Shown: positions 1 through 64,000 of the stretch, piece by piece
How positions within the stretch are numbered: position 1 is the stretch's first letter
Layout of the letters: the number at the start of each line of letters is the position of its first letter
NCBI GenBank assembly: GCA_003250355.1
Contig: QKGS01000007.1
Location: 124,001-188,000, forward strand
Source: Bacteroidota bacterium
Lineage (GTDB): Bacteria > Bacteroidota > Bacteroidia > Bacteroidales > SZUA-534
Direction: 5' to 3'
Length of the DNA stretch: 64,000 nucleotides
Position numbers and translations under genes: made by a program
Notes under the pieces: model-generated
What the model was told of the DNA's origin: nothing
What the model saw: only the letters and a program-made list of their open reading frames with translations
Database searches by the model: none

Positions 1-500
1 TTTATTTTACCCCCGGCGATATGGGTTTTGAACCAATACAAACATCGGTAGGAAAACTTGGTGTGCTTGTGTGTTGGGATCAATGGTATCCCGAAGCAGC
101 ACGTTTAATGGCATTGCGTGGGGCTGATGTACTTATATATCCAACAGCAATAGGTTATGAATTAACCGATACCGATGCAGAAAAGAATCGCCAGCGTGAA
201 GCATGGATTACTATACAGCGTGCCCATGCTGTTGCAAATGGAGTACCTGTTATATCAGTAAACAGAACTGGTTACGAGGCCGACCCATCGAAAGTAACCA
301 ATGGTATTGAGTTCTGGGGCAATAGCTTTGTTGCAGGTCCTCAGGGTGAATTTATGGTACAGGCATCGAACACTAATGAAGAAATACAATTGATTGATAT
401 TGACAAACAACGTACCGAAAATGTGCGACGCATATGGCCTTACTTCCGCGATCGCCGTATTGATGCTTACGCATCAATAGTTAAACGATACGACGATTAG
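1..500 (+). CDS. aguB: N-carbamoylputrescine amidase, 3' part (carbon-nitrogen hydrolase)
   Basis: This is the C-terminal ~165 residues of a carbon-nitrogen hydrolase; the gene starts before the window, and codons are readable in frame from base 3 (YFTPGDMGF). The segment VLVCWDQWYPEAAR carries the nucleophilic cysteine of the nitrilase fold, and the glycine-rich GNSFVAGPQGE stretch near the end is typical of AguB. The family hydrolyses N-carbamoylputrescine to putrescine, CO2 and ammonia, the last step of the agmatine route to polyamines. The partner agmatine deiminase (aguA) would be expected just upstream, outside the window. Substrate assignment rests on resemblance; another nitrilase-family amidase is possible but less likely. 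Confidence 0.85.
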   Translation, partial: YFTPGDMGFEPIQTSVGKLGVLVCWDQWYPEAARLMALRGADVLIYPTAIGYELTDTDAEKNRQREAWITIQRAHAVANGVPVISVNRTGYEADPSKVTNGIEFWGNSFVAGPQGEFMVQASNTNEEIQLIDIDKQRTENVRRIWPYFRDRRIDAYASIVKRYDD

Positions 501-506
501 TATTAT

Positions 507-1757
507 TTAATCATTATCGGAGTTGCCGTTCTTTCTGGTTTTTATTACCACAAACATTCTGATAATAATTACAATAAGGACAAATACAATAGCAAAAGTA
601 ATATTCATAAGTTGCTTATATGCTTTGTTCTGAACAAGAATCTGTTTTTTTAGGTCAAGCATTTTGTTTGCATACTTGCTGTATTCACTATCAGAACTGC
701 TTGAATTTGACAATACCGCTTCTTTTAGGTTTTTGTATTGTTGAAAATATCGTAATGCTTCCTCTGAGTATCCCTGAATGTAGTGTAATTCATAGTACGA
801 TTTCAGATTATCTACTTTGCTTATTGTAAGGTTAAGATTTTCAGCTATTTTCATACTTTTATCCAGATGCAATTTTGCTTCCTTAAAATTACCCATTTCA
901 AGGTACGTATTACCTATTTTATTTAGCGATTGAGCTATAATTATACTGTCTTTACTAACTGTATGAATATCATAAGCTTTCATGTAATAAAGCATGGCTT
1001 TTTCAAGTTCATCGGTAGTAAAAAATACATCGCCTATAGCATCGTATATTTTGGCTACTTCAGGGAGATTTTGAACTTTTTTTAGTTCTATTACTGAGTT
1101 TTCAAGTGTTTGTATAGCTTCCTGATTTTGATTTAGCTTGTGTAATGTAATACCCTTTAAGTAAAGTAGGTTTGATGCAGAGGTTACATTTTCTAGTTTT
1201 TTATATATATAAAGTGCTTTGTTGTAGTTTTCCAGTGCTTTGTCGTAATCTTGCCAAAAATAATAAATAGAACCCATATTGGTATACATTTCTGCCTGAT
1301 TATTAGGGTGGTCTAGTTCTATATATAACCTTAAAGCCTGATGAAAGTATAGTAATGCTTTTTTTCTGTCGCTGAGATTAAAATTAACTAAACCAATTTT
1401 TTGCATTATTTTGGCTACATCGTTTTTGTTATTAAAGGCCAGAGTATGGCGAAGTGTTTTTTGGTAATAACTCAACGCCTGTTCAAGATTCCCCATTATA
1501 TAATAGGTATTTCCTATGTAATTGGTTAATAACGCCTGGTCTTTAATGCGGTCATTCTCTGTAGCCCAGTTAAGAGCTTCAATAGCGTAAATTATAGCTT
1601 CTTGTCCTTTAATGGAATCGGTACTATTTAACTTTTTAATAAGATTTTCTACTTTTTTATCGTTTTTATCTTTATTAAAATGTTCAATTATTGAGTTATT
1701 ACCAAATGTAATTATTGGCAATATAATAGTTGCAAGTATAATTATCTGTTTTTTCAT
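507..1757 (-). CDS. TPR-repeat membrane protein without output domain
   Basis: 416 residues. An N-terminal signal-like hydrophobic segment (residues ~3-19) is followed by about eight TPR units (for example GNLEQALSYYQKTL and QDYDKALENYNKALYIY) and one C-terminal transmembrane helix (~385-408) with a short basic cytosolic tail. The layout matches the input half of the two upstream TPR signalling proteins, but nothing resembling a kinase or phosphatase follows the membrane helix. It is the third gene of a minus-strand operon, 11 bases after the TPR histidine kinase. It may be a sensor or scaffold working with those two proteins. Its ligand and function are unknown. Confidence 0.8.
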   Translation of the reverse strand: MKKQIIILATIILPIITFGNNSIIEHFNKDKNDKKVENLIKKLNSTDSIKGQEAIIYAIEALNWATENDRIKDQALLTNYIGNTYYIMGNLEQALSYYQKTLRHTLAFNNKNDVAKIMQKIGLVNFNLSDRKKALLYFHQALRLYIELDHPNNQAEMYTNMGSIYYFWQDYDKALENYNKALYIYKKLENVTSASNLLYLKGITLHKLNQNQEAIQTLENSVIELKKVQNLPEVAKIYDAIGDVFFTTDELEKAMLYYMKAYDIHTVSKDSIIIAQSLNKIGNTYLEMGNFKEAKLHLDKSMKIAENLNLTISKVDNLKSYYELHYIQGYSEEALRYFQQYKNLKEAVLSNSSSSDSEYSKYANKMLDLKKQILVQNKAYKQLMNITFAIVFVLIVIIIRMFVVIKTRKNGNSDND

Positions 1758-1768
1758 AGCCCGAGTAA

Positions 1769-4573
1769 TTAGGTTTTAGGTAAACTAAAATAAAAAATTG
1801 TTTGCTTATTTTCTACACTATCTATCCACATTTTACCATTATTTAATAAAATAAATTCCCTACATAGTTTTAATCCCAATGCATTACCCGATTCTTTATT
1901 AGTTCCTTGCAAAGAATTATTATTAGTTCCGTTTAGCAGAGTGTCAATTTTTTCTTTTGAAATACCTATGCCGTTATCTTCAATACCAATTGTAACAGTA
2001 CTTTCATTTTCTTGTGAAAAAACTCTTATAGTTCCATTTTCGTATGAGTATTTTAAAGCATTTGAAAGGAGGTTTCTCAGTACAAGATTTATTGTATTTG
2101 GGTCTGCGTATATGTTAGTATTATCAGAAATGTCATTTTTAAGTATAATATTTTTTGAAGCTGTTTGAATGCTTATTAATTTGAAGCAATCGTCAACAAT
2201 TTCACGTAAGTCAATATTTTCTTTTTTGTTAAGTATGTTTCCATTAATCCTTTTTGCCCATTGTAACAGATTGTTCAAAAGCATTACTACTGACTCTATT
2301 GTTTCATATGTTTGTATTTTGAAACTTTTTTCTTCAAGGTTCGATAGTGTAATGCTTTTATTAATAACCGATGCGCTTAAATTTGAAATAGAACTTAGTG
2401 GTATAAGCAAATCATGACCTATTATAGAGAATAAGTTATTTTGAATAGAGACGGCTCTGTTTTTTTGACGATACATTTTTAATATATATATAATCATGGT
2501 CAGAGTAAACAGTGAGAAAACAGCCATTATAATAAGTATAGTTCTTTGCGATTTGATTTTAACTATTTTGATAGAGTTTTCATTTTTAAGTTTCTGAATT
2601 TCAAACTCTTTTCTGCTTAGTTTGTATCGTATTTGTAGTTCTGCAAGTCGTTTAATATTATCGCGGTTTATTATACTGTCTTCATATTGTTCATACATTT
2701 TGTAATTGTCTAAAGCTAAAGCATGAGTTTTTAAGCCGTAGTAAAGGGTGTATAAGTCGTATGTAACATTTTTAATCAATTCGGGGTCGCTCGATTTTAA
2801 TGCAAATACTTTTGCCTCTTCAAGATGTTTTTTTGCATTTGGGTAGTTTTTGTTATTTAGATACAATTGCCCAATGTTCAATAGTGTGATAGCAATATCG
2901 CGGGGCAAAGTTGTTTCTTTTCTAATTGAAAGTGATTTTTTATAATAATCTAATGCAATGCTTGTTTTATTAAATTTCGTATATACATCACCCATATTAT
3001 TTAGAACCATTGCATACCCCGGTTGGTCATTCATTTCACTATAAAGGCTAAGGGCTTTTTGATAGAACTGAATTGATTGGTCGTACTTGTTCATGTCGCG
3101 GTATATAAGGGCGACATTATTGTATGAAGCTGCAACCCCTTTTTTGTTACCTATTTCTTCTCGTTCTCTAAGTGCTGTAAGATAGTTTTCAAGAGCTTCA
3201 GACAAGTTCCCTGAATGCCAATATACATTGCCTAAATAATTGTGAGTAACTGCTATTTGTATCCTGTTCTCCAGTTCAATATATTGTAATAAGGCTTTTT
3301 TGTGGTTCTCTATTGCAGCTTCATAATTAAGCAAGTTTAAATATATGGTTCCAATATTATTTAGTGTTTTTGCCGATAGTAGTTTGTTGTTGTTCTTTTC
3401 TGCAATGTCGAGAGTTTGCATATAATAATCGAGTGCATTGTCATACTTTGCCAGTTTCAAATACACACTTGCAATATTGCTCAAAGAGTTTGGTATAAGT
3501 TTTTCCTGATTATTATGTTCTCTCCATTCAAGAGCGAGGGTAAAATATTCAAGTGCTTTAGTGTAATTGTTTTGTGATTTGTAAACCAAACCAATATTAT
3601 CGAGCGATTTGGCAATGTTATTAATATCATTTATGTTTTTTCTGATTGCTAACGACATTTCATAGTATTGTAAACTCATGTCGTATTGTCCCATTCGCCA
3701 ATAAACGTTTCCAATGTTATTAAGCGAATATGCAATATCGCTTTGAGTTCCATTCTCTTTATTAATGGAATATGCTTGAGTATGGTGTTGTAATGCTTCG
3801 GTATAATTTCCTTTATCCATTAACAGTATGCCTAAATTAGAGTGAGCCGAAGCAAGCTTCACCGGGTCAGAACATTGTTTTCTAAAATTAAGTGACTTTT
3901 CGTATAGATTCATTGCCTCATTAAACTGTCCAATTTTCCAATATATTCCGGCAAGTGCGTTTAATGCATCGGCTTGTAATGTAATATCTTTTGTTTTACC
4001 GGCTTCATTATTTGCATTTATGTATAATTTTAAGGCTTCTTCATTTTTTCCTTGTTCATTATAGATATTCCCAATATTAATATCGGCTCTTATTTGGAGT
4101 GATTTGTCACCAGAACGCGAAAAAATATTTTTAGCCTTAGAGTAATATTTTATGGCATTAGAGTAATTAGCTTCTTTCCATGCTATATGTCCTTGCATTT
4201 GCAGAGCTATTCCGGCTTTTGCTTTATTTTTTTCTTTTGTAAATATTTTAAATGCTTCTTTAGCATTTGCGCCGGCTTTACTATAATTGTTTCTTCGGTA
4301 TTCGACCTTAGATTTTAACAGCATAGCATCGCCTTTATATTCGGGAGTATTTGAGCGAATAGCAGCAGAAAATGCTTCGTTGGCTAAATCAAAACTTTTG
4401 TTTAAGTCGGTATCAAGATACGCTTCGGCAAGTTCGAGAAGTGTAGTGGTTCTTTCTTTGCCTATTGCATGGTTTAGTTGTATTTCAATACTGTCGGTAT
4501 TTGTTCTTGATGTTAATTTGACGGAATATAAGAAGCTACATAAAAGTATAAGGCTAAATATGGTTTTATTCAT
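1769..4573 (-). CDS. TPR-domain sensor histidine kinase
   Basis: 934 residues: signal-like N-terminus, a long array of about 15 TPR units (~40-650; LNNIGNVYWRMGQYDMSLQYY is a typical unit written here only as an example of spacing), a coiled segment, one transmembrane helix (~690-710), then a kinase core. The H box is FSIIGHDLLIPLSS with His720; the ATP-binding domain shows NLLSNALKYS (N box), IEDNGIGIS (G1) and ALGLKLCREF (G2). It lies between the TPR/PP2C protein (3 bases upstream) and the outputless TPR protein, so all three are probably co-transcribed. No response regulator gene is adjacent. The stimulus is unknown; periplasmic or cytosolic placement of the TPR array is inferred from the signal-like N-terminus. 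Confidence 0.88.
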   Translation of the reverse strand: MNKTIFSLILLCSFLYSVKLTSRTNTDSIEIQLNHAIGKERTTTLLELAEAYLDTDLNKSFDLANEAFSAAIRSNTPEYKGDAMLLKSKVEYRRNNYSKAGANAKEAFKIFTKEKNKAKAGIALQMQGHIAWKEANYSNAIKYYSKAKNIFSRSGDKSLQIRADINIGNIYNEQGKNEEALKLYINANNEAGKTKDITLQADALNALAGIYWKIGQFNEAMNLYEKSLNFRKQCSDPVKLASAHSNLGILLMDKGNYTEALQHHTQAYSINKENGTQSDIAYSLNNIGNVYWRMGQYDMSLQYYEMSLAIRKNINDINNIAKSLDNIGLVYKSQNNYTKALEYFTLALEWREHNNQEKLIPNSLSNIASVYLKLAKYDNALDYYMQTLDIAEKNNNKLLSAKTLNNIGTIYLNLLNYEAAIENHKKALLQYIELENRIQIAVTHNYLGNVYWHSGNLSEALENYLTALREREEIGNKKGVAASYNNVALIYRDMNKYDQSIQFYQKALSLYSEMNDQPGYAMVLNNMGDVYTKFNKTSIALDYYKKSLSIRKETTLPRDIAITLLNIGQLYLNNKNYPNAKKHLEEAKVFALKSSDPELIKNVTYDLYTLYYGLKTHALALDNYKMYEQYEDSIINRDNIKRLAELQIRYKLSRKEFEIQKLKNENSIKIVKIKSQRTILIIMAVFSLFTLTMIIYILKMYRQKNRAVSIQNNLFSIIGHDLLIPLSSISNLSASVINKSITLSNLEEKSFKIQTYETIESVVMLLNNLLQWAKRINGNILNKKENIDLREIVDDCFKLISIQTASKNIILKNDISDNTNIYADPNTINLVLRNLLSNALKYSYENGTIRVFSQENESTVTIGIEDNGIGISKEKIDTLLNGTNNNSLQGTNKESGNALGLKLCREFILLNNGKMWIDSVENKQTIFYFSLPKT

Positions 4574-4576
4574 TGT

Positions 4577-7156
4577 TTAATCTATTTTAATACCCATTAC
4601 TAAAATATCGTCTATTTGTCGGTTATCACCTTGCCATTCATTTAATTTTCGTTCTAGTTCGTTCTTTTGTTCACTCATTTCTTTAGTGCTTATTTCAGTA
4701 AGAATTTTTCTGAAATTACTTGTAAGTAAGCGTCGTCCGTGTTCTCCTCCAAACTGATCTTGATATCCGTCTGATGCAATATAAAGAACATCGCCGGGTT
4801 GCAGGTCAATTGAGTGACCGGTAAAAGGTACTTCATCAAAAGGAATGCTGCCAATTTGCATTTTTTCCGATTCATATTCGGCAAGTACATTCTCACGTAC
4901 TAGATAGAGAGGGTTCTCGGCACCTGCAAAATCGAGTTTGTAGTTTTCAAAGTCGAATATGCACAATGCGCAAACCATACCGTCCGACGATGTAGTGCTT
5001 TTATCGGGTAGGTATAGCGCTTTTTTAATTTTAACTCTAAGTATATTTAAAATATCAGCAGCATCTTTAAATGTGTTTTTACTAATTATTTCATTAAGCA
5101 TAGTTACTCCCAACATACTCATAAATGCTCCGGGAACACCATGTCCGGTACAATCAACAGCAGCAACTATCGATTTGTTTCCAACTTTACTCATCCAGTA
5201 AAAATCGCCACTTACTATATCACGTGGCTTGTAAAATATGAAGTGATTCTTCAGAACCTCGTTTTGAATCTCTTCAGGTGGTAGTACTGCACTTTGTATT
5301 TTGCTTGCATATTCTATACTGTCGGTTATTTTCTTGTTCTTTTTTTGAATATCATCGCGTTGTGCTTCAATTTCAGAGTTCTTTTGTTCAAGCAATTCAT
5401 TAGCTTTTTTAATGATTTTATTTTGGCGGGTAATAAATATTACAAATAGCCCGGCAATAAGTATAACTGCTAAAATTGAGTAAATAAGTATTTGTTGGCG
5501 GCGGTTTTTCTCTTGTTGCTTAAATAATTGTATATCTTTTATTTTTAGTTCTTTTTCCTTTTTTTCGGTTTCATACCTTATTTGCATATCGGCAATTTTT
5601 TTAATGCTTTCTGTGCTAAGTATTTTATCATTCAGTTTTATGTAATCGGAAATGTATGTATATGCAACAACATAATTACCTGTTGCTGCATTTGCATTGG
5701 CAAGTTCAAACAGAATATCTTTTTGCAGATTTATATCTTTTTGTTTTTCAGCTATCCATAAAGCTCTGTTAAAAAGAGGTATGGCCAGATTGTACCGTTT
5801 TTCAGAGAGGTATAGTCTACCTAAATCGAGCGAAGAATTTGCTTCGCCATTAAAGTCTGATATGTCTTTACGTGCCGATAAAGCAAGCTTAAAATAATTC
5901 TCGGCAGCATCAAATTCGTTAAATTTCAAGTGAAGATTACCAATATTATTCATAGTGGCAGCAACGCTTTTCATGTCGCCAAGTTCCTGATATATATTCA
6001 ATGCAAAATCGTAATGTATAAGAGCACTATCTCTTTTTTCCATACTCTTGTATACAAGTGCAATGCTATTGTGAGAACGGGCTGCATATTTTTTGTCGCC
6101 GGTTACTTTGCGGAGAGCTAATGAGCGTGTGTATGTATTTAACGATTTTTCAAAATCTTTACTCTGCCAGTAAACACCGGCAATAAAGTTAAGTGCATTT
6201 GATTCTGAAAATTTATCGCCCGTTTTTTTATACAATTCAAGTGATTGGTGAAAATATTCCAGTGCCTTTTCATAGTTGCCTAAGTCGCGGTATATTAATC
6301 CAATATTGTTGCTTGTTGCAGCTATTTCAGTCATGTTATGTTCTTGTTCTCTAATTTCAAGAGCTTTCAAATAATTTGCCAATGCTTCTTTGTAGTCCTT
6401 ATATTGCCAGTAAACACCACCCAAATTATTGTACAAACGGGCAAGCATAGAATTATCGCCTTCGGGTAATATATCTATTGATTTTTGTATATACGAAATA
6501 GCAGCTTCAATATCGTTGTTGCGTTTATATAGTGTAGCTATATTATTGTATGTTGCTGCAATTGACGATGAGTCACCTAGCGATTCTCTTATTTCAAGAA
6601 CCTGCTTATAAAAACTCATGGCTGAGTCATGAAGATTCTGTGTTAAAAAAACATTGCCAATATAATTCAACGTATTAGCAAGCTCTTCTCTATTATTTCT
6701 TTTTAACCAAAAACTATTAGCTCTAAAATAAAATTCAAGTGCGGTTTTATAATCGCCTATACTGTTGTATGCTAAACCTAAATTATTTAATATGTGTGCA
6801 TATTTTTCGTTGTTTTTATCATTTTCAAGTAATTGAAGTGCGTTGGAGTATTGCTGTATTGCTTGGTCAAAATCGCCTGTTCGCCAGTAAACTCCACCTA
6901 AGTAATTAAGTGAAGTGGCTTGTCCTTGAATATCAGATAATTCTTTGTAAATATTTAATGCTTCTATGTGTTTGTCAATTGCCTTGTCGAGTTGTCCTGT
7001 GTTGCGTAATTCAACACCTACTTTATTAAGCATATATGCTTTGTCCTGAATATTATAGGTTGTATTTAATTCTTCTTGTAATTGTTCAAGTGTTTGGTTA
7101 AATGCTGTATTACAAAATAGAAGAATTAAGGATAGGGTTATTAGGTGCTTTATCAT
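4577..7156 (-). CDS. TPR protein with C-terminal SpoIIE/PP2C serine phosphatase domain
   Basis: 859 residues, first gene of a three-gene minus-strand operon. A signal-like N-terminus is followed by about 12 TPR units (~30-500), a transmembrane helix (~555-575, LIYSILAVILIAGLFVIFI), a coiled coil, and a PP2C-type phosphatase domain (~630-859). Metal-binding motifs of the SpoIIE class are visible: RDIVSGDFYW, VAAVDCTGHGVPGAFMS, YIASDGYQDQFGG and DDILVMGI. Such phosphatases dephosphorylate Ser/Thr-phosphorylated partner proteins. The divergently transcribed neighbour encodes a SiaC-family phosphoprotein, the known substrate class of the PP2C protein SiaA in Pseudomonas. No HPt or kinase domain is present, so a SiaB-like kinase must be elsewhere. 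Confidence 0.9.
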   Translation of the reverse strand: MIKHLITLSLILLFCNTAFNQTLEQLQEELNTTYNIQDKAYMLNKVGVELRNTGQLDKAIDKHIEALNIYKELSDIQGQATSLNYLGGVYWRTGDFDQAIQQYSNALQLLENDKNNEKYAHILNNLGLAYNSIGDYKTALEFYFRANSFWLKRNNREELANTLNYIGNVFLTQNLHDSAMSFYKQVLEIRESLGDSSSIAATYNNIATLYKRNNDIEAAISYIQKSIDILPEGDNSMLARLYNNLGGVYWQYKDYKEALANYLKALEIREQEHNMTEIAATSNNIGLIYRDLGNYEKALEYFHQSLELYKKTGDKFSESNALNFIAGVYWQSKDFEKSLNTYTRSLALRKVTGDKKYAARSHNSIALVYKSMEKRDSALIHYDFALNIYQELGDMKSVAATMNNIGNLHLKFNEFDAAENYFKLALSARKDISDFNGEANSSLDLGRLYLSEKRYNLAIPLFNRALWIAEKQKDINLQKDILFELANANAATGNYVVAYTYISDYIKLNDKILSTESIKKIADMQIRYETEKKEKELKIKDIQLFKQQEKNRRQQILIYSILAVILIAGLFVIFITRQNKIIKKANELLEQKNSEIEAQRDDIQKKNKKITDSIEYASKIQSAVLPPEEIQNEVLKNHFIFYKPRDIVSGDFYWMSKVGNKSIVAAVDCTGHGVPGAFMSMLGVTMLNEIISKNTFKDAADILNILRVKIKKALYLPDKSTTSSDGMVCALCIFDFENYKLDFAGAENPLYLVRENVLAEYESEKMQIGSIPFDEVPFTGHSIDLQPGDVLYIASDGYQDQFGGEHGRRLLTSNFRKILTEISTKEMSEQKNELERKLNEWQGDNRQIDDILVMGIKID

Positions 7157-7310
7157 AATTTGAATGACTTAGTTATGGTATTTGTAAACATATAAATAAT
7201 ATGGCAGTTTTACAATCATATACATGAATATGTCAGGGGATTCATCTGTTAAATATTTTATAAAAAAAATGTATCCAAACTCATTATGTGTAATAGCCTT
7301 TTTTTGAAGC

Positions 7311-7341
7311 TTTGAACCCAAAAAACAATTTGCTATATTTG
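7311..7341 (+). promoter_or_regulatory. Bacteroidota-type promoter of the siaC-like gene
   Basis: A -33 element TTTG (7311-7314) and a -7 element TATATTTG (7334-7341) are separated by 19 bases, matching the TTTG-N19-21-TAnnTTTG consensus. The start codon lies 20 bases downstream of the -7 element, so the leader would be very short. Confidence 0.65.
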
Positions 7342-7361
7342 GTTAAATATTTTATAAGCGA

Positions 7362-7754
7362 ATGAACGAATTAGTATTAAAAGCTACCGATACAACATTA
7401 GGGATAGTATTGAATAAGAAAGATAATATTTTCAAATTTGAGGGGAGAAGTCGTCCCGAGAATGCTGTTGATTATTATCAGAAAGTATTTGATTGGGTAA
7501 AGGAATATGCCAAAGACCCACTAGAGAAAACGGTAATAGATTTTAAGCTTGATTATTTTAATTCATCGTCGGCAAAAGTTTTTATACAGCTACTTGAGCG
7601 TTTTGAAAAAATTCATAAAACAGCCGGTGAAATATTAATTAAATGGCACTATTTAAAGGGTGATGACGATATATTGGAAGTAGGTGAAGACTTCTCGGAA
7701 TTAGTAGATATACCATTTGAATATTGTGAAATAAAGAAGACTTTATCGAAATGA
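7362..7754 (+). CDS. SiaC family regulatory phosphoprotein (DUF1987)
   Basis: 130 residues, full length for the family. The protein matches the SiaC/DUF1987 pattern: an N-terminal beta strand, the [14 protein letters not shown] segment, [16 protein letters not shown] at the phosphorylation site and a C-terminal two-stranded end. In Pseudomonas aeruginosa SiaC the residue controlled by kinase SiaB and phosphatase SiaA is Thr68; here the same position is Ser68. The gene is divergent from the TPR/PP2C phosphatase, supporting a SiaA-SiaC-like pair. The stop codon overlaps the ridA start by four bases. The downstream partner (a diguanylate cyclase in Pseudomonas) is not in the window. Confidence 0.85.
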
Positions 7755-8128
7755 AAAGAATAATATCAACCAATAAAGCACCGCAAGCAATAGGGCCTTA
7801 TAGCCAGGCAGTAGAGGCAAATGGTCAATTGTATATATCGGGTCAGATACCATTGCACCCCGAAACCGGTGAGATGCCGCAGGGTATAGAAGCACAAACC
7901 CGCTTGGTGTTTGAAAATATAAAGGCAATTCTTATGGAAGCAGGTTACTCGTTTGCCGATGTTGTTAAATCGACTGTATTGTTGAAAGACATTAACGACT
8001 TTGCTGTTATGAATAGTGTTTATGCCGAGTATTATACAGAAAACCCTCCTGCACGTGCAGCTTATGAAGTGGCAAACCTCCCTAAAAATGCATTGATTGA
8101 AATTGAAACTATTGCAATAAAAGCTTAG
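7751..8128 (+). CDS. ridA: RidA family enamine/imine deaminase
   Basis: 125 residues, the usual size of a trimeric RidA subunit. Family motifs are [11 protein letters not shown] near the N-terminus, [14 protein letters not shown], and [20 protein letters not shown] near the C-terminus, which contains the substrate-binding arginine. RidA hydrolyses reactive 2-aminoacrylate and other enamine/imine products of PLP enzymes to 2-keto acids and ammonia. The ATG overlaps the end of the SiaC-like gene (ATGA), so the two are translationally coupled, although no metabolic link between them is obvious. Confidence 0.92.
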
Positions 8129-8210
8129 TTGAATATTATTTATTGGTAAGTGTGCTAATGGATTTATATATAGGTGGTTGCGTGCGTATTAAAAGATTAT
8201 TTGCTAAATC

Positions 8211-9677
8211 ATGAAAAAAATAACAGTATCAATAATAGTTGCTTTTTTAATTATTGTGAGTGTATATGCTCAAAGTCCGGAAAAAATTAGTTATCAGGCT
8301 ATAATACGTAATAGTACCGGCGAACTAATTAAAAGTAAGTTGGTGGGAGTGCAAATAAGTATTTTGTATGGAAATTCTAACGGGAAGGTAGTATATTCTG
8401 AACTTCATAATTCAGAAACCAATGAAAATGGATTGCTTACTTTAGAAATAGGAACAGGAGTAACCGGATATAATTTTTCTGAAATAGCATGGTCTACCGG
8501 CGACTATTTTATAAAAATAGAAACCGATATTACCGGTGGCAATAATTATACTATTGCCGGAGTAAGTCAGTTGTTAAGTGTACCTTATGCATTATATGCC
8601 AAAGAAGCAGGGAATATGCCTGATGTAAGTGGCTTTGCAAATATAACGGCATTAAATGATACAGCTGCGAGTATTCGTTCCAATATGTTTAGTGGCAATT
8701 ATAATGAATTGATAGAGAAGCCCGATTTGTTATTAATGCATTTAAATACAAAGGCAATTCAAGATACAGCTTTTCAAATAAGAGCTGACATTCCAAATGT
8801 CAGCAGATTTGTTACAACTGGAGCACTATCAGATACTATTGAGAGAATTAATGCAGAACACGCAAAAGCTATTGCCGATACTACATTATTATTACTTACA
8901 TATATTAAAAAGCTTGAGTCGGTTTTATATCAGGTTTCAGAACCTCAGGCATTATTCAATGCAGGGGTTAGTATTGATGATATTGTAGCATATATGAAAG
9001 ATGGGGCTATAATAAAAAATGGACTTGTAGATACTCGTGATAATAATAAATATTCGGTTCTAAAATTGGGTAGTCAGTTGTGGATGTCTGACAATCTTGC
9101 TTATTTGCCTCATGTTCATAATAATAGTGAGTTTATATCAAAAGGGTCATTAGCTATGCCGGCATATGGTGTTTATGGATATAATGGCAATGATATGTTA
9201 ATTGCAAAGGCTAATTCATATTATTTGGAATATGGGGTGCTTTATAATTGGTATGCTGTTAATACCGATAGTTTATGTCCGGCAGGATGGCATGTTCCAA
9301 CCGATAATGAGTGGATAATTCTCGAAACATATTTATCGGCAAAAGGTTACAATTATGATAGTACTATTGGTGCAGGTAGTAGTAAAATAGCAAAAGCAAT
9401 GGCTTCTACAGTTTTGTGGAATGTGTCAACAACTAGCGGAGCCGTTGGTTCTGACTTAAGTATTAATAATGCAAGTGGTTTTTCGGCACTTCCCGGAGGA
9501 TACAGATTGGGAACCGATGGTACATCGCACAATGAGGGAAATCATGCATATTTTTGGAGCATTTCAGAGAGTGGAGTCGATGTATTAAGCCGACTTATAA
9601 GTTATAATAATGCAGGGGTATCGAAAGGGAGTAGTGCAAAAACATTGGGATTATCGGTTCGCTGTTTGAAAGATTAA
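8211..9677 (+). CDS. Secreted FISUMP-domain protein
   Basis: 488 residues. A signal peptide (MKKITVSIIVAFLIIVSVYA) is followed by a beta-rich N-terminal domain (~20-130, opening QSPEKISYQAIIRN, common in secreted Bacteroidota proteins), a helical linker, and a C-terminal FISUMP domain (~270-488; Fibrobacter succinogenes major paralogous domain). The FISUMP signature includes GSQLWMSDNLAY, GVLYNWYAVNTDSLCPAGWH and a final LGLSVRCLKD. The domain's biochemical role is not established; it is found in surface and secreted proteins. No T9SS sorting tail is visible in this protein. A T9SS substrate follows. Confidence 0.85.
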   Translation: MKKITVSIIVAFLIIVSVYAQSPEKISYQAIIRNSTGELIKSKLVGVQISILYGNSNGKVVYSELHNSETNENGLLTLEIGTGVTGYNFSEIAWSTGDYFIKIETDITGGNNYTIAGVSQLLSVPYALYAKEAGNMPDVSGFANITALNDTAASIRSNMFSGNYNELIEKPDLLLMHLNTKAIQDTAFQIRADIPNVSRFVTTGALSDTIERINAEHAKAIADTTLLLLTYIKKLESVLYQVSEPQALFNAGVSIDDIVAYMKDGAIIKNGLVDTRDNNKYSVLKLGSQLWMSDNLAYLPHVHNNSEFISKGSLAMPAYGVYGYNGNDMLIAKANSYYLEYGVLYNWYAVNTDSLCPAGWHVPTDNEWIILETYLSAKGYNYDSTIGAGSSKIAKAMASTVLWNVSTTSGAVGSDLSINNASGFSALPGGYRLGTDGTSHNEGNHAYFWSISESGVDVLSRLISYNNAGVSKGSSAKTLGLSVRCLKD

Positions 9678-9773
9678 TTTACACCTTATAGCCGAATGAG
9701 ACCAGTGTTTAAATGAGACATTGTTAATTACGTAGTGCTTTTAGAGGGTATTAGAAAGAAAATCAAAAAGCAA

Positions 9774-10325
9774 ATGAGAAAGAAAATACTTTTAGTAGTA
9801 GTATTTATATTACCTATAATAGGACTGCTTGCTCAGACACAAGTAACTGCAGGGGGAGGCGAAGCCTCAAGTAGTGCCGGTATAGTTAGTTACTCCGTAG
9901 GGCAAGTAGCATATCAAAGCTACATTACCAGCAACGGAACAATAGCCGAAGGTATTCAGCAAGCCTACGAGATTTCAACCTTAATAGGCATAGAAGACAA
10001 AACTATAAGCCTTGTGCAAGTAGTGTTGTACCCAAACCCTGTAACCGATTATCTGATACTCTCGGTAAAGACGCAAGATATTGCGTCTCAGAAACCGCAA
10101 GATGTTGCGTTTCAACAGACTCAAGATATTGCGTCTCAACAATATATTACATCGCAGCAATTGCAATTTCAATTGTATGATTTGCAAGGTAAATTAGTAC
10201 AAAGTCAAAAGCTGACCGATAGCGAAACTCAGATAAATATGAGAGGGTATGTGCCGTCAACTTATTATATTAAAGTAACATTAGAAAATAAGTTGGTTGA
10301 AGAATTTAAAGTAGTTAAGAATTAA
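9774..10325 (+). CDS. T9SS type A sorting-domain protein
   Basis: 183 residues from the ATG at 9774, chosen because a signal peptide begins there (MRKKILLVVVFILPIIGLLA); an upstream GTG at 9735 would add a charged extension. The short mature part (AGGGEASSSAGIVSYSVGQV) is typical of small T9SS substrates. The C-terminal domain (~85-183) has the marks of type A sorting domains: VVLYPNPVTDYLIL, QLYDLQGKLV, and a final strand ending EEFKVVKN. This domain directs export through the Por/T9SS machinery. Three 8-residue QD(I/V)A(S/F)Q repeats interrupt the domain between its first strands; they derive from a palindromic DNA repeat described separately. Confidence 0.85.
   Translation: MRKKILLVVVFILPIIGLLAQTQVTAGGGEASSSAGIVSYSVGQVAYQSYITSNGTIAEGIQQAYEISTLIGIEDKTISLVQVVLYPNPVTDYLILSVKTQDIASQKPQDVAFQQTQDIASQQYITSQQLQFQLYDLQGKLVQSQKLTDSETQINMRGYVPSTYYIKVTLENKLVEEFKVVKN
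10069..10136. repeat. Three tandem 24-bp palindromic units inside a T9SS sorting domain
   Basis: The first unit is a perfect inverted repeat, AGACGCAA-GATA-TTGCGTCT (10069-10088). A second (10091-10113, GAAACCGCAA-GATG-TTGCGTTTC) and third (10117-10136, AGACTCAA-GATA-TTGCGTCT) are degenerate copies. The centres at 10077, 10101 and 10125 are exactly 24 bp apart, so each unit adds eight codons without changing frame. Similar GAGACGCAA..TTGCGTCTC palindromes are, from memory, a dispersed repeat type in some Bacteroidota and cyanobacteria. Confidence 0.8.
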
Positions 10326-10384
10326 ATAAGAATGGAACTGGCTCAGTTTTGCTCTAATTACTACAGATAATTAATTTAGATATA

Positions 10385-10416
10385 AAAAAAGCCTGCTCCA
10401 AAAGAACAGGCTTTTT
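10385..10416. terminator. Bidirectional intrinsic terminator between T9SS gene and rplI
   Basis: AAAAAAGCCTG (10385-10395) pairs with CAGGCTTTTT (10407-10416) across an 11-base loop. A-run and T-run flanks allow it to end both the plus-strand secreted-protein transcript and the minus-strand ribosomal operon. Confidence 0.85.
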
Positions 10417-10435
10417 ATATGTTATGAATAATTAA

Positions 10436-10882
10436 TTATTCTGAAACTACCTCAAAAGGAATTTCAAATTCTACTTCCTTGTGAAGTTTAATTTTAGCTA
10501 CAAACTCACCAACTTCTTTAATAGCCTCGCCTTTAAGAAGGATGTTTTTACGGTCTACGCTGTAGCCTTGTTTGTTAAGTGCCTCAGAAAGCTGAATATT
10601 GTTAACTGAACCGAAAATTTTACCTGTTGAGCTGGTTTTTGCACCAATAGTAATTTTCACGTCAGCTAATTTAGCTTTAAGTTCAAGAGCTTCGTTTTTG
10701 ATTTTCTCTTGTTTATGAGCAGCTTGTTTCATATTCTCAGCCATAACTTTTTTAGCCGAATCGGTTGCTAAAATAGCTAGGCCCTGAGGAATAAGAAAGT
10801 TTCTGCCGTAACCGTCTCTAACAGTTACTATGTCGTTTTTGTATCCTAAGCTAGGAATGTCTTGCTTTAATATGATTTCCAT
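10436..10882 (-). CDS. rplI: 50S ribosomal protein L9
   Basis: 148 residues, normal length for L9. The N-terminal domain motif LGYKNDIVTVRDGYGRNFLIP is split by the family-typical glycine and asparagine positions, followed by the long connecting helix and the C-terminal domain (TGKIFGSVNNIQLSEALN). It binds 23S rRNA near the L1 stalk base. Third gene of the rpsF-rpsR-rplI operon, ending at a bidirectional terminator. Confidence 0.97.
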   Translation of the reverse strand: MEIILKQDIPSLGYKNDIVTVRDGYGRNFLIPQGLAILATDSAKKVMAENMKQAAHKQEKIKNEALELKAKLADVKITIGAKTSSTGKIFGSVNNIQLSEALNKQGYSVDRKNILLKGEAIKEVGEFVAKIKLHKEVEFEIPFEVVSE

Positions 10883-10900
10883 TTCTTCGTTCCTCCCAGA

Positions 10901-11170
10901 TTATTTAAACATATCAGTTACATATGGCAATAAAGCAATATGACGTGCTCTCTTAACTGCTGTTGACACTTTGCGTTGGTATTTTAACGAAGTACCGGTA
11001 ATACGACGAGGAAGAATTTTTCCTTGTTCGTTCAAGAATCTTTTTAAGAATTCAGGATCTTTATAATCGATATACTTGATCTTGTTTTTCTTAAAACGGC
11101 AGTATTTTTTCTTTTTAATCTCAACCGATGGGGGAGTTAAATATCTGATTTCTGATTGATTTTGTGCCAT
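10901..11170 (-). CDS. rpsR: 30S ribosomal protein S18
   Basis: 89 residues. The body [17 protein letters not shown] and the C-terminal RHIALLPYV are diagnostic of S18, which pairs with S6 on the 30S platform. The N-terminus carries a lysine-rich [20 protein letters not shown] stretch typical of bacterial S18. It sits between rpsF (3 bases upstream) and rplI (18 bases downstream); no ssb or priB lies between rpsF and rpsR, unlike in Firmicutes or Enterobacteria. Confidence 0.97.
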
Positions 11171-11173
11171 GAT

Positions 11174-11521
11174 TTATTCCTCCGCTTTTTGTTGTTTCAA
11201 ACTTCTTTTCTTCTCAGCGTAAGCCTCAGCATGCTTGTCGAGCTTTACTGTAAGGAAACGCATGATTCTCTCATCACGACGATACTCTGTTTCTAACTTG
11301 TCGATAGTTGTAGCAGGAGCTTTGAACTCAACTAAGTAGTAAAAACCTGTTGATTTTTTTTGGATAGGGTAAGCTAACTTACGTAGTCCCCAGTCCTCTT
11401 CGTGTACTATCTTTCCTTCCATTTCTGAGATAATACCTTTAAATTTGTCAACCGCTTCCTTCATCTGCGGAGCAGATAAAACGGGATTAGCAATGAAAAC
11501 GGTTTCGTAACTGTTTAACAT
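11174..11521 (-). CDS. rpsF: 30S ribosomal protein S6
   Basis: 115 residues, first gene of the operon. The S6 ferredoxin-like fold is recognisable from [12 protein letters not shown], the [20 protein letters not shown] strand pair and [14 protein letters not shown] near the end. The C-terminus is a short charged tail. S6 binds S18 and 16S rRNA. In many bacteria an S6:S18 complex represses its own operon through a leader hairpin; the leader here is only about 40 bases, and I cannot identify that motif with confidence. Confidence 0.97.
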
Positions 11522-11562
11522 ACTTTACGTTTTTTAATTAGTAAAATTTTATTTTCGGGGTG

Positions 11563-11593
11563 CAAATATATGAATAATACCATTATATTCAAA
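11563..11593 (-). promoter_or_regulatory. Promoter of the rpsF-rpsR-rplI operon
   Basis: Read on the minus strand, TTTG (11593-11590) and TATATTTG (11570-11563) are separated by 19 bases, an exact Bacteroidota -33/-7 arrangement, with C following the -7 box. The leader to the rpsF start is about 35-40 bases. Confidence 0.7.
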
Positions 11594-11650
11594 CACTTTA
11601 CATATAATTATTTGTGTTTTGTATATATTTGGCTCAGTTTAAATGAAAGT

Positions 11651-12526
11651 ATGAAACAATTTATTAGAAAATGTCTGTTTTTTTTGGTGCCGTTTCTATT
11701 ATTTGTAGGTATAACACTTTCGGTTTATTTTATTAGAAAGGAAAGCATTTTATCACAAATAAATAGAATATCGCAAGCAACGTGTTTGTTAATTGGCGAT
11801 TCTCATATAAAACGATTTCATGAAGATTGGTTTGGAGTTAGAGCTTATAATTTCTCAAGTTTTGGAGAACCATATTACATAACATATGAAAAGCTCAGAA
11901 GAGTATTGTTAGTAGATAGTTGCAAAGTTAAAACTGTAATTGCCGGTGTTTCATTTCATAATTTTACTCCGGTATTTTATCGATTAATGAACTTGAATTT
12001 TCCGGAAGGCAGAAGTTGTATTGAACGTTATCATTACTTTCTTGATGTAAATAATTCATTGTACAAAAGCAATGAGATTATGAGCCGGGAATATATCAAG
12101 GGTATTTATAGTAAACCCGATATGGGAGGTTTGTTTTATTCCGACAGATCAAATCCCGATTCGTTAGATATATTGAGAACTGTTAATAGCCATTATAGTT
12201 ATGAAACAGAAAAGGAGCTTGATTATGGTAATCAGTTAATGTATCTATTGAAAATAGACAGTATATGTCATGTATATAATATTGACCTTTACTATGTGGC
12301 TACACCATATCACCGTATTTATATAAATAATGTAGAAAGACATTATTTCGATAATCTTAGTTTAGTGCTTAATAAGGTGGAGTATGGTAGATTTATTAAT
12401 TTATATACTCAGGGAATTAGTTCTGATTATATGGCCGATGCCGATCATTTGAATTTTAAGGGAGGTGAAATTATTGCTAAAATGTTAGTCGATTCTATAT
12501 CTTTATATACTTCAACACCATTTTGA
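11651..12526 (+). CDS. Membrane-anchored SGNH-hydrolase-like protein
   Basis: 292 residues from the ATG at 11651; an in-frame ATG at 11570 is rejected because it lies in the divergent ribosomal promoter and would precede the natural membrane anchor. One transmembrane helix (~7-25) is followed by an extracytoplasmic domain. LLIGDSHIKRF fits block I of SGNH hydrolases (GDS serine), and DADHLNFKGGE near the end fits the block V Asp-x-x-His pair. Such proteins often add or remove acyl groups on envelope glycans; the substrate here is unknown. The stop lies four bases before the ECF sigma factor gene, so the three genes probably form an operon. Confidence 0.65.
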   Translation: MKQFIRKCLFFLVPFLLFVGITLSVYFIRKESILSQINRISQATCLLIGDSHIKRFHEDWFGVRAYNFSSFGEPYYITYEKLRRVLLVDSCKVKTVIAGVSFHNFTPVFYRLMNLNFPEGRSCIERYHYFLDVNNSLYKSNEIMSREYIKGIYSKPDMGGLFYSDRSNPDSLDILRTVNSHYSYETEKELDYGNQLMYLLKIDSICHVYNIDLYYVATPYHRIYINNVERHYFDNLSLVLNKVEYGRFINLYTQGISSDYMADADHLNFKGGEIIAKMLVDSISLYTSTPF

Positions 12527-12530
12527 TATA

Positions 12531-13094
12531 ATGCCACAAAACGATATAGATTTAATAAAAGAATATAGGCAAAGCAAAGATTTAGCAACACTCGGCTTGC
12601 TTTATAAAAACTATATGCCGCTTGTGTATGGGGTTTGTTTAAAATATTTACAAAACCGTGACGATGCCCGTGATGCTGTTATGGATATTTACGAAAAGTT
12701 AAAGGATGAACTTCTTAAATACGATATACCAAATGAGTTTAAGCCATGGTTATATGTAGTAGTTAAGAATCATTGTTTAATGAAACTTCGTAAAGATTCT
12801 TCTATAAGCAGAAATTTTGAAAAATATTTGCACGAGAGTGTGGAATCGGAATATGTTTTGCACCCTATTGATACAGATAGTGATGAGAATGTTTTAAAAG
12901 TATTGGCCGATTGTATTGAAAAATTGAAAGATCAGCAGCGGTTATGTGTTACTATGTTTTATTACGATAAAATGTGTTATCGTCAGATTTCTGATTATTT
13001 AGATATATCGGAAAAGAAAGTGAAGAGCGATTTGCAAAACGGGAAAAGGAATTTGAAAATTTGTATAGAACAGAATTGTGAAAGTGAGGGGTAA
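12531..13094 (+). CDS. ECF-type RNA polymerase sigma factor
   Basis: 187 residues with sigma-70 region 2 (~15-85: LGLLYKNYMPLVYGVCLKY, then DDARDAVMDIYEKL) and region 4 (~125-180: LKDQQRLCVTMFYYDKMCYR and a helix-turn-helix ISDYLDISEKKVKSDLQNG). It would direct core polymerase to a small regulon. The 3' end overlaps the anti-sigma-like gene by 17 bases, so the two are coupled. Confidence 0.9.
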   Translation: MPQNDIDLIKEYRQSKDLATLGLLYKNYMPLVYGVCLKYLQNRDDARDAVMDIYEKLKDELLKYDIPNEFKPWLYVVVKNHCLMKLRKDSSISRNFEKYLHESVESEYVLHPIDTDSDENVLKVLADCIEKLKDQQRLCVTMFYYDKMCYRQISDYLDISEKKVKSDLQNGKRNLKICIEQNCESEG

Positions 13095-14187
13095 ATATAT
13101 AAGTTTATATAGTCGTATAGTTGCATATTTGCAAGGCAAAATGTCGGCTAATGACAGATATGATCTTGAAAAAGAGTCGCAAACCGATCTGTTTTTGAAC
13201 GAGGCTTTGGAAGGTTTTGATCTTTTGAAAGCCGATGATGTGCTTTTTGATATTTTACAATTAGAGCATCAATTTGAAAATAGAAAGAGTGGTGCAGTGG
13301 AACTACTTTTAAGAGTTGCGGCAGTTGTGGTATTGTTGTTAGGGCTTGGGGTAGTTGCATATATAGTGTTCGATAATGATTTAAGCACTCAGAAGTTAGC
13401 TAGTACAGAGTTTGATAAAAAAGATAGGATTGAGAAAGTAGTTAATGTTCCGGAATCAGGTTCGATTCAAGATAATGGGGCAGATATTAATATTAAAGAG
13501 GAGAAGTCTGTTGAATTGAATGTAGTTTCTGATAATGTTGATTTTGAATTGAAAGAAGATGATGTGGTTATTTCAAATAATAAAATTATTGATAATGTTG
13601 CTACAATTGAACCTGGCAACGATGAGGAATATGAGGTTATGTCTGAAGAATTGTTAGTTGTAGAATCTTTTTCGGGCAATGATAGTGACGTTGAAATAGA
13701 TGCAGAATCGGTATTAAGTATAGAGCCCTCGTCTGCTTCTGTTTCCAATAACGAAGTTGCATTATATTCAGAAGGGGTGTCTGATAATGAAGCACCTTTG
13801 CAGTCAAGAGTTGCAAAATCAAAATTGGCAAGCAGCAAAAAAGGAGCGCAATATACCATGGTTGCAGAAAAGCCTGTTGGTGAGCGCAATATAAATATAG
13901 TGTTTGATGAAAAAGCGGAGCCTTTTATTCCACAAATAGGAGTGGAAGCGTTTGTTCGGTATTTATACGATAGTATTTCGTATTCTACCGACAGCTATCT
14001 TATTGTAGAATTTAGCTTTGAAATGGGAGAGGACAATAAGCCTGTTAATTATACTTTTACAGCAAATGCCGATAAGCATTTGCTTGATAATTTAATTCAG
14101 CTTGTTGAAAAAGGTTCAGAATGGAAACTTAACCCCTCTTCCGATACTAGCGGTAAAAGAGTTAAGTTTATTGTTGAGTTTTATTAG
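13078..14187 (+). CDS. Anti-sigma factor-like membrane protein
   Basis: 369 residues starting at GTG 13078, which overlaps the sigma gene. The N-terminal part (KYISLYSRIVAYLQGKMSAN then NEALEGFDLL) is typical of Bacteroidota proteins encoded beside ECF sigma factors. A transmembrane helix (~83-103) separates it from a long acidic, low-complexity periplasmic region and a C-terminal globular part (~280-369) that resembles a TonB-C-like fold. It probably holds the sigma factor inactive at the membrane. Its signal is unknown. A shorter start at ATG 13141 would remove the conserved leading segment. Confidence 0.75.
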   Translation: MKVRGKYISLYSRIVAYLQGKMSANDRYDLEKESQTDLFLNEALEGFDLLKADDVLFDILQLEHQFENRKSGAVELLLRVAAVVVLLLGLGVVAYIVFDNDLSTQKLASTEFDKKDRIEKVVNVPESGSIQDNGADINIKEEKSVELNVVSDNVDFELKEDDVVISNNKIIDNVATIEPGNDEEYEVMSEELLVVESFSGNDSDVEIDAESVLSIEPSSASVSNNEVALYSEGVSDNEAPLQSRVAKSKLASSKKGAQYTMVAEKPVGERNINIVFDEKAEPFIPQIGVEAFVRYLYDSISYSTDSYLIVEFSFEMGEDNKPVNYTFTANADKHLLDNLIQLVEKGSEWKLNPSSDTSGKRVKFIVEFY

Positions 14188-14206
14188 TGTTGAAATAAAT
14201 ATTTAG

Positions 14207-14230
14207 AGTGCCAATAAAGCACTTAATTTT
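14207..14230 (+). terminator. Possible weak terminator after the anti-sigma gene
   Basis: AGTGC (14207-14211) pairs with GCACT (14219-14223) across a 7-base loop, followed by TAATTTTT. It is correctly placed 20 bases after the anti-sigma stop codon, but the stem has only five pairs. Confidence 0.4.
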
Positions 14231-14352
14231 TCGGCATTAAAATCGGAATCAGAGGGTATGTAATCTGAACTCTGTCTAGTTATTTTTTAGTTTATCAAAT
14301 TGAGACATATTATTTTTCGAATCCAAATCTTAAATGCCGAATTGGTATATTT

Positions 14353-14412
14353 CAGGTTCTGTCAAGGGCGGCTGAGGTACGAAGCCGTTTATATACCCTT
14401 GACAGGTTCTGT
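14353..14412. repeat. Direct and inverted repeats at the edge of a transposase remnant
   Basis: CAGGTTCTGT occurs at 14353-14362 and again at 14403-14412, exactly 50 bp apart. Within this, TGTCAAGGG (14360-14368) and CCCTTGACA (14396-14404) form a perfect 9-bp inverted repeat, and GGCT/AGCC pair further inside. The segment borders the IS256-like scrap and could be a rearranged element end. Confidence 0.55.
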
Positions 14413-14424
14413 AATCTGCCTATC

Positions 14425-14541
14425 TTCGCTTTCCGATATGTACATGCCGATGTGCTCCTTATGACCCTCTTTGTTAAGTGACAGTATATTATAAACAGCC
14501 CGCGATACCACTTTGCCTCCATCACGAACCTTGTAATGCAT
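14425..14541 (-). pseudogene. IS256-family (mutator-type) transposase fragment
   Basis: Thirty-nine codons on the minus strand read MHYKVRDGGKVVSRAVY followed by NILSLNKEGHKEHIGMYISE, closely matching the internal region of IS256-family transposases just after their first catalytic aspartate. Sequence on both sides does not continue the family: no upstream DDE residues and no downstream half. It is an inactive relic inside a 475-bp gap between the anti-sigma and AEC transporter genes. The surrounding open frame to 14685 is not a gene. Confidence 0.75.
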
Positions 14542-14620
14542 GAGTAGTCTGGATTTTACAACAGCCAACTGCCGACCGGATACTGTCGACCAAATCGGTA
14601 ATACTAACTGATACACATAT

Positions 14621-14655
14621 AAAACAGCTGCGAGAAACTTCGCGGCTGTTTTTTT
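14621..14655 (+). terminator. Intrinsic terminator upstream of the AEC transporter
   Basis: AAAACAGC (14621-14628) and GCTGTTTT (14645-14652) pair, with an inner GCG/CGC pair and one bulge per side, followed by a T run to 14655. It ends transcription arriving from the remnant region. Confidence 0.65.
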
Positions 14656-14686
14656 ATTACTTTTGCAACCACATAAAACAAGCAAA

Positions 14687-15580
14687 ATGATATTTCTACA
14701 GTTTCTTAGTGTGTTTCTAATAGTACTTATAGGCTATGTGTTCGGATTGTTACGAAAACCCAAGCCCGAGCAGGTCGACTTATTTTCAAAAATAGTGCTT
14801 TGGGTATTTGTGCCTGCCATAGTAATGACATCAACAGCCGGCATACGTGCCGACTGGACAGAATATAACGAGGTGGTTAAAATATCGATATACACATTTG
14901 GCATACTTGCCGTGCTGGGTATAATATACACCCGTTTACGCAAAACATCGAGAGACCACAAGCGATTGCTAATGATATCGATACTGCTTATGAACTGCGG
15001 TTATCTTGGAATACCTGTATGCGAATCGCTGGGGGGAATGGAACTTCGTAAAGCTGCAATATACTACACCGTTATTTATATGCCTGCAATTGCGGTATCG
15101 TCAGAAATGATATTCTCAAAAAACGGAGCCTGGGGATACATAAAAACAATGTATAAAGACATATATATAATATCAATAGCTCTCGGTTTTTTACTTTCAT
15201 TTATACCTGTCGACAACAGTATGTATTTTTTGGTAACGTTTATTCGTAGACTTGGCGATATAGCTCCTACACTAATGCTATTGCTTATAGGTTTGTACTT
15301 TGCCCAGTTTAAAGACCCCCTCAGCAAACAATCGGTTGAGGCTACTGTGGTTCGTTTTGCAGCCGGAGCTGTAACAGTAATAATACTGTTGTATTTCGGC
15401 ACCTGGACCCAAATGGGCCGAACAACAATACTGGTTGAAGTAATGACCCCACTTGCATTATTACCATATTTTATAGCTGTAAAAAACGGATTCGATATAA
15501 AAGGATTTCAAAATGCTATAATTATATCAACATTTGCATTTATGATTTATTATCTGATGCTGCCGCTACTTGGGGTATGA
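14687..15580 (+). CDS. AEC family transporter (auxin efflux carrier-like permease)
   Basis: 297 residues from ATG 14687. About ten transmembrane helices run through the protein, opening with FLQFLSVFLIVLIGYVFGLL; LLMNCGYLGIPV matches the conserved broken-helix region of AEC permeases, and PLALLPYFIAVKNGF falls in the second repeat. Members move organic anions or amphipathic metabolites across the inner membrane; the substrate cannot be told from sequence. A -7 element TACTTTTG (14658-14665) lies just upstream and supports this start over a TTG at 14663. The gene is apparently monocistronic and ends before a bidirectional terminator. Confidence 0.85.
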   Translation: MIFLQFLSVFLIVLIGYVFGLLRKPKPEQVDLFSKIVLWVFVPAIVMTSTAGIRADWTEYNEVVKISIYTFGILAVLGIIYTRLRKTSRDHKRLLMISILLMNCGYLGIPVCESLGGMELRKAAIYYTVIYMPAIAVSSEMIFSKNGAWGYIKTMYKDIYIISIALGFLLSFIPVDNSMYFLVTFIRRLGDIAPTLMLLLIGLYFAQFKDPLSKQSVEATVVRFAAGAVTVIILLYFGTWTQMGRTTILVEVMTPLALLPYFIAVKNGFDIKGFQNAIIISTFAFMIYYLMLPLLGV

Positions 15581-15631
15581 ATGTAAATAAGAATAGGAGA
15601 TTGAGAAATATAAACCTGAGAAATAAGTGTT

Positions 15632-15676
15632 AATCAAAAAAAAGCTACCTCAATACTGAAATAGCTTTTTTTGATT
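15632..15676. terminator. Bidirectional terminator between AEC gene and ferritin
   Basis: AATCAAAAAAAAGCTA (15632-15647) is nearly perfectly complementary to TAGCTTTTTTTGATT (15662-15676) across a 14-base loop. It serves both convergent genes. Confidence 0.85.
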
Positions 15677-15685
15677 GTAAAATAA

Positions 15686-16195
15686 TTATACTTGAGTGCT
15701 ATCAACAAAAACTCTTTGTCCGAGTTCTTTGTCAATGGTAAAAAGCCCCATTCCTTTACCTTCAACCATTTTTAGTTGGTCAATAATGGTTTGCACAGTC
15801 GATTCCTCTTCTACTTGCTCATCAACATACCATTGTAAGAAACTTTTAGCTGCATGGTCCTTTTCTTCAATGGCAACATCCATTAAGTTGTTTATTAATG
15901 ACGTTACTTTTCTTTCGTGCTTTAGCGTTTCTTCAAAAACATTAATTATACCGTTCCATTCGTGAGGAACAGCATCAATTGGTTGGAGTTTAACTTCACC
16001 ACCTCGGTTTATTACATAGTCGAAGAATTTTAGCGCATGCGATATTTCCTCTTGGTATTGAACTCTCATCCAACTTGCACACCCTTGTAAACCTTCTTTA
16101 TCGAGATAAGCCGACATAGATAAGTAAAAATATGCCGACCAATATTCAGCATTTATTTGCTTGTTTAACTCTAGCTCCATTTTCTGATTTAGCAT
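15686..16195 (-). CDS. ftnA: Bacterial non-heme ferritin
   Basis: 169 residues, standard for 24-mer iron-storage ferritins. Ferroxidase ligands are recognisable in the four-helix bundle: an early glutamate in NKQINAEYWSAYFYL, the EE and H of QYQEEISHALKFFDYV, and later glutamates in LQWYVDEQVEEE. It oxidises Fe(II) and stores iron as a mineral in the cytosol. A single gene with its own promoter (see 16226-16256) and terminator. Confidence 0.95.
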   Translation of the reverse strand: MLNQKMELELNKQINAEYWSAYFYLSMSAYLDKEGLQGCASWMRVQYQEEISHALKFFDYVINRGGEVKLQPIDAVPHEWNGIINVFEETLKHERKVTSLINNLMDVAIEEKDHAAKSFLQWYVDEQVEEESTVQTIIDQLKMVEGKGMGLFTIDKELGQRVFVDSTQV

Positions 16196-16225
16196 AGTTG
16201 TATCTTTTAAGTATTATTGTTTGTT

Positions 16226-16256
16226 CAAAAATATTTAATAAAAGTTAGCTTTTCAA
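16226..16256 (-). promoter_or_regulatory. Promoter of the ferritin gene
   Basis: On the minus strand TTG (16256-16254) and TATTTTTG (16233-16226) are 20 bases apart, matching the Bacteroidota -33/-7 pattern. No Fur or iron box is evident by eye. Confidence 0.6.
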
Positions 16257-16284
16257 TAGTAATAAGATGATATTATTCAGTTTG

Positions 16285-17990
16285 TTATTCTAAGTCAAGG
16301 CCAAATTTTTCCTGTAATAATTTTAGCTTATTGTTTTTGTCTAGCAAGTGCTTCAATTTGTCTTTATTGGTATATGATTTAACCGCTAATTGTTGCGAAG
16401 CATCTATTCCAAGTAATAACTCTATAGAATAGTTGTTTAAGGTTTTTCTTAAATGACTTACCAGTTTATCGAAAACTTTTTCCCTGAATGCTGCTTCCTG
16501 CGAATTATTGTCTAGTTTTATTCTAACTTCAAAATTGTCGAGCAGTTCCGGTTCGTGTGTTTTAAGGTAGTTGTGAATTCGTGGAGTCTTATTTTTAATC
16601 TCTTCTGCATAATTCAGCCACACCTTTTTTAATTCATCAAAAGTAAATTGCTCTTTCTCTTTTGGTATTTCAGTATGTGATGTAACAGAGGTGTTTACTG
16701 TTTTTTTGTAATTCTCAGGTTTAGTTATATTGGGCGAAGCCTTGGGATACTCTTTAAATACCGGGGGAGTATTGGTTTGTATTTTCCTTGTTGCGATTGG
16801 TGATTTGTCTGACTTTAATGTCGAATTATTTGTGGTTTCTGCATTCCCTGCTTCTTTTTCTTTTCTTTTTTTACGAGCTAATATAGCTTTTTTTTTTCCT
16901 CTTCAAAATTACATATTTTGATAAGTGCCAGTTCTACTGTTAGTCTTTTGTTTTGACTTGCTCTGTAATTTAGTTCAGCATTATTTGCAGCCTCTAGCGA
17001 GTAAAACAGAAAATCTTGTGCGGTATTTTTAGCTTGTTCTAAATATTTTTCCTTAATATTTGCTCCAACTTCAAGTAATTTTATTGTTTGGGAGTCTTTT
17101 GCAACCATCAAGTCGCGTATGTGTTTACTTAAACCCGATATAAAATGTTGACCATCGAATCCTTTGTCAAGTATTTCGTCAAATATTATTAATGCTTGAC
17201 CCGAGTCTTCTGCTAAGAATGCTTCAGTAAGTTTAAAATAGTAATCGTAGTCAAGAACATTTAAATTGGCGATAGTATTTTTATAAGTAAGGTCATTTCC
17301 GGAGAAGCTCACTATTTGGTCAAAAACCGATAGTGCATCACGCATAGCGCCATCAGCCTTTTGAGCGATAATGTGTAGAGCTTCTGGTTCAAATGTTATA
17401 TTTTCTGATTTTGCAACATATGCTAAGTGATCGGCTGCATCTTCTATTGTAATTCTGCTGAAATTGAAAACTTGACAGCGCGATAAAATTGTAGGAAGTA
17501 TTTTGTGTTTTTCAGTTGTAGCTAAAACAAATAATGCGTGCTTTGGTGGCTCTTCAAGAGTTTTTAAAAATGCATTAAATGCCGCTGTCGATAACATATG
17601 AACCTCATCAATAATGTAAACGCTGTATTTTCCAAGTTGAGGCGGTATTCTTACCTGATCAATTAGTGTTCTTATGTCGTCAACAGAGTTATTTGATGCT
17701 GCATCGAGTTCGTGAATGTTGTACGAGCGCTCTTTGTTAAATGAAACGCATGATTCACATGAATTACAAGGTTCCGTTTCGCTTGTAAGATTTAGACAAT
17801 TAATTGTTTTTGCAAAAATACGGGCACACGTAGTTTTACCTACACCTCTTGGTCCGCAAAATAAGTATGCGTGTGCCATATGGTTATTTACTATGGCATT
17901 TTTAAGTGTTGTAGTTATTGATTTTTGCCCAACAACAGAGTTGAAAGTCTGGGGTCTGTATTTTCGTGCAGAAACTATAAAGTTGTCCAT
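16285..17990 (-). CDS. dnaX: DNA polymerase III subunit tau (dnaX, full length via -1 frameshift)
   Basis: Full-length tau is produced if the reading frame slips by -1 (or RNA polymerase inserts one A) at the run of ten A residues at 16897-16888. The joined frame has 568 residues with no stop: EEEKKKAILARKKRKEKEAG continues through a proline/threonine-rich linker to FTFDELKKVWLNYAEEIKNK and a C-terminal domain of the type that contacts the replicative polymerase in other bacteria. The first ~365 residues are the AAA+ clamp-loader ATPase. Treating the downstream part (16285-16623) as a separate gene is less likely because it would start at a GTG inside a continuous domain. An ordinary frameshift mutation or sequencing error in the homopolymer is the main alternative. 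Confidence 0.8.
16878..16897 (-). other. dnaX slippery site: A10 tract plus short hairpin
   Basis: On the coding strand GAAGAGG is followed by ten A residues (16897-16888) and G. The -1 reading leads into tau. Immediately after the tract, AGCTA-TAT-TAGCT can form a 5-bp hairpin that contains the zero-frame stop. Homopolymers of this length favour transcriptional slippage as in Thermus dnaX; the A-AAA-AAG end also fits ribosomal -1 slippage as in E. coli. Confidence 0.7.
16878..17990 (-). CDS. dnaX: DNA polymerase III subunit gamma (dnaX, zero-frame product)
   Basis: 370 residues in the uninterrupted frame. Visible features: Walker A GPRGVGKTTCARIF, a four-cysteine zinc module (CLNL..CNSCESC), Walker B/DExx VYIIDEVHML, and the SRC motif LPTILSRCQVF, followed by the clamp-loader lid and collar domains. 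It loads the sliding clamp as part of the gamma/tau complex. The frame stops three codons after the A10 tract (AAG CTA TAT TAG), just where gamma subunits end in bacteria that make gamma by frameshifting or slippage. The start ATG is preceded by a good promoter. Confidence 0.9.
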   Translation of the reverse strand: MDNFIVSARKYRPQTFNSVVGQKSITTTLKNAIVNNHMAHAYLFCGPRGVGKTTCARIFAKTINCLNLTSETEPCNSCESCVSFNKERSYNIHELDAASNNSVDDIRTLIDQVRIPPQLGKYSVYIIDEVHMLSTAAFNAFLKTLEEPPKHALFVLATTEKHKILPTILSRCQVFNFSRITIEDAADHLAYVAKSENITFEPEALHIIAQKADGAMRDALSVFDQIVSFSGNDLTYKNTIANLNVLDYDYYFKLTEAFLAEDSGQALIIFDEILDKGFDGQHFISGLSKHIRDLMVAKDSQTIKLLEVGANIKEKYLEQAKNTAQDFLFYSLEAANNAELNYRASQNKRLTVELALIKICNFEEEKKKLY

Positions 17991-18013
17991 ATGTTTTGTA
18001 TAATCACAGAGAG

Positions 18014-18044
18014 CAAACCTATATGTTTTTTGAAAAAATTACAA
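18014..18044 (-). promoter_or_regulatory. Promoter of dnaX
   Basis: On the minus strand TTG (18044-18042) and TAGGTTTG (18021-18014) are 20 bases apart, matching the Bacteroidota consensus, about 25 bases before the dnaX start codon. Confidence 0.55.
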
Positions 18045-18135
18045 GTAAATTGATAAAAACATATTAACCAAAATATTGACTTATACATAAATACCTATAA
18101 AACTTATAAATAGCCGTGTAATAAGGAGTGGAAAA

Positions 18136-18167
18136 TTTGTAATATTTCCTTTTTGCTATTATTTTTG
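18136..18167 (+). promoter_or_regulatory. Promoter of the zapB-like/zapA operon
   Basis: TTTG (18136-18139), 20 bases, then TATTTTTG (18160-18167). The first ATG lies 30 bases downstream. Confidence 0.65.
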
Positions 18168-18196
18168 TATTGTAATCAATAAAGTAATTGACTTTT

Positions 18197-18487
18197 ATGG
18201 AAGAGATGTCTCAGTTAGCAACTGGGTTTAAAAAAAGATTCTATAAGTTTGTGTCTCAGTATAAGCAGGCGATTGAAGAAAATAAGCAGCTTAAATCAGA
18301 GAACGAACGGATAAAAGCTGATTTGGATTATAAAAGTAGAGAAGTTGAAAAACTAGTAGGACTACAGAAGAAAGAGGATTTAAAAAATGCTTTTCTTGCA
18401 TCGGATTACGATGTAAAAAAAGCAAAACAAAATATAAGCAAGATTGTGCGGGAAATTGATCATTGCATAGCTCTATTAAACAGATAA
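18197..18487 (+). CDS. Small coiled-coil protein upstream of zapA (ZapB-like)
   Basis: 96 residues from ATG 18197 (an in-frame TTG at 18188 would add three residues). Almost the whole protein is predicted coiled coil from heptad spacing (EENKQLKSENERIKADLDY), with a C-terminal helix ending IDHCIALLNR. The gene is 11 bases before zapA, and its size and position suggest a cell-division partner comparable to ZapB. No sequence motif proves the assignment. Confidence 0.7.
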   Translation: MEEMSQLATGFKKRFYKFVSQYKQAIEENKQLKSENERIKADLDYKSREVEKLVGLQKKEDLKNAFLASDYDVKKAKQNISKIVREIDHCIALLNR

Positions 18488-18498
18488 TATAATTTTAG

Positions 18499-18789
18499 AT
18501 GGATGATAAACTAACTATACGAGTAAATATTATAGACAGGTATTATCCTTTAAAAATAGATAGAAAAGACGAAGAAAAGATTAGGAAGGCTGCTAAACGG
18601 ATAAATGATGCCGTATCACAGTACCAAAATCTTTACAGCGATAAAGACGGACAAGATTTTTTGGCTATGGCAGCCTTACAGTTCGTTACTAAGTTGGTTG
18701 AAGCAGAGGAACATCACGAAATACATCCGGTATTAGATGATGTGCGTGAGATGGATCAGGTTTTATCTGATCTTATTGATAGAGATTAA
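18499..18789 (+). CDS. zapA: Cell division protein ZapA
   Basis: 96 residues. The N-terminal globular part (LTIRVNIIDRYYPLKID, then EEKIRKAAKRINDAV) and the following helix with DGQDFLAMAALQFV are the ZapA pattern. ZapA binds and bundles FtsZ filaments at mid-cell. Preceded by a coiled-coil partner gene and followed by a probable 6S RNA, the same relative order as zapA-ssrS in Proteobacteria. Confidence 0.9.
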   Translation: MDDKLTIRVNIIDRYYPLKIDRKDEEKIRKAAKRINDAVSQYQNLYSDKDGQDFLAMAALQFVTKLVEAEEHHEIHPVLDDVREMDQVLSDLIDRD

Positions 18790-18812
18790 TACGTTCTAAG
18801 ACATATATAAAA

Positions 18813-19003
18813 ACTTGCCCGCATTAGTTTTTGGTTAGTTTGGGAAACTCAACGTTAACTATATTGGAGTTAAGCTCGGTTTTGGTAAGACAGGCCCCAT
18901 CCTTAGGGATCCATTTTGGACAGGGGACGTAAGAATGTTACCGGCAGCTCCACCCATGTTTATTCAGGGGTTTTCACAAAACACAAAACTGTGCGGGTTT
19001 TTT
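18813..19003 (+). ncRNA. ssrS: Probable 6S RNA
   Basis: The 240-bp space between zapA and rny holds a folded segment. CCCGCA (18818-18823) pairs with TGCGGG (18992-18997), closing a ~175-nt structure that ends in a T run (18998-19003). Inside are further stems: AACTC/GAGTT (18846-18872 region), GGCCCC..GGGG, and ATCC-TTAG-GGAT as an apical hairpin. Size, one long closed stem with internal bulges, an intrinsic terminator and the zapA location all fit 6S RNA, which traps housekeeping RNA polymerase. An alternative is a structured leader of rny. Confidence 0.65.
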
Positions 19004-19029
19004 ATTTAATTTAATTTATATTAACAAAA

Positions 19030-20568
19030 ATGGATACAACAACAATGATAGTCTCATTAGTGGCAATTTTACTGGGTTCAGTTATAACCTTTGTAATAAT
19101 GCGCATTGGACTAAGTAAGAAAAGTGCTAAAATTATAGAAGAAGCAAAATCAGAAGCTGAGCTAATTAAAAAAGAGAAAATTCTTCAGGCAAAAGATAAA
19201 TTTTTAGAGCTAAAATCAGAGCATGAAAAGGTTATTAATGAGCGAAATTCAAAAATTGTTTCAGCTGAAAACAGAATTAAACAAAAGGAAACGTCTTTAA
19301 ACCAAAAGATAGAAGAAACAAACAAGAAAAGTAAAGAAGTTGATGTTATTAAGGAAAATCTTAACAATCAAATGATTATTCTTGATAAAAAGACCGATGA
19401 AGTTAATAAAATGCATAAGCAACAGGTAGAGCAACTTGTAGCAATATCAGGTTTATCAGTCGAAGATGCAAAAGCTGGTCTTATAGAGTCATTAAAAGAA
19501 GAGGCAAAGACTGATGCAATGGCTCATATAAATGAAATAGTTGAAGAGGCTAAGTTACAGGCAAATAAGGAGGCTAAGAGAATCGTAATTCAAACAATTC
19601 AACGTGTAGCGTCAGAACAAACTGTTGAAAATGCAGTAACAGTATTTCATATTGAAAATGATGATGTTAAAGGGCGTATTATAGGCCGTGAAGGACGAAA
19701 TATCCGAGCTCTTGAAGCTGCAACCGGTGTTGAAATAGTAGTTGATGACACTCCTGAAGCAATTATACTTTCTGCTTTTGACCCTATTCGTAGAGAAGTA
19801 GCTCGTTTGGCATTACACCAATTAGTTACTGATGGTCGAATTCACCCTGCTCGTATTGAGGAGGTAGTAACCAAAACCCGAAAAATGGTTGAGGAGGAAA
19901 TAATTGAAACAGGTAAGCGTACTACCATAGACCTTGGAATACATGGCCTGCATCCTGAACTTATTCGTATTGTAGGAAAAATGAAGTATCGTTCATCATA
20001 CGGTCAAAACCTGTTACAACACTCTCGCGAGGTAGCTAATTTAGCAGCTATTATGGCTTCTGAATTAGGGCTTAATCCTAAGTTGGCTAAGCGTGCAGGG
20101 TTATTACATGATATTGGTAAAGTTGCCGAAGAAGAAAATGAGCTTCCTCACGCAATTGCCGGTTTTAAAATGGCAGAAAAATTTAAGGAGAAACCTGATA
20201 TTTGTAATGCAATAGGTGCCCACCATGATGAAATGGAAATGAAAACACTTATTGCTCCAATTATTCAAATTTGTGATGCTATTTCAGGTTCACGCCCGGG
20301 CGCACGTCGTGAAGTAGTAGAATCATATATTAAACGATTACGCGAACTTGAAGATTTAGCACTTTCTTACCCCGGAGTTTTGAAAACATACGCTATACAG
20401 GCTGGTCGAGAACTACGTGTAATTGTGGGTAGTGAAAAGGTTAGCGACACCGATTCTGAAACTCTATCGTATGATATAGCTAAGAAAATTCAGGATGAAA
20501 TGACTTATCCGGGCCAAATTAAAGTAACAGTAATTCGTGAAACCAGAGCAATAAACTACGCTAAATAG
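19030..20568 (+). CDS. rny: Ribonuclease Y
   Basis: 512 residues, usual length. An N-terminal transmembrane helix (~5-25) anchors the protein; a long charged coiled coil (~30-200) follows, then a KH RNA-binding domain ([19 protein letters not shown]) and an HD domain ([12 protein letters not shown], with the preceding [13 protein letters not shown]). RNase Y is a membrane-bound endoribonuclease that starts mRNA decay. The gene is followed after four bases by the nucleotide-sugar genes, so read-through is likely. Confidence 0.96.
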
Positions 20569-20572
20569 TAAT

Positions 20573-21556
20573 ATGCAGAAATTAGAGAACAAAAAGATCC
20601 TTATTACCGGTGGTGCAGGATTTATTGGTTCAAATCTTATAGAACATTTTGTTCAACAAAACAATAAAGTAGTATGCCTCGATAATCTTTCTACCGGTAA
20701 AAGAAAGAATGTTGAGGCATTCTTGCATTTGCCCGATTTTGAATTTATAGAGGGTGATATTACAGATTTTGAAACTTGTAGCAGAGTTGTTAAAGATTGT
20801 GATATAGTATTTCATCAGGCAGCTTTAGGTTCTGTTCCCAGATCAATTGAAGACCCTATTAGAACCAATAAGGCTAATATCGATGGTTTTTTGAATATGC
20901 TTGTTGCAGCTAAAAATGAAAAAGTAACTAGGTTTGTTTATGCTGCCAGTTCTTCAACATATGGCGATAGTAAAGAATTGCCCAAAGTTGAAGAAAATAT
21001 AGGGAAACCATTATCGCCTTATGCTATTACTAAATATGTAAATGAGTTATATGCCGATGTGTTTGCAAAAACATATGGAATGGAGATAATAGGACTCCGA
21101 TATTTTAATGTTTTTGGGCGTAGACAAGACCCCGATGGAGCATATGCGGCAGTGATTCCAAAGTTTGTGAAAATGTTAATTAATCATGAGGCTCCTGTAA
21201 TTAATGGAGATGGTTCATTTTCCCGTGATTTCACCTATATTGATAATGTTATTCAGGCAAATGAATTAGCAGCATTGACAAGTAATACTGACTCTATAAA
21301 TCAGGTTTATAATGTAGCTTGTGGTAATAGTACATCTCTTAATGAAATGGTAACTTTATTAAAAATGTATCTTTCGGAATACGATAGAAAAATTGCTGAT
21401 ATTGTTCCAATTTACGGAGAACAAAGAGTAGGTGATATTTCACATTCATTAGCTTCAATTGATAAAGCAAAAACTTTATTAGGTTATACCCCTGAATACA
21501 ATTTCGAAGAAGGATTAAAAAAAGCAGTTAAATGGTATTTGGATAATTTGCGTTAA
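20573..21556 (+). CDS. wbpP: UDP-N-acetylhexosamine 4-epimerase (WbpP/TviC type)
   Basis: 327 residues, an extended short-chain dehydrogenase. The NAD-binding motif is GGAGFIGSNL near residue 13; the catalytic triad is in AASSSTYGDS and SPYAITKYVNELY. The stretches HQAALGSVPRSI, LRYFNVFGRRQDP and DGSFSRDFTYI closely match WbpP/TviC epimerases, which interconvert UDP-GlcNAc and UDP-GalNAc or their uronic acids. First of seven tightly spaced genes for nucleotide-sugar and sulfate-donor metabolism. UDP-GlcNAcA rather than UDP-GlcNAc could be the physiological substrate. Confidence 0.88.
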   Translation: MQKLENKKILITGGAGFIGSNLIEHFVQQNNKVVCLDNLSTGKRKNVEAFLHLPDFEFIEGDITDFETCSRVVKDCDIVFHQAALGSVPRSIEDPIRTNKANIDGFLNMLVAAKNEKVTRFVYAASSSTYGDSKELPKVEENIGKPLSPYAITKYVNELYADVFAKTYGMEIIGLRYFNVFGRRQDPDGAYAAVIPKFVKMLINHEAPVINGDGSFSRDFTYIDNVIQANELAALTSNTDSINQVYNVACGNSTSLNEMVTLLKMYLSEYDRKIADIVPIYGEQRVGDISHSLASIDKAKTLLGYTPEYNFEEGLKKAVKWYLDNLR

Positions 21557-21559
21557 AAA

Positions 21560-22690
21560 ATGACAGATATTCAGATGGTTGACCTTAAGGGGCAGTATGA
21601 TAAGATTAAGCAAAAAATTGATAGTGCTATTTATAATGTTATTAATTCTGCAGCATTTGTAAAAGGTCCTGAGGTAACTAAATTTCAAAATGAGCTTTCT
21701 GAGTATTTGGGAATAAAGCACTCTATTGCTTGTGGCAATGGAACCGATGCTTTGCAAATAGCCCTTATGGCTCTTGGTTTAAAACCGGGCGATGAAGTAA
21801 TAACTTCAGATTTTACATTTATTGCAACAGTTGAAGTGGTTGCATTACTTGGTCTTAAGCCTGTTTTAGTCGATGTTTGTCCAAGCACTTTTAATATTGA
21901 TGTTGATAAAATACGAAAAGCTATTACTCCACAAACAAAAGCTATAATTCCTGTTCACTTGTTTGGTCAATGTGCCAATATGGAAGAAATAATGAAAATA
22001 GCAGATGAATATAATTTGTTTGTTGTTGAAGATAATGCACAAGCAATAGGAGCAAAATATACTTTTTCTGATGGTTCTGTAAAAAAAGCAGGAACAATAG
22101 GTCATATAGGGTGTACTTCGTTTTTTCCATCAAAAAATTTAGGGTGTTATGGTGATGGTGGTGCATTATTTACAAATAATGATGACTTAGCTAAAATTAT
22201 TTCTTCTATTACTAATCATGGTATGGAAGTACGATATCATCACGATCGCATTGGGGTAAATTCTCGTCTCGATAGTATTCAGGCTGCAATATTGAGGGTG
22301 AAACTCCCTTTGCTCGACGAGTATTGCAATGCCAGATATAATGCTGCAATGTATTATAATGAGCAACTGAGTGAAATTGAAGAGTTAAGCGTTCCTATAA
22401 TATCGGACTATTCTACTCATGTTTTTCATCAATATACATTACGAGTAAAAAATGGCAAGCGCAATAATCTAAAAAAACACCTCGATGATTCCGGGATACC
22501 TTGTATGGTTTATTATCCTATACCTTTGCACAAACAAAAAGCATTTTTACAATATAAAAGTGTGCATGAATGCAAGGTTTCTGTTTTGCTTTCCAATGAA
22601 GTAATATCGCTACCTATGCATACTGAATTATCGAAAGAGCAACAAAATACCGTAATTGATGCAATAAGAAGTTTTTTTAATAATATGTAA
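21560..22690 (+). CDS. wbpE: DegT/DnrJ/EryC1/StrS aminotransferase (WbpE-like)
   Basis: 376 residues. PLP-enzyme landmarks are [12 protein letters not shown] (phosphate loop), [10 protein letters not shown] (aspartate contacting the pyridine nitrogen) and [15 protein letters not shown] (Schiff-base lysine). Together with the neighbouring WbpB- and WbpD-like genes, the likely reaction is amination of UDP-3-keto-GlcNAcA to UDP-GlcNAc(3NH2)A using glutamate. Spacing to the epimerase is three bases and to the acetyltransferase five bases. On its own the family is broad, so the specific substrate rests on context. Confidence 0.85.
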
Positions 22691-22695
22691 TTAAT

Positions 22696-23268
22696 ATGGA
22701 GAAATATTTTGCTCATGAAACAGCTATAATTGATGATGGTTGTAACATTGGAAAAGAAACTAAAATATGGCATTTCTCACATATAATGGCTAATTGTAAA
22801 ATAGGAGATAAGTGTAATATAGGGCAGAATGTTGTTATTTCTCCAAATGTTATACTTGGAAATAATGTTAAGGTGCAAAATAATGTTTCGGTATACTCCG
22901 GCGTTATTTGCGAAGATGATGTTTTTCTAGGCCCATCAATGGTTTTTACAAATATATTAAATCCAAGAAGTGCAATAGTACGTAGGGATAAGTATATTAA
23001 GACATTGGTAAGGAAAGGAGCTTCAATTGGGGCAAATGCAACAATAGTTTGTGGAAATGAAATAGGAAAATATGCTCTTGTGGGGGCAGGTGCGGTTATT
23101 ACAAAACCGGTAAAAGCATATGCTTTGGTTGTGGGTAATCCGGCTAAACAAATAGGTTGGGTTAGTGAATATGGGCATAAACTGAATTTTGAAAACGATA
23201 ATATTGCAACTTGTCCGGAAAGCGGAATGAGATATAAGTTCGATGGAGATAATGTTGTTGAAATATGA
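22696..23268 (+). CDS. wbpD: WbpD-like UDP-amino-sugar N-acetyltransferase
   Basis: 190 residues, left-handed beta-helix of hexapeptide repeats ([20 protein letters not shown] and later [21 protein letters not shown]). The opening [20 protein letters not shown] is typical of WbpD/WlbB enzymes. It would acetylate the 3-amino group made by the aminotransferase using acetyl-CoA, giving UDP-2,3-diacetamido-2,3-dideoxy-glucuronate. The C-terminal strand segment ([13 protein letters not shown]) resembles the family tail. Confidence 0.87.
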
Positions 23269-23276
23269 TAGCATAA

Positions 23277-24215
23277 ATGAAAAACTTTGCATTAATAGGA
23301 GTTGCCGGATATATTGCAGTTAGGCATTTGAAGGCAATAAAAGAGACAGCCAATGTTTTAGTAGCTGCTCTTGATCCATTCGACAGTGTGGGTATTATGG
23401 ATAGTTATTTTCCTGAAGCTGACTTTTTTACTGAGTTTGAGCGTTTCGACAGACATTTGTATAAACAACGAAGAGGAGGAAAACCGGTTGATTATATAAG
23501 TATATGTTCACCCAACTATTTGCACGATTCTCATATGCGGTTTGCATTAAGGAATGAAGCCGATGCTATTTGTGAAAAACCGTTGGTTCTTAATCCTTGG
23601 AATGTTGAAGCCCTAAAGGATTATGAAAAGGAAACCGGTAAGAAAATATATAATGTACTTCAACTTCGTTTACATCCATCTATTATTGAATTAAAAAAGA
23701 AAATTGAAAGTGGCGATCCCAATAAGATTTATGATGTAGACTTAACATATTTAACAAGTAGAGGTAAGTGGTATCATTACTCATGGAAAGGTCAGGACGA
23801 TAAATCGGGAGGTATTTCAACCAATATAGGGATACATTTTTTCGATATGTTAAGTTGGATTTTTGGCGATGTTCAACATAATGTGGTTCATGTAAAGCAA
23901 AAAGATAAAGCTGCCGGATTTATTCAACTTAAGAAAGCCAGAGTTCGTTGGTTTTTAAGTGTTGACTATAACGATATACCTAAAAATATTAGGGAAACAG
24001 GAATTAGAACTTATCGTTCTATAAAAATAGAGGGTGAGGAGCTCGAATTTAGTGGTGGTTTCACTGATTTGCATACGCAAACATATCAGGATATATTGAA
24101 TGGGGGTGGCTACGGACTTGACGATGCTATGAATTCAATTGTTATTGCTCATGATATTCGTAATGCCGAAGTGTCTGGATTAACAGGAGATTATCACGAA
24201 TTGTTGAAAAAATAA
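23277..24215 (+). CDS. wbpB: WbpB/WlbA-like UDP-GlcNAcA 3-dehydrogenase
   Basis: 312 residues, Gfo/Idh/MocA oxidoreductase. The Rossmann opening MKNFALIGVAGYIAVRH and the signature CSPNYLHDSHM..CEKPLVLNPWN match WlbA/WbpB. It oxidises the 3-hydroxyl of UDP-GlcNAc-uronate to a ketone, the step before the aminotransferase. The gene order here (epimerase, aminotransferase, acetyltransferase, dehydrogenase) differs from the Pseudomonas wbpB-D-E order. The genes for making the uronic acid (wbpA) and for 2-epimerisation (wbpI) are not in the window. Confidence 0.88.
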   Translation: MKNFALIGVAGYIAVRHLKAIKETANVLVAALDPFDSVGIMDSYFPEADFFTEFERFDRHLYKQRRGGKPVDYISICSPNYLHDSHMRFALRNEADAICEKPLVLNPWNVEALKDYEKETGKKIYNVLQLRLHPSIIELKKKIESGDPNKIYDVDLTYLTSRGKWYHYSWKGQDDKSGGISTNIGIHFFDMLSWIFGDVQHNVVHVKQKDKAAGFIQLKKARVRWFLSVDYNDIPKNIRETGIRTYRSIKIEGEELEFSGGFTDLHTQTYQDILNGGGYGLDDAMNSIVIAHDIRNAEVSGLTGDYHELLKK

Positions 24216-24254
24216 ATATTTATACTAGTTTTAACGGAAATTAAAAGAAATAGA

Positions 24255-25127
24255 ATGAAAGGAATTATACTTGCAGGAGGAAGCGGAACCAGATTATATC
24301 CTATTACTAAAGGAGTTTCTAAGCAACTTTTGCCTATTTATGACAAGCCAATGATTTATTATCCTTTAACAACGTTAATGCTTGCAAATATTAAGGATAT
24401 ACTTATAATATCAACACCCGAAGACCTTCCCGGATTTAAACGATTACTTGGCGATGGAAAAGATTGGGGATTAAATCTTGAGTATGCAGAACAACCATCA
24501 CCCGATGGGCTTGCTCAGGCATTTATTATAGGTGAAAATTTTATTGGTAACGATGATGCCTGTCTTGTGTTAGGCGATAATATATTTTATGGACACGGAT
24601 TGCCGGAATTATTACGGAATGCCAGAAGTAATGTTGAAGAAAATGGTAACGCAACTGTTTTTGGTTATTATGTAAATGACCCGGAACGATATGGTGTGGC
24701 AGAATTTGATGAAACAGGAAGGGTAACTTCAATAGAGGAGAAACCTGAAAATCCAAAGTCGAATTATGCTGTAGTAGGACTCTATTTTTACCCCAATAGT
24801 GTTGTTAATATTGCTAAAAATATAAAACCATCGGCAAGAGGCGAGCTTGAAATTACAACAGTAAATCAAGAGTATCTGAATAAAGATATGCTTCAGGTTG
24901 AATTAATGGGGCGTGGTTTTGCATGGTTAGATACCGGTACACATGAAAGCCTTATTGAAGCGAGTAATTTTATTGAAACTCTTCAGAAAAGAACCGGTTT
25001 AATGGTTTCTTGTCCTGAGGAAATAGCATATAAAAGAGGTTTTATTTCTGCCGAACAGGTAGCAGTATTAGCAAACCCTTTAGCTAAAAATGATTATGGT
25101 AAATATCTTCAAAAACTTGTAAAATAA
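24255..25127 (+). CDS. rfbA: Glucose-1-phosphate thymidylyltransferase
   Basis: 290 residues, standard length. The nucleotidyltransferase signature [20 protein letters not shown] is complete, with [13 protein letters not shown], the [12 protein letters not shown] substrate loop, [13 protein letters not shown], and a C-terminal allosteric-site region. It makes dTDP-glucose from dTTP and glucose-1-phosphate, the entry point to dTDP-rhamnose and other deoxysugars. rfbB, rfbC and rfbD are not in the window. Confidence 0.96.
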
Positions 25128-25132
25128 AGAAG

Positions 25133-25729
25133 ATGGCAGAAAATATATTTCCGGTTTTTGAACGAATGCTTCAGCGTGAGCATAAAGAAAAGCTTCTCAG
25201 ACAAAACTCAATGGTTTTATGGGTGTATGGGTTAAGTGGTTCAGGTAAAACTACAATATCGGTGGCACTTGAAAAGTCGCTTCATGACAGAGGATTTTTA
25301 ACTCAAATACTTGATGGAGATAATATTAGAGCAGGCATAAATAATAACCTTACTTTTTCTGAAGAGGATAGAGCTGAAAACCTACGACGGATTGCAGAGG
25401 TAAATAAGCTTTTTATTAATTGTGGTGTAATTACCATTAACTGTTTTATCTCTCCGCTAAAAAAAAATAGAGATGCTGTAAGAGAAATAATCGGAGCCGA
25501 TAACTTTATTGAAATATTTGTTGATACTCCATTAGAAGAATGTGAAAAACGTGACGTAAAAGGTTTGTATAAAATGGCACGAGAAGGGAAAATTAAGAAT
25601 TTTACAGGTATTGATGCTCCTTTTGAAGTTCCGGAAAATCCCGATGTGAGAGTTGACACAATAAGCAAGTCTCCTGAAATGCTAGTGGCTGAAATTCTTG
25701 ATAAAGTTCTTTCTAAATTGTATTATTAA
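25133..25729 (+). CDS. cysC: Adenylylsulfate kinase
   Basis: 198 residues. The P-loop is YGLSGSGKTTIS, followed by the APS-kinase signature LDGDNIRAGINNNLTFSEEDR and RIAEVNKLFINCGVI; the C-terminal KGLYKMAREGKIKNFTGID is also typical. It phosphorylates adenylylsulfate to PAPS, the donor for sulfotransfer and for sulfite formation. The gene is five bases after rfbA and three bases before cysQ. The sulfate adenylyltransferase genes cysD and cysN, often adjacent, are absent here. Confidence 0.95.
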   Translation: MAENIFPVFERMLQREHKEKLLRQNSMVLWVYGLSGSGKTTISVALEKSLHDRGFLTQILDGDNIRAGINNNLTFSEEDRAENLRRIAEVNKLFINCGVITINCFISPLKKNRDAVREIIGADNFIEIFVDTPLEECEKRDVKGLYKMAREGKIKNFTGIDAPFEVPENPDVRVDTISKSPEMLVAEILDKVLSKLYY

Positions 25730-25732
25730 ATT

Positions 25733-26524
25733 ATGGATAATAATTACTTAAAGGCAATATATGCTGCAGTTGAGGCAGGTTTAGAAATTATGGAAGTTTA
25801 TACTTCCAATGATTTTGGAGTAGAAGCAAAAGGCGACAATTCACCACTAACAAAAGCTGATACAAAAGGGCATAATAAAATAGTTGAAATACTTAATAGT
25901 ACCGGAATACCAATTCTAAGTGAAGAAGGCAAGGAATTACCATACAATGCCAGAAAAGAGTGGTTAAAACTTTGGGTGGTTGACCCTTTAGATGGTACTA
26001 AGGAGTTTATAAAACGAAATGGAGAGTTTACTGTTAATATTGCAATGGTTAATTCCGGTGAACCTGTATTTGGTGTTATATATGTTCCGGTTACAAGAGA
26101 ATTATATTTTGGCATTAAGGGTATAGGTTCTTTTAAAACTGTAGTAAATGGTCAGTTACACTTCGATAATATTGATAATCTTATAGAATTGAGTGTAAAG
26201 TTACCTTTAAAAACAGTGAGGAATTTTACAGTTGTAGCAAGTCGCTCTCATATGTCAGTTGAAACAGAGGAATTTATAAATAAGTTAAAATCGGAACATA
26301 AGAATCTTGATTTTATTTCAAAAGGTAGTTCTTTAAAATTATGTGCAGTAGCCGAAGGGGTAGCCGATATATACCCGCGGTTTGCACCAACTATGGAATG
26401 GGATACAGCAGCCGGTCAGGCAATTGTGGAAGCAATGGGCGGAAAGGTAACAAAGGTAACCGGTGAAAGTATTAGATATAATCGTGAAGATTTATTGAAC
26501 CCTTGGTTTATTGCAAAAGCCTAA
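25733..26524 (+). CDS. cysQ: 3'(2'),5'-bisphosphate nucleotidase CysQ
   Basis: 263 residues of the inositol-monophosphatase fold. Metal-binding motifs are visible: SEEGKELP region (first glutamate), WVVDPLDGTKEF and, near the end, PTMEWDTAAGQAIVEAMGG. It removes the 3'-phosphate from PAP, the by-product of PAPS use, and so completes a PAPS cycle with cysC. Last gene of the plus-strand cluster; its stop overlaps the stop of the convergent SirB1-like gene by four bases. Confidence 0.93.
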   Translation: MDNNYLKAIYAAVEAGLEIMEVYTSNDFGVEAKGDNSPLTKADTKGHNKIVEILNSTGIPILSEEGKELPYNARKEWLKLWVVDPLDGTKEFIKRNGEFTVNIAMVNSGEPVFGVIYVPVTRELYFGIKGIGSFKTVVNGQLHFDNIDNLIELSVKLPLKTVRNFTVVASRSHMSVETEEFINKLKSEHKNLDFISKGSSLKLCAVAEGVADIYPRFAPTMEWDTAAGQAIVEAMGGKVTKVTGESIRYNREDLLNPWFIAKA

Positions 26525-27393
26525 TCTTTTTTCTTAATAATATCTAATAGTCTGATATAATCGTTTGCTTTCTCATTCTCCGCATTACGTAAGTAAAAAT
26601 CAATTAAGTTTTTTAATAAAACAGTTATAGTTTTTCGATTACTGCAGGGAATGAAGAAAGCTTTCTTCTTTTCAAGCTTCTGTTGTTTAATAAAATAGTC
26701 AATCTCTTTTTTTCCAAAAACAGTTCCTTTATTGAATGGATTTATGTAAAATAGTACATCTTCTTTGAAATCATCATCAATTGAAATATGTGGTGTATTT
26801 TTGTAGCAAAGAATAAAATTTTTGGGTAGTGCTACACCCATTACCGGTAACCCAAGTTCCTGAGATATTATTCCATAAATGATAGCTAGCGATATAGGAG
26901 AACCTTTTTTGTGCTCAAAAGTATTGTTTATGAAGTTGCTTTGAGAAGAGGTTTGGAAAGAGTTACTTCTGTTGAATCCGTGTACTTCAAAAAAAATATG
27001 GTTTATAATTTTAACTTTTTCAAGAGCTGTTAGATGTTCATTTATTTCAAGCCAAACGTCATTTTTTAATTGTTCAATTTTATTTCTAATATCTTCTTTT
27101 GAAGTTTCCGGGTATTGGAATTTAGCAATTAAATATGCAGCCGTAAACAGATCGTTAGCTCCGTTTTGTATCCATATTTTTAATTGGGTTTCTATTTCAT
27201 TTTGATGGATATCATGTATTATTTGTTCAACTCTAGTTTGAAATAGTTCGTCAAGAGAGTTCTCCCATGCTAATTCAAGGGTAGGAATTATATCAGACCC
27301 CATTTTGTTGAGTTGTAATCGAATAGCCGAGAAAACTTCTTGGTTCGGATCATCAAGAAGTTTTATTAGTGACTCAAGTTCTTCTGATTCCAT
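26521..27393 (-). CDS. SirB1/transglutaminase-like family protein
   Basis: 290 residues. The centre carries the SirB1_N transglutaminase-like pattern: FNNTFEHKKGSPISLAIIYG is represented here by NNTFEHKKGSPISL, then LGLPVMGVALPKNFIL with the expected histidine in place of the catalytic-type pocket, followed by the IYFNPF-like FYINPFNKGTVFGK. The usual catalytic cysteine position holds serine (GSPIS), as in other SirB1-type proteins, so protease activity is doubtful. The N-terminal third is helical. Function is unknown; it is three bases from the nucleoside phosphorylase gene and probably co-transcribed. Confidence 0.75.
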   Translation of the reverse strand: MESEELESLIKLLDDPNQEVFSAIRLQLNKMGSDIIPTLELAWENSLDELFQTRVEQIIHDIHQNEIETQLKIWIQNGANDLFTAAYLIAKFQYPETSKEDIRNKIEQLKNDVWLEINEHLTALEKVKIINHIFFEVHGFNRSNSFQTSSQSNFINNTFEHKKGSPISLAIIYGIISQELGLPVMGVALPKNFILCYKNTPHISIDDDFKEDVLFYINPFNKGTVFGKKEIDYFIKQQKLEKKKAFFIPCSNRKTITVLLKNLIDFYLRNAENEKANDYIRLLDIIKKKD

Positions 27394-27396
27394 TAT

Positions 27397-28263
27397 TTAT
27401 ATTCTGTCTAAAATTGTTTCAACAAGCTTTTGTACCGCTTTTTTATAATCTTTACTATACTCTTTTCTCATTCTGTTTGCAATAATGCAGCATACAGTAA
27501 GAGCATTGTGCCCCATAAGAGCCGATAATCCATATATTGCAGAACATTCCATTTCGTAATTTGTAATCAGCAAATCATTACTATTAAATGAGCTGATTTT
27601 TGTATTTATGTCATTGTCCTGTATTGGCAACCGCAATACTCGTCCTTGTGGACCATAAAAGCCTGGTGCTGAAATTGTAAAGCCTTGTTTTATATCAAAA
27701 GCAATTTTGTTGAGCAGTTCTGTGTTGCTTTTTATTATATATGGGTCGCAAAGCTGTGGGTTCCAATTTAAATGATGCTTTAACTTTTTCTCAATTTCTA
27801 AATCACATATACTATTTCGGTTTGCGTAAAAATTCAAAAGACCATCGAAGCCTATGGCATATTTACTTGCAACCGGAGTGTCTACAGGAATATCTTCCTG
27901 TAATGAACCACTGGTTCCTATTCGTATTATGTTTAAACTTTTCTTATTTTCTTTTTCTGTTCTAGTGTCAAGGTTTATATTTACAAGAGCATCAATTTCA
28001 TTTAAAACTATATCAATATTATCGGTTCCAATACCTGTTGATACAACGGAAATCCTTTTGTTCCCAATTTTTCCGGTATGGGTAATAAATTCGCGGTTTT
28101 GCTTTTTTACTTCTAATATGTCAAAATACGATGAAATCATTTCTACTCGTCCCTGATCACCAACAAAAATTATATTATCAGCAATTTCATCTGGCAAAAG
28201 GTGCAGATGAAAAATACTGCCGTCAGGATTCAATATTAATTCCGATTCTTCTATTTGTCGCAT
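27397..28263 (-). CDS. Nucleoside phosphorylase (uridine phosphorylase-like)
   Basis: 288 residues of the PNP/UDP phosphorylase superfamily. Motifs are IIFVGDQGRVEMI near the N-terminus (phosphate-binding region), VVSTGIGTDNIDIVLNE, IIRIGTSGSLQEDIPV and NYEMECSAIYGLSALMG, whose Met-Glu contacts ribose. It cleaves a nucleoside with phosphate into base and ribose-1-phosphate during salvage. Uridine is the most likely substrate because of overall resemblance to uridine phosphorylases, but purine nucleosides cannot be excluded. Confidence 0.85.
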   Translation of the reverse strand: MRQIEESELILNPDGSIFHLHLLPDEIADNIIFVGDQGRVEMISSYFDILEVKKQNREFITHTGKIGNKRISVVSTGIGTDNIDIVLNEIDALVNINLDTRTEKENKKSLNIIRIGTSGSLQEDIPVDTPVASKYAIGFDGLLNFYANRNSICDLEIEKKLKHHLNWNPQLCDPYIIKSNTELLNKIAFDIKQGFTISAPGFYGPQGRVLRLPIQDNDINTKISSFNSNDLLITNYEMECSAIYGLSALMGHNALTVCCIIANRMRKEYSKDYKKAVQKLVETILDRI

Positions 28264-28433
28264 ATTACAATTATAAATGGATTTAGAACTTAAAAATATA
28301 AAATATACTAACGGTTAACATTATATATTTTGAAATTTATTAACTAATTATTTAACAAATACTGTAACTCTGTTTCGAAGCTTTTTTTATATCATAATAA
28401 TTCTAAATTTGTAATGTAACAAAAAGCATAGTT

Positions 28434-29315
28434 ATGGAAAAACATGATAAGCATTATTTAGTTCCTGTCGATTATTCCGACAAATCGGTTTTTGGATTAA
28501 AAATGGCTAATAACCTGCTTAAAGCAGGCGGAGGTAAAGTAACAGTTTTAAATGTAATTAAAGGTGTAAATCCAATTTTGTCAGATTCTTTTACGTCAGA
28601 GGAACGTGAAGGTATTTTTGCAAAATTAAAACAACATTTAGAAGTATTTACATCAAAATATATTAATGTTTCCGGAGTAGAGCCGGAGTGTATAATTGAA
28701 AAAGGAAAACTATGTGATACTATACTTAAAACAGCTGATGACGTTGGAGCATCAATGATAGTAATGGGTACTAGTACTGCTGATAATATTAAAAAATGGA
28801 TAATTGGCACAAATGCATTAAGAGTAGTTACTGAAGCAACTTGCCCTGTTATAACATTAAAGCAAAACCCTGATAAAGAAAATATTCAGCGCATTATTTT
28901 ACCTATTGATGTAACAAAAGAGAGTAGAGAAAAAACAGTTTGGGCTGTTCAATTGGCTAAAATGTATAGTGCAGAAATATATGTTGTATCTGCTTATACC
29001 ATCTCCGATGAGTTTGTTTTAAACAAGTTAAATAATTATTTGAACCAAACAGTCGATTATATCAAAGAGCATAATGTAAAAGTATCGGGTGAAATATTGA
29101 AAGTAGGAGACCGAACCAGTGGAGTACTTGATTATATAAAAGAGCATGACGGAGATTTAATAGTAATTACTACGCATGAACAGTTGGAACTGATACATTC
29201 GTTTATGGGTTCATTTGCAAAGGGTATTATCAGAGGAGCTACAGTTCCTGTTTTAAGTATTGTGCCTAAAATTAAGCATACTGTGTTGTTTAGTATGCCT
29301 GCATTTGGAGAGTAG
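28434..29315 (+). CDS. Tandem universal stress protein
   Basis: 293 residues holding two UspA domains (~1-140 and ~155-285). Each starts with the family strand (YLVPVDYSDKSVFGLKMA; IILPIDVTKESREKTVWA). The first domain ends with an ATP-type motif VMGTSTADNIKKWIIGTNA; the second has ITTHEQLELIHSFMGSFA. A -7-like element TAAATTTG lies at 28404-28411. The gene is 29 bases before a prohibitin-family gene, so the two probably form an operon active under envelope or energy stress. Confidence 0.88.
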   Translation: MEKHDKHYLVPVDYSDKSVFGLKMANNLLKAGGGKVTVLNVIKGVNPILSDSFTSEEREGIFAKLKQHLEVFTSKYINVSGVEPECIIEKGKLCDTILKTADDVGASMIVMGTSTADNIKKWIIGTNALRVVTEATCPVITLKQNPDKENIQRIILPIDVTKESREKTVWAVQLAKMYSAEIYVVSAYTISDEFVLNKLNNYLNQTVDYIKEHNVKVSGEILKVGDRTSGVLDYIKEHDGDLIVITTHEQLELIHSFMGSFAKGIIRGATVPVLSIVPKIKHTVLFSMPAFGE

Positions 29316-29344
29316 TTTAATTTAAAATGTAAATAAAGATAAAA

Positions 29345-30157
29345 ATGAAAAAATCATCGAATTTAATTGTAATTGGAGTAGTAGCGCTATTTATATTAAT
29401 TCTGTTAGGAGGGCGATTGTTTTTAATGCTCGATGCCACGGAGCGAGGGGTTTTGTTTAAACCTTTTGGAGGCGGATTAAAGAAAGATAATATATTTGGG
29501 CCTGGTTTTCATGTAATAGCTCCATGGAACAAAGTTTATATTTATGATGTTCAGGAGCAAAAAAGCGAAGAAACAATGGATGTTCTTGACAGGAACGGAC
29601 TTTCGTTAAATATTGATGTTACTGTACGTTATTTTCCTGTTTATAATGAGATAGGAAGTTTGTACGAAGGTTTTAAGCTTGATTATACCAGTTTATTAGT
29701 TATTCCTGAGGTTCGCTCTACTTTTCGCCAGGTTGCAGGTAGATATACTGCCGAAGAGATATATTCAACTAAACGCTCTGAGGTAGAGCTTGCAATAATA
29801 GCAGAGGCAGGCGAAAAATTGAGAAAAAATCATATAGAGATGAAAGCATTGCTTATTCGGTCTATTAATTTACCAAGCGATATAAAAGGAGCTATTGAAA
29901 ATAAATTAAAGCAAGAGCAAGAAGCTTTAGCATATAAGTTTAGGCTCGAAAAAGAAGCCTCAGAGGCTGAACGTAAACGTATTCAGGCAGAGGGCGAAGC
30001 AAAGGCCAATCATATAATTAATTCAAGCTTAACACCTCAACTATTAAAAATGCGTGGCATAGAAGCAACCTTGGAACTTGCAAAATCACCTAATAGCAAA
30101 GTGGTTGTTGTTGGTAACGGAAAAGATGGGATGCCTTTAATTCTAGGAAATCAGTAA
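29345..30157 (+). CDS. Prohibitin/SPFH-domain membrane protein
   Basis: 270 residues: one N-terminal transmembrane helix (~7-27), then a Band 7/SPFH domain (~30-200; GPGFHVIAPWNKVYIYDVQEQ, RSTFRQVAGRYTAEEIYST) and a coiled coil rich in KEASEAERKRIQAEGEAKA, ending in a conserved tail (LELAKSPNSKVVVVG). Prohibitin-like proteins form large membrane rings and protect membrane proteases and respiratory complexes. It follows the tandem Usp gene and ends at a strong terminator. Confidence 0.9.
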   Translation: MKKSSNLIVIGVVALFILILLGGRLFLMLDATERGVLFKPFGGGLKKDNIFGPGFHVIAPWNKVYIYDVQEQKSEETMDVLDRNGLSLNIDVTVRYFPVYNEIGSLYEGFKLDYTSLLVIPEVRSTFRQVAGRYTAEEIYSTKRSEVELAIIAEAGEKLRKNHIEMKALLIRSINLPSDIKGAIENKLKQEQEALAYKFRLEKEASEAERKRIQAEGEAKANHIINSSLTPQLLKMRGIEATLELAKSPNSKVVVVGNGKDGMPLILGNQ

Positions 30158-30173
30158 TAATTTATCATTTTTT

Positions 30174-30212
30174 AAAAAAGCCATATGGATATATACCGTA
30201 TGGCTTTTTTTT
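30174..30212 (+). terminator. Intrinsic terminator after the prohibitin gene
   Basis: AAAAAAGCCATA (30174-30185) pairs perfectly with TATGGCTTTTTT (30199-30210), loop of 13 bases, followed by two more T. Confidence 0.9.
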
Positions 30213-30259
30213 GTATCTTAAAAATTAATTTCAGATGACATAAATAAATAGCAATATAT

Positions 30260-32140
30260 ATGAAAAAGACAGGGTTATTTAAAGGTGTAATAGTATTATT
30301 AGCTCCGGTTTTAATTGCAGCAGCTTTACTAATTGTTAAAATTAGCTTTGAAAAATTTCAATTAAATCGAGGTTTAAATATTTTTCTAATTATAGCTTTT
30401 TTTGCAGCATTTTTATATTACTATTATCGAATAGTGGTCGATTTAAATAAGAATATTAAAAATCACATTAAGCAGTTAAATTTAATATCTGAAGGCGAAA
30501 CAAAGCAGTTGGGAGAGCTTGATAAAAGCTATTTATTGTCCGTTAATTCTATTAATACTGTTGTAAATAAGCTTATAAATAACTTGAGCAATACTTTAAA
30601 ACATATAGTTGAAATAGCCTCAGGTAATTTAGATAAACAGTACACATATGCCGGTGATAATGATTTAATTGGCAAAGAATTGGTTAAGCTTCAGGAGAGT
30701 CTAAAAAAAGATAAGGCAGAATTGGAGAAAAACAAGATTGAAGAACAACAGCGTAATTGGGTAGCAAACGGATTAGCAAAATTTAGCGATATACTTCGTA
30801 AAGATACCCATGATATTCATAAAATGGGATATGGCATAGTTTCAAATTTAGTTGATTATGTAAATTTGAATCAGGGTGGTTTATTTGTATTACAAGAAGG
30901 TGAAGAGCAAGCAGAACAGGAAGTTTACTATGAAATGGTTTCGGCAGTAGCATACGATAGAGAAAAATCGGTTCATACAAAAATAAAGATAGGCGAAAGC
31001 TTAGTTGGTCGTTGTGCATATGAGAAGAAAACTATTTATATGTCAAATATTCCGCAGGGCTATATTAATATTACTTCAGGATTAGGTACTGCAAATCCAA
31101 CTAATTTACTGATTGTTCCATGTATGCTTGATGAAAAAGTATTGGCAATTATAGAGCTGGCATCTTTTAATAAAATCGAACCATATCAGATTGAATTTAT
31201 TGAAAGGCTTGGGGAGAGTATCGCTTCTTCTATCTCAAATGTAAAAACAAATGAGCGTACAAAAGCTTTGCTTAATGCTAGTAAGCATCAGTCGGAAGAA
31301 TTGGCAGCACAGGAGGAAGAACTAAGACAGAACCTTGAAGAGATGGAAGCTACTCAGGACGAATTACGACGTCAAATGGAACTTAATACCGATATGCAAT
31401 TAAACTTACGAAAAGAAAAATTCCTGTTTGATTCGTTTTTAGAGCATAGCCCGGTTAGAGTGAATTTTAAAGATAAGGATACTAAATTTATGAAAGCAAG
31501 CAAGTCGTTGCTTGAAAAGTTTGGTAAAAACAGTTATGAAGAAATTGAAGGAATGACAGAGTTCGATTTTTCATCGGCTGAATATGCTAAAAAAGCAACC
31601 GACGATGATTACGAAATAATGCGTACACGTATACCAAAAATAAACTATGTTGAGCATGAGGTTAAAACAGATGGTAATGAGATATGGAAAAATGTATCGA
31701 AAATACCTTTAGTTAACGAAGATAATGAGTGTCTTGGGGTAATGGCAATAGTTTATGACCTTACAGACTCAAAACTCAATGAATTTGAAAATAAGCGATT
31801 AAAAGAATCAAATAATAATTTACATAAGTTGTTAATTGATTCCGGCAATGTGATTTTTATGAATAAGAAAGGGTTAATAACAGATGCCGGAAATAGTTTG
31901 TGTTCTATATATGGCCTAAATATAAAAGATGTAAAGGGTAAGCAAATATCAGATATTTTTAGCATAAAAAAAGGGATAGAATTATCTGATGTGTTTGTAC
32001 AGGTAATTAAAGATAAATCATCTGAGTTTGTTGATTTATTTACAACAGCCTCACAAAAAGGAAAAGTAAAACAAAAGTTTATTGCAAATGAAATTGCTAA
32101 GGGAGAATTTGAAATAGTAATGATGTGTACTCCTGCATAG
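30260..32140 (+). CDS. Membrane GAF/PAS sensor protein without recognizable output domain
   Basis: 626 residues. Two transmembrane helices (~10-27 and ~38-55) with a minimal loop are followed by a HAMP-like segment, a GAF domain (~165-330; RCAYEKKTIYMSNIPQGYI), a coiled coil rich in EELAAQEEELRQNLEEME, and two PAS domains (~385-505 and ~520-620). No histidine kinase, cyclase, phosphatase or receiver follows the second PAS domain, and the frame ends cleanly. It may signal through partners. The EEELRQNLEEMEATQ coil is typical of Bacteroidota sensor proteins. Confidence 0.85.
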   Translation: MKKTGLFKGVIVLLAPVLIAAALLIVKISFEKFQLNRGLNIFLIIAFFAAFLYYYYRIVVDLNKNIKNHIKQLNLISEGETKQLGELDKSYLLSVNSINTVVNKLINNLSNTLKHIVEIASGNLDKQYTYAGDNDLIGKELVKLQESLKKDKAELEKNKIEEQQRNWVANGLAKFSDILRKDTHDIHKMGYGIVSNLVDYVNLNQGGLFVLQEGEEQAEQEVYYEMVSAVAYDREKSVHTKIKIGESLVGRCAYEKKTIYMSNIPQGYINITSGLGTANPTNLLIVPCMLDEKVLAIIELASFNKIEPYQIEFIERLGESIASSISNVKTNERTKALLNASKHQSEELAAQEEELRQNLEEMEATQDELRRQMELNTDMQLNLRKEKFLFDSFLEHSPVRVNFKDKDTKFMKASKSLLEKFGKNSYEEIEGMTEFDFSSAEYAKKATDDDYEIMRTRIPKINYVEHEVKTDGNEIWKNVSKIPLVNEDNECLGVMAIVYDLTDSKLNEFENKRLKESNNNLHKLLIDSGNVIFMNKKGLITDAGNSLCSIYGLNIKDVKGKQISDIFSIKKGIELSDVFVQVIKDKSSEFVDLFTTASQKGKVKQKFIANEIAKGEFEIVMMCTPA

Positions 32141-32142
32141 TT

Positions 32143-32757
32143 TTATTTTCCTTTATATGGTACGCGGTTAATTATTGAGCGCCCTAAAGTTATTTCATCG
32201 GTATATTCTAGTTCATCACCAACAGAGATGCCTCGCGCAAGAGTTGATAAGGGAATCTCTATTGAATTTAGTTTTCTGTAAATATAAAAGTTTGTAGTGT
32301 CACCTTCCATTGTTGTACTTAAAGCAAGTATAATTTCTGCAATGTGTTTATTTCTAGCTCTTTGCTCAAGGGAGTCTATATTTAAATCTTTAGGGCCAAT
32401 ACCATCCATGGGAGATATTTTGCCACCCAAAACATGGTATAATCCCCTGTATTGTCCTGTTGACTCTATTGCCAATAATTCTTTAATTGATTCTACTACA
32501 CAAATAAGCGATTCGTCGCGTTTAGGATCTGAACAAATTGAACAAAACTCTTCTTCAGAAATGTTATGACATTTTCTGCAGGTTTTTACTTGTTCCTTCA
32601 TTTGTATTATAGAATTTGCAAAAGCAAAAGTGTCTTCTTTAGTTTGGTGGAGAAGATGAAGAACAAGACGAAGTGCCGTTTTTTTTCCTATGCCTGGAAG
32701 CTTTGCAAACTCAATTACAGCTTGTTCCAATAATCGTGAAGGGAGTTGATTGTCCAT
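32143..32757 (-). CDS. recR: Recombination mediator protein RecR
   Basis: 204 residues from ATG 32757; an ATG four codons earlier is possible, but [20 protein letters not shown] is the common family start. Features are the helix-hairpin-helix [14 protein letters not shown], the zinc finger CRKCHN..FCSICSD, and a Toprim domain with [15 protein letters not shown] and HVLGG. RecR works with RecO/RecF to load RecA at gaps. Convergent with the GAF/PAS gene; its own promoter is at 32813-32843. Confidence 0.95.
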
Positions 32758-32812
32758 ATATATGTTCAAAATATGAAAGTTAAAAGCTTTTTGTTAAGCC
32801 ATTTGCAGAATG

Positions 32813-32843
32813 CAAAAATAGTAACTTCTGTTGCCGGAGGCAA
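32813..32843 (-). promoter_or_regulatory. Promoter of recR
   Basis: On the minus strand TTG (32843-32841) and TATTTTTG (32820-32813) are 20 bases apart. Confidence 0.5.
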
Positions 32844-32958
32844 GAATGGGACAATATTATTTGACCAAGCTTGTAAATAACTCTATAATACATAGTTTAT
32901 CCTTTGTGTGAACTATATTTTAATTTAAATTCGCTCAAAAAATAAAACTAATACAATT

Positions 32959-34428
32959 ATGTCACCGCACTCAATCATTATAATTCTTATATCATATTTT
33001 TCATTATTGTTTTTAATATCTTTCTTAACTAGTAGAAAATCAGACAATAAAGATTTTTTTATAGGTTCAAAAAAATCGCCATGGTATCTTGTTGCTTTCG
33101 GAATGATAGGGGCAAGTCTTTCAGGGGTTACTTTTATTTCAGTACCGGGTTGGGTAGGAGCTAGTCAGTTTTCTTATATGCAAATGGTTTTGGGATACCT
33201 TATTGGATATTTTATAATTGCACAAGTTCTTTTACCGGTTTATTATAAATTGAATTTAACAAGTATTTATACATATTTAGACCAACGATTTGGAAAAGTT
33301 TCATATAAAACAGGAGCATCTTATTTTTTAATTAGTAGGGTAATAGGTGCTTCATTTAGGTTGTTTCTAGTAGCAAATGTTTTACAAATGACCATATTTA
33401 GTGCTTATAATATACCATTTGCGGTAACTGTTAGTATAACCATTTTGCTTATATGGCTCTATACTTTTAAAGGGGGAATTAAAACAATTGTTTGGACAGA
33501 TACTCTACAAACATTTTTCATGCTATTGGCAGTGGGGCTTAGTGTTTATTATATTTCAGATGGAATGAATTTGAGTTTTAAACAAATGGTTTCTGTAATT
33601 AGTGAATCTGAATTTTCCCGAGTTTGGTTTTTTGATAATCCGAAAGCAGGAACATTTTTTTTAAAGCAGATATTGAGTGGTGCATTTATAACAATAGTTA
33701 TGACCGGATTAGACCAGGATATGATGCAAAAGAATTTGAGTTGTAAGAACCTAAAAGATGCTCAAAAAAATATGTATTGGTATGGATCTGCATTTGTGCC
33801 TGTTAATTTGTTGTTTTTGTCGCTAGGTGCATTATTGTTTATTTTTGCACAGCAAAATGGAATAATATTACCGGAGAAGGCTGATGATTTATTTCCATTA
33901 ATTGCAACTAAAGGATACTTGTCGCCAATTGTATCAGTATTTTTTATGTTGGGGCTTGTTGCTGCAGCATATTCAAGTGCCGACTCTGCACTTACATCGT
34001 TAACAACTTCATTTACAATTGATATTCTTGAGGTGCCCGATAAAAATATTCCGCATAAGCAAAAGGAAAAAATCAGAAAGCTTGTGCATATTGGGGTTTC
34101 TGTTTTATTGGGAATTGTAATAATAATTTTTAATAAAGTAAATAACGATAGTGTAATAAGTACACTATTTACATTTGCTGGTTATACTTATGGTCCATTG
34201 TTAGGATTATATACATTCGGACTGTTTACAAAGTATGCAATTAAAGATAAATATGTTTGGATAGTTTGCTTGCTTTCGCCAGTGGTATCACTTTTATTAA
34301 ATCAATATAGTTCGCAATTGTTTTGGGGATATAGTTTTGGATTTGAAATATTAATTGTGAATGGTTTATTAACATTTGCAGGATTATTTTTTATAAAGAG
34401 AAAGTTTAACGCAACCATATCTAAATAA
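32959..34428 (+). CDS. Sodium:solute symporter family protein
   Basis: 489 residues with about 13 transmembrane helices. The SSF pattern is clear: GASLSGVTFISVPGWV in helix 1-2, ASFRLFLVANVLQM, WTDTLQTFFMLLA, MTGLDQDMMQKN and the sodium-site region LVAAAYSSADSALTSLTTSF. It imports a small solute with Na+. Bacteroidota homologues have varied or unknown substrates and none is indicated by the neighbours. Confidence 0.92.
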   Translation: MSPHSIIIILISYFSLLFLISFLTSRKSDNKDFFIGSKKSPWYLVAFGMIGASLSGVTFISVPGWVGASQFSYMQMVLGYLIGYFIIAQVLLPVYYKLNLTSIYTYLDQRFGKVSYKTGASYFLISRVIGASFRLFLVANVLQMTIFSAYNIPFAVTVSITILLIWLYTFKGGIKTIVWTDTLQTFFMLLAVGLSVYYISDGMNLSFKQMVSVISESEFSRVWFFDNPKAGTFFLKQILSGAFITIVMTGLDQDMMQKNLSCKNLKDAQKNMYWYGSAFVPVNLLFLSLGALLFIFAQQNGIILPEKADDLFPLIATKGYLSPIVSVFFMLGLVAAAYSSADSALTSLTTSFTIDILEVPDKNIPHKQKEKIRKLVHIGVSVLLGIVIIIFNKVNNDSVISTLFTFAGYTYGPLLGLYTFGLFTKYAIKDKYVWIVCLLSPVVSLLLNQYSSQLFWGYSFGFEILIVNGLLTFAGLFFIKRKFNATISK

Positions 34429-34477
34429 AGAGCGTCAATATAACACAATCGATAATAATTTCTTAAAAATAGTCGGT

Positions 34478-35044
34478 TTGAAAAAAGAAATAGATGAAAT
34501 AATAAAGGGATGTAAAAAAGGTCGTCCCGATTCGCAGAAGAAACTCTATGATATGTTTTCTAAGAAAATGTATGGGGTGTGTTTGCAGTATGCTAAGGAT
34601 TATACAGAAGCCGAAGATGTTTTACAAGAAGGGTTTATTAAGGTTTTTACCAAAATAAATCAATATGATGGTAAAGGTGCTTTTGGTGGCTGGATAAGGC
34701 GTATAATGGTAAATTGTGCATTGGAAAAGTTTCGTAAACAGAATAATTTGTTTACAGTTTCTGAAATATGCGAATATGACAGCAAGCTTGTGTGTGACGA
34801 TATTTTGGCAGAAATATCAAGTAAGGAGTTGCTTGATATGATACAGGAGCTTACTCCTCAGTATCGTACTGTTTTTAACCTTTATGCAATAGAAGGTTAT
34901 CCGCATCAGGAAATTGCAGAAATGCTGAATATTACAGAAGGAACTTCAAAGTCAAATCTTTCACGTGCCAGAGTTATTCTTCAAGAGAAAGTTAAAGAAT
35001 TGTATTCGGAGCGAAAAAGTAACGTTAAACTAAAAATAAAATAG
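34478..35044 (+). CDS. ECF-type RNA polymerase sigma factor
   Basis: 188 residues. The start is a TTG at 34478; the next in-frame ATG (about residue 25) would cut into region 2, so TTG is preferred. Region 2 is at ~20-85 (YAKDYTEAEDVLQEGFIKVF, then GAFGGWIRRIMVNCAL) and region 4 at ~125-180 (LTPQYRTVFNLYAIEGYPHQ, IAEMLNITEGTSKSNLSRAR). The downstream gene is an apparent anti-sigma-type membrane protein. Confidence 0.9.
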   Translation: MKKEIDEIIKGCKKGRPDSQKKLYDMFSKKMYGVCLQYAKDYTEAEDVLQEGFIKVFTKINQYDGKGAFGGWIRRIMVNCALEKFRKQNNLFTVSEICEYDSKLVCDDILAEISSKELLDMIQELTPQYRTVFNLYAIEGYPHQEIAEMLNITEGTSKSNLSRARVILQEKVKELYSERKSNVKLKIK

Positions 35045-35051
35045 TGTGATA

Positions 35052-35642
35052 ATGGCAATTAATAATAATATAGATAAGATTTTTCAAAAAGGGTTGGATG
35101 ATTATTCTCCAAAACCTCCGGGGTTTGTTTGGGATAATATACAGTCAGGTTTGAAAAAGCAAAATAATAAGCGGCAAAAGCATATTATTTATTCAATAGC
35201 AGCTTCTGTTACTATATTGTTAGCTTTTGGTGCAGGTTATTATACCCACATTTTTTCACCGTCAAAGGCTAATGGAGTTGCTAATGCTCCTCATACGAAT
35301 GAGATAACAGTTGAGGATAATGCTTCCGATATAAATAGTTCATCTTTACGTGAATTAAAAAATGATGTTGAAATACAATCAATCCAAAATAGTGAAGGAG
35401 GTTCTAAGTATGAAAATAACAACAGAATATTTGGTAATGAACCTGAAATAGAGGACACTAAGTCAAATCCAAATAAACCAATTGATGCAGACAAGACTAA
35501 AGAGTCTAAAATAAAGAGAGTTAAATCTGAAGGAGTATTGTTGTCTCCATCATTTGCTTCTGAAGGTAAAGTAGTTAAGGCAAATGAGAATAAGGATAGT
35601 ACAGAGAATGGTAACCAATTTAATGATTGTCAAACACCTTAA
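35052..35642 (+). CDS. Short anti-sigma-like membrane protein
   Basis: 196 residues from ATG 35052 (a GTG two codons earlier is also in frame), seven bases after the sigma gene. The N-terminus (IFQKGLDDYSPKPPGFVWDN) and a transmembrane helix (~50-70, IIYSIAASVTILLAFGAGYY) match the N-terminal part of Bacteroidota proteins encoded beside ECF sigma factors. In those relatives a C-terminal beta-barrel often follows; here only a charged low-complexity stretch remains before the stop. It may be naturally short or a decayed copy. Confidence 0.65.
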   Translation: MAINNNIDKIFQKGLDDYSPKPPGFVWDNIQSGLKKQNNKRQKHIIYSIAASVTILLAFGAGYYTHIFSPSKANGVANAPHTNEITVEDNASDINSSSLRELKNDVEIQSIQNSEGGSKYENNNRIFGNEPEIEDTKSNPNKPIDADKTKESKIKRVKSEGVLLSPSFASEGKVVKANENKDSTENGNQFNDCQTP

Positions 35643-35846
35643 TGTATTTATGCGATAATTGCTTATGAAAATAAGGCGGTTAACTCATTGAAGTTATGCT
35701 ATTAAGCAAAGGTATATGCTGTTAAAAAGTGGTAAAATATGTATGTTGGTGTATGAAATATGATTGTATATCATAAAAAGAGTGATTAATTGGGTTGAAA
35801 GTATTAATTATCATACATTTATGATTAAAACTAAAAACTATAAGCT

Positions 35847-36326
35847 ATGCAGGTTACATTGAAAGATATTGAAAAATTCCAGCAGGAGTGGTCTGAAGCA
35901 GTTCTAAATATAAAGAAAGCTCAACTAGAAGGCGAAAATATACAAAGTTTAGCAATAGACTTTATTAATGATTATTATGATTTTGATCACGATCAGTTTT
36001 TATACAATCCTGCTTTTGCAGTCGATCAACCTTTCAGAAACGACAAGAATGCTGCATTGTCATATTTTATAGGGGGAAATCCAAATTTCATTGAAGATGA
36101 GGGGTTTGCATTAAAAGAATGGAAAGATATAATATTTAAAAATCATGATTATATTTTTCGAAATGAGCTTACTATAGTTTCAGGCGATTGTATACTAAAC
36201 AGTATCGATGGACGAATTTATAAATCAGAGTTTACAATGGGTTTTTCTTTAAGTAACGGTAAGGTAAAAATACTCTTTGAAGACTCTCATTTAATAAGCC
36301 AATCAAGAGTATTTGAATATAATTAA
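35847..36326 (+). CDS. NTF2-like hypothetical protein
   Basis: 159 residues. No signal peptide or membrane helix. Alternating helix/strand pattern (helical first 40 residues, FDHDQFLYNPAFAVDQPFR, ALSYFIGGNP, then a series of strands ending VKILFEDSHLISQSRVFEY) suggests the cystatin-like NTF2 fold. I recognise a resemblance to small Bacteroidota proteins of unknown function. It is preceded by a 200-bp AT-rich spacer with no visible feature, and it converges on the glycosyltransferase gene with a four-base overlap. Confidence 0.6.
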   Translation: MQVTLKDIEKFQQEWSEAVLNIKKAQLEGENIQSLAIDFINDYYDFDHDQFLYNPAFAVDQPFRNDKNAALSYFIGGNPNFIEDEGFALKEWKDIIFKNHDYIFRNELTIVSGDCILNSIDGRIYKSEFTMGFSLSNGKVKILFEDSHLISQSRVFEYN

Positions 36327-38284
36327 GATTGATTCCCTAAATACCTGAATGCTTTTGTAATTATATCAATGTCGGTTGATAGTTTATAGTTTTGTGCATA
36401 TATAATATTCATCTTTTCACAAAGTTCAGGTTTTTCTTTAGTTGTATTTTTAGCTAACGATAAACTCAAAACCCCTTTTCGTAAAGAAGGTAAATTCTGT
36501 ATTAATCCATTATCTGCATTATAATATCCAACCCAACTTTTGTAACCTGTTAATACGCTAAATATATTTTTAACAAACCCAACTTTTTGTTTTACAAATA
36601 GTATTGTTAATGGCAAAAAACTTAGGAAACTGATTGAAAAACAAACATCTAGTAATCTTTTTAATCTCTTATTTTCAGATTTTGAAATGTTATTTATATC
36701 TATGGTATATAATTCGCCTGCAGTATCAATACTATTGCTTCCAATAATTGCCAAACTATCGGGTGATGCTATTTTGTAATTAATGTTTTGTCCCCCTAGT
36801 TGTAACATAATCTGAATTATTGTTTGCGATTGAATGTTTTCTGAACAGAATATTAATTCCTCAATTTTATTAATTCTGATAATTTCCTCAATTTGTGAAA
36901 TATTTCCGATATAACCATTGTTGTTGTTATTATCAGGGCAAATAATGCCCGGAATATCTATATTTGAGGCAGTTATTTCTAATATGTTAATAATTCGTTG
37001 AGCTTCAGGAATTGTTCCAATTATACCAATGCGTTTCTTTTTGCCTAAATAATACTTGTTGTCAGAAATGTTTAATAAATGCAAAATGCTGCGAATTATG
37101 TTTAATCCAAATACGCCTGATAATGTTCCAAAAACCAGCATTGCTCTCGAATACCTCATTGTTTCAGGTAATAGTGAGTAAAATATAAGAAGAATAGCAG
37201 TACCCCATAAAAAACCTTTTAGTTGCTTTAATATTCTGAATGGTTTTTCGTAACCTCCAAATATCCAGATAGATATTATCCATATTAAAATATAAGAAGG
37301 AACAGCATACATAAAATATTCAGGAGGGAAATTTCCACCCTCAGGATATTTAATATTTTCCCATAAAGGTGCAATAAAGTAGAAACATAAAAATAGTATT
37401 AGAGCATCGGTGATAGGTAGGAAGGTTTTTTTTAATATTTGAAATGCAATAGATAAACCGGCTCTTATGTAAATAGCAGTATTTATAAAGAAAGAGTAAA
37501 ATTTTGCATTTGTTGATGAAAAATGCTTTTGAGCAAAAATTACCATGGCGTTGTAAAAAACTTTAACGTAATTGAGACTCCCTTTTTTTGTACTTTCTCC
37601 TTTATAATGAATTATTGTAGTATCGGCAAAATAATAGTTCTTGTATCCTCCTTTTATTATGCGGTATGACAGGTCAATATCTTCGCCATACATAAAAAAT
37701 GTTTCATCGAGTAGCCCTACTTTATTAAGAGTTTCTCTTCTTATCATCATAAAGGCACCCGACAATATTTCAACTTCATGAGTTTTATTTTTGTCGAGAT
37801 GTCCCAAATGATATTGATTAAATTTTTTTGACTTTGGAAATATCTTTGATAGTCCGAATATTTTATAAAAAGCAACAGACGGGGTAGGTAATCCTCTTTT
37901 GCTTTCAGGCAGAAAATTTCCTTTACCGTCAATCATTTTTACACCTAATCCTCCGGCTTCAGGGTGCGAATCCATGAAGTTTATAATTTTCGAGAATGTA
38001 TCTTCTTCAACAACAGTATCAGGATTAAGTAATAGAACATATTCACTATTGCTTTTTTTTATAGCCTGATTATTGGCAATAGAAAAACCAGGGTTATGCT
38101 TGTTTTCAATTAGATTAACCCATGGAAACTTTTCTTTAACCATATTGCACGATCCATCAACAGAGTTGTTGTCAACAACCCATACGTTAGTATTTTGCTT
38201 ATCTATAGCAAGTTCTACAGTTCGTAGGCATTGTTCAAGAAAATGGATAACGTTGTAATTAACTATTATTACCGATAGTTTCAC
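36323..38284 (-). CDS. Family 2 glycosyltransferase fused to membrane and degenerate sugar-phosphotransferase module
   Basis: 653 residues from GTG 38284, chosen because KLSVIIVNYNV is the canonical GT2 start; the open frame further upstream is a leucine-rich spurious extension. The GT-A domain (~1-260) has VVDNNSVDGS, LLLNPDTVVEED and MYGEDIDLSYRI, resembling rhamnosyltransferases. About four transmembrane helices follow, then a Rossmann-like domain (KKRIGIIGTIPEAQRII) and a C-terminal segment KRLLDVCFSISFLSFLPLTI with a far end resembling polyprenyl-phosphate sugar-phosphotransferases. The catalytic core of the latter is shortened, so priming activity is doubtful. Likely acts in surface-polysaccharide or glycan assembly. 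Confidence 0.78.
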   Translation of the reverse strand: MKLSVIIVNYNVIHFLEQCLRTVELAIDKQNTNVWVVDNNSVDGSCNMVKEKFPWVNLIENKHNPGFSIANNQAIKKSNSEYVLLLNPDTVVEEDTFSKIINFMDSHPEAGGLGVKMIDGKGNFLPESKRGLPTPSVAFYKIFGLSKIFPKSKKFNQYHLGHLDKNKTHEVEILSGAFMMIRRETLNKVGLLDETFFMYGEDIDLSYRIIKGGYKNYYFADTTIIHYKGESTKKGSLNYVKVFYNAMVIFAQKHFSSTNAKFYSFFINTAIYIRAGLSIAFQILKKTFLPITDALILFLCFYFIAPLWENIKYPEGGNFPPEYFMYAVPSYILIWIISIWIFGGYEKPFRILKQLKGFLWGTAILLIFYSLLPETMRYSRAMLVFGTLSGVFGLNIIRSILHLLNISDNKYYLGKKKRIGIIGTIPEAQRIINILEITASNIDIPGIICPDNNNNNGYIGNISQIEEIIRINKIEELIFCSENIQSQTIIQIMLQLGGQNINYKIASPDSLAIIGSNSIDTAGELYTIDINNISKSENKRLKRLLDVCFSISFLSFLPLTILFVKQKVGFVKNIFSVLTGYKSWVGYYNADNGLIQNLPSLRKGVLSLSLAKNTTKEKPELCEKMNIIYAQNYKLSTDIDIITKAFRYLGNQS

Positions 38285-38527
38285 TAATATGACTTTTAGT
38301 AGTAGATAATAAAAACATAATTGAAATATGCAGACAATCAATAACTGCAAAATATTCCGGTATTTAAGAATATTTACCAATAATACTGATACTTATAAAA
38401 ATTGCCAAAAAAGTTTCGTTTTAATTTTTTGAAATGTATTAAATTGTCTTAATGAAAAATTAACATATTATTAACCCTTGTTTAGAAGGTTAACAATAGC
38501 TTTACCAAGCGGCTAATTAAATTAAAA

Positions 38528-39229
38528 ATGCATATGCCAAAGAAAAGTAAAATTTTACTGGTTGATGATGAACCAGATATTATTGAATTTATAGGGTTCA
38601 ATTTAGAAAGTGAAGGGTATACAGTTGAAAAAGCAGAAACCGGTGAAGAAGCTCTTGAAAAAGCAAAGGTATTTCAACCCGACTTAATTATTCTTGATGT
38701 AATGATGCCGGGTATGGATGGTATTGAAACTTGCGAAAGAATTCGTGAATTACCCGGAGCCAAAAGTCCAATTATAGCATTTCTTACAGCTAGAGGTGAA
38801 GATTATTCTCAAATAGCAGGATTTGAAGCCGGAGCCGATGATTATATTACAAAACCGGTAAAACCCAAGGTTTTGGTTAGCAGAGTTAAGGCATTGTTAA
38901 AGCGACGGTCGCAAATGGTTAAAACTGCAGAGGTTCGAGACGATAATACTATTAGAATCGGAAATATTATTATTGATAAAGAAAAGTATGTTGTGAAGCA
39001 TGGGGGTGATGAGTTGATATTACCGCGAAAGGAGTTCGAATTGCTATTATTATTGGCATCAAAACCTGATAAGGTGTTTACACGCGATGAAATATATTCA
39101 AAAGTTTGGGGAGAAGATATTATAGTAGGTGATAGGACTATTGATGTACATATAAGAAAACTGAGAGAAAAACTGGGTTCAGATCATATTAAAACAATAA
39201 AAGGAGTAGGATATAAATTTATTGAATAA
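38528..39229 (+). CDS. OmpR-family response regulator
   Basis: 233 residues. The receiver has KILLVDDEPDIIEF, the phospho-acceptor aspartate in LIILDVMMPGMDG, threonine in AFLTARGED and lysine in YITKPVKP. The winged helix DNA-binding domain (~140-233) ends with VGDRTIDVHIRKLREKLG and TIKGVGYKFIE. No histidine kinase gene is adjacent, so it is orphan here. The layout resembles RprY/PhoB-type regulators of Bacteroidota. ATG 38534 is an equally possible start. Confidence 0.93.
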   Translation: MHMPKKSKILLVDDEPDIIEFIGFNLESEGYTVEKAETGEEALEKAKVFQPDLIILDVMMPGMDGIETCERIRELPGAKSPIIAFLTARGEDYSQIAGFEAGADDYITKPVKPKVLVSRVKALLKRRSQMVKTAEVRDDNTIRIGNIIIDKEKYVVKHGGDELILPRKEFELLLLLASKPDKVFTRDEIYSKVWGEDIIVGDRTIDVHIRKLREKLGSDHIKTIKGVGYKFIE

Positions 39230-39231
39230 TC

Positions 39232-39259
39232 AAAAATGCCGGCTAATGCCGGCGTTTTT
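39232..39259. terminator. Bidirectional terminator after the response regulator
   Basis: AAAAAT-GCCGGC-TAAT-GCCGGC-G-TTTTT: a perfect six-base-pair GC stem with a four-base loop and A/T runs on both sides. Confidence 0.85.
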
Positions 39260-39290
39260 GTTGTAAGTAGGTAGATTTAGTTAACGAATT

Positions 39291-39683
39291 CTATTTGTTT
39301 AATGAATCCATAAAGTCTTTATTATTAATGATATATCGTATGTGTTCAGCTGTACCAATTTCACCTTGTTCATCGGTTGCAGATATATAAAAGTGTACTT
39401 TTTTACCTTCAACTTTTGTGATTTCTGAAATGCAATTAATAACAGCACCAGGCAAACTTGCTTTTTTGTGTGTTACATTTATTTGAATTCCAACACTTGA
39501 AAAACCATCGGGGAGTAAATTTTCAATGCTCAGAAATGCTGTTTTTTCCATTAGAGCAATCATGGCCGGTGTTGCAAATACTTTAGCAGAGCCGGAACCT
39601 ACAACTATTGCGGTATCTTCTTTTTGTACCATTTTCACTTCATCGCGGGTAATGCCGGTTTTTATATTGAAATCCATTTTCAA
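39291..39683 (-). CDS. Hotdog-fold thioesterase (FlK-like)
   Basis: 130 residues. The pattern AKVFATPAMIALMEKTAFLSIE, split here as ATPAMIALMEKTA, followed by SSVGIQINVTHKKASLPGA and a strand series, fits the hotdog-fold thioesterase family related to fluoroacetyl-CoA thioesterase (threonine, glutamate and histidine catalytic set). It probably hydrolyses small acyl-CoA thioesters. It is 18 bases after the hypothetical gene upstream, likely the same transcript. Confidence 0.82.
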   Translation of the reverse strand: MKMDFNIKTGITRDEVKMVQKEDTAIVVGSGSAKVFATPAMIALMEKTAFLSIENLLPDGFSSVGIQINVTHKKASLPGAVINCISEITKVEGKKVHFYISATDEQGEIGTAEHIRYIINNKDFMDSLNK

Positions 39684-39701
39684 GAATGCTTAATTGTTGT
39701 T

Positions 39702-40223
39702 TTATTTTTCCTTTTGAAGCTCTTCGAGTTCGGGAGGATTAAGTATATTGTTAAAAAACAGAATGTTTAGTGTTATTCCAAACTCTTCTTTGTATTCAAC
39801 GCTGGTAAAGCTTTCTCCACCTTCAATAGTCCATATTCTTCGGAATTCTTTTTTATTGTATGCTAGTTCGTCGGAGTTGTTCCAATTTTTGTTTTGTAGG
39901 TCGTCATCGCCATATATGTCGTGTAGCTTGTCAACAATTGATTTCAAAATGTCTAACGATGATTCTTTATCTTTAGAAATGAATTTAACATTAACAGGGT
40001 TTGAGCCGGTTAGGTTTTCTTTATCAAAAAAAACTCGGAACTGAACAGTGTCAAATATATTAAACTCTTTCCATGTAAGTTTTTTTTCATAAACCATCAT
40101 GACTGTTGCCGGAGTCTCCTCACTATCCATTTCTTCATATTGGTCATGAAAAAAAGCTTTGAGGTTATAGGTAAAACAGTCTAAAATCGATTTTTCTTTT
40201 TTTAGGCTCTTAAATTTATTCAT
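39702..40223 (-). CDS. Hypothetical protein
   Basis: 173 residues, soluble, acidic C-terminus. No recognised motif; predicted mixed strands and helices (FNIFDTVQFRVFFDKE, EEFGITLNILFFNNIL). It precedes the thioesterase in a probable two-gene minus-strand operon. A 160-bp upstream gap contains a 13-A tract and no clear promoter. Confidence 0.6.
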   Translation of the reverse strand: MNKFKSLKKEKSILDCFTYNLKAFFHDQYEEMDSEETPATVMMVYEKKLTWKEFNIFDTVQFRVFFDKENLTGSNPVNVKFISKDKESSLDILKSIVDKLHDIYGDDDLQNKNWNNSDELAYNKKEFRRIWTIEGGESFTSVEYKEEFGITLNILFFNNILNPPELEELQKEK

Positions 40224-40400
40224 TCAATTAATGTAAACAGGTACAATGTAAATTTAAAAAAATCATTTAATCAAAAAAAAAAAAATGTATAAAAGACTAT
40301 TATAGGCTAAAAAAATACGTTGATTGGAAATATATTACTGTGAATTTGTTAAATTGCCATCTTAATACTATATAATTATTGTAACGTGAAAACAAATTGT

Positions 40401-42512
40401 ATGATCCGAATATTTGTAAGTTTTGTATTATGTGCTTTTTTGAGTATTTCGTCAATGAATGCTCAAATAACAAGAGAAGCTTATGAAGAGGCTGAATTAT
40501 ATCTTGATAATGAAAGATATCATAAAGCATTAGAGTTATATAAAGAATTATTGAAAGATGAGCCCAATAATGCAAATTTGAATTTTAAAGTTGGATACTG
40601 TTTTTTGCAGACAGCTACAATGAAAACACAAGCTATTTCATTTTTGGAATTTGCAGTAAAACATATTAGTGATGATTATAATCAGGATGATTATAAAGAA
40701 ACAGCTTCACCATTAGAGGCAATGTTTTATTTGGGTAAGGCATATCATGTAAATTATAGATTTAATGATGCCAAAAAGGTGTATTCTGAATTAAAAGGAA
40801 AACTTGATTCTGATGAAACTGAGTTATTGGCATTGATAGAAAGAGAAGAGCAAATATGTAAAAATGCGATAGAGTTAGTGGCGGCTCCAATTGAAATGGA
40901 CGTTACAAATTTAGGTAAGAACATTAACTCTGCGAATGATGAACATAGTCCGGTAATATCAGGCGATGAAAGTCTTTTGATATTTACATCGAAGCGTACT
41001 GACAATACCGGTGATAATGAATTAGATGATGGTCAGAAGTATGAAGATATTTACATAAGTACATATACCGACAATGGTTTTTCAAAGGCTAAAAAAATAT
41101 CGGGTGAAATTAATACTTCAAAGCACGATGCTTCAATAGGTTTATCGTTCGATGGAACCAAACTGTTTATTTACAGAAGTGATGACGGAGGCGGTAATAT
41201 TTATATGAGTGAAAGGAACGGAACCGAGTGGGGGACTCCCCAGCTTCTTCCTCCGGTTATAAATAGTAAATATAGAGAGACTCATGCTACAGTTTCGTTA
41301 GATGGGAATGAGATATATTTTTCGTCAGACAGAAAAGGCGGTTATGGTGGTCTTGATATTTACAGGGTAAGAAAATTGCCCGATGGTCAATGGAGCAAGG
41401 CACAGAACCTTGGACCGTCAATTAATACTGTATATGATGAAGAAGGCGCATATTTGCATCCCGATGGAGTAACATTGTTTTTTGCATCAAAGGGACATAA
41501 AACAATGGGGGGGTACGATATTTTTGTTAGTAACCTTTCAGAGGATGATAAGTGGTTAACACCTGTGAATATAGGTTATCCAATAAACACCCCCGATGAC
41601 AATGTTTACTATATGCCGTCTGTTGACGGGCGAAGAGCATATTATGCATCGTTCAATAATAATAGTATAGGACGATATGATTTATTTAGAATAGATTTGT
41701 CGGAAAGCCATGTTAGAAATCAGACAGTTATAGCAGGTATTGCAATGACCAAGAGTGGTAAGATGTTGAAAAATGCATTTATTACTATTACAGATACCGA
41801 TGATGAGGTTGTAGGAATATATACTCCCGATTCAGAAACCGGTAAATTTCTGATTATTTTACCAAAAGGTAAAGAGTTTTATGCAACTATAGAATCGGAA
41901 AATCATAGAGAATTACAATATAAAATGGTTGTTCCCGACGATTCGTATGATCAAAGTAAGAGAGTTGTAATATTCAACGATATAGTTACTCTTTTGAATA
42001 AGGAAGACGATATGAAGGCTGTTGTGGGTAAAGATGAAAAAGGTAAAGCGGATGTTCAAGTAGCAGAAAAACAAAAGAATACAACATTGGGCGATGCCGA
42101 AAGAAAACAAAAAGTTGTTGAACAAGAGGGAAAATATACAGAAAAATCACATAGTGAAAGCATTGATAGTAAGGTTGCAGAATCTAGTAGTTTAGTAGTA
42201 CAAAGTGATGAGGGAAAAGTCCATGATACGAAGAATTATTCAGAAGAAGAAGATGGGTTGGTGTCATCGAAAGAGAAGGATTTAGAAGGGTTAGTAGGTG
42301 CGTTGGTTACAGACGAAATGATAAAGGATGTTTTAGATAGTACAAATCAGCCTGTTGATGATTTGAGCGCAGGAAAAGGCAAACGAGTATCAGGGGAGAA
42401 TGTAAAAGGGATAAGTAATTCAATTAAGGAGAAATGGTATTTGTATTTGTTGGCACTTATTGCACTGTTTTTATTTTCTCGCTTAAGTAAAAGAAAACAA
42501 AGAAGAGATTAA
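40401..42512 (+). CDS. TPR/PD40-repeat envelope protein with C-terminal membrane anchor
   Basis: 703 residues from ATG 40401 (a GTG at 40386 is also in frame). Signal peptide, then two or three TPR units (~20-140), PD40 beta-propeller blades (~170-440; SPVISGDESLLIFTSKR, ATVSLDGNEIYFSSDRKGG, GAYLHPDGVTLFFAS), a carboxypeptidase-regulatory-like beta domain (~450-540), a charged low-complexity region and a C-terminal transmembrane helix. It is a paralogue of the next gene but lacks the OmpA domain. Such architectures occur in T9SS-associated PorE-like proteins and other envelope proteins; direct function is unknown. Confidence 0.8.
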   Translation: MIRIFVSFVLCAFLSISSMNAQITREAYEEAELYLDNERYHKALELYKELLKDEPNNANLNFKVGYCFLQTATMKTQAISFLEFAVKHISDDYNQDDYKETASPLEAMFYLGKAYHVNYRFNDAKKVYSELKGKLDSDETELLALIEREEQICKNAIELVAAPIEMDVTNLGKNINSANDEHSPVISGDESLLIFTSKRTDNTGDNELDDGQKYEDIYISTYTDNGFSKAKKISGEINTSKHDASIGLSFDGTKLFIYRSDDGGGNIYMSERNGTEWGTPQLLPPVINSKYRETHATVSLDGNEIYFSSDRKGGYGGLDIYRVRKLPDGQWSKAQNLGPSINTVYDEEGAYLHPDGVTLFFASKGHKTMGGYDIFVSNLSEDDKWLTPVNIGYPINTPDDNVYYMPSVDGRRAYYASFNNNSIGRYDLFRIDLSESHVRNQTVIAGIAMTKSGKMLKNAFITITDTDDEVVGIYTPDSETGKFLIILPKGKEFYATIESENHRELQYKMVVPDDSYDQSKRVVIFNDIVTLLNKEDDMKAVVGKDEKGKADVQVAEKQKNTTLGDAERKQKVVEQEGKYTEKSHSESIDSKVAESSSLVVQSDEGKVHDTKNYSEEEDGLVSSKEKDLEGLVGALVTDEMIKDVLDSTNQPVDDLSAGKGKRVSGENVKGISNSIKEKWYLYLLALIALFLFSRLSKRKQRRD

Positions 42513-42553
42513 TTTTTTGTTGTTTTTTTTGATTTAGAATAAATGAAAACTAT

Positions 42554-45253
42554 ATGAATAAATTATATGCGGTAATATTGCTTTTGTTGGTAGTATCAGC
42601 AAAAGCTCAAGATACAAAAGAGGTAAAATTATTGTTTCAGGAGGCAGAGGAACATTTGTTATATGAAGAATATGATTATGCCTTGCCAAAATTTAAGAAA
42701 CTAACAGAGTTGGGATTAGATAATTCAAATATTAATTTCAGTATAGGGATTTGTTATTTGAATATGCCGGGAATGGTTGAAAATTCTATTCCGTATCTTG
42801 AAAAAGCAAGCCAAAATGTGTCAAAAAATTATATGGAGGGTAATTATAAGGAAGATAAGGCTCCAGAGGAGGCTTATTTTTATTTGGCAAAAGCTTATCG
42901 TTTAACTAGAAATTATGATAAGTCGATTGATGTGTATAAAAAATACAGGGCAGAACTTTCTCCAACCGATGTATATTATCTTGATTTCTGCGATTTGCAG
43001 GTTAGAACTTGTGAACAAGCTAAAAAGCTTGAAGCAAAGCCAATTGTTTTTACTCAGAAAGAAGCTGATTTTTCAATTGCGGAAGAGTGTTATAATCCGG
43101 CAATGTCAGGTGATGGTAATTCGGTTGTGTTTACTTCAATGCAACAGGTTAAAGATGATTATACCGGGGAGAAGCTTTGGTTTGAAATAATAAACTATTC
43201 AACAAAAACAGCAGTAGGGTGGTCTGAGCCTAAAGATTTGTCGATTCAATTAGCATCTGATGGTTACTATTCAACAACTTTTTTGAATTATACAGGTGAT
43301 TATATGTTATGCTATAGAGATGATTATGGTAATGGCAATATATATTTTTCGGTTTTGGAAGGTAAACAATGGTCGAAATTGGAAAAATTACCCAAGCAGA
43401 TTAGCTCTCGTGGAAATGAAACCCATGCAAGCTTGACAAGAGATGGTAATACAATGTATTTTACCAGTGACAGAGAAGGAGGAATAGGAGGGAAGGATAT
43501 ATACAGAGTTAGCAAAGACGGTAGTGGAAAATGGGGAAAACCGGAGAATTTAGGAGAAGGTATAAATACTCAGTTTGAGGAAGAAACACCATTTATTAAT
43601 GCTGATGGAACAATATTATATTTTGCCTCGGAGGCTCATACAAGTATGGGGGGGTATGATATTTTTAAGTCGACATTGAACTCTGATGGAACATGGTCTC
43701 AGCCACAAAATTTGGGGTATCCTGTAAACACAGGTAGAGATGATTTGTTTTATTATCCGTTAGAAGATGGCAGTGCCTTGATGAGTGGAGTTTCTGATGA
43801 GGGGAAGTGGCGAATTTATCATATTGAATATCCTAGATATTTACCTCAGCCTGACACTGAACCGGTTGAGGAAGAGGTTCAGGTAACAGAACCAGAGCCG
43901 ATTATTGTTGATGTGAAAAATAATTTGCAGGAGATAGAACCTGTGGTTGAATCTGTTTCACAACCTGAACCAGAGTCGGTAGTTGAATCAGTTCCTGTAA
44001 TAGAAACTGAACCTGTAATTGAAGTGCCTAAGGTTATACTTCCAAGTGAGTATGAATTGCATGGGACTTTATCGTTGCAAGATAACAGTATGTTAAATAC
44101 ATCATTCTATATTCATGTGGCAAAAAGTGATGGTGAAGTTATTGCTTCTTTAAGTCCGTCAGTTTCAACCGGAGAATTTAAAACTGTGCTAAAGCCGGGA
44201 ACATATAAGCTTACAGCTTATGGAACAGGTTATGAAGCAGCTTCGAAAAATGTTGTAATAGATCCAAATCAGCAGAATCCGGAAGTTGTTGCCTTCTTGA
44301 GTATGAGGCCAATTCAGGTTAGTAATGGTGAGTATTATACAATTAAAAATGTATTTTTTGAGTATAATAGTGTAGTTTTGAATCGTGATGCACAAGAAGA
44401 ACTGGAGCGATTGGCTGTTCTAATGAAGAAGAATCCATCATTGTATATTGAGGTCTCAGGACATACCGATAGCCATGGGTCGGAAGATTATAATCTTCGA
44501 TTATCTGCAAAACGTTCACGAGCGGTAATAGATTATCTTCAGGGACGTGGTATAGAGACAAGTCGTTTTGTTGCAAAAAGTATGGGAACAGAGTATTATA
44601 TTGCAATAAATGAAAACCCCGATGGTTCTGATAATCCGGAAGGAAGAAGGTTAAATAGAAGAGCTGAGATGAAAATAATAAAATCGAACTCTGATAAAAT
44701 AACTGTTGAAAATATCTTTGTTCCTGATGAGTTGAGGTATAAAGACCAACTTACTTATACAATATTATTAATGGAAACAGATAAGCCGCTACCATCAACA
44801 TACTTTAGTAAATCGGGAGAGAATATTAATAATGTGTGGATGTTTCAAACAGCATCGGGGTATTTATATACAGTGGGGCAGTTTAAAGAACAGGCTGAAG
44901 CATTGCCGATTATGAATATGGTTGTAGATGCAGGTTTTCCGAAAGCAAGGGTGATAAGCAGTATAGAATACCATGAATTGGTGCAAAAGAGTAGCAATTT
45001 TTACAAGTCGAAAATGAATGAAAGTGACAAAACGGTATATACTATTCAACTGGCAGCATTGGGAACAAAAGCTCCTGCGGGGCGATTTAAAAATATTGGC
45101 GATGTTGATGAGGTGAAGGGTGAGGATGGTTATTACCGATATATTTGGGGTGAATACATAGGAAAAACTTCGGCACGTCAGGCATTAGATGAAGTAGTTG
45201 CAAAGGGGTATACCGATGCGTTTATTGTTTCTATTGAGAAGTTCAGAAATTAA
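42554..45253 (+). CDS. TPR/PD40/OmpA-domain outer membrane protein (PorE-like)
   Basis: 899 residues. Signal peptide, TPR units (~20-140), PD40 propeller blades (~160-410), a Pro/Glu-rich linker (~430-490), a carboxypeptidase-regulatory-like domain, an OmpA peptidoglycan-binding domain (~600-715; EVSGHTDSHGSEDYNLRLSA then RLNRRAEMKI) and a SPOR-like C-terminal region (~740-899). OmpA anchors it to peptidoglycan. The order TPR-PD40-regulatory-OmpA matches T9SS PorE, but the extra C-terminal part and the length (PorE is shorter) leave other envelope roles open. It is 41 bases after its paralogue. Confidence 0.82.
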   Translation: MNKLYAVILLLLVVSAKAQDTKEVKLLFQEAEEHLLYEEYDYALPKFKKLTELGLDNSNINFSIGICYLNMPGMVENSIPYLEKASQNVSKNYMEGNYKEDKAPEEAYFYLAKAYRLTRNYDKSIDVYKKYRAELSPTDVYYLDFCDLQVRTCEQAKKLEAKPIVFTQKEADFSIAEECYNPAMSGDGNSVVFTSMQQVKDDYTGEKLWFEIINYSTKTAVGWSEPKDLSIQLASDGYYSTTFLNYTGDYMLCYRDDYGNGNIYFSVLEGKQWSKLEKLPKQISSRGNETHASLTRDGNTMYFTSDREGGIGGKDIYRVSKDGSGKWGKPENLGEGINTQFEEETPFINADGTILYFASEAHTSMGGYDIFKSTLNSDGTWSQPQNLGYPVNTGRDDLFYYPLEDGSALMSGVSDEGKWRIYHIEYPRYLPQPDTEPVEEEVQVTEPEPIIVDVKNNLQEIEPVVESVSQPEPESVVESVPVIETEPVIEVPKVILPSEYELHGTLSLQDNSMLNTSFYIHVAKSDGEVIASLSPSVSTGEFKTVLKPGTYKLTAYGTGYEAASKNVVIDPNQQNPEVVAFLSMRPIQVSNGEYYTIKNVFFEYNSVVLNRDAQEELERLAVLMKKNPSLYIEVSGHTDSHGSEDYNLRLSAKRSRAVIDYLQGRGIETSRFVAKSMGTEYYIAINENPDGSDNPEGRRLNRRAEMKIIKSNSDKITVENIFVPDELRYKDQLTYTILLMETDKPLPSTYFSKSGENINNVWMFQTASGYLYTVGQFKEQAEALPIMNMVVDAGFPKARVISSIEYHELVQKSSNFYKSKMNESDKTVYTIQLAALGTKAPAGRFKNIGDVDEVKGEDGYYRYIWGEYIGKTSARQALDEVVAKGYTDAFIVSIEKFRN

Positions 45254-45254
45254 T

Positions 45255-45806
45255 ATGTTGCAGCCTGATTTTTTGCAAAATGAGAACTTATTATTGCGAA
45301 GCCTAGAGCCGGAAGATCTCGATTTTTTATATAGAATAGAAAATGATACTATTATGTGGAGCTTGAGTAATACTCTTACTCCATATAGTAAATTTATACT
45401 AAAACAGTATATTGAAAATTCGCATCGTGATATTTTTGAAGCACGTCAACAGCGATTTATAATAACTGTTCAAAAGACAATGAAGCAGATTGGAGCAATT
45501 GATTTATTCGATTTTGATCCGTATAATAAGCGTGCAGGTGTTGGTATTGTTGTAGAACGTTCTGAGCATGGAAAGGGTTATGCATTACAAGCATTGGAAT
45601 TGCTTAAGCGTTACTGTTTTGTTTATTTAAAACTACACCAGTTATATTGTAATATTTCGGAGAGTAATGATAGAAGTTTAAGCCTATTTGAAAAATGTGG
45701 CTTTGAAAAAGTTGCGTTGAAAAAAGAGTGGAATAATACCATTTATGGTTGGGAAAATGAATATATGTTGCAGTGTATTAATAATAATAGCCCGAATTAT
45801 ATATGA
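45255..45806 (+). CDS. GNAT N-acetyltransferase (RimJ/RimL type)
   Basis: 183 residues from ATG 45255; the open frame before this overlaps the previous gene. LLLRSLEPEDLDFLYRIEND is split to LLRSLEPEDLDFLYRIE as the family start, VGIVVERSEHGKGYALQA is the acetyl-CoA loop (motif A) and CNISESNDRSLSLFEKCGFE is motif B. Acetylates an amine on a small molecule or a protein N-terminus; the substrate is unknown. Confidence 0.88.
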   Translation: MLQPDFLQNENLLLRSLEPEDLDFLYRIENDTIMWSLSNTLTPYSKFILKQYIENSHRDIFEARQQRFIITVQKTMKQIGAIDLFDFDPYNKRAGVGIVVERSEHGKGYALQALELLKRYCFVYLKLHQLYCNISESNDRSLSLFEKCGFEKVALKKEWNNTIYGWENEYMLQCINNNSPNYI

Positions 45807-45812
45807 TATATT

Positions 45813-47045
45813 TTAGTTCTTATTTGGAAAGAACAAACTACCTACAAACCCATAAAAACCGAATAGAATAACCAATACTATTTCTGTAAAATTCTTCTTA
45901 AAACTTTGTTTTTTATGTAATAGTATACTTATGTATAGTATTGTAAAAATGAAGTTAGTTAAGATGATTAAAATGTTTTTTGAGAAAGTAATCTTGAAGT
46001 TTTTATATGAACTTGATGCATTTTTTGTAATTATTTCAAAAGGAAATAATACGCTAAATATTTTACCAAATTGAGCCTCTTCTTTTGATACAAGTATTTC
46101 ATTATGAAATGCAATAGTATTATATAAATCATCAATAATCCAAACTTTTAGTTCTTTATTACTAATAGTAGTAATATTTTTAAAGAAAATATTTTCACTA
46201 ATTCTCAGTTCATCTTTTTCTTGTTCAAAATCTGTTATGGGAAGCTTAATTAGGCTGTAAATATCTTGAATAAGTACATATACATTATTGTTAGAATCAA
46301 ATATAATGGCATAAAATTCTCGTGTTTTGAAGTCAATACATTCAATGTGTGTGATTTTCATGTTATCAGGTGTTTGAATATATTCGAAATAAGGTTGACC
46401 TTTTGTCATTTTAAGATGAAACAGTTTGTTGGTATTGTCTACAATAAAATAACCTTCGTCGATTGATTTTCTTGTGGTAGGAATACCTGCAATAATTTTA
46501 GCAGGAAAAGAGAATCCTTTATTTATAAATACCTGATTGAAAAGCTTACTTTTTTCTAAGTTAATATCGTTAGTTGACGCTGTAATAAATTCAATACTAT
46601 TGTTTATTCTGAAAAAATCGGGTGGGAGTTCCAGATTAACCCTATCGCTTTCCGATTCAAACAGCGGATATAATCCAATGTTATGAACAAACATATTTTT
46701 AGGGGTGTATTTATATCTGTTTGTATTGAAATGTATAGCATGAACATCGGTGTGTACTCCCATAATAGAATCGGGCATATTCCCATTTCGTATTAGTTGG
46801 TTAGTATAAATAAGCGGCAATAGTTGCTCATATTTATTTTTAGTAAGAGTATCACCATTAGAATTTGTTCTTACTGGTATTTCGTTATTAAATCTGATAA
46901 ACAGAAATTCATTGGAAACACTACTGTATTCTATTACAGGAATTCGGATATGCTTTTCAAATATTAACCAATACAATGCCGGCATTGTATATGCCAGACA
47001 AATAATAGTGAATAATATAAGTATATATCGGCTAGTGTTGTACAT
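45813..47045 (-). CDS. Membrane-anchored protein with large extracytoplasmic domain (possible DUF4857)
   Basis: 410 residues: an N-terminal transmembrane helix (~7-27), a ~310-residue extracytoplasmic domain of mostly beta strands, then two more helices near the C-terminus (~350-370 and ~385-402). No motif is recognised. It is the last gene of a four-gene minus-strand operon with an ABC ATPase, ABC permease and membrane ferredoxin, the relative place occupied by NosD-like or accessory proteins in Nos-type systems. I recall DUF4857 as a possible family name, but I cannot confirm it. Confidence 0.65.
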   Translation of the reverse strand: MYNTSRYILILFTIICLAYTMPALYWLIFEKHIRIPVIEYSSVSNEFLFIRFNNEIPVRTNSNGDTLTKNKYEQLLPLIYTNQLIRNGNMPDSIMGVHTDVHAIHFNTNRYKYTPKNMFVHNIGLYPLFESESDRVNLELPPDFFRINNSIEFITASTNDINLEKSKLFNQVFINKGFSFPAKIIAGIPTTRKSIDEGYFIVDNTNKLFHLKMTKGQPYFEYIQTPDNMKITHIECIDFKTREFYAIIFDSNNNVYVLIQDIYSLIKLPITDFEQEKDELRISENIFFKNITTISNKELKVWIIDDLYNTIAFHNEILVSKEEAQFGKIFSVLFPFEIITKNASSSYKNFKITFSKNILIILTNFIFTILYISILLHKKQSFKKNFTEIVLVILFGFYGFVGSLFFPNKN

Positions 47046-47713
47046 TAAATATCTCCTTTTCTAAATCGTGTAATTGGATATATTATAGTGAGTATTGATA
47101 TAATAGGTATGAATGATATTTTAAGAATATAGAAATTATGAATGCCAAGAGAGTTGTTATTGTAGAATAGTGAGAAAAGAATAGCGGATATGCAGATAAA
47201 CAATATTCTGTATCTCCAGTTGTTTTCAAGTATTATAATTGACGATAAGTAGTATGTTGTATATGAACTTAAAAACCATAAAGATAAATTTTCAATAGCA
47301 GCAAAAGTAATATTTACAGGAAGTAGAGCATTGTTTGTGATTATAAATAACACATAAAAAAGAGAAAATAAGAAGGATAAAGCGATAGTACCCCAAAGAT
47401 GCATAGTCATAAGGAGTTTGTTTTCATTTGCCGGAAGGTGTAAGGTTAGTTTTATTTTTTTGTTTATAATTTCAGGCATATACTGCGATATAGCTAATAC
47501 AATACCAATAAAGGCTGGAATGTATTTTAGATCATTAAAATAAATAAATCTGAAATATAGTAGACTAAACCAATATTGTTCTACTCCATTTTTTGAAATA
47601 GAATGTTTTATACTCAAATGTAAATATATACAAGAGGCAATAATAATAAATGCACAGCATATTATTGTATATCGAGTTTTTAGCCATTCTTTATAAAATA
47701 GAGATTTTATCAT
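47045..47713 (-). CDS. ABC-2 type transporter permease
   Basis: 222 residues with six predicted transmembrane helices, beginning KEWLKTRYTIICCAFIII and including LLMTMHLWGTIALSFLFSLF. Small size and lack of large loops fit ABC-2 permeases (NosY/CcmB-like exporters). The gene overlaps the following membrane-protein gene by one base and lies four bases after the ATPase gene, so they encode one transporter. Confidence 0.8.
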   Translation of the reverse strand: MIKSLFYKEWLKTRYTIICCAFIIIASCIYLHLSIKHSISKNGVEQYWFSLLYFRFIYFNDLKYIPAFIGIVLAISQYMPEIINKKIKLTLHLPANENKLLMTMHLWGTIALSFLFSLFYVLFIITNNALLPVNITFAAIENLSLWFLSSYTTYYLSSIIILENNWRYRILFICISAILFSLFYNNNSLGIHNFYILKISFIPIISILTIIYPITRFRKGDI

Positions 47714-47717
47714 GTTT

Positions 47718-48602
47718 TTAATACTTTCCGGTTAATCCAATAAAAATATCTTCAAGATTGAGTTGTTTTTCAGAAATAGAGTTAAAAATAAAATTGTTAT
47801 TATTCAAAATAGATTCTATTTCTTGTTTGTTGCAGAATGAATAGCATTCAATACTTTGGTGTTTCACTTCAGCATTTATCAACAGATTAGAGTGTGGCAA
47901 AGTAAAATTGTTATTTGGAGTATTAATGGTGAATTGTTTAAAGCTATTTGTAAGGTTATTAATACTTTGATGAGTTATTACTTTATTATAATCAATAATA
48001 ATAACATCATCAATAAGCTTTTCCATATCCTGAATAATGTGCGAAGTAGTAAAAATTGTCTTATTTTTTGTTTTTGCATAATCGCGCAGATATTCAACAA
48101 ACAGCCTGCGATATCCAGGGTCGAGTCCCATCGAAAAGTCGTCGAGTATTAGTAAATCGGGGTCTTGAGCTAAAATAAGACCAAGGGCTATTTGTGAACG
48201 TTGTCCGTACGACATTGTTGATATTTTCTGCTTTGGAGCAACATTTAATTTTGACATTAGTTCCCAATATGGTTCTTTTTCCCAGTTGGGGTAGAAACGA
48301 GAATAGAATTTTTCAATCTGTTTTATTGTCATAAAAGAGTATTGAATATGTCCTTCAATAAGGAATCCTATTTTAGCTTTTGTTTTCGGAGATAGTTGTT
48401 GTGTGTTTTCACCATATATTAAGCATTTGCCGGAAGTAGGTTTCAGAAAACCATTCATAATGTTAATAGTAGTAGATTTACCGGTGCCATTTTTACCCAA
48501 AAGCCCTAATATTTTACCTTTTTCAACATTAAAATTCATATTGCTGAAAATAGTTTTATTATTATACTTATGTGTAAGGTTTATGCATTCTATTATATTC
48601 AT
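47718..48602 (-). CDS. ABC transporter ATP-binding protein (NosF-like)
   Basis: 294 residues. Walker A LLGKNGTGKSTTINIM, signature STMSYGQRSQIALGLIL, Walker B PDLLILDDFSMGLDP and the switch histidine in TTSHIIQDMEKL are all present. The C-terminal ~80 residues are a regulatory tail. Together with the downstream permease it would form an exporter or mechanotransmission complex. It is two bases after the ferredoxin-like membrane protein gene. Confidence 0.93.
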   Translation of the reverse strand: MNIIECINLTHKYNNKTIFSNMNFNVEKGKILGLLGKNGTGKSTTINIMNGFLKPTSGKCLIYGENTQQLSPKTKAKIGFLIEGHIQYSFMTIKQIEKFYSRFYPNWEKEPYWELMSKLNVAPKQKISTMSYGQRSQIALGLILAQDPDLLILDDFSMGLDPGYRRLFVEYLRDYAKTKNKTIFTTSHIIQDMEKLIDDVIIIDYNKVITHQSINNLTNSFKQFTINTPNNNFTLPHSNLLINAEVKHQSIECYSFCNKQEIESILNNNNFIFNSISEKQLNLEDIFIGLTGKY

Positions 48603-48604
48603 AA

Positions 48605-50530
48605 TTAATACTTTATGTAATTAGTATGAATATATTCTTCAACATTGCCTTTGGTTGCGAAAACGAAAGGATTTTGAATTTTTTTTACTACTCCATTGCT
48701 ATAAGTGATTGTGAGATTGTCGGCGTTAATAATTTTAAATATTTCTGTAGGGTTAATTGCAGTATCGATATATGTTATGTTTGCATAAAGGTATCCTAAA
48801 GAATCAATTGTTGTTCTAAATTCTATTATGTTTTTGTTTTGTGAAATATGACTAATGAACCAATTGGTATTGCTTGCATTTGAATTATTGGGCATGGGTG
48901 TAATGTAGTACTTTAAAACATTATGAGTGTATTTTGAGAAATTATTAAAAGTTTGATGGTGCAAAAGATTTATTTTTGAAAAATAATCAGTTTGGCTAAT
49001 CATAACAGGTTCCTCATTATAAGAAACAACTCTTATATTTGACTTCTCGTATTGAGGTAAATTATTATTTGTTTCGATAAGCTTAATTATATATTCAATG
49101 TTAAAAATATGCTGAGAATATATATTTAAAATAACCGGGCAACCATATTCCGATATAAACCCGCAAATATTGTCATTGCTTTCAAGAATAAGCTTTAAGT
49201 TGTAGTTATCTTTTGTGTCAAATAGCCCTTCAACCCCCATGCTGTATTCGTAAATTGTGTTTATTGAATCATTTAGCTGTTTTAACGATTCTGCTATAGG
49301 GGTGAAAATTCCCTTTTTTATTTGATCGGAGCTTATAATATCAGGGTTGTATGTTATTTTAACTTTTCGCTCTTTTACAAATGTTGCAACGCCATAAATA
49401 CCATTCTGCTTTTTCATTTTAGCCGAAAAAGCTTTGGAGCTGCCATAGCATTTTATATTATCAAGACCATTAATTATTAGAACTTGGCTGTTGCTCATTT
49501 CTGTTTTTGTACCCCATTTCTCATTAATCGTAGGAATATCCCATTTATTTGCAAAAATAAATCCGGCAATAGTAAGCACTACTGTAAGTATTGCCGGTAG
49601 CCATTTATAATTTATTACAGATAGTCTTAATGCTTTTTGCTCCGGACACGAATAAAGGCAGTCGCCACAAAGGTTGCAGTCAATATGGTTTACTTTTTTA
49701 AATGATGTAATACTTATGTTTTGATGACATATTTTATTGCAAATATTACAGCTTGTGCAATTTGCATGATTCCGAATAATTTTAAAAGGAGAAAGATTAA
49801 ATCGCGTTGTAAAAAACAATTCTATTACAGCACCGATTGCGCATATAGTAATAAGTACATAAGTATATTTTATATATACCCCTTTATAATACAAAAAAAA
49901 GAAAACTGCTCCTATGGGGATAAATATCCAGTAGTGTTTTAGAATATTTGACAGAGCCGATAAGGGGCATAGATATTTACACCAGTATAGTTTTGAGAAT
50001 ATAGATGAGACTACAAAAAATATTGAAACTAAAGAAAATATAATTACTACCTCATAGCTGAACCCTGATGCTAAAGCATAGAAAGGGTCATATTTTTTAC
50101 AAAAAAGTTCGCTTGATTTAAGAGTAAAGAAAAATGTTATAAAGAGTAATAAGTACTTTAATAATCTTAAACCAGAATCGGCTTTTTGTGGAATGTTAAT
50201 GTTGAAATTAAAGTGTTTCCCGATTTTCGATAAAAGCTCACTAATAGAACCTATGGGACATATAAAGCTACAAAATAGTTTACCTAAAAGAATAACACAA
50301 ATAATTAATATTACTCCCATAAATATTTGAGTACCTGTCATAGAACAGGCCAGTGTGTTATTCAACAAATAGCTTGAAAGTGACTGTATTCCTCCAAAAG
50401 GGCAGTAGGCTTCAAAATCGACATTGGTATTAATAGCGAAAAATGATGCAATTAGAAGATAGCACAGATATAAAATAATAGAATATTGTAATAACCGGCG
50501 TAGAATATTTTTGTTATGTCTATTTTGCAT
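48605..50530 (-). CDS. Membrane-bound 4Fe-4S protein (NapH/NosR-like) with HMA-like domain
   Basis: 641 residues, first gene of the operon. Four to six transmembrane helices (~15-300) contain the CP motifs SFICPIGSISE and KYLCPLSALS that are typical of NapH/NosR/CcoG membrane proteins. Two 4Fe-4S cysteine sets follow (CTSCNICNKICHQ and CNLCGDCLYSCPE), then a helix and a soluble ~300-residue part with an HMA-like fold (VLIINGLDNIKCYGSSKAF..VTYNPDIISSDQI) that retains only one cysteine. It probably transfers electrons between quinones or redox partners and the periplasm, possibly for metal handling. Confidence 0.85.
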   Translation of the reverse strand: MQNRHNKNILRRLLQYSIILYLCYLLIASFFAINTNVDFEAYCPFGGIQSLSSYLLNNTLACSMTGTQIFMGVILIICVILLGKLFCSFICPIGSISELLSKIGKHFNFNINIPQKADSGLRLLKYLLLFITFFFTLKSSELFCKKYDPFYALASGFSYEVVIIFSLVSIFFVVSSIFSKLYWCKYLCPLSALSNILKHYWIFIPIGAVFFFLYYKGVYIKYTYVLITICAIGAVIELFFTTRFNLSPFKIIRNHANCTSCNICNKICHQNISITSFKKVNHIDCNLCGDCLYSCPEQKALRLSVINYKWLPAILTVVLTIAGFIFANKWDIPTINEKWGTKTEMSNSQVLIINGLDNIKCYGSSKAFSAKMKKQNGIYGVATFVKERKVKITYNPDIISSDQIKKGIFTPIAESLKQLNDSINTIYEYSMGVEGLFDTKDNYNLKLILESNDNICGFISEYGCPVILNIYSQHIFNIEYIIKLIETNNNLPQYEKSNIRVVSYNEEPVMISQTDYFSKINLLHHQTFNNFSKYTHNVLKYYITPMPNNSNASNTNWFISHISQNKNIIEFRTTIDSLGYLYANITYIDTAINPTEIFKIINADNLTITYSNGVVKKIQNPFVFATKGNVEEYIHTNYIKY

Positions 50531-50580
50531 TCCGGTAATACTATTTAATGTATTATATTAATATCTGTAACTATGAAACT

Positions 50581-52455
50581 CTATTCATCATCGGCAGAGT
50601 CGAGCATTTTAAGTTTTTCTTTATATGTTTCCATTCGTTCTTTTGCTTGCTCAATTTTTCGGTTAATATTCTCAATCATTTTATTTGATTTATTTGAAGA
50701 AGAAAAGAAACCGATATTGTTTTCATAAAGAGAAATCTCATTTTCGAGTTCCTTTATTTTAATTATTATTTTATTTCGTTCGGCGTATAATTTGCCCTTT
50801 GAATTTGTGTTTGACCAAGTTTCTACTTTAGTTTTAAAGTTAAGCTGGTCTCTTTCTTTGTTTTCAATTTTTAGCTTTTCAAATTGCTCATTTATAGCAT
50901 CTCTGAAGTCTTTATGAATTATTTCTTTTTGTTTTAAAGGGACAAAACCTATTTCAGACCACTCTTTTTGTAAAGCCATTAATTGGTTTAATGTTTCTTT
51001 GTCATTATCTGATTTTTCGAGTTGTTTAACTTTTTCAATAAGGGCAATTTTAAGTTTCAAATTCTCTTCTTGCTTCGTATCAAGAGTACCAAAATGTTCT
51101 GCTTTTGCGTCAAAGAAATAGTCGCAAGCAGCTCTGAAGCGTTTCCAAAGGCTTTCTGATTGTTTGCGAGGTATTGGACCAACTTCTTTCCACTGTTTTT
51201 GCAGAGCTATAAGGTCATCGGTTGTTTTTTTCCAGTCGGTACTTTCTTTTAATGCTTCTGCCTGAACAATTATATCAAGCTTCTGTTGCATATTATTCTT
51301 TTGCAACGACTTAGCATCTTTGTAGAAATCACGTTTCTTATCGAAAAAAGCATCGCAAGCATCTTTGAATCTTTGATAAATTCTATTATTGTCCTTTTTG
51401 GGGGCAAAACCAATAGCTCTCCATGTTTTTTGTATTTCTATTAATTCGTTGCCCTTTTGTTCCCAGTCTTTTGGTGTTGAACAATTACTTTTAACCAATT
51501 CTTCAACTTTTTCGCATAGCGCAGTTTTTTGCTCAAGGTTTTTTACCTGCTGTCCTTTTAAGTTGTCGAAATATTCTTGATGATTTTTGTTAATTTTTGA
51601 AGTGGCAGCTTTGAAACGTTCCCATATTTCATCTTTTTGATCGCGTGGGACCGGACCGGCTTCTCTCCATTTATCATGATATGTTTGGAGAGTTTTAAAA
51701 GCTTTGGTTACTGATTCTTCTAATAACAAAGCTTCCGCTTTTTCGCAAAGGTCAATTTTTTCTTCAAGATTCTTTTTTAAGTCAAGGTCTCGTAATTCTT
51801 TATTTATTTTTATAAAGTCATAAAACTTTTCAACAGCATGGTGGTACGATTCCCAAAGACTTTTCATCTCACTCTGAGGAACTAGTCCCGATTCTCTCCA
51901 TCTGGTTTGAAGATCTCTGAATTCCTGAAATGTTTTATTAATTGACTCTTCCTTATTTATAAGCTCATTTATTTCATCTATAATAAGGTATTTTGCTTTC
52001 AGATTTATGGTCTTTTCTTCTTCTTGTTTCTTTAGAAGTTCAGTTTTTTTATTTCTGTATTGATTGTAAACCTCCTTAAATGCTTCTTCGGTATCATCAT
52101 TTGGAGCAGAGAATTCTTCTTCTAAACCACCTGATTCTATAAACGCTTTTAAATTTTCATCTTTCTCAGATGTAAGCTTTTTGTAAAAAACAACTTTTAT
52201 TTCTTCAACATTATCCTTAATAGTTTCAATGTCCTGACTATTTATTAAACTGTTCAATTCGGAAAGCAGTTCAATTTTTGACAATATGTTATAATCAATA
52301 GTTGTTTCATTAATTTTTAAATTAATATCACTGTTTAAACTTTGATTACTTTCGTCATTTGTAGTTTTAATTTCTGTGTTCATAGTAGTGTCAGAATCAG
52401 AAGCACCATTAATTGGTAAATTAGAATCGTTGATGTTTGTGTTGTTTCCCATCAT
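50581..52455 (-). CDS. DUF349 repeat protein
   Basis: 624 residues, highly charged and helical. Five DUF349 units are visible, each with a W+-x-GxxP motif: RWRESGLVPQSE, KWREAGPVPRDQ, TWRAIGFAPKKD, QWKEVGPIPRKQ, EWSEIGFVPLKQ, followed by W/F-RF-type helices. The first ~90 residues and the final ~40 are coiled or low complexity. Function of the family is not established in Bacteroidota; it is a cytosolic, probably nucleic-acid or cell-envelope associated helical protein. Confidence 0.85.
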   Translation of the reverse strand: MMGNNTNINDSNLPINGASDSDTTMNTEIKTTNDESNQSLNSDINLKINETTIDYNILSKIELLSELNSLINSQDIETIKDNVEEIKVVFYKKLTSEKDENLKAFIESGGLEEEFSAPNDDTEEAFKEVYNQYRNKKTELLKKQEEEKTINLKAKYLIIDEINELINKEESINKTFQEFRDLQTRWRESGLVPQSEMKSLWESYHHAVEKFYDFIKINKELRDLDLKKNLEEKIDLCEKAEALLLEESVTKAFKTLQTYHDKWREAGPVPRDQKDEIWERFKAATSKINKNHQEYFDNLKGQQVKNLEQKTALCEKVEELVKSNCSTPKDWEQKGNELIEIQKTWRAIGFAPKKDNNRIYQRFKDACDAFFDKKRDFYKDAKSLQKNNMQQKLDIIVQAEALKESTDWKKTTDDLIALQKQWKEVGPIPRKQSESLWKRFRAACDYFFDAKAEHFGTLDTKQEENLKLKIALIEKVKQLEKSDNDKETLNQLMALQKEWSEIGFVPLKQKEIIHKDFRDAINEQFEKLKIENKERDQLNFKTKVETWSNTNSKGKLYAERNKIIIKIKELENEISLYENNIGFFSSSNKSNKMIENINRKIEQAKERMETYKEKLKMLDSADDE

Positions 52456-52859
52456 TTTGAGTATTTACTTAATACATATTTGCGTTGGTTTTTATTACAA
52501 TAAACCACTACGAAAATATAATTAATATGTGAAACACACACTTAAATTGGCATAAAAATTATGTAAGTGAGTTTTTGTCGCCATCCATATTATGCTTGAA
52601 ACACCAGATGTGATATTAATCTGATTTGTATTTTGTTTTATTAATCATATGATATTTCCAATTATAATGTTGATGCTATATTTAGAATTTAATGGTTTTG
52701 TTTGTGGTGAAGTTTTAATATGCATACTTTAATTGTTTAGTATATATTATTTATTATTTAATTGATATACAATATATTTTAATGCAATTAATAGAGTTAT
52801 TGTTGAGTTAGTTTGTGGTTATTTATCCTACTTTGTTCAGTTTTTATATACGGCAATTG

Positions 52860-52891
52860 TTGGGTGCATTAGCAGTATTGTGATATATTTG
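52860..52891 (+). promoter_or_regulatory. Promoter of the GH2 beta-galactosidase gene, in a 519-bp AT-rich gap
   Basis: TTG (52860-52862), 21 bases, then TATATTTG (52884-52891), about 84 bases before the start codon. The rest of the gap (52456-52859) is AT-rich and shows no RNA, repeat or coding signal I can support. Confidence 0.5.
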
Positions 52892-52974
52892 TTGGAAAGT
52901 GAAAAGTTTTTCTTAGGTTAGTTGGTAGTATCACTGATGAGAAAAATAAATTAATAACTAAAACACATAGTAAA

Positions 52975-55509
52975 ATGAAAATTACAAAATGGTTTATTCC
53001 AATGGTTTTTATTTCATCGCTACTTGCGTCATGTACATCAAAAACTATTGAAAGTCCTCGATTGGAGCAAGACTTTAATCAAGGGTGGAAATTTGCATTA
53101 ATAAATGAAGATGTATCGGCTGCTGATTATGATGATTCAGGCTGGAGAGATGTTAAGTTACCTCACGATTGGTCAATAGAATTTTCATATGATTCAGTAA
53201 ATGGCGAAGGTGCTACTGCATATCTTTTAGGTGGTATCGGATGGTATAGAAAAGACTTTACTGTAGATTTTACAGCTAATGAAAAAGTATATATATATTT
53301 TGATGGGGTATATAATAATTCAGAAACATACGTAAATGGTACAAAATTAGGGTTTCACCCTTATGGATACTCTCCGTTTTATTTCGACATTACAGAGTAT
53401 ATTAAATCAGGAGAAGCAATTAATGTAGCGGTAAAAGTTGACCATTCAGCTTATGCCGATAGCCGTTGGTATACAGGTTCCGGTATTTACAGAAATGTAA
53501 CACTTATTAAAACAAATAAGTTAAGCATTCCGGTTTGGGGAACTTTTGTAACAACACCGGAAGTTTCAAATGAAAAAGCTTTAGTTAGTGTTGAAACAAA
53601 AGTAAATAATGATTTTGCTGAGAGTAAAAAGGTTAGCTTAACAACAGATATTTTGGATACAAAAGGCAAAGTTGTTGCAACAAAAGTGTCGGAACTTAAT
53701 ATAGAAGCCGGAAAGCAAATTATTACCAATGAGATGTTAGATTTAGTTTCTCCAATATTTTGGGATGTTGAAAACCCTTATTTGTATAAAGTTGTTTCAA
53801 CTATAACAGAATCTGGAGTAGTGGTTGATAAGTATGAAACAACATTGGGTGTTCGTACCATTAAGTTTGATGCATCAACAGGTTTTTACCTTAATGGGAA
53901 AAATATGAAAATTAAAGGTGTAAACTTACATCACGACGGAGGTCTTGTAGGTTCGGCTGTTCCTAAAGGAGTTTGGGAACGACGTTTGAAGATACTGAAA
54001 GAGGGTGGATGTAATGCTTTACGTATATCTCATAATCCGGCGTCAGAAGAGTTGTTAGAGCTTGCCGACGAAATGGGTTTCCTTGTTCAAGATGAATTTT
54101 TCGACGAGTGGGATTACCCGAAAGATAAAAGACTTAATATGTGGTTGCAGAAAGAAGATTCTTTGACCAAAGGATATACTCACCATTTTCAGGAATGGGC
54201 TGAGAAAGATTTGAAAGCTGTAATGTTAGCACACCGTAACCATCCTTCAATTTTTCAATGGAGTATAGGTAATGAAATAGAGTGGACTTATGATGGCAAT
54301 GCTAAAGCTACCGGATTTTTTGGCAATATGGATTGGTCAGGTAACTACTTTTGGTCACAACCACCATATGGACCGGAAGAGATTCGTGCAAATTATGAAA
54401 AGCTTCAGTCTGATGGTTATAAAATTGGTGAAACTGCACAGAAATTAGCAAACTGGACACGTGAAATGGATGTTACCCGTCCGGTAATTGCTAACTGTAT
54501 ATTGCCTTCGGCCAGTTTTGAAACCGGTTATGCCGATGCTCTTGACATTGTAGGATTTAGTTATCGTCGTGTGATGTACGATTATGCAAAAAAGCATTAT
54601 CCTGAAAAAGTGGTAATGGGTACAGAAAACCTTGGTCAATATCACGAGTGGAAAGCTATAATGGAACGAGACTTTGTTTCAGGTACTTATTTGTGGACAG
54701 GTGTTGACTATATGGGCGAAGCAAACAAAAGATGGCCGTCAAAAGGTTTGAATTGTGGATTGCTAGACTTTGCAGGCTTTCCTAGGGGCTCATATTATAT
54801 GATGAAGAGTTTGTGGACTAATGATGATTTTGTTTATTTAACAACACAAACAGAAGAACTATCGTTGTTTACTAAAGGCGAAAATGGTGAAGTAGTTGAA
54901 AAAACTCCAGGAGCATGGGAACAATTATTGTGGTTTTGGAAAGAAACAAACGACCATTGGAACTATTCAGAAGGGCAAGAACTTATTGTTGAAGTTATTT
55001 CAGGCTGTCCTGAGGTTGAGTTATTTTTGAATGGAGAATCGTTAGGCACAAAAAAGCTTGCCGATTTTGAAGACCATATTTACAAGTGGGCAGTTACTTT
55101 TGCAGCAGGTGAGCTTAAAGCTGTTGGAAAAAATGGTAACAATACTGCCGAAAGTGTATTAAAAACAGCAGGCGAACCGGTATCTATTGAGTTGACAGTT
55201 GATAAAACTACAATTAATGCCGATGGTTACGATGTTGCTCATGTGGTAGCTCAGCTTGTAGATGCTGAAGGTAATCCGGTTAGATCGCAGGACGCAAAAG
55301 TTAAGTTCAATATTACCGGCGACTATACAAATTTAGGTGTAGATAATGGTAGCGATAAAAATACTCAAAATCATAAAACAGACAACCTTACTACATTTAC
55401 AGGACGTGCTATGATTATATTACAATCAACTGATAATGCTTCTGCAATTACCGTTACAGCAGAGTCAGGTTCTCTGAAAAGTAATACAGTACAAATTAAT
55501 TCAAAATAG
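52975..55509 (+). CDS. GH2 family beta-galactosidase lipoprotein
   Basis: 844 residues. A lipobox LLASC with Cys20 indicates an outer-membrane lipoprotein. Domain order: sugar-binding jelly roll (~30-190), immunoglobulin-like domain (~190-300), TIM barrel (~300-600) with acid/base Glu434 in [10 protein letters not shown] and probable nucleophile Glu551 in [12 protein letters not shown], then a C-terminal DUF4982-like beta domain ([11 protein letters not shown]) and an invasin-like Ig domain (~735-844). Hydrolyses beta-galactosides or related glycans; no SusCD pair is adjacent. It ends at an intrinsic terminator. Confidence 0.92.
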
Positions 55510-55532
55510 AGTTTATCTAATTTAAATATCAG

Positions 55533-55563
55533 AAAGCGGCATGGGTTTCATGTCGCTTTTTTT
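55533..55563 (+). terminator. Intrinsic terminator after the GH2 gene
   Basis: AAAGCG-G-CATG pairs with CATG-T-CGCTTT (55549-55559) across a five-base loop, followed by a T run. Confidence 0.8.
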
Positions 55564-55661
55564 ATAAAAGAATAATACTATTTTATTTATCCCTACATAT
55601 TACAATAGTTAAAAGCTTTTCAAAGTTGGCTACTGTTATTTATGCATTAAATAAAGAAAAT

Positions 55662-56744
55662 ATGAAAACAAGAAACCTTATTTTAGTATTTATTATAGCT
55701 TTATTCTGTAGTAAAGTTGTCTCGCAAAACATTGCAACTGATACTTATTTACAGACAGTTAACTCTGAGCTTAATAAATATTTGTCAGAAACCTATGTAA
55801 AAGGAATATCAATAGCTGTATATGATTATTCTACAAACAATATTTATCAATATACAGCCGGTATATCTCATGAAGAACAAGTTGTTACTAAAGATATGCT
55901 TTGGCGAATAGGCAGTAATACCAAAACCTTTGTTTCTGTATTAATGTTGAAACTTGCAGAGTTAAAGTTGTTGTCTGTTGATGATGAGATTGGTAAATAT
56001 CTCCCTAGCTATCAGAATGTTAATTCTTCCATCACAATACGTCAGCTGTTGCAACACCAAAGCGGATTAGCTGATATATACAGCAATAATGAATTAGAAA
56101 GACTTTTGGATAGTATGCCTTCAAAAAAATGGAAACCGACCGATGCATTGAAATATTTGCCCATACCTATAAGTGAACCCGGGGTAATGAATTATTATTC
56201 GGCAACCAATTATATATTGGCGGCTTTAGTAATTGAAAAGGTTACCGGTATGACATTGCATAAAGCTATGTGCGAATATATAACAAAGCCGCTAAGCCTT
56301 AATAATACATTTTTTTATGCATTTGAAGAGCGAGATGGAATTTTACCGCATGCATGGGAGGGTGACAGAGATGTTTCAGATATAGAATTAACATCGTGGA
56401 GTACGGCAAGTGGAGCTGGGGGGTTTATGATTTCTTCACCGTTAGATATGGCAGTTTGGTATCACACTCTGTTTAATGGTAAAATATTGTCCGATGAAAG
56501 TTTTAGTCAGTTCACTTCATTTAAACTATGGGATTTTGATAAATTTTATGATTACGTAGGTTTGGGAATTTTTAAAATAAAGCGAAACGGTTATGAGTAT
56601 TATGGACACGGAGGCGGAGTTTTTGGTTTTTATTCATTTTTGCTTTACGATTTAGAAACTAAAAATTCCATTATTGTATTAACAACCGGAGATTTTTCAG
56701 TTGCTGAGAAATTAAGTTATATTATTGCTGATGTTTTTAGATAA
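55662..56744 (+). CDS. Serine hydrolase, class C beta-lactamase-like
   Basis: 360 residues from ATG 55662, which starts a signal peptide (MKTRNLILVFIIALFCSKVV). The active-site Ser-x-x-Lys is in RIGSNTKTF, the tyrosine motif in NYYSATNYILAALV and the Lys/His-Gly box in YYGHGGGVFGFYS. Family members include D-alanyl-D-alanine peptidases, esterases and amidases; the cell-wall peptidase and esterase options are the most likely. An upstream ATG at 55626 would add a non-signal extension. It follows the GH2 terminator and therefore has its own promoter, not identified. Confidence 0.87.
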   Translation: MKTRNLILVFIIALFCSKVVSQNIATDTYLQTVNSELNKYLSETYVKGISIAVYDYSTNNIYQYTAGISHEEQVVTKDMLWRIGSNTKTFVSVLMLKLAELKLLSVDDEIGKYLPSYQNVNSSITIRQLLQHQSGLADIYSNNELERLLDSMPSKKWKPTDALKYLPIPISEPGVMNYYSATNYILAALVIEKVTGMTLHKAMCEYITKPLSLNNTFFYAFEERDGILPHAWEGDRDVSDIELTSWSTASGAGGFMISSPLDMAVWYHTLFNGKILSDESFSQFTSFKLWDFDKFYDYVGLGIFKIKRNGYEYYGHGGGVFGFYSFLLYDLETKNSIIVLTTGDFSVAEKLSYIIADVFR

Positions 56745-56802
56745 GCATGGAAAAGATTGTTGAATTATGCATAACAAAGCTAGCTAGACAAAAAAAATAT
56801 TG

Positions 56803-56810
56803 TACTTTTG
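56803..56810 (+). promoter_or_regulatory. Possible -7 element of pyrG
   Basis: TACTTTTG matches the Bacteroidota TAnnTTTG box 36 bases before the GTG start; no clear -33 TTTG is seen at the expected distance. Confidence 0.4.
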
Positions 56811-56842
56811 TGCCTTTGTTTGTTTTTCAAAAAAAAGTATAA

Positions 56843-58444
<1,602 letters not shown>

Positions 58445-58466
58445 ACAAAAACTTTAAAAAATAAAA

Positions 58467-60347
58467 ATGGATAAAAAAACAATAATTGGTTTCCTGTTAA
58501 TATTTGGGATATTAATGGGGTGGTCGTATTTTACAAAACCCTCAAAAGAAGAATTAGCACAACAAAAACATATTGAAGATTCAGTGAAAACTGTGCGTCA
58601 ACAAGAAGCTTTGCAAAAAGCTATTGAATTGAAACAGTCAGAATCGGCAAAACAAATAACATCTCCGGAATCGGCGGCAGACAATAATCAAAGTTTAATA
58701 GCTGATCAATATGGTGATTTTGCTTCATCGGCATATGGTGAAAAAAAATATTATACCGTTGAAAATGACTTAATGAAACTGACATTTTCAAATTTAGGAG
58801 GTCGAATTTATTCTGTTGAATTAAAAAAATACAAAACCTACGATGGTAAACCTCTTATTTTGTTTAACGGCGATTCAACAATTTTTGGATTAAATTTCTT
58901 TGCATCAAATAGAAGTATTGCTACCAATAACCTATTTTTTAATACAGAAGCAGTCGAAAATAGCATTATTTCCAATGATACAGAGAGTATTTCATTCAAA
59001 CTTGCAATAGACTCAACAAACTATATTGAGTATTTATACACAATATCAAAAGATAAATACCTGATTGATTTTAATATAAATTTTAACGGTGTTAATAATA
59101 CTATTGCTTCAAATATGGGTTATTTGACCCTTGAATGGCAAAGCTATATTAACAGCTTCGAAAAAGGTAAGAAATGGGAGTTGCAAAATAGTAGTATATT
59201 TTACAAATACGACAGCGATGAGTCAGCCGAAAGCTTGAGTATGCGCTCCAATAATGCTAGTGAAAACCTTACAACAAAAGTTAAGTGGATTTCATACAAG
59301 CAACAATTTTTCAACACAACACTAATAGCTAAAAACGCTTTTGCAAATGCCGATATAAACTCCACCAGTGAGGTTATTAATCCGAATCATTTAAAGCATT
59401 TTACTTCAAAAATATCGATACCTTATACAGGAAAGGATCAAGAATCAATTCCAATGCAGTTTTATTTTGGACCAAACCACTACAAAACGCTGAAGAAGTT
59501 AGATTTGGGAATGGAAAACCTTGTTGAATTGGGGCGAAACATTATTCGTTGGGTCAATGTTGGTTTAGTAATACCAATGTTCAACTTTTTAGGGAAGCAT
59601 ATGAATAACTACGGTCTTATTATTTTAATAATGACAATAGTTATTAAAATTATCATTTTCCCGTTTACATATAAATCGTATATGTCAACTGCCAAAATGA
59701 AGGCATTGAAACCTGAGGTTGATAAAGTAACCGAAAAATTCAATAAGCCCGAAGATGCAATGAAGAAGCAGCAGGAAACAATGAAGCTGTATAAAAAAGT
59801 TGGCGTAAATCCTATGGGCGGTTGTTTGCCTCTTTTATTCCAAATGCCAATTCTAATTGCAATGTTCCGTTTTTTCCCTAACTCAATAGAACTACGCCAA
59901 AAATCGTTCTTGTGGGCCGAAGATCTTTCAACTTACGATGCGGTTATAAACCTACCATTTACAGTTCCTTTCGGCTTTGGTGATCATATTAGTCTATTCT
60001 GTTTACTAATGACTATTGTAAATATTATTTACATGAAAACAAATGATCAGATGAGTGCTGCCGGTACTCAGCAAATGCCCGGTATGAAATTCATGATGTA
60101 TATGATGCCTATTATGATGCTTTTCTGGTTTAATAGTTATGCTTCAGGTTTGAGTTATTACTATTTTGTTTCGCTTCTTATTACTATGGGGCAAACCTGG
60201 GCTATTCGCAAAACTATAAATGACGAAGAAATACTAGCTAAACTTAAAGCAGCACAAGCAAGTAAAAAGCCTGTGAAAAAATCGAAATGGGCACAACGTA
60301 TGGAAGAGATGGCTAAACAAAGAGGTATAAAACCACCTAAAAGATAA
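58467..60347 (+). CDS. yidC: Membrane protein insertase YidC
   Basis: 626 residues. N-terminal transmembrane helix, a large periplasmic beta-sandwich (~60-340; NLGGRIYSVELKKYKTYDG, split as YSVELKKYKTY), and the conserved five-helix insertase domain with the groove residues and motif MGGCLPLLFQMPILIAMFRF, ending in a basic tail (KWAQRMEEMAKQRGIKPPKR). It inserts and folds inner-membrane proteins, with or without Sec. Second gene of a pyrG-yidC pair. Confidence 0.97.
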   Translation: MDKKTIIGFLLIFGILMGWSYFTKPSKEELAQQKHIEDSVKTVRQQEALQKAIELKQSESAKQITSPESAADNNQSLIADQYGDFASSAYGEKKYYTVENDLMKLTFSNLGGRIYSVELKKYKTYDGKPLILFNGDSTIFGLNFFASNRSIATNNLFFNTEAVENSIISNDTESISFKLAIDSTNYIEYLYTISKDKYLIDFNINFNGVNNTIASNMGYLTLEWQSYINSFEKGKKWELQNSSIFYKYDSDESAESLSMRSNNASENLTTKVKWISYKQQFFNTTLIAKNAFANADINSTSEVINPNHLKHFTSKISIPYTGKDQESIPMQFYFGPNHYKTLKKLDLGMENLVELGRNIIRWVNVGLVIPMFNFLGKHMNNYGLIILIMTIVIKIIIFPFTYKSYMSTAKMKALKPEVDKVTEKFNKPEDAMKKQQETMKLYKKVGVNPMGGCLPLLFQMPILIAMFRFFPNSIELRQKSFLWAEDLSTYDAVINLPFTVPFGFGDHISLFCLLMTIVNIIYMKTNDQMSAAGTQQMPGMKFMMYMMPIMMLFWFNSYASGLSYYYFVSLLITMGQTWAIRKTINDEEILAKLKAAQASKKPVKKSKWAQRMEEMAKQRGIKPPKR

Positions 60348-60377
60348 TTTTCTCAAATCAAATAATTAAAAGGGGGG

Positions 60378-60588
60378 CTGTCTCAAAAGGGATAGCCTCT
60401 TTTTTTTGCCACGAATTTCACGAATTAGCACTAATTTTATTTTTGAGTTATTAACAAGTAACCTTCTAATGCGATAACTTTCTGCTTGCATTTATTTGCT
60501 TTAAATGCATAAACCAAAAATCAAATCTGTGAAATTTGTCAAATCTGCGGCTAAAAAAAAACTGCCTCAAAAATTACTTTTGAGACAG
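60378..60588. repeat. Palindrome-bounded noncoding element (MITE-like) between yidC and the LacI gene
   Basis: CTGTCTCAAAAG (60378-60389) and CTTTTGAGACAG (60577-60588) form a perfect 12-bp inverted repeat 187 bp apart. Just inside, GCCACGAATTTCACGAATT (from 60408) and, inverted, AATCTGTGAAATTTGTCAAATC..GCGGC (to 60551) are degenerate 30-bp inverted ends. A small hairpin (GCATTTA..TAAATGC, 60488-60508) lies within. Each boundary also folds as a terminator with A/T runs (60371-60407 and 60561-60599). Confidence 0.6.
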
Positions 60589-60627
60589 CAGCTTTTTTTG
60601 TGTTTATTAATATGATGAAATCTATCC

Positions 60628-61650
60628 TTACATGGTTCTGTTTGATGAAGCTCTGACAATTAGGTCGGCAGGGACAATAATCTCTTTTGTTTCGGCATAG
60701 CCATGGTTGCCTTCAATTTGTTCAAATAGTAATTTGGCAGCGAGGGTTCCAATTTTCTCCGGATTCTGATCCATTGTAGTAAGTGAAGGTTCAATGTAAC
60801 GAGAGCGGTTGCTATTTGAGAATCCAACCACACAAATATCGTCTGGAATTTTCAAGCCATGCTCTTTTATTGCGAATAGTGCGCCAATAGCCACCTCGTC
60901 GTTAATTCCAAATATGGCATCGGGAGGTGTTTCCATTTCTAAAAGGCGGTTTGTTGCAGTTTTTGCATCTTCAACAGTTAAGTTGCATCGTACTACAAGG
61001 TTTGGGTCAAATTCAATATTGTTGTTGTTTAATGCAGCCTTATAGCCACGCATACGGTTGCGCCCAATAAGCATATGTTCCGGGCCTGTAATTAGTGCAA
61101 TTCGCTTCGAACGGCGAGTAATTAGGTGAGTTATAGCTAAATATGCAGCATCGGCATCGTTTGCAACTACTTTCGGAACATTTACCTCTTTCGATGTTCT
61201 GTCAAACAAAACCAATGGAACTGACTGATCCTGAATGTGTGATATGTGAGCATAAGAGTCGGTGGCTTTCGATAGAGACACAATCATTCCATCAACCCGG
61301 TGGTCGATGAAGCCGAAAACGTTGCGTTTTTCTTTTTCCATATCTTCGTTCGATGAACTTACAAATACCTGGTATCCAAGTCCGTTTGCAACTTCTTCTA
61401 TCCCTTTTACAACCGATGCATAAAAAGTACTTACTATTTGTGGAACAACTACACCTATTGAAAACGATTTTTGTGTTTTTAATGCAACAGCCATTGTGTT
61501 GGGGCGGTATTTCATTTTTTGCGCAGTTTCGCGAACCAGTTGTTTGGTTTGTTCCGATATTTCGGGCTTACCCTGTAGTGCTCTAGATACAGTGCTTACT
61601 GATACTCCAAGTACTTTGGCAATATCTTTAATTGTTGTTACTTTTTTCAT
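60628..61650 (-). CDS. LacI family transcriptional regulator
   Basis: 340 residues. The helix-turn-helix is TIKDIAKVLGVSVSTVSRAL, followed by the hinge YRPNTMAVALK and a periplasmic-binding-like ligand domain (SIGVVVPQIVSTFYASVVKG, RIALITGPE..GRNRMRGYKAAL). It is likely a repressor that responds to a sugar or nucleotide. No catabolic operon is adjacent. Its own promoter (61679-61686) is overlapped by an operator-like palindrome, suggesting autoregulation. Confidence 0.93.
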   Translation of the reverse strand: MKKVTTIKDIAKVLGVSVSTVSRALQGKPEISEQTKQLVRETAQKMKYRPNTMAVALKTQKSFSIGVVVPQIVSTFYASVVKGIEEVANGLGYQVFVSSSNEDMEKEKRNVFGFIDHRVDGMIVSLSKATDSYAHISHIQDQSVPLVLFDRTSKEVNVPKVVANDADAAYLAITHLITRRSKRIALITGPEHMLIGRNRMRGYKAALNNNNIEFDPNLVVRCNLTVEDAKTATNRLLEMETPPDAIFGINDEVAIGALFAIKEHGLKIPDDICVVGFSNSNRSRYIEPSLTTMDQNPEKIGTLAAKLLFEQIEGNHGYAETKEIIVPADLIVRASSNRTM

Positions 61651-61678
61651 TTTTTAGTTTGTGTTAGTGCAATTAATG

Positions 61679-61686
61679 CAAATATA
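61679..61686 (-). promoter_or_regulatory. Promoter -7 element of the LacI gene
   Basis: TATATTTG on the minus strand, followed by C, as in other promoters of this window; the -33 region coincides with the palindrome at 61705-61721. Confidence 0.5.
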
Positions 61687-61704
61687 GCGAAAGGCAACAT
61701 TATT

Positions 61705-61721
61705 TTGCATAGGTTATGCAA
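61705..61721. promoter_or_regulatory. Operator-like palindrome upstream of the LacI gene
   Basis: TTGCATA-GGT-TATGCAA has perfect 7-bp arms. Its place, at -33 of the regulator's own promoter and between two divergent genes, is where a LacI dimer would bind for autorepression. Confidence 0.5.
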
Positions 61722-61775
61722 CTTTTTGCGTAAAGTAATCATTTTTAAAATAGCATTGTCGTAAAAAAAGTTGTA

Positions 61776-61802
61776 TATTAGTGTTAAATACTTACACTAA
61801 TA
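61776..61802. promoter_or_regulatory. Inverted repeat just upstream of the zinc-ribbon gene
   Basis: TATTAGTGT (61776-61784) and ACACTAATA (61794-61802) are perfectly complementary across nine bases, ending 12 bases before the start codon. It could be an operator or a leader hairpin limiting translation. Confidence 0.45.
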
Positions 61803-61814
61803 AAACAAACTGTC

Positions 61815-62195
61815 ATGGAAGCAAAATATTTATGTCCGTCGTGCAGAAATAGTCTGAATGTGGGCGATGATATAGTTTTTGTAGGAGAAACAAAAACAGG
61901 AATGAAAGGGATAATATTTTTGAGTGCAGAACTTGGCGACTATACAACTCATTTTAGTGAAGATTTTAATCCGGTTAAAGGGAATGTAGTTAAATATATT
62001 TGTCCAATTTGTCATTTTAAGCTTTCGAATCAAAAAGCAAAAAATAAGGCTCAGGTAATAAGAATTAATGAAGAAGGGAAAGAAGCTCTTATAGTTTTTT
62101 CGGAAATATATGGAGAGTATTGTACATATGAAATAATTGAAGATGAATTAATTAGGAGTTTTGGTGAACCGTCGGATGATTTGGAATTGGAATAA
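61815..62195 (+). CDS. Small zinc-ribbon hypothetical protein
   Basis: 126 residues. Two CxxC knuckles (YLCPSCRNSL near the N-terminus and YICPICHFKL at ~residue 58) form a probable zinc ribbon; the rest is mixed strands with an acidic C-terminus (SFGEPSDDLELE). No known function is recognised; a role in regulation or nucleic-acid contact is only a guess. It is divergent from the LacI gene and precedes the tRNA. Confidence 0.65.
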   Translation: MEAKYLCPSCRNSLNVGDDIVFVGETKTGMKGIIFLSAELGDYTTHFSEDFNPVKGNVVKYICPICHFKLSNQKAKNKAQVIRINEEGKEALIVFSEIYGEYCTYEIIEDELIRSFGEPSDDLELE

Positions 62196-62208
62196 TGTGT
62201 GTTTTAAT

Positions 62209-62239
62209 TTTGATTTTAAATGTAAAAAATATACTTTTG
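62209..62239 (+). promoter_or_regulatory. Promoter of tRNA-Arg
   Basis: TTTG (62209-62212), 19 bases, TACTTTTG (62232-62239), an exact Bacteroidota arrangement, about 57 bases before the mature tRNA. Confidence 0.7.
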
Positions 62240-62295
62240 CATCGCTTTTAATGGGAGTGTATTAGTACATAATTTTTAAGCAAATGTTTATAAAT

Positions 62296-62369
62296 GGTCG
62301 CATAGCTCAGCTGAATAGAGCATCTGCCTTCTAAGCAGAGGGTCACAGGTTTGAGTCCTGTTGCGATCA
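62296..62369 (+). tRNA. tRNA-Arg (anticodon TCT)
   Basis: 74 nt with acceptor stem GGTCGCA/TGCGATC (one G-T pair), D arm AGCTCAGCTGAATAGAGC, anticodon stem CTGCC..GCAG around CTTCTAA (anticodon TCT, reads AGA/AGG) and T arm with TTTGAGT in the loop. Discriminator base A; CCA is not encoded. Confidence 0.95.
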
Positions 62370-62378
62370 CTTGAGAGT

Positions 62379-62412
62379 AAAGCCTTTACTAAAATTTTAG
62401 TAGAGGCTTTTT
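62379..62412. terminator. Terminator after tRNA-Arg, shared with the GNAT gene
   Basis: AAGCCT-T-TACTAAAA pairs with TTTTAGTA-G-AGGCTT across no loop beyond the centre, followed by TTTT. It lies over the 3' end of the convergent GNAT gene. Confidence 0.75.
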
Positions 62413-62867
62413 CTTTTTGGGAGGTATAATAATTTTCGGAAAGGAACCATTGTCGATTTATTGAACCCATGCCGCATATAAAATCGGTGAGCATTTTCGT
62501 TATCAATATCGGTAAGTAATGTTGCTCTGGCACATCCCTGCTCTCTGGCAAATTCACAGGCTGAATCAATAAGTTCGCTTCCAATACCCGAGTTTCTGCA
62601 ATGTGGGTGTACTATAACATCTTCAATTATAGCAACCTTGCTCCCTAATGCTGTACTAACAGTATAGAGTATACATACCATTCCTATGGCTACATCATCT
62701 TTTTTTGCTATCAGAATATGGCCATAGTTTTCATTTTCCAAAATCAAACTTAATCCTTTTGTCTGTTTTTCTTCATCGGGAGTAAAATCGGCTTCCTGTT
62801 CAAATAGATAATAAAGCAGATTACATAAATCTGGAATATCTGATATGTTGGCAAGTTTTATAGTCAT
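62397..62867 (-). CDS. GNAT family N-acetyltransferase
   Basis: 156 residues. N-terminal KLANISDIPDLCNLLYYLFE, motif A IIEDVIVHPHCRNSGIGSEL and motif B ENAHRFYMRHGFNKS define the GNAT fold. Acetyl-acceptor unknown. Its end overlaps the tRNA terminator. The plus-strand region around it contains only the tRNA and terminator. Confidence 0.87.
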   Translation of the reverse strand: MTIKLANISDIPDLCNLLYYLFEQEADFTPDEEKQTKGLSLILENENYGHILIAKKDDVAIGMVCILYTVSTALGSKVAIIEDVIVHPHCRNSGIGSELIDSACEFAREQGCARATLLTDIDNENAHRFYMRHGFNKSTMVPFRKLLYLPKRKSLY

Positions 62868-63035
62868 TTACGTAAAGTTAGGTGGTTATAATTGTAAATA
62901 TACAGGATAAAATTTTAAGATGAGAGGAATTGTGAATATGGAAATGAGGAAATGATATAATGTATTTATTATTTAGTAATCAGATGTGAACAAAAATATG
63001 TTTAGTTCGTATTTATAATAAATTCAATTCAGAGT

Positions 63036-63731
63036 ATGGATATTTTTGTAAAAGAACATAAGGTATTTGACCTTATAAATAACAACTATCACCTGTTGCC
63101 GGTAATAAACCGTTTTGGGGTTAATTTGGGCAATAAAGACAAAACGCTTAATGAAATATGTAAGATCAATGATATAAATATTGATTTCTTTCTAGCTATT
63201 GTAAACACTTACAACAACAAAGATTATTTTCCGGAAAAGGAACTCAAATCCTTTTCACCACTTATGATAGTAAAGTATCTGAAGAAGACTCATACTTATT
63301 ACACCAATTATATGTTGCCGAAGCTCGAAAAGCTTTTGCATAAACTAATAGAAAGCGATAGTTCCGATTCGAACCAGCTTATTGTAATTGAACAGTTTTA
63401 TTTTAAATACAAGTCGGAGCTGTTGTTGCATATTAAGGAGGAAGAGGAAAAGGTATTTCCGCTTGTTGAAAAAATGGTTAATAATAAAACTTACGATGCC
63501 GGTTTCAACATACATTCGTATGAAAAGGAACACTCTGATGTTGATTCAAAAATTAACGACCTTAAAAATCTTATAATAAAGTATATAGAGCCAACTTATG
63601 ATGAAAATATATGCTACGAATTTCTTGTAACTCTGTTTCGTTTTGAAAAGGATATAAACGACCATGCACGTATTGAAGACAATATACTTATACCTCAACT
63701 TTTGGAAATAGAAAGAGCACAGAATGAATAA
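63036..63731 (+). CDS. Hemerythrin-domain protein (ScdA/RIC-like)
   Basis: 231 residues. The N-terminal ~75 residues (LLPVINRFGVNLGNKDKTL) resemble the ScdA_N domain of iron-sulfur-repair proteins, but the usual cysteine of that domain is not seen. A hemerythrin HHE domain (~80-225) has candidate iron ligands in KKTHTYYTNYML, LLLHIKEEEEKVFP, HSYEKEHSDVDS and DHARIEDNILIP. Likely binds a diiron centre for oxygen, NO or repair sensing. Its stop overlaps the next gene's start by eight bases, pairing it with a regulator. Confidence 0.85.
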   Translation: MDIFVKEHKVFDLINNNYHLLPVINRFGVNLGNKDKTLNEICKINDINIDFFLAIVNTYNNKDYFPEKELKSFSPLMIVKYLKKTHTYYTNYMLPKLEKLLHKLIESDSSDSNQLIVIEQFYFKYKSELLLHIKEEEEKVFPLVEKMVNNKTYDAGFNIHSYEKEHSDVDSKINDLKNLIIKYIEPTYDENICYEFLVTLFRFEKDINDHARIEDNILIPQLLEIERAQNE

Positions 63732-64000
63732 GAAGGTATACATATTGCACCGTTCAGCGGTAGTTCAAAACGGGCTTGCCGAGATATTGCACCACAATAT
63801 TAATTGCGAAGTAAAGCTATTTGAATCATTTCCCGATTTTGAAATAGTATCGGAAACTTTGGGCGACAAATATTTGGTATTAGTTGAAGATAATCAGCTA
63901 AACAGCAGTAGCTTTAAAAGCTTTATAAGAAATAGAAACGGGGTGTCGGTTATTAAAATAATAAACTCTTTTACGCAAAGTACAGGCAACGATACTATTT
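63724..64000 (+). CDS. LuxR-type regulator receiver-like domain, 5' part (truncated at window end)
   Basis: About 92 residues are visible, reading KVYILHRSAVVQNGLAEILH and then a receiver-like alternating pattern (YLVLVEDNQL). The opening resembles Bacteroidota response regulators whose C-terminus carries a LuxR helix-turn-helix, but that half lies outside the window. The start overlaps the hemerythrin gene by eight bases in another frame, so they are translationally coupled, suggesting that hemerythrin provides the input or the gene controls it. Confidence 0.6.
   Translation, partial: MNKKVYILHRSAVVQNGLAEILHHNINCEVKLFESFPDFEIVSETLGDKYLVLVEDNQLNSSSFKSFIRNRNGVSVIKIINSFTQSTGNDTI

What the first reader, a model, noticed from the sequence alone, without database searches (positions are those of the whole stretch)
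4577..7754. SiaA-SiaC-like partner switch with serine at the phosphosite, fused to a TPR sensor
The sequence shows a TPR/transmembrane/PP2C phosphatase gene divergent from a SiaC-family gene. In Pseudomonas the PP2C protein SiaA dephosphorylates SiaC at Thr68. Here the phosphatase has a TPR array instead of the SiaA sensor, and the equivalent residue is Ser68. No SiaB-like kinase or SiaD-like cyclase is nearby. Inference: a Bacteroidota version of the switch with a different input and output, possibly without c-di-GMP.
Basis: partly seen in the sequence, partly recalled or inferred. Interest (0 to 1): 0.7.

Follow-up and report, generated by a model that had tools for sequence, protein, structure and literature searches.

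The report
Sia-type phosphoswitch genes without c-di-GMP
Two neighbouring genes encode parts of a known bacterial on/off protein switch (a phosphatase with a sensor, and the kind of small protein it probably resets); this genome carries many copies of the switch but lacks the signal-making enzyme the switch controls in Pseudomonas, so here it must control something else, quite possibly an exporter.

Summary
In detail: 4577-7156(-) is a TPR/TM/PP2C protein whose phosphatase domain resembles SiaA far more than SpoIIE; 7362-7754(+) is a SiaC-family protein with the SiaC fold and Ser at the T68 position. Ser is ordinary: 7 of the genome's 17 SiaC copies have it. SiaB kinases are absent nearby, but 5 SiaB-like genes lie elsewhere. 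"Without c-di-GMP" holds: no GGDEF in the genome; of 60 genomes searched (own included), the same 36 carry SiaC, SiaA-type PP2C and SiaB, and none of those has GGDEF. The specific pairing is weak: in six relatives the genes lie 3-11 kb apart with others between; in three genomes of one genus, in different surroundings. The phosphatase's steadier neighbour is another TPR protein. Beyond the window, the best-conserved Sia module is an operon PAS/GAF-PP2C - SiaB - SiaC - ABC-2 transporter - lipoprotein (first four genes in 68 of 70 loci with room), which suggests an exporter as output in place of SiaD. Verdict: new variant of a known kind; the variant is the multi-copy network without c-di-GMP, not Ser68.

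The parts
7362..7754 (+). SiaC-family regulatory phosphoprotein, 130 aa
   Evidence: PF09345 116.1 bits; PDB SiaC 6kko/6k4f E 2e-15; fold match to SiaC chains, TM 0.84-0.89
7563..7565 (+). codon of Ser68, at the position of SiaC Thr68, first residue of helix 2
   Evidence: helix 68-87 in the model
4577..7156 (-). signal-peptide-like start - TPR array - TM - SiaA-type PP2C phosphatase, 859 aa
4580..5422 (-). linker and SiaA-type PP2C domain (residues 579-859), motifs GDF, VDCTGHG, SDG, DD present
   Evidence: NF038263 match 579-859; alignment to 6k4e; motif positions
5432..5491 (-). single transmembrane stretch (residues about 556-575)
   Evidence: hydropathy maximum
5627..7054 (-). TPR array (about residues 35-510), expected outside the inner membrane
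   Evidence: Pfam TPR matches; topology inferred from hydropathy
1769..4573 (-). TPR - TM - histidine kinase, 934 aa, 3 bp downstream of the PP2C gene; kind of neighbour that the PP2C keeps in relatives
507..1757 (-). TPR protein, 416 aa, third gene of the block
7751..8128 (+). RidA-family protein whose start overlaps the SiaC stop by 4 bases; recurrent neighbour of this SiaC
   Evidence: RidA downstream in 10 of 15 same-family loci with room, own included
7157..7361 (.). 205-bp divergent intergenic region

Best explanation
The two genes are components of a SiaABC-type Ser/Thr partner switch that exists here as a genome-wide network: 17 SiaC proteins, 5 SiaB-like kinase genes and about 16 SiaA-type PP2C phosphatases. 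A signal read outside the membrane by the TPR array would activate the cytoplasmic PP2C, which removes phosphate from the Ser/Thr at position 68 of a SiaC, perhaps the neighbouring one; a SiaB from elsewhere in the genome puts it back. Unphosphorylated SiaC would then bind a client protein. The client is not a GGDEF enzyme. The best-conserved candidate in this lineage is the ABC-2 transporter encoded with the core SiaABC genes; the client of the window's SiaC is unknown. Shown here: family and fold membership, conserved catalytic motifs and phosphosite hydroxyl, co-occurrence of the three parts, absence of GGDEF, the conserved core operon. Inferred: phosphorylation, direction of the switch, who acts on whom (pairing of these two particular genes about 0.3-0.35), the clients.
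For: PP2C domain is SiaA-like. SiaC family and fold. All 17 paralogues have Ser or Thr at the aligned position 68. One SiaB homologue was compared with PDB and hits P. aeruginosa SiaB 6kko_A at E 5e-12; in the alignment of the 6 SiaB domains all keep a Glu...Asn box (E..QN in 5, E..EN in the C1 copy) and GLG. Group F SiaC carries the identical motif YFNSSSAK with a SiaB-like gene directly upstream in 4 of 4 genomes, so a Ser site goes with a SiaB. SiaC, SiaA-type PP2C and SiaB occur in the same 36 of 60 genomes and are all absent at these thresholds in the other 24; GGDEF in 1 of 60, in a genome lacking the switch. Only 2 stand-alone STAS (PF01740) proteins stand against 18 SpoIIE-type phosphatases (other STAS families were not searched). 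Core operon PP2C-SiaB-SiaC-ABC in 68 of 70 loci with room.
Against: No biochemical data. The window pair is not a conserved operon. The phosphatase keeps a TPR protein as neighbour (16 of 17 loci), so its target may be another SiaC or something else. Neither protein reaches the NCBIfam equivalog cut-off (SiaC 76.7 of 150; SiaA 205 of 700). Co-occurrence counts are not phylogenetically independent (20 of the 36 genomes are one family).
Confidence: 0.68

Rival explanations
1. A dedicated two-gene pair: this TPR-PP2C specifically dephosphorylates the adjacent SiaC at Ser68.
For: Divergent adjacency here; both best orthologues within 3-11 kb on one contig in G001, G002, G004, G005, G007, G011; in G008 the same phosphatase sits head-to-head, about 260 bp away, with a different SiaC (L105); SiaC genes have a PP2C within 2 kb in 14 of 92 cases over 7 genomes against 2.4 expected.
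Against: Other genes (a panB-like gene, a pseudouridine synthase, in some an OmpA-family gene) lie between them in relatives; in the three g4 genomes where both loci were read (G003, G013, G015) surroundings differ; 10 of the 14 close pairs have a SiaB within 2 kb, orthologous cases are counted repeatedly, and the window pair itself (2.2 kb domain to domain) is not among the 14.
Confidence: 0.3
2. The TPR-PP2C works mainly with the TPR-histidine kinase beside it, and its proximity to SiaC is incidental.
For: A TPR protein lies within two genes in 16 of 17 relatives' loci; a histidine-kinase match in the neighbouring TPR protein was seen in 7 of these loci (L092, L094, L096, L097, L098, L103, L111).
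Against: The PP2C domain is SiaA-like, and among the 60 genomes searched such domains occur only where SiaC and SiaB occur.
Confidence: 0.3
3. The phosphatase acts on classical STAS anti-anti-sigma proteins (SpoIIAA/RsbV type).
For: The genome holds 2 stand-alone STAS proteins and 2 small stand-alone HATPase_c_2 proteins.
Against: SpoIIE matches the domain only at E 0.0034 against 8.4e-39 for SiaA; one phosphatase at C92 scores far higher as a classical SpoIIE domain (144 bits) and is a likelier partner for these.
Confidence: 0.08

Closest known systems
SiaABCD of Pseudomonas aeruginosa (PMC7647112, PMC8457831; passages read)
   Same: SiaA-type PP2C, SiaC fold, hydroxyl residue at position 68 at the start of helix 2; SiaB-like kinases elsewhere in the genome; Y65, N67 and S69 kept
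   Different: TPR array as sensor; no SiaB or SiaD next to the pair; no GGDEF in the genome; SiaD-contact residues R103 and D114 are D and L here; 17 SiaC copies
SpoIIE/RsbU - SpoIIAB/RsbW - SpoIIAA/RsbV partner switches
   Same: Same logic (recalled): PP2C phosphatase, GHKL-type kinase, small switch protein. PMC7647112 compares SiaC with 4QTP, whose site is S58, also at the start of helix 2; PMC8457831 calls SiaC structurally related to STAS domains
   Different: Sequence families differ: the window SiaC matches no STAS family at E <= 0.01 and the phosphatase is SiaA-like
HsbA and BgrV partner switches acting on diguanylate cyclases (named in PMC8457831)
   Same: Switch protein gates a client enzyme, not a sigma factor
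   Different: They use STAS proteins and a diguanylate cyclase client; no GGDEF exists here
Core Bacteroidales SiaABC - ABC-2 transporter - lipoprotein operon (found here)
   Same: Same three protein families, in the same genome
   Different: PAS/GAF sensor, Thr at the site in 80 of 80 loci, gene cluster on one strand with kinase and candidate client

Membership tests
SiaC family (PF09345) | curated family score | tested here: met
   116.1 bits against 24.5
SiaC family (PF09345) | SiaC fold | tested here: met
   model pLDDT 92.4, 8 of 8 PDB matches at E <= 0.001 are SiaC
SiaC family (PF09345) | Ser/Thr at position 68 at the N-terminus of helix 2 | tested here: met
   S68, helix 68-87
SiaC family (PF09345) | reversible phosphorylation at that residue | not testable with these tools
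   needs phosphoproteomics or kinase assay
SiaC equivalog of P. aeruginosa (NF038265) | equivalog cut-off | tested here: not met
   76.7 of 150 bits
SiaC equivalog of P. aeruginosa (NF038265) | SiaD-binding residues | tested here: not met
   Y65, N67, S69 kept; I71 to A, M75 to I, D79 to E, R103 to D, L107 to V, E110 to D, D114 to L
SiaA-type PP2C phosphatase | PP2C domain closest to SiaA with metal-binding motifs | tested here: met
   6k4e E 8.4e-39; motifs
SiaA equivalog (NF038263) | full-length equivalog cut-off | tested here: not met
   205 of 700 bits, match only over 579-859; the N-terminus differs
SiaABCD operon system | adjacent SiaB kinase | tested here: not met
   SiaB-like genes only on other contigs C79, C76, C30, C1
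SiaABCD operon system | GGDEF client SiaD | tested here: not met
   0 GGDEF in the genome
SiaABCD operon system | SiaA acts on SiaC | not testable with these tools
   needs an in-vitro assay

The most novel reading that the evidence does not exclude
A bacterial lineage in which SiaABC switches have been multiplied into a many-input, many-client Ser/Thr signalling network that does not use c-di-GMP: ten or more old SiaC types per genome, each with its own client, phosphorylated by few SiaB kinases and reset by many sensor phosphatases, with an ABC-2 exporter plus lipoprotein as the core client.
Probability: 0.45. Interest if true: 0.72.

Novelty: new variant of a known kind. Interest (0 to 1): 0.52.

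Why it matters
In the papers seen here, SiaC is known experimentally as an activator of one diguanylate cyclase. Seven genomes examined hold 10-17 SiaC genes each, with kinases and phosphatases but no GGDEF, so the switch must have other clients, and the core operon names a testable one (an ABC-2 transporter with an N-terminal TerB domain). That would change how PP2C/SiaB/SiaC genes in Bacteroidota are read and would give these bacteria a sizeable Ser/Thr signalling network beside two-component systems.

Tried and rejected
Ser68 as a novelty: rejected (7 of 17 paralogues; Ser in 12 and Thr in 3 best-hit members of the window's group from the same family; the same-family best hits of G002, G006 and G009 belong to other SiaC groups and were left out of that count). 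No kinase: rejected for the genome. A lineage-specific burst of duplication: not favoured; in the tree of 65 SiaC rows from 5 genera the 17 own copies spread over many groups with roughly one member per genome (only 25 of 62 inner branches starred, so deep order is unresolved; G003_L220 is put in the window's group by best hit, not by the tree). The lipoprotein of the core operon has no Pfam match at E <= 0.05 and no PDB fold match at E <= 0.001 (model pLDDT 80.8). The statistic uses a simple density null without contig lengths and counts orthologous pairs repeatedly; its SiaB list was taken from the shown rows, so some SiaB were missing, and its SiaC list holds one short fragment (G002 C120:10590). 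In one search a pattern misread the site of three loci as Ser; searches show they are Thr. Papers: 'DUF1987' 1 paper; 'SiaC family', 'SiaB family', 'DUF6272' none; SiaC with phosphoprotein and Bacteroidota none; four of ABC transporter, TerB, SpoIIE, SiaC, Bacteroidales none; a broader search gave 8 papers, of which those holding both SiaC and Bacteroidetes have each word once; the 3 papers for PP2C with TPR in Bacteroidetes were off the point by their titles. The library lacks most subscription journals, so this is no proof of novelty; the SiaB-SiaC paper cited as Chen et al. 2020 in PMC8457831 was not read.
Full report
What is there. The window lies at G000:C75:124001-188000 of a 3.70-Mb genome in 106 contigs (99.98% complete). 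ORF 4577-7156(-) encodes 859 aa: a signal-peptide-like start, a TPR array, one TM stretch at about 556-575 and a C-terminal PP2C domain. Searched against PDB sequences, the linker plus PP2C domain hits SiaA-PP2C of P. aeruginosa (6k4e, E 8.4e-39, over the whole domain) and otherwise only SpoIIE at E 0.0034; the motifs GDF, VDCTGHG, SDG and DD are present (that they bind metal is recalled). ORF 7362-7754(+) encodes 130 aa of family SiaC. Its residue 68 is Ser in the motif YFNSSSAK, numbered exactly as T68 of SiaC. The AlphaFold2 model (mean pLDDT 92.4) has helix 2 starting at residue 68, and Foldseek returns only SiaC chains at E <= 0.001 (8 of 8; TM-score by query 0.84-0.89). Both proteins stay below the NCBIfam cut-offs for the Pseudomonas equivalogs.

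Ser at the phosphosite is ordinary. The genome has 17 SiaC proteins; 7 carry Ser and 10 Thr at this position. In best-hit members of the window's group from the same family, Ser stands in 12 and Thr in 3 (three same-family best hits of other groups left out). Another group (C1 type) has the identical motif YFNSSSAK and a SiaB-like gene directly upstream in 4 of 4 genomes, which suggests Ser sites are served by SiaB kinases. PMC7647112 (passages read) itself compares SiaC with a protein whose target site is Ser.

The kinase exists, elsewhere. Six SiaB-type domains (PF19788) lie at five places on other contigs, one gene holding two. One was compared with PDB and hits P. aeruginosa SiaB (6kko_A, E 5e-12). 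All six keep a Glu...Asn box (E..QN in five, E..EN in the C1 copy) and GLG; the second domain of the tandem gene has lost the glycines before GLG. Four of the 17 SiaC genes have SiaB directly upstream; the window's is one of 13 without.

The output is not c-di-GMP made by a GGDEF enzyme. GGDEF (PF00990) has no match in the genome, while the same search rings in 8 of 14 control genomes. Among 60 genomes (own included; 20 of one family, 40 of other families of the order), SiaC (E <= 1e-15), SiaA-type PP2C (E <= 1e-30) and SiaB (E <= 0.001) occur in exactly the same 36 and are missing at these thresholds in the other 24; counted by family, 17 against 24. GGDEF occurs in 1 of 60, a genome without the switch. 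Relatedness inflates the count, but the three parts behave as one system. SiaC residues that contact SiaD (passages of PMC8457831) are only partly kept: Y65, N67 and S69 are; R103 and D114 are D and L.

Is this phosphatase the partner of this SiaC? In G001, G002, G004, G005, G007 and G011 the best orthologues of both genes lie on one contig 3-11 kb apart. In five of these (L092, L093, L095, L096, L097) the order, on one strand, is PP2C - TPR/kinase genes - panB-like gene - pseudouridine synthase - (in some an OmpA-family gene) - SiaC; in the sixth (L094, G007) more genes lie between. Where the contig goes on far enough (L093, L095, L096) there follow RidA - rplI - rpsR - rpsF (the families of the between-genes were checked on one or two loci each). 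In the window the TPR block has the opposite orientation and the panB-like and pseudouridine synthase genes are not at this place, giving the head-to-head pair. In genus g4 the genomes where both loci were read (G003, G013, G015) have the two genes in different surroundings. Of 17 relatives' loci with the phosphatase, 16 have a TPR protein within two genes (the 17th, L108, is near a contig end) and 1 has a SiaC next to it: in G008, head-to-head at about 260 bp, but a different paralogue. The window SiaC keeps RidA downstream in 10 of 15 same-family loci with room, own included, overlapping by 4 bases here. So the link is a conserved neighbourhood, not a conserved gene pair. I give the specific pairing about 0.3-0.35.

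What the switch does in this lineage. The best-conserved SiaC (C79 type) sits in a one-strand cluster PAS/GAF-PP2C - SiaB - SiaC - TerB/ABC/ABC-2 transporter (1018 aa) - lipoprotein (305 aa). SiaB is upstream on the same strand in 80 of 80, PP2C in 77 and the transporter downstream in 74; of 70 loci with at least 2 kb upstream and 1.5 kb downstream, 68 have all four on one strand (the other two, L151 and L189, lack a transporter match); the lipoprotein is within 4 kb in 67 of 80. All 80 have Thr at the site. In five genera of the window's family the cluster is preceded by GAF, CheB and CheR genes (5 of 5; families checked on the own copy). A second SiaB-SiaC pair stands beside a paralogous transporter (45% identical) and lipoprotein (27%, E 2e-38) in the own genome, there convergent with SiaC. 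The transporter is therefore the leading candidate for a client; that SiaC binds it is inference. Other SiaC groups keep other tightly spaced neighbours: a rhomboid-family gene 7-10 bp downstream (5 of 5), and a protein with weak alpha/beta-hydrolase similarity 1-10 bp downstream (4 of 4).

Relation to the literature. PMC8457831 (passages read) suggests that DUF1987 proteins in general modulate adjacent proteins; the present data fit that and give candidates. PMC9239204 (passages read) treats SiaABCD as a PP2C/kinase/STAS pathway merged with c-di-GMP. I found no paper on SiaC in Bacteroidota in the held library.

Verdict. Components of a known switch in a new variant: multi-copy, with TPR and PAS/GAF inputs and no GGDEF output. 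The window pair by itself is a modest example; the network is the interesting part.

Noticed in passing
L016:3508-14637 (G000:C79): Core cluster CheR-like - CheR - CheB - GAF - PAS/GAF-PP2C - SiaB - SiaC - TerB/ABC/ABC-2 transporter - lipoprotein - small secreted-like protein; SiaC 80-92% identical in the 11 loci titled Salinivirgaceae.
   Followed up: partly
L024:6892-8013: Tandem SiaB gene with two DUF6272 domains, second one with a degraded G-box, SiaC directly downstream and a TPR-PP2C convergent one gene further; a two-domain SiaB before SiaC recurs in 5 of 5 genera examined.
   Followed up: partly
L105:3590-6899 (G008): Orthologue of the window phosphatase head-to-head with a different SiaC paralogue, the same arrangement as in the window but with another partner.
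   Followed up: partly
L029:7475-8464: Divergent SiaC with site YLSSASHH, directly followed by a rhomboid-family gene in 5 of 5 genera.
   Followed up: no
window 8211-10325: Two genes (Fib_succ_major domain, 488 aa; Por_Secre_tail sorting domain, 196 aa) between RidA and the rplI-rpsR-rpsF cluster that are absent at this place in G001, G005 and G011.
   Followed up: partly
window 507-7156: Three consecutive TPR proteins (TPR only, TPR-histidine kinase, TPR-PP2C): two outputs behind related sensors, block recurring in relatives.
   Followed up: partly
window 7751-7754: SiaC stop and RidA start overlap by 4 bases; the pair recurs in 10 of 15 same-family loci with room, own included.
   Followed up: partly

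Follow-up and report, generated by a model that had tools for sequence, protein, structure and literature searches.

A conserved operon encoding an iron-sulfur membrane protein and an ABC-DUF4857 module in Bacteroidota: candidate inner-membrane half of a TonB-dependent metal acquisition system

The window, by which we mean the whole stretch of 64,000 nucleotides that was analyzed, carries a four-gene operon on the minus strand, running from 50530 to 45813. Its genes lie at most four bases apart, as the initial annotation had stated, with gaps of 2 and 4 bases followed by a 1-base overlap, and encode the following products:

48605..50530, minus strand: FER, a NapH-like Fe-S membrane protein of 641 aa
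47718..48602, minus strand: ABC ATPase of 294 aa, of the DrrA/GldA/NosF/ABCA type (ABC-2 class)
47045..47713, minus strand: permease of 222 aa, a small integral membrane protein and partner of the ATPase
45813..47045, minus strand: DUF4857 protein (PF16149) of 410 aa

A gene for a DUF349 protein is located 50 bases upstream on the same strand and was not a conserved neighbor of the operon among the loci examined. Promoter-like matches around the operon were no commoner than in shuffled sequence. Elsewhere in the window, three TPR proteins are encoded side by side on the minus strand (507-7156), two of them as fusions with a histidine-kinase ATPase domain and a SpoIIE phosphatase domain, and two similar adjoining proteins that, as read from their sequences, look like PD40-repeat proteins are encoded on the plus strand (40386-45253), the second of which seems to have an OmpA-like part.

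The assignment of FER to the NapH/NosR-type Fe-S proteins, made at the outset, was supported by two Fer4_5 stretches and a 4Fe-4S dicluster region in Pfam, with NapH/MauN as the best and NosR as the second NCBIfam model, both far below their cut-offs. FER has about seven transmembrane (TM) helices and a NapH-type polyferredoxin core composed of two CxxxCP motifs (C87/C91 and C184/C188) and two [4Fe-4S] motifs (within C258-C295, on the predicted cytoplasmic side), in which all twelve cysteines align with, and are common to, NapH-like proteins. Hydropathy and charge suggest that the Fe-S motifs are cytoplasmic and that the last 300 residues are periplasmic. The same pairs of motifs characterize the cupric reductase CcoG and NapH, and FER is likewise a probable metal reductase; beyond these proteins, FER possesses a tail of three predicted HMA-fold domains and four conserved residues on the predicted periplasmic side (C43, C62, M64, and C144). 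These four residues and C361 were absent from the aligned sequences of the five closest NapH-like proteins and therefore mark the FER family. The fifteen core and extra cysteines, together with C361 (87/88), were kept in 87 to 88 of 88 homologues.

In the structure model of FER (mean pLDDT, 83.5), the tail forms three consecutive beta-alpha-beta-beta-alpha-beta units (residues 349-415, 425-504, and 539-609), for which the top structural matches were Atx1, CCS, and ATP7B (rmsd 2-3 Å over about 70 residues), with Z scores of 7-8 that are modest and show the fold only; the rmsd between MerP and an HMA unit was 1.7 Å. The one-cysteine HMA-like domain recognized initially was thus confirmed and extended to three units, of which the first alone contains a cysteine (C361, in KC[YF]GS). 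None of the units carries the MxCxxC metal-binding motif, and FER gave no Pfam HMA match. No expression or biochemical data on the FER form were found in the searchable literature.

The ATPase shares 53-63% identity with typical Bacteroidota relatives, and the permease matched no Pfam family but shows the invariant motifs KEW, PE, and HLP. The 410-residue protein, described at first as unrecognized, belongs to DUF4857 (PF16149; 267.7 bits against a cut-off of 25; E = 1.3e-79). Structure prediction, which the initial annotation had proposed as a check, yielded a model (pLDDT, 88.4) with one TM helix at the N terminus and two at the C terminus, between which some 310 residues form the large outer domain that had been anticipated. 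The fold of this domain was left unnamed because it is only partly beta-propeller-like (Z up to 9.0 over 145-175 residues), and sequence searches identified no solved structure related to DUF4857. ATPase, permease, and DUF4857 genes were adjacent and in this order at 58 of 60 loci and constitute a fixed module. In three genomes (L055:5006-7048, L056, and L057), permease and DUF4857 make up a single fused polypeptide of 660-680 aa (profile E about 1e-29), strong evidence that the two proteins form one complex. At one locus (L074, genome G557, 8551-12388), two permease-DUF4857 pairs come after a single ATPase gene, an arrangement that would suit a heterodimeric permease, and another (L080, genome G461) has two neighboring DUF4857 genes. 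A search for plasmid-borne DUF4857 found none.

A lack of joint conservation, named initially as a refutation, was not what the loci showed: besides the near-constant module, FER stood in the cluster at roughly one in two of the FER loci with good coverage. Across a phylum sample of 395 genomes, FER was found in 12, DUF4857 in 15, and both in 9 (Fisher p = 1.8e-12), and the two co-occurred weakly in the sample of the order (5 of 19 FER genomes; p = 0.08). FER distances correlated with those of DUF4857 (r = 0.95) and the permease (r = 0.94), values that are uncorrected for shared species history. Among the 42 well-covered FER loci, meaning those of at least 18 kb, the ABC module was present in 22 and outer-membrane genes in 25; the remaining 17 had neither partner set, so FER can work without them. 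Eight Lentimicrobium-like loci (L140-L143, L148, L152, L154, and L158) have FER homologues without any uptake gene, in a repeated neighborhood of proteins of 258, 99, 370, 340, and 705 aa.

The gene-neighborhood survey, the other check proposed initially, revealed recurrent partners at DUF4857 loci and at the FER loci of named genomes: a TonB-dependent receptor (TBDR), DUF4876, DUF6850, and a YCF48/BNR beta-propeller protein that is often T9SS-secreted. DUF4876 is a lipoprotein with an invariant lipobox-type cysteine, for which the search led to a solved but uncharacterized lipoprotein (4q1z); phmmer found no solved relative of the host-genome TBDR. The cluster LIPO-ECF-Spy-antisigma-FER-ATP-PERM-DUF4857-TBDR-DUF4876-DUF6850 and its rearrangements occur in Bacteroidales and Calditrichota, the latter with the order TBDR-DUF4876-DUF6850-BNR-ATP-PERM-DUF4857-FER (L134 and L153). 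The TonB receptor is encoded with the module in one cluster in these relatives; in the host genome, the same four partner genes are contiguous on another contig, C1 (BNR-TBDR-DUF4876-DUF6850), so the four-gene operon is one half of a system split over two contigs. These partner genes are well supported. A ZIP-family metal transporter gene (L085:4300-5106) lies on the same strand of contig C1, about 430 bases upstream of this set. Neither half, nor any of five relatives, gave an Rfam match when a riboswitch (B12 pointer) was sought.

Bacteroidales clusters often have, upstream of FER, genes for a CYG-motif lipoprotein, an ECF sigma factor, a Spy/NccX-like protein whose tail is rich in cysteines, and an anti-sigma-like protein. 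This arrangement of sigma factor, Spy-like sensor, and anti-sigma-like protein resembles CnrYXH/NccYXH, although the NccX match is weak (E = 0.095) and no such regulators adjoin the operon in the window. An isolated relative of the FER-associated lipoprotein is encoded on host contig C82 (L197:9354-9758), with SYG where CYG is conserved and a cysteine two residues past the motif. At several loci (L086-L088, L092, and L100, and also L097, L101, and L113), an RND efflux operon ending in a gene for a small P-II-like PG0541-family protein lies just before FER or its regulators; a copper link through these pumps (L086-L113) was rejected, as multidrug models outscored CusA.

The closest published counterpart is the B. 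thetaiotaomicron locus BT3625-BT3633 (DUF4857, ABC ATPase, PepSY-TM, DUF4876, and TBDR), which rises 37- to 128-fold in iron depletion, and low iron likewise raises the expression of a P. gingivalis DUF4876-TBDR locus, by 21- to 215-fold (PMC10434189). According to the published annotation, BT3625-BT3633 shares its ATPase, DUF4857, DUF4876, and TonB receptor families with the system described here, and its gene order recurs in the gut-type DUF4857 loci examined; it differs in forming a single cluster, in carrying PepSY_TM genes in the place of FER, and is known from its expression response alone (PMC10434189). FoxB-type PepSY_TM proteins reduce ferrisiderophores, and in B. pertussis the polyferredoxin CcoG and a PepSY_TM protein serve as parallel routes, both being putative metal reductases (PMC13038864). 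The FoxB/CrpH PepSY_TM proteins are inner-membrane reductases encoded with a TonB metal receptor, as FER would be, but they are heme-based and of unrelated fold. That FER occupies the position of PepSY in the gut relatives suggests, by analogy, a reductase role. Strict exclusivity of FER and PepSY was rejected, since both are present at a few loci (L048, L049, and L155).

The initial annotation had likened the operon to the Nos system. The outline of this comparison stood: in NosR and NosDFY, too, an Fe-S membrane electron protein accompanies an ATPase of the ABC-2 class, a permease, and a third subunit facing the periplasm. However, neither NosD nor NosZ nor the flavin domain of NosR is present, and the operon is linked to a TonB receptor. 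DUF4857, which has TM helices of its own, occupies the position of the third subunit instead of the beta-helix protein NosD; FER gave no FMN_bind match up to E = 1, and the NosR model matched only its TM/CxxxCP region (37.6 bits; cut-off, 1000). The Nos analogy is superficial. The lack of a nitrous oxide reductase, noted initially, holds genome-wide, with no nos_propeller match in the host genome (99.98% complete) in a search that matched six other genomes. Neither COX1 (heme-copper oxidase) nor a PepSY_TM_like_2 reductase was found there, whereas FeoB was present in all 30 genomes with DUF4857 and/or FER, including the host. This inventory favors iron over cuproenzyme maturation, without proving it.

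Taken together, the operon is, somewhat more likely than not, the inner-membrane half of a TonB-dependent system for the acquisition of a metal, most likely iron, with the outer half on contig C1. The envelope maturation or export system proposed initially thus stands as a conserved operon that is electron-linked and probably metal-related; maturation or cofactor export is not supported, and acquisition fits better because the partners are a TonB receptor, DUF4876, and DUF6850 and because the related locus of B. thetaiotaomicron responds to iron starvation (PMC10434189). In such a system, the TonB receptor, the DUF4876 lipoprotein, and DUF6850 would bring a metal complex into the periplasm. 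FER would accept electrons, supplied either by the quinone pool or by a cytosolic donor, and pass them through its cytoplasmic [4Fe-4S] and CxxxCP motifs to a periplasmic site formed by C43, C62, M64, C144, and C361, where the metal would be reduced and leave its ligand. ATP hydrolysis by the ATPase, acting with permease-DUF4857, would move the periplasmic DUF4857 domain, thereby freeing the metal or expelling the empty ligand or spent chelator, and the reduced metal would enter through the inner membrane via a general importer, for instance FeoB. The small PepSY_TM proteins of gut relatives would take the place of FER. We infer in this scheme the metal, the direction of transport, the reductase activity, and the mechanical role of the ABC part. 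More tentatively, and with some doubt on our part, FER as reductase and the ATPase, permease, and DUF4857 as an ABC mechanotransmitter may form a previously undescribed two-membrane machine that strips the metal from the TonB-imported complex, with electrons and ATP replacing an importer that uses a substrate-binding protein. The system is best read as new in composition and of a known kind in outline. Against this reading, besides the weak co-occurrence in the order sample, the FER loci that lack both partner sets, and the loci with both FER and PepSY, the iron data come from relatives without FER (PMC10434189), the upstream regulators in FER-type clusters look, by the weak NccX match, like metal-excess sensors, and three conserved HMA domains with one cysteine are unusual for a metal site.

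Copper-centre maturation or delivery in the manner of NosRDFY or CcoG is an unlikely reading, in which FER would reduce Cu(II), the HMA domains would pass on Cu(I), and the ABC part would supply sulfur or move copper. The best structural matches of the HMA folds are indeed copper chaperones, the FER core is NapH/NosR-like, and TonB copper importers accompanied by reductases exist (PMC12914433, PMC13038864). In the 11 FER genomes tested outside the host's order, heme-copper oxidases were found in all and NosZ in 6, but the host genome has neither COX1 nor NosZ, and COX1 is mostly absent from the DUF4857 genomes of its order. Moreover, FER has a single cysteine where HMA chaperones have CxxC, and the B. 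thetaiotaomicron relative responds to iron (PMC10434189).

It is similarly improbable that the ABC module exports a metallophore, lipid, peptide, or drug, the loaded compound being taken up by the TonB receptor while FER serves another redox task. The ATPase does belong to the DrrA/ABCA/ABC-2 export class, and export followed by re-uptake is usual for siderophores; however, no biosynthesis genes were recognized among the neighbors scanned, and the permease-DUF4857 fusion and the large outer domain suggest a dedicated machine. The odds are poorer for a Fus-like system (TonB receptor, M16 protease, and ABC) in which metal would be obtained from a captured protein and reduced by FER upon release. 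At L046-L050, an M16 protease gene separates DUF4857 from FER or directly precedes FER, and secreted T9SS-type beta-propeller proteins are neighbors, but most clusters lack M16, including those of Bacteroidales and Calditrichota, and none lies beside either half in the host genome. Thiol-redox repair of the envelope, with FER electrons passing not to a metal but to the lipoprotein encoded upstream, at its cysteines (C56/C103 in L078), is very improbable: the lipoprotein adjoining FER in relatives has two universal cysteines and FER has extra ones on its periplasmic side, but the host lipoprotein lies far off on contig C82 with its first cysteine position lost, and the TBDR and ABC proteins would be left unexplained.

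The acquisition reading unites three domains of unknown function (DUF4857, DUF4876, and DUF6850) with an orphan family of Fe-S proteins as one system with a testable role for each. The ABC-DUF4857 module is among the loci strongly induced by iron starvation in a common gut bacterium and has had no function assigned. If the reading is true, machinery of the ABC-2 class would be able to serve metal uptake, and an iron-sulfur reductase could substitute for the heme-based PepSY reductases.
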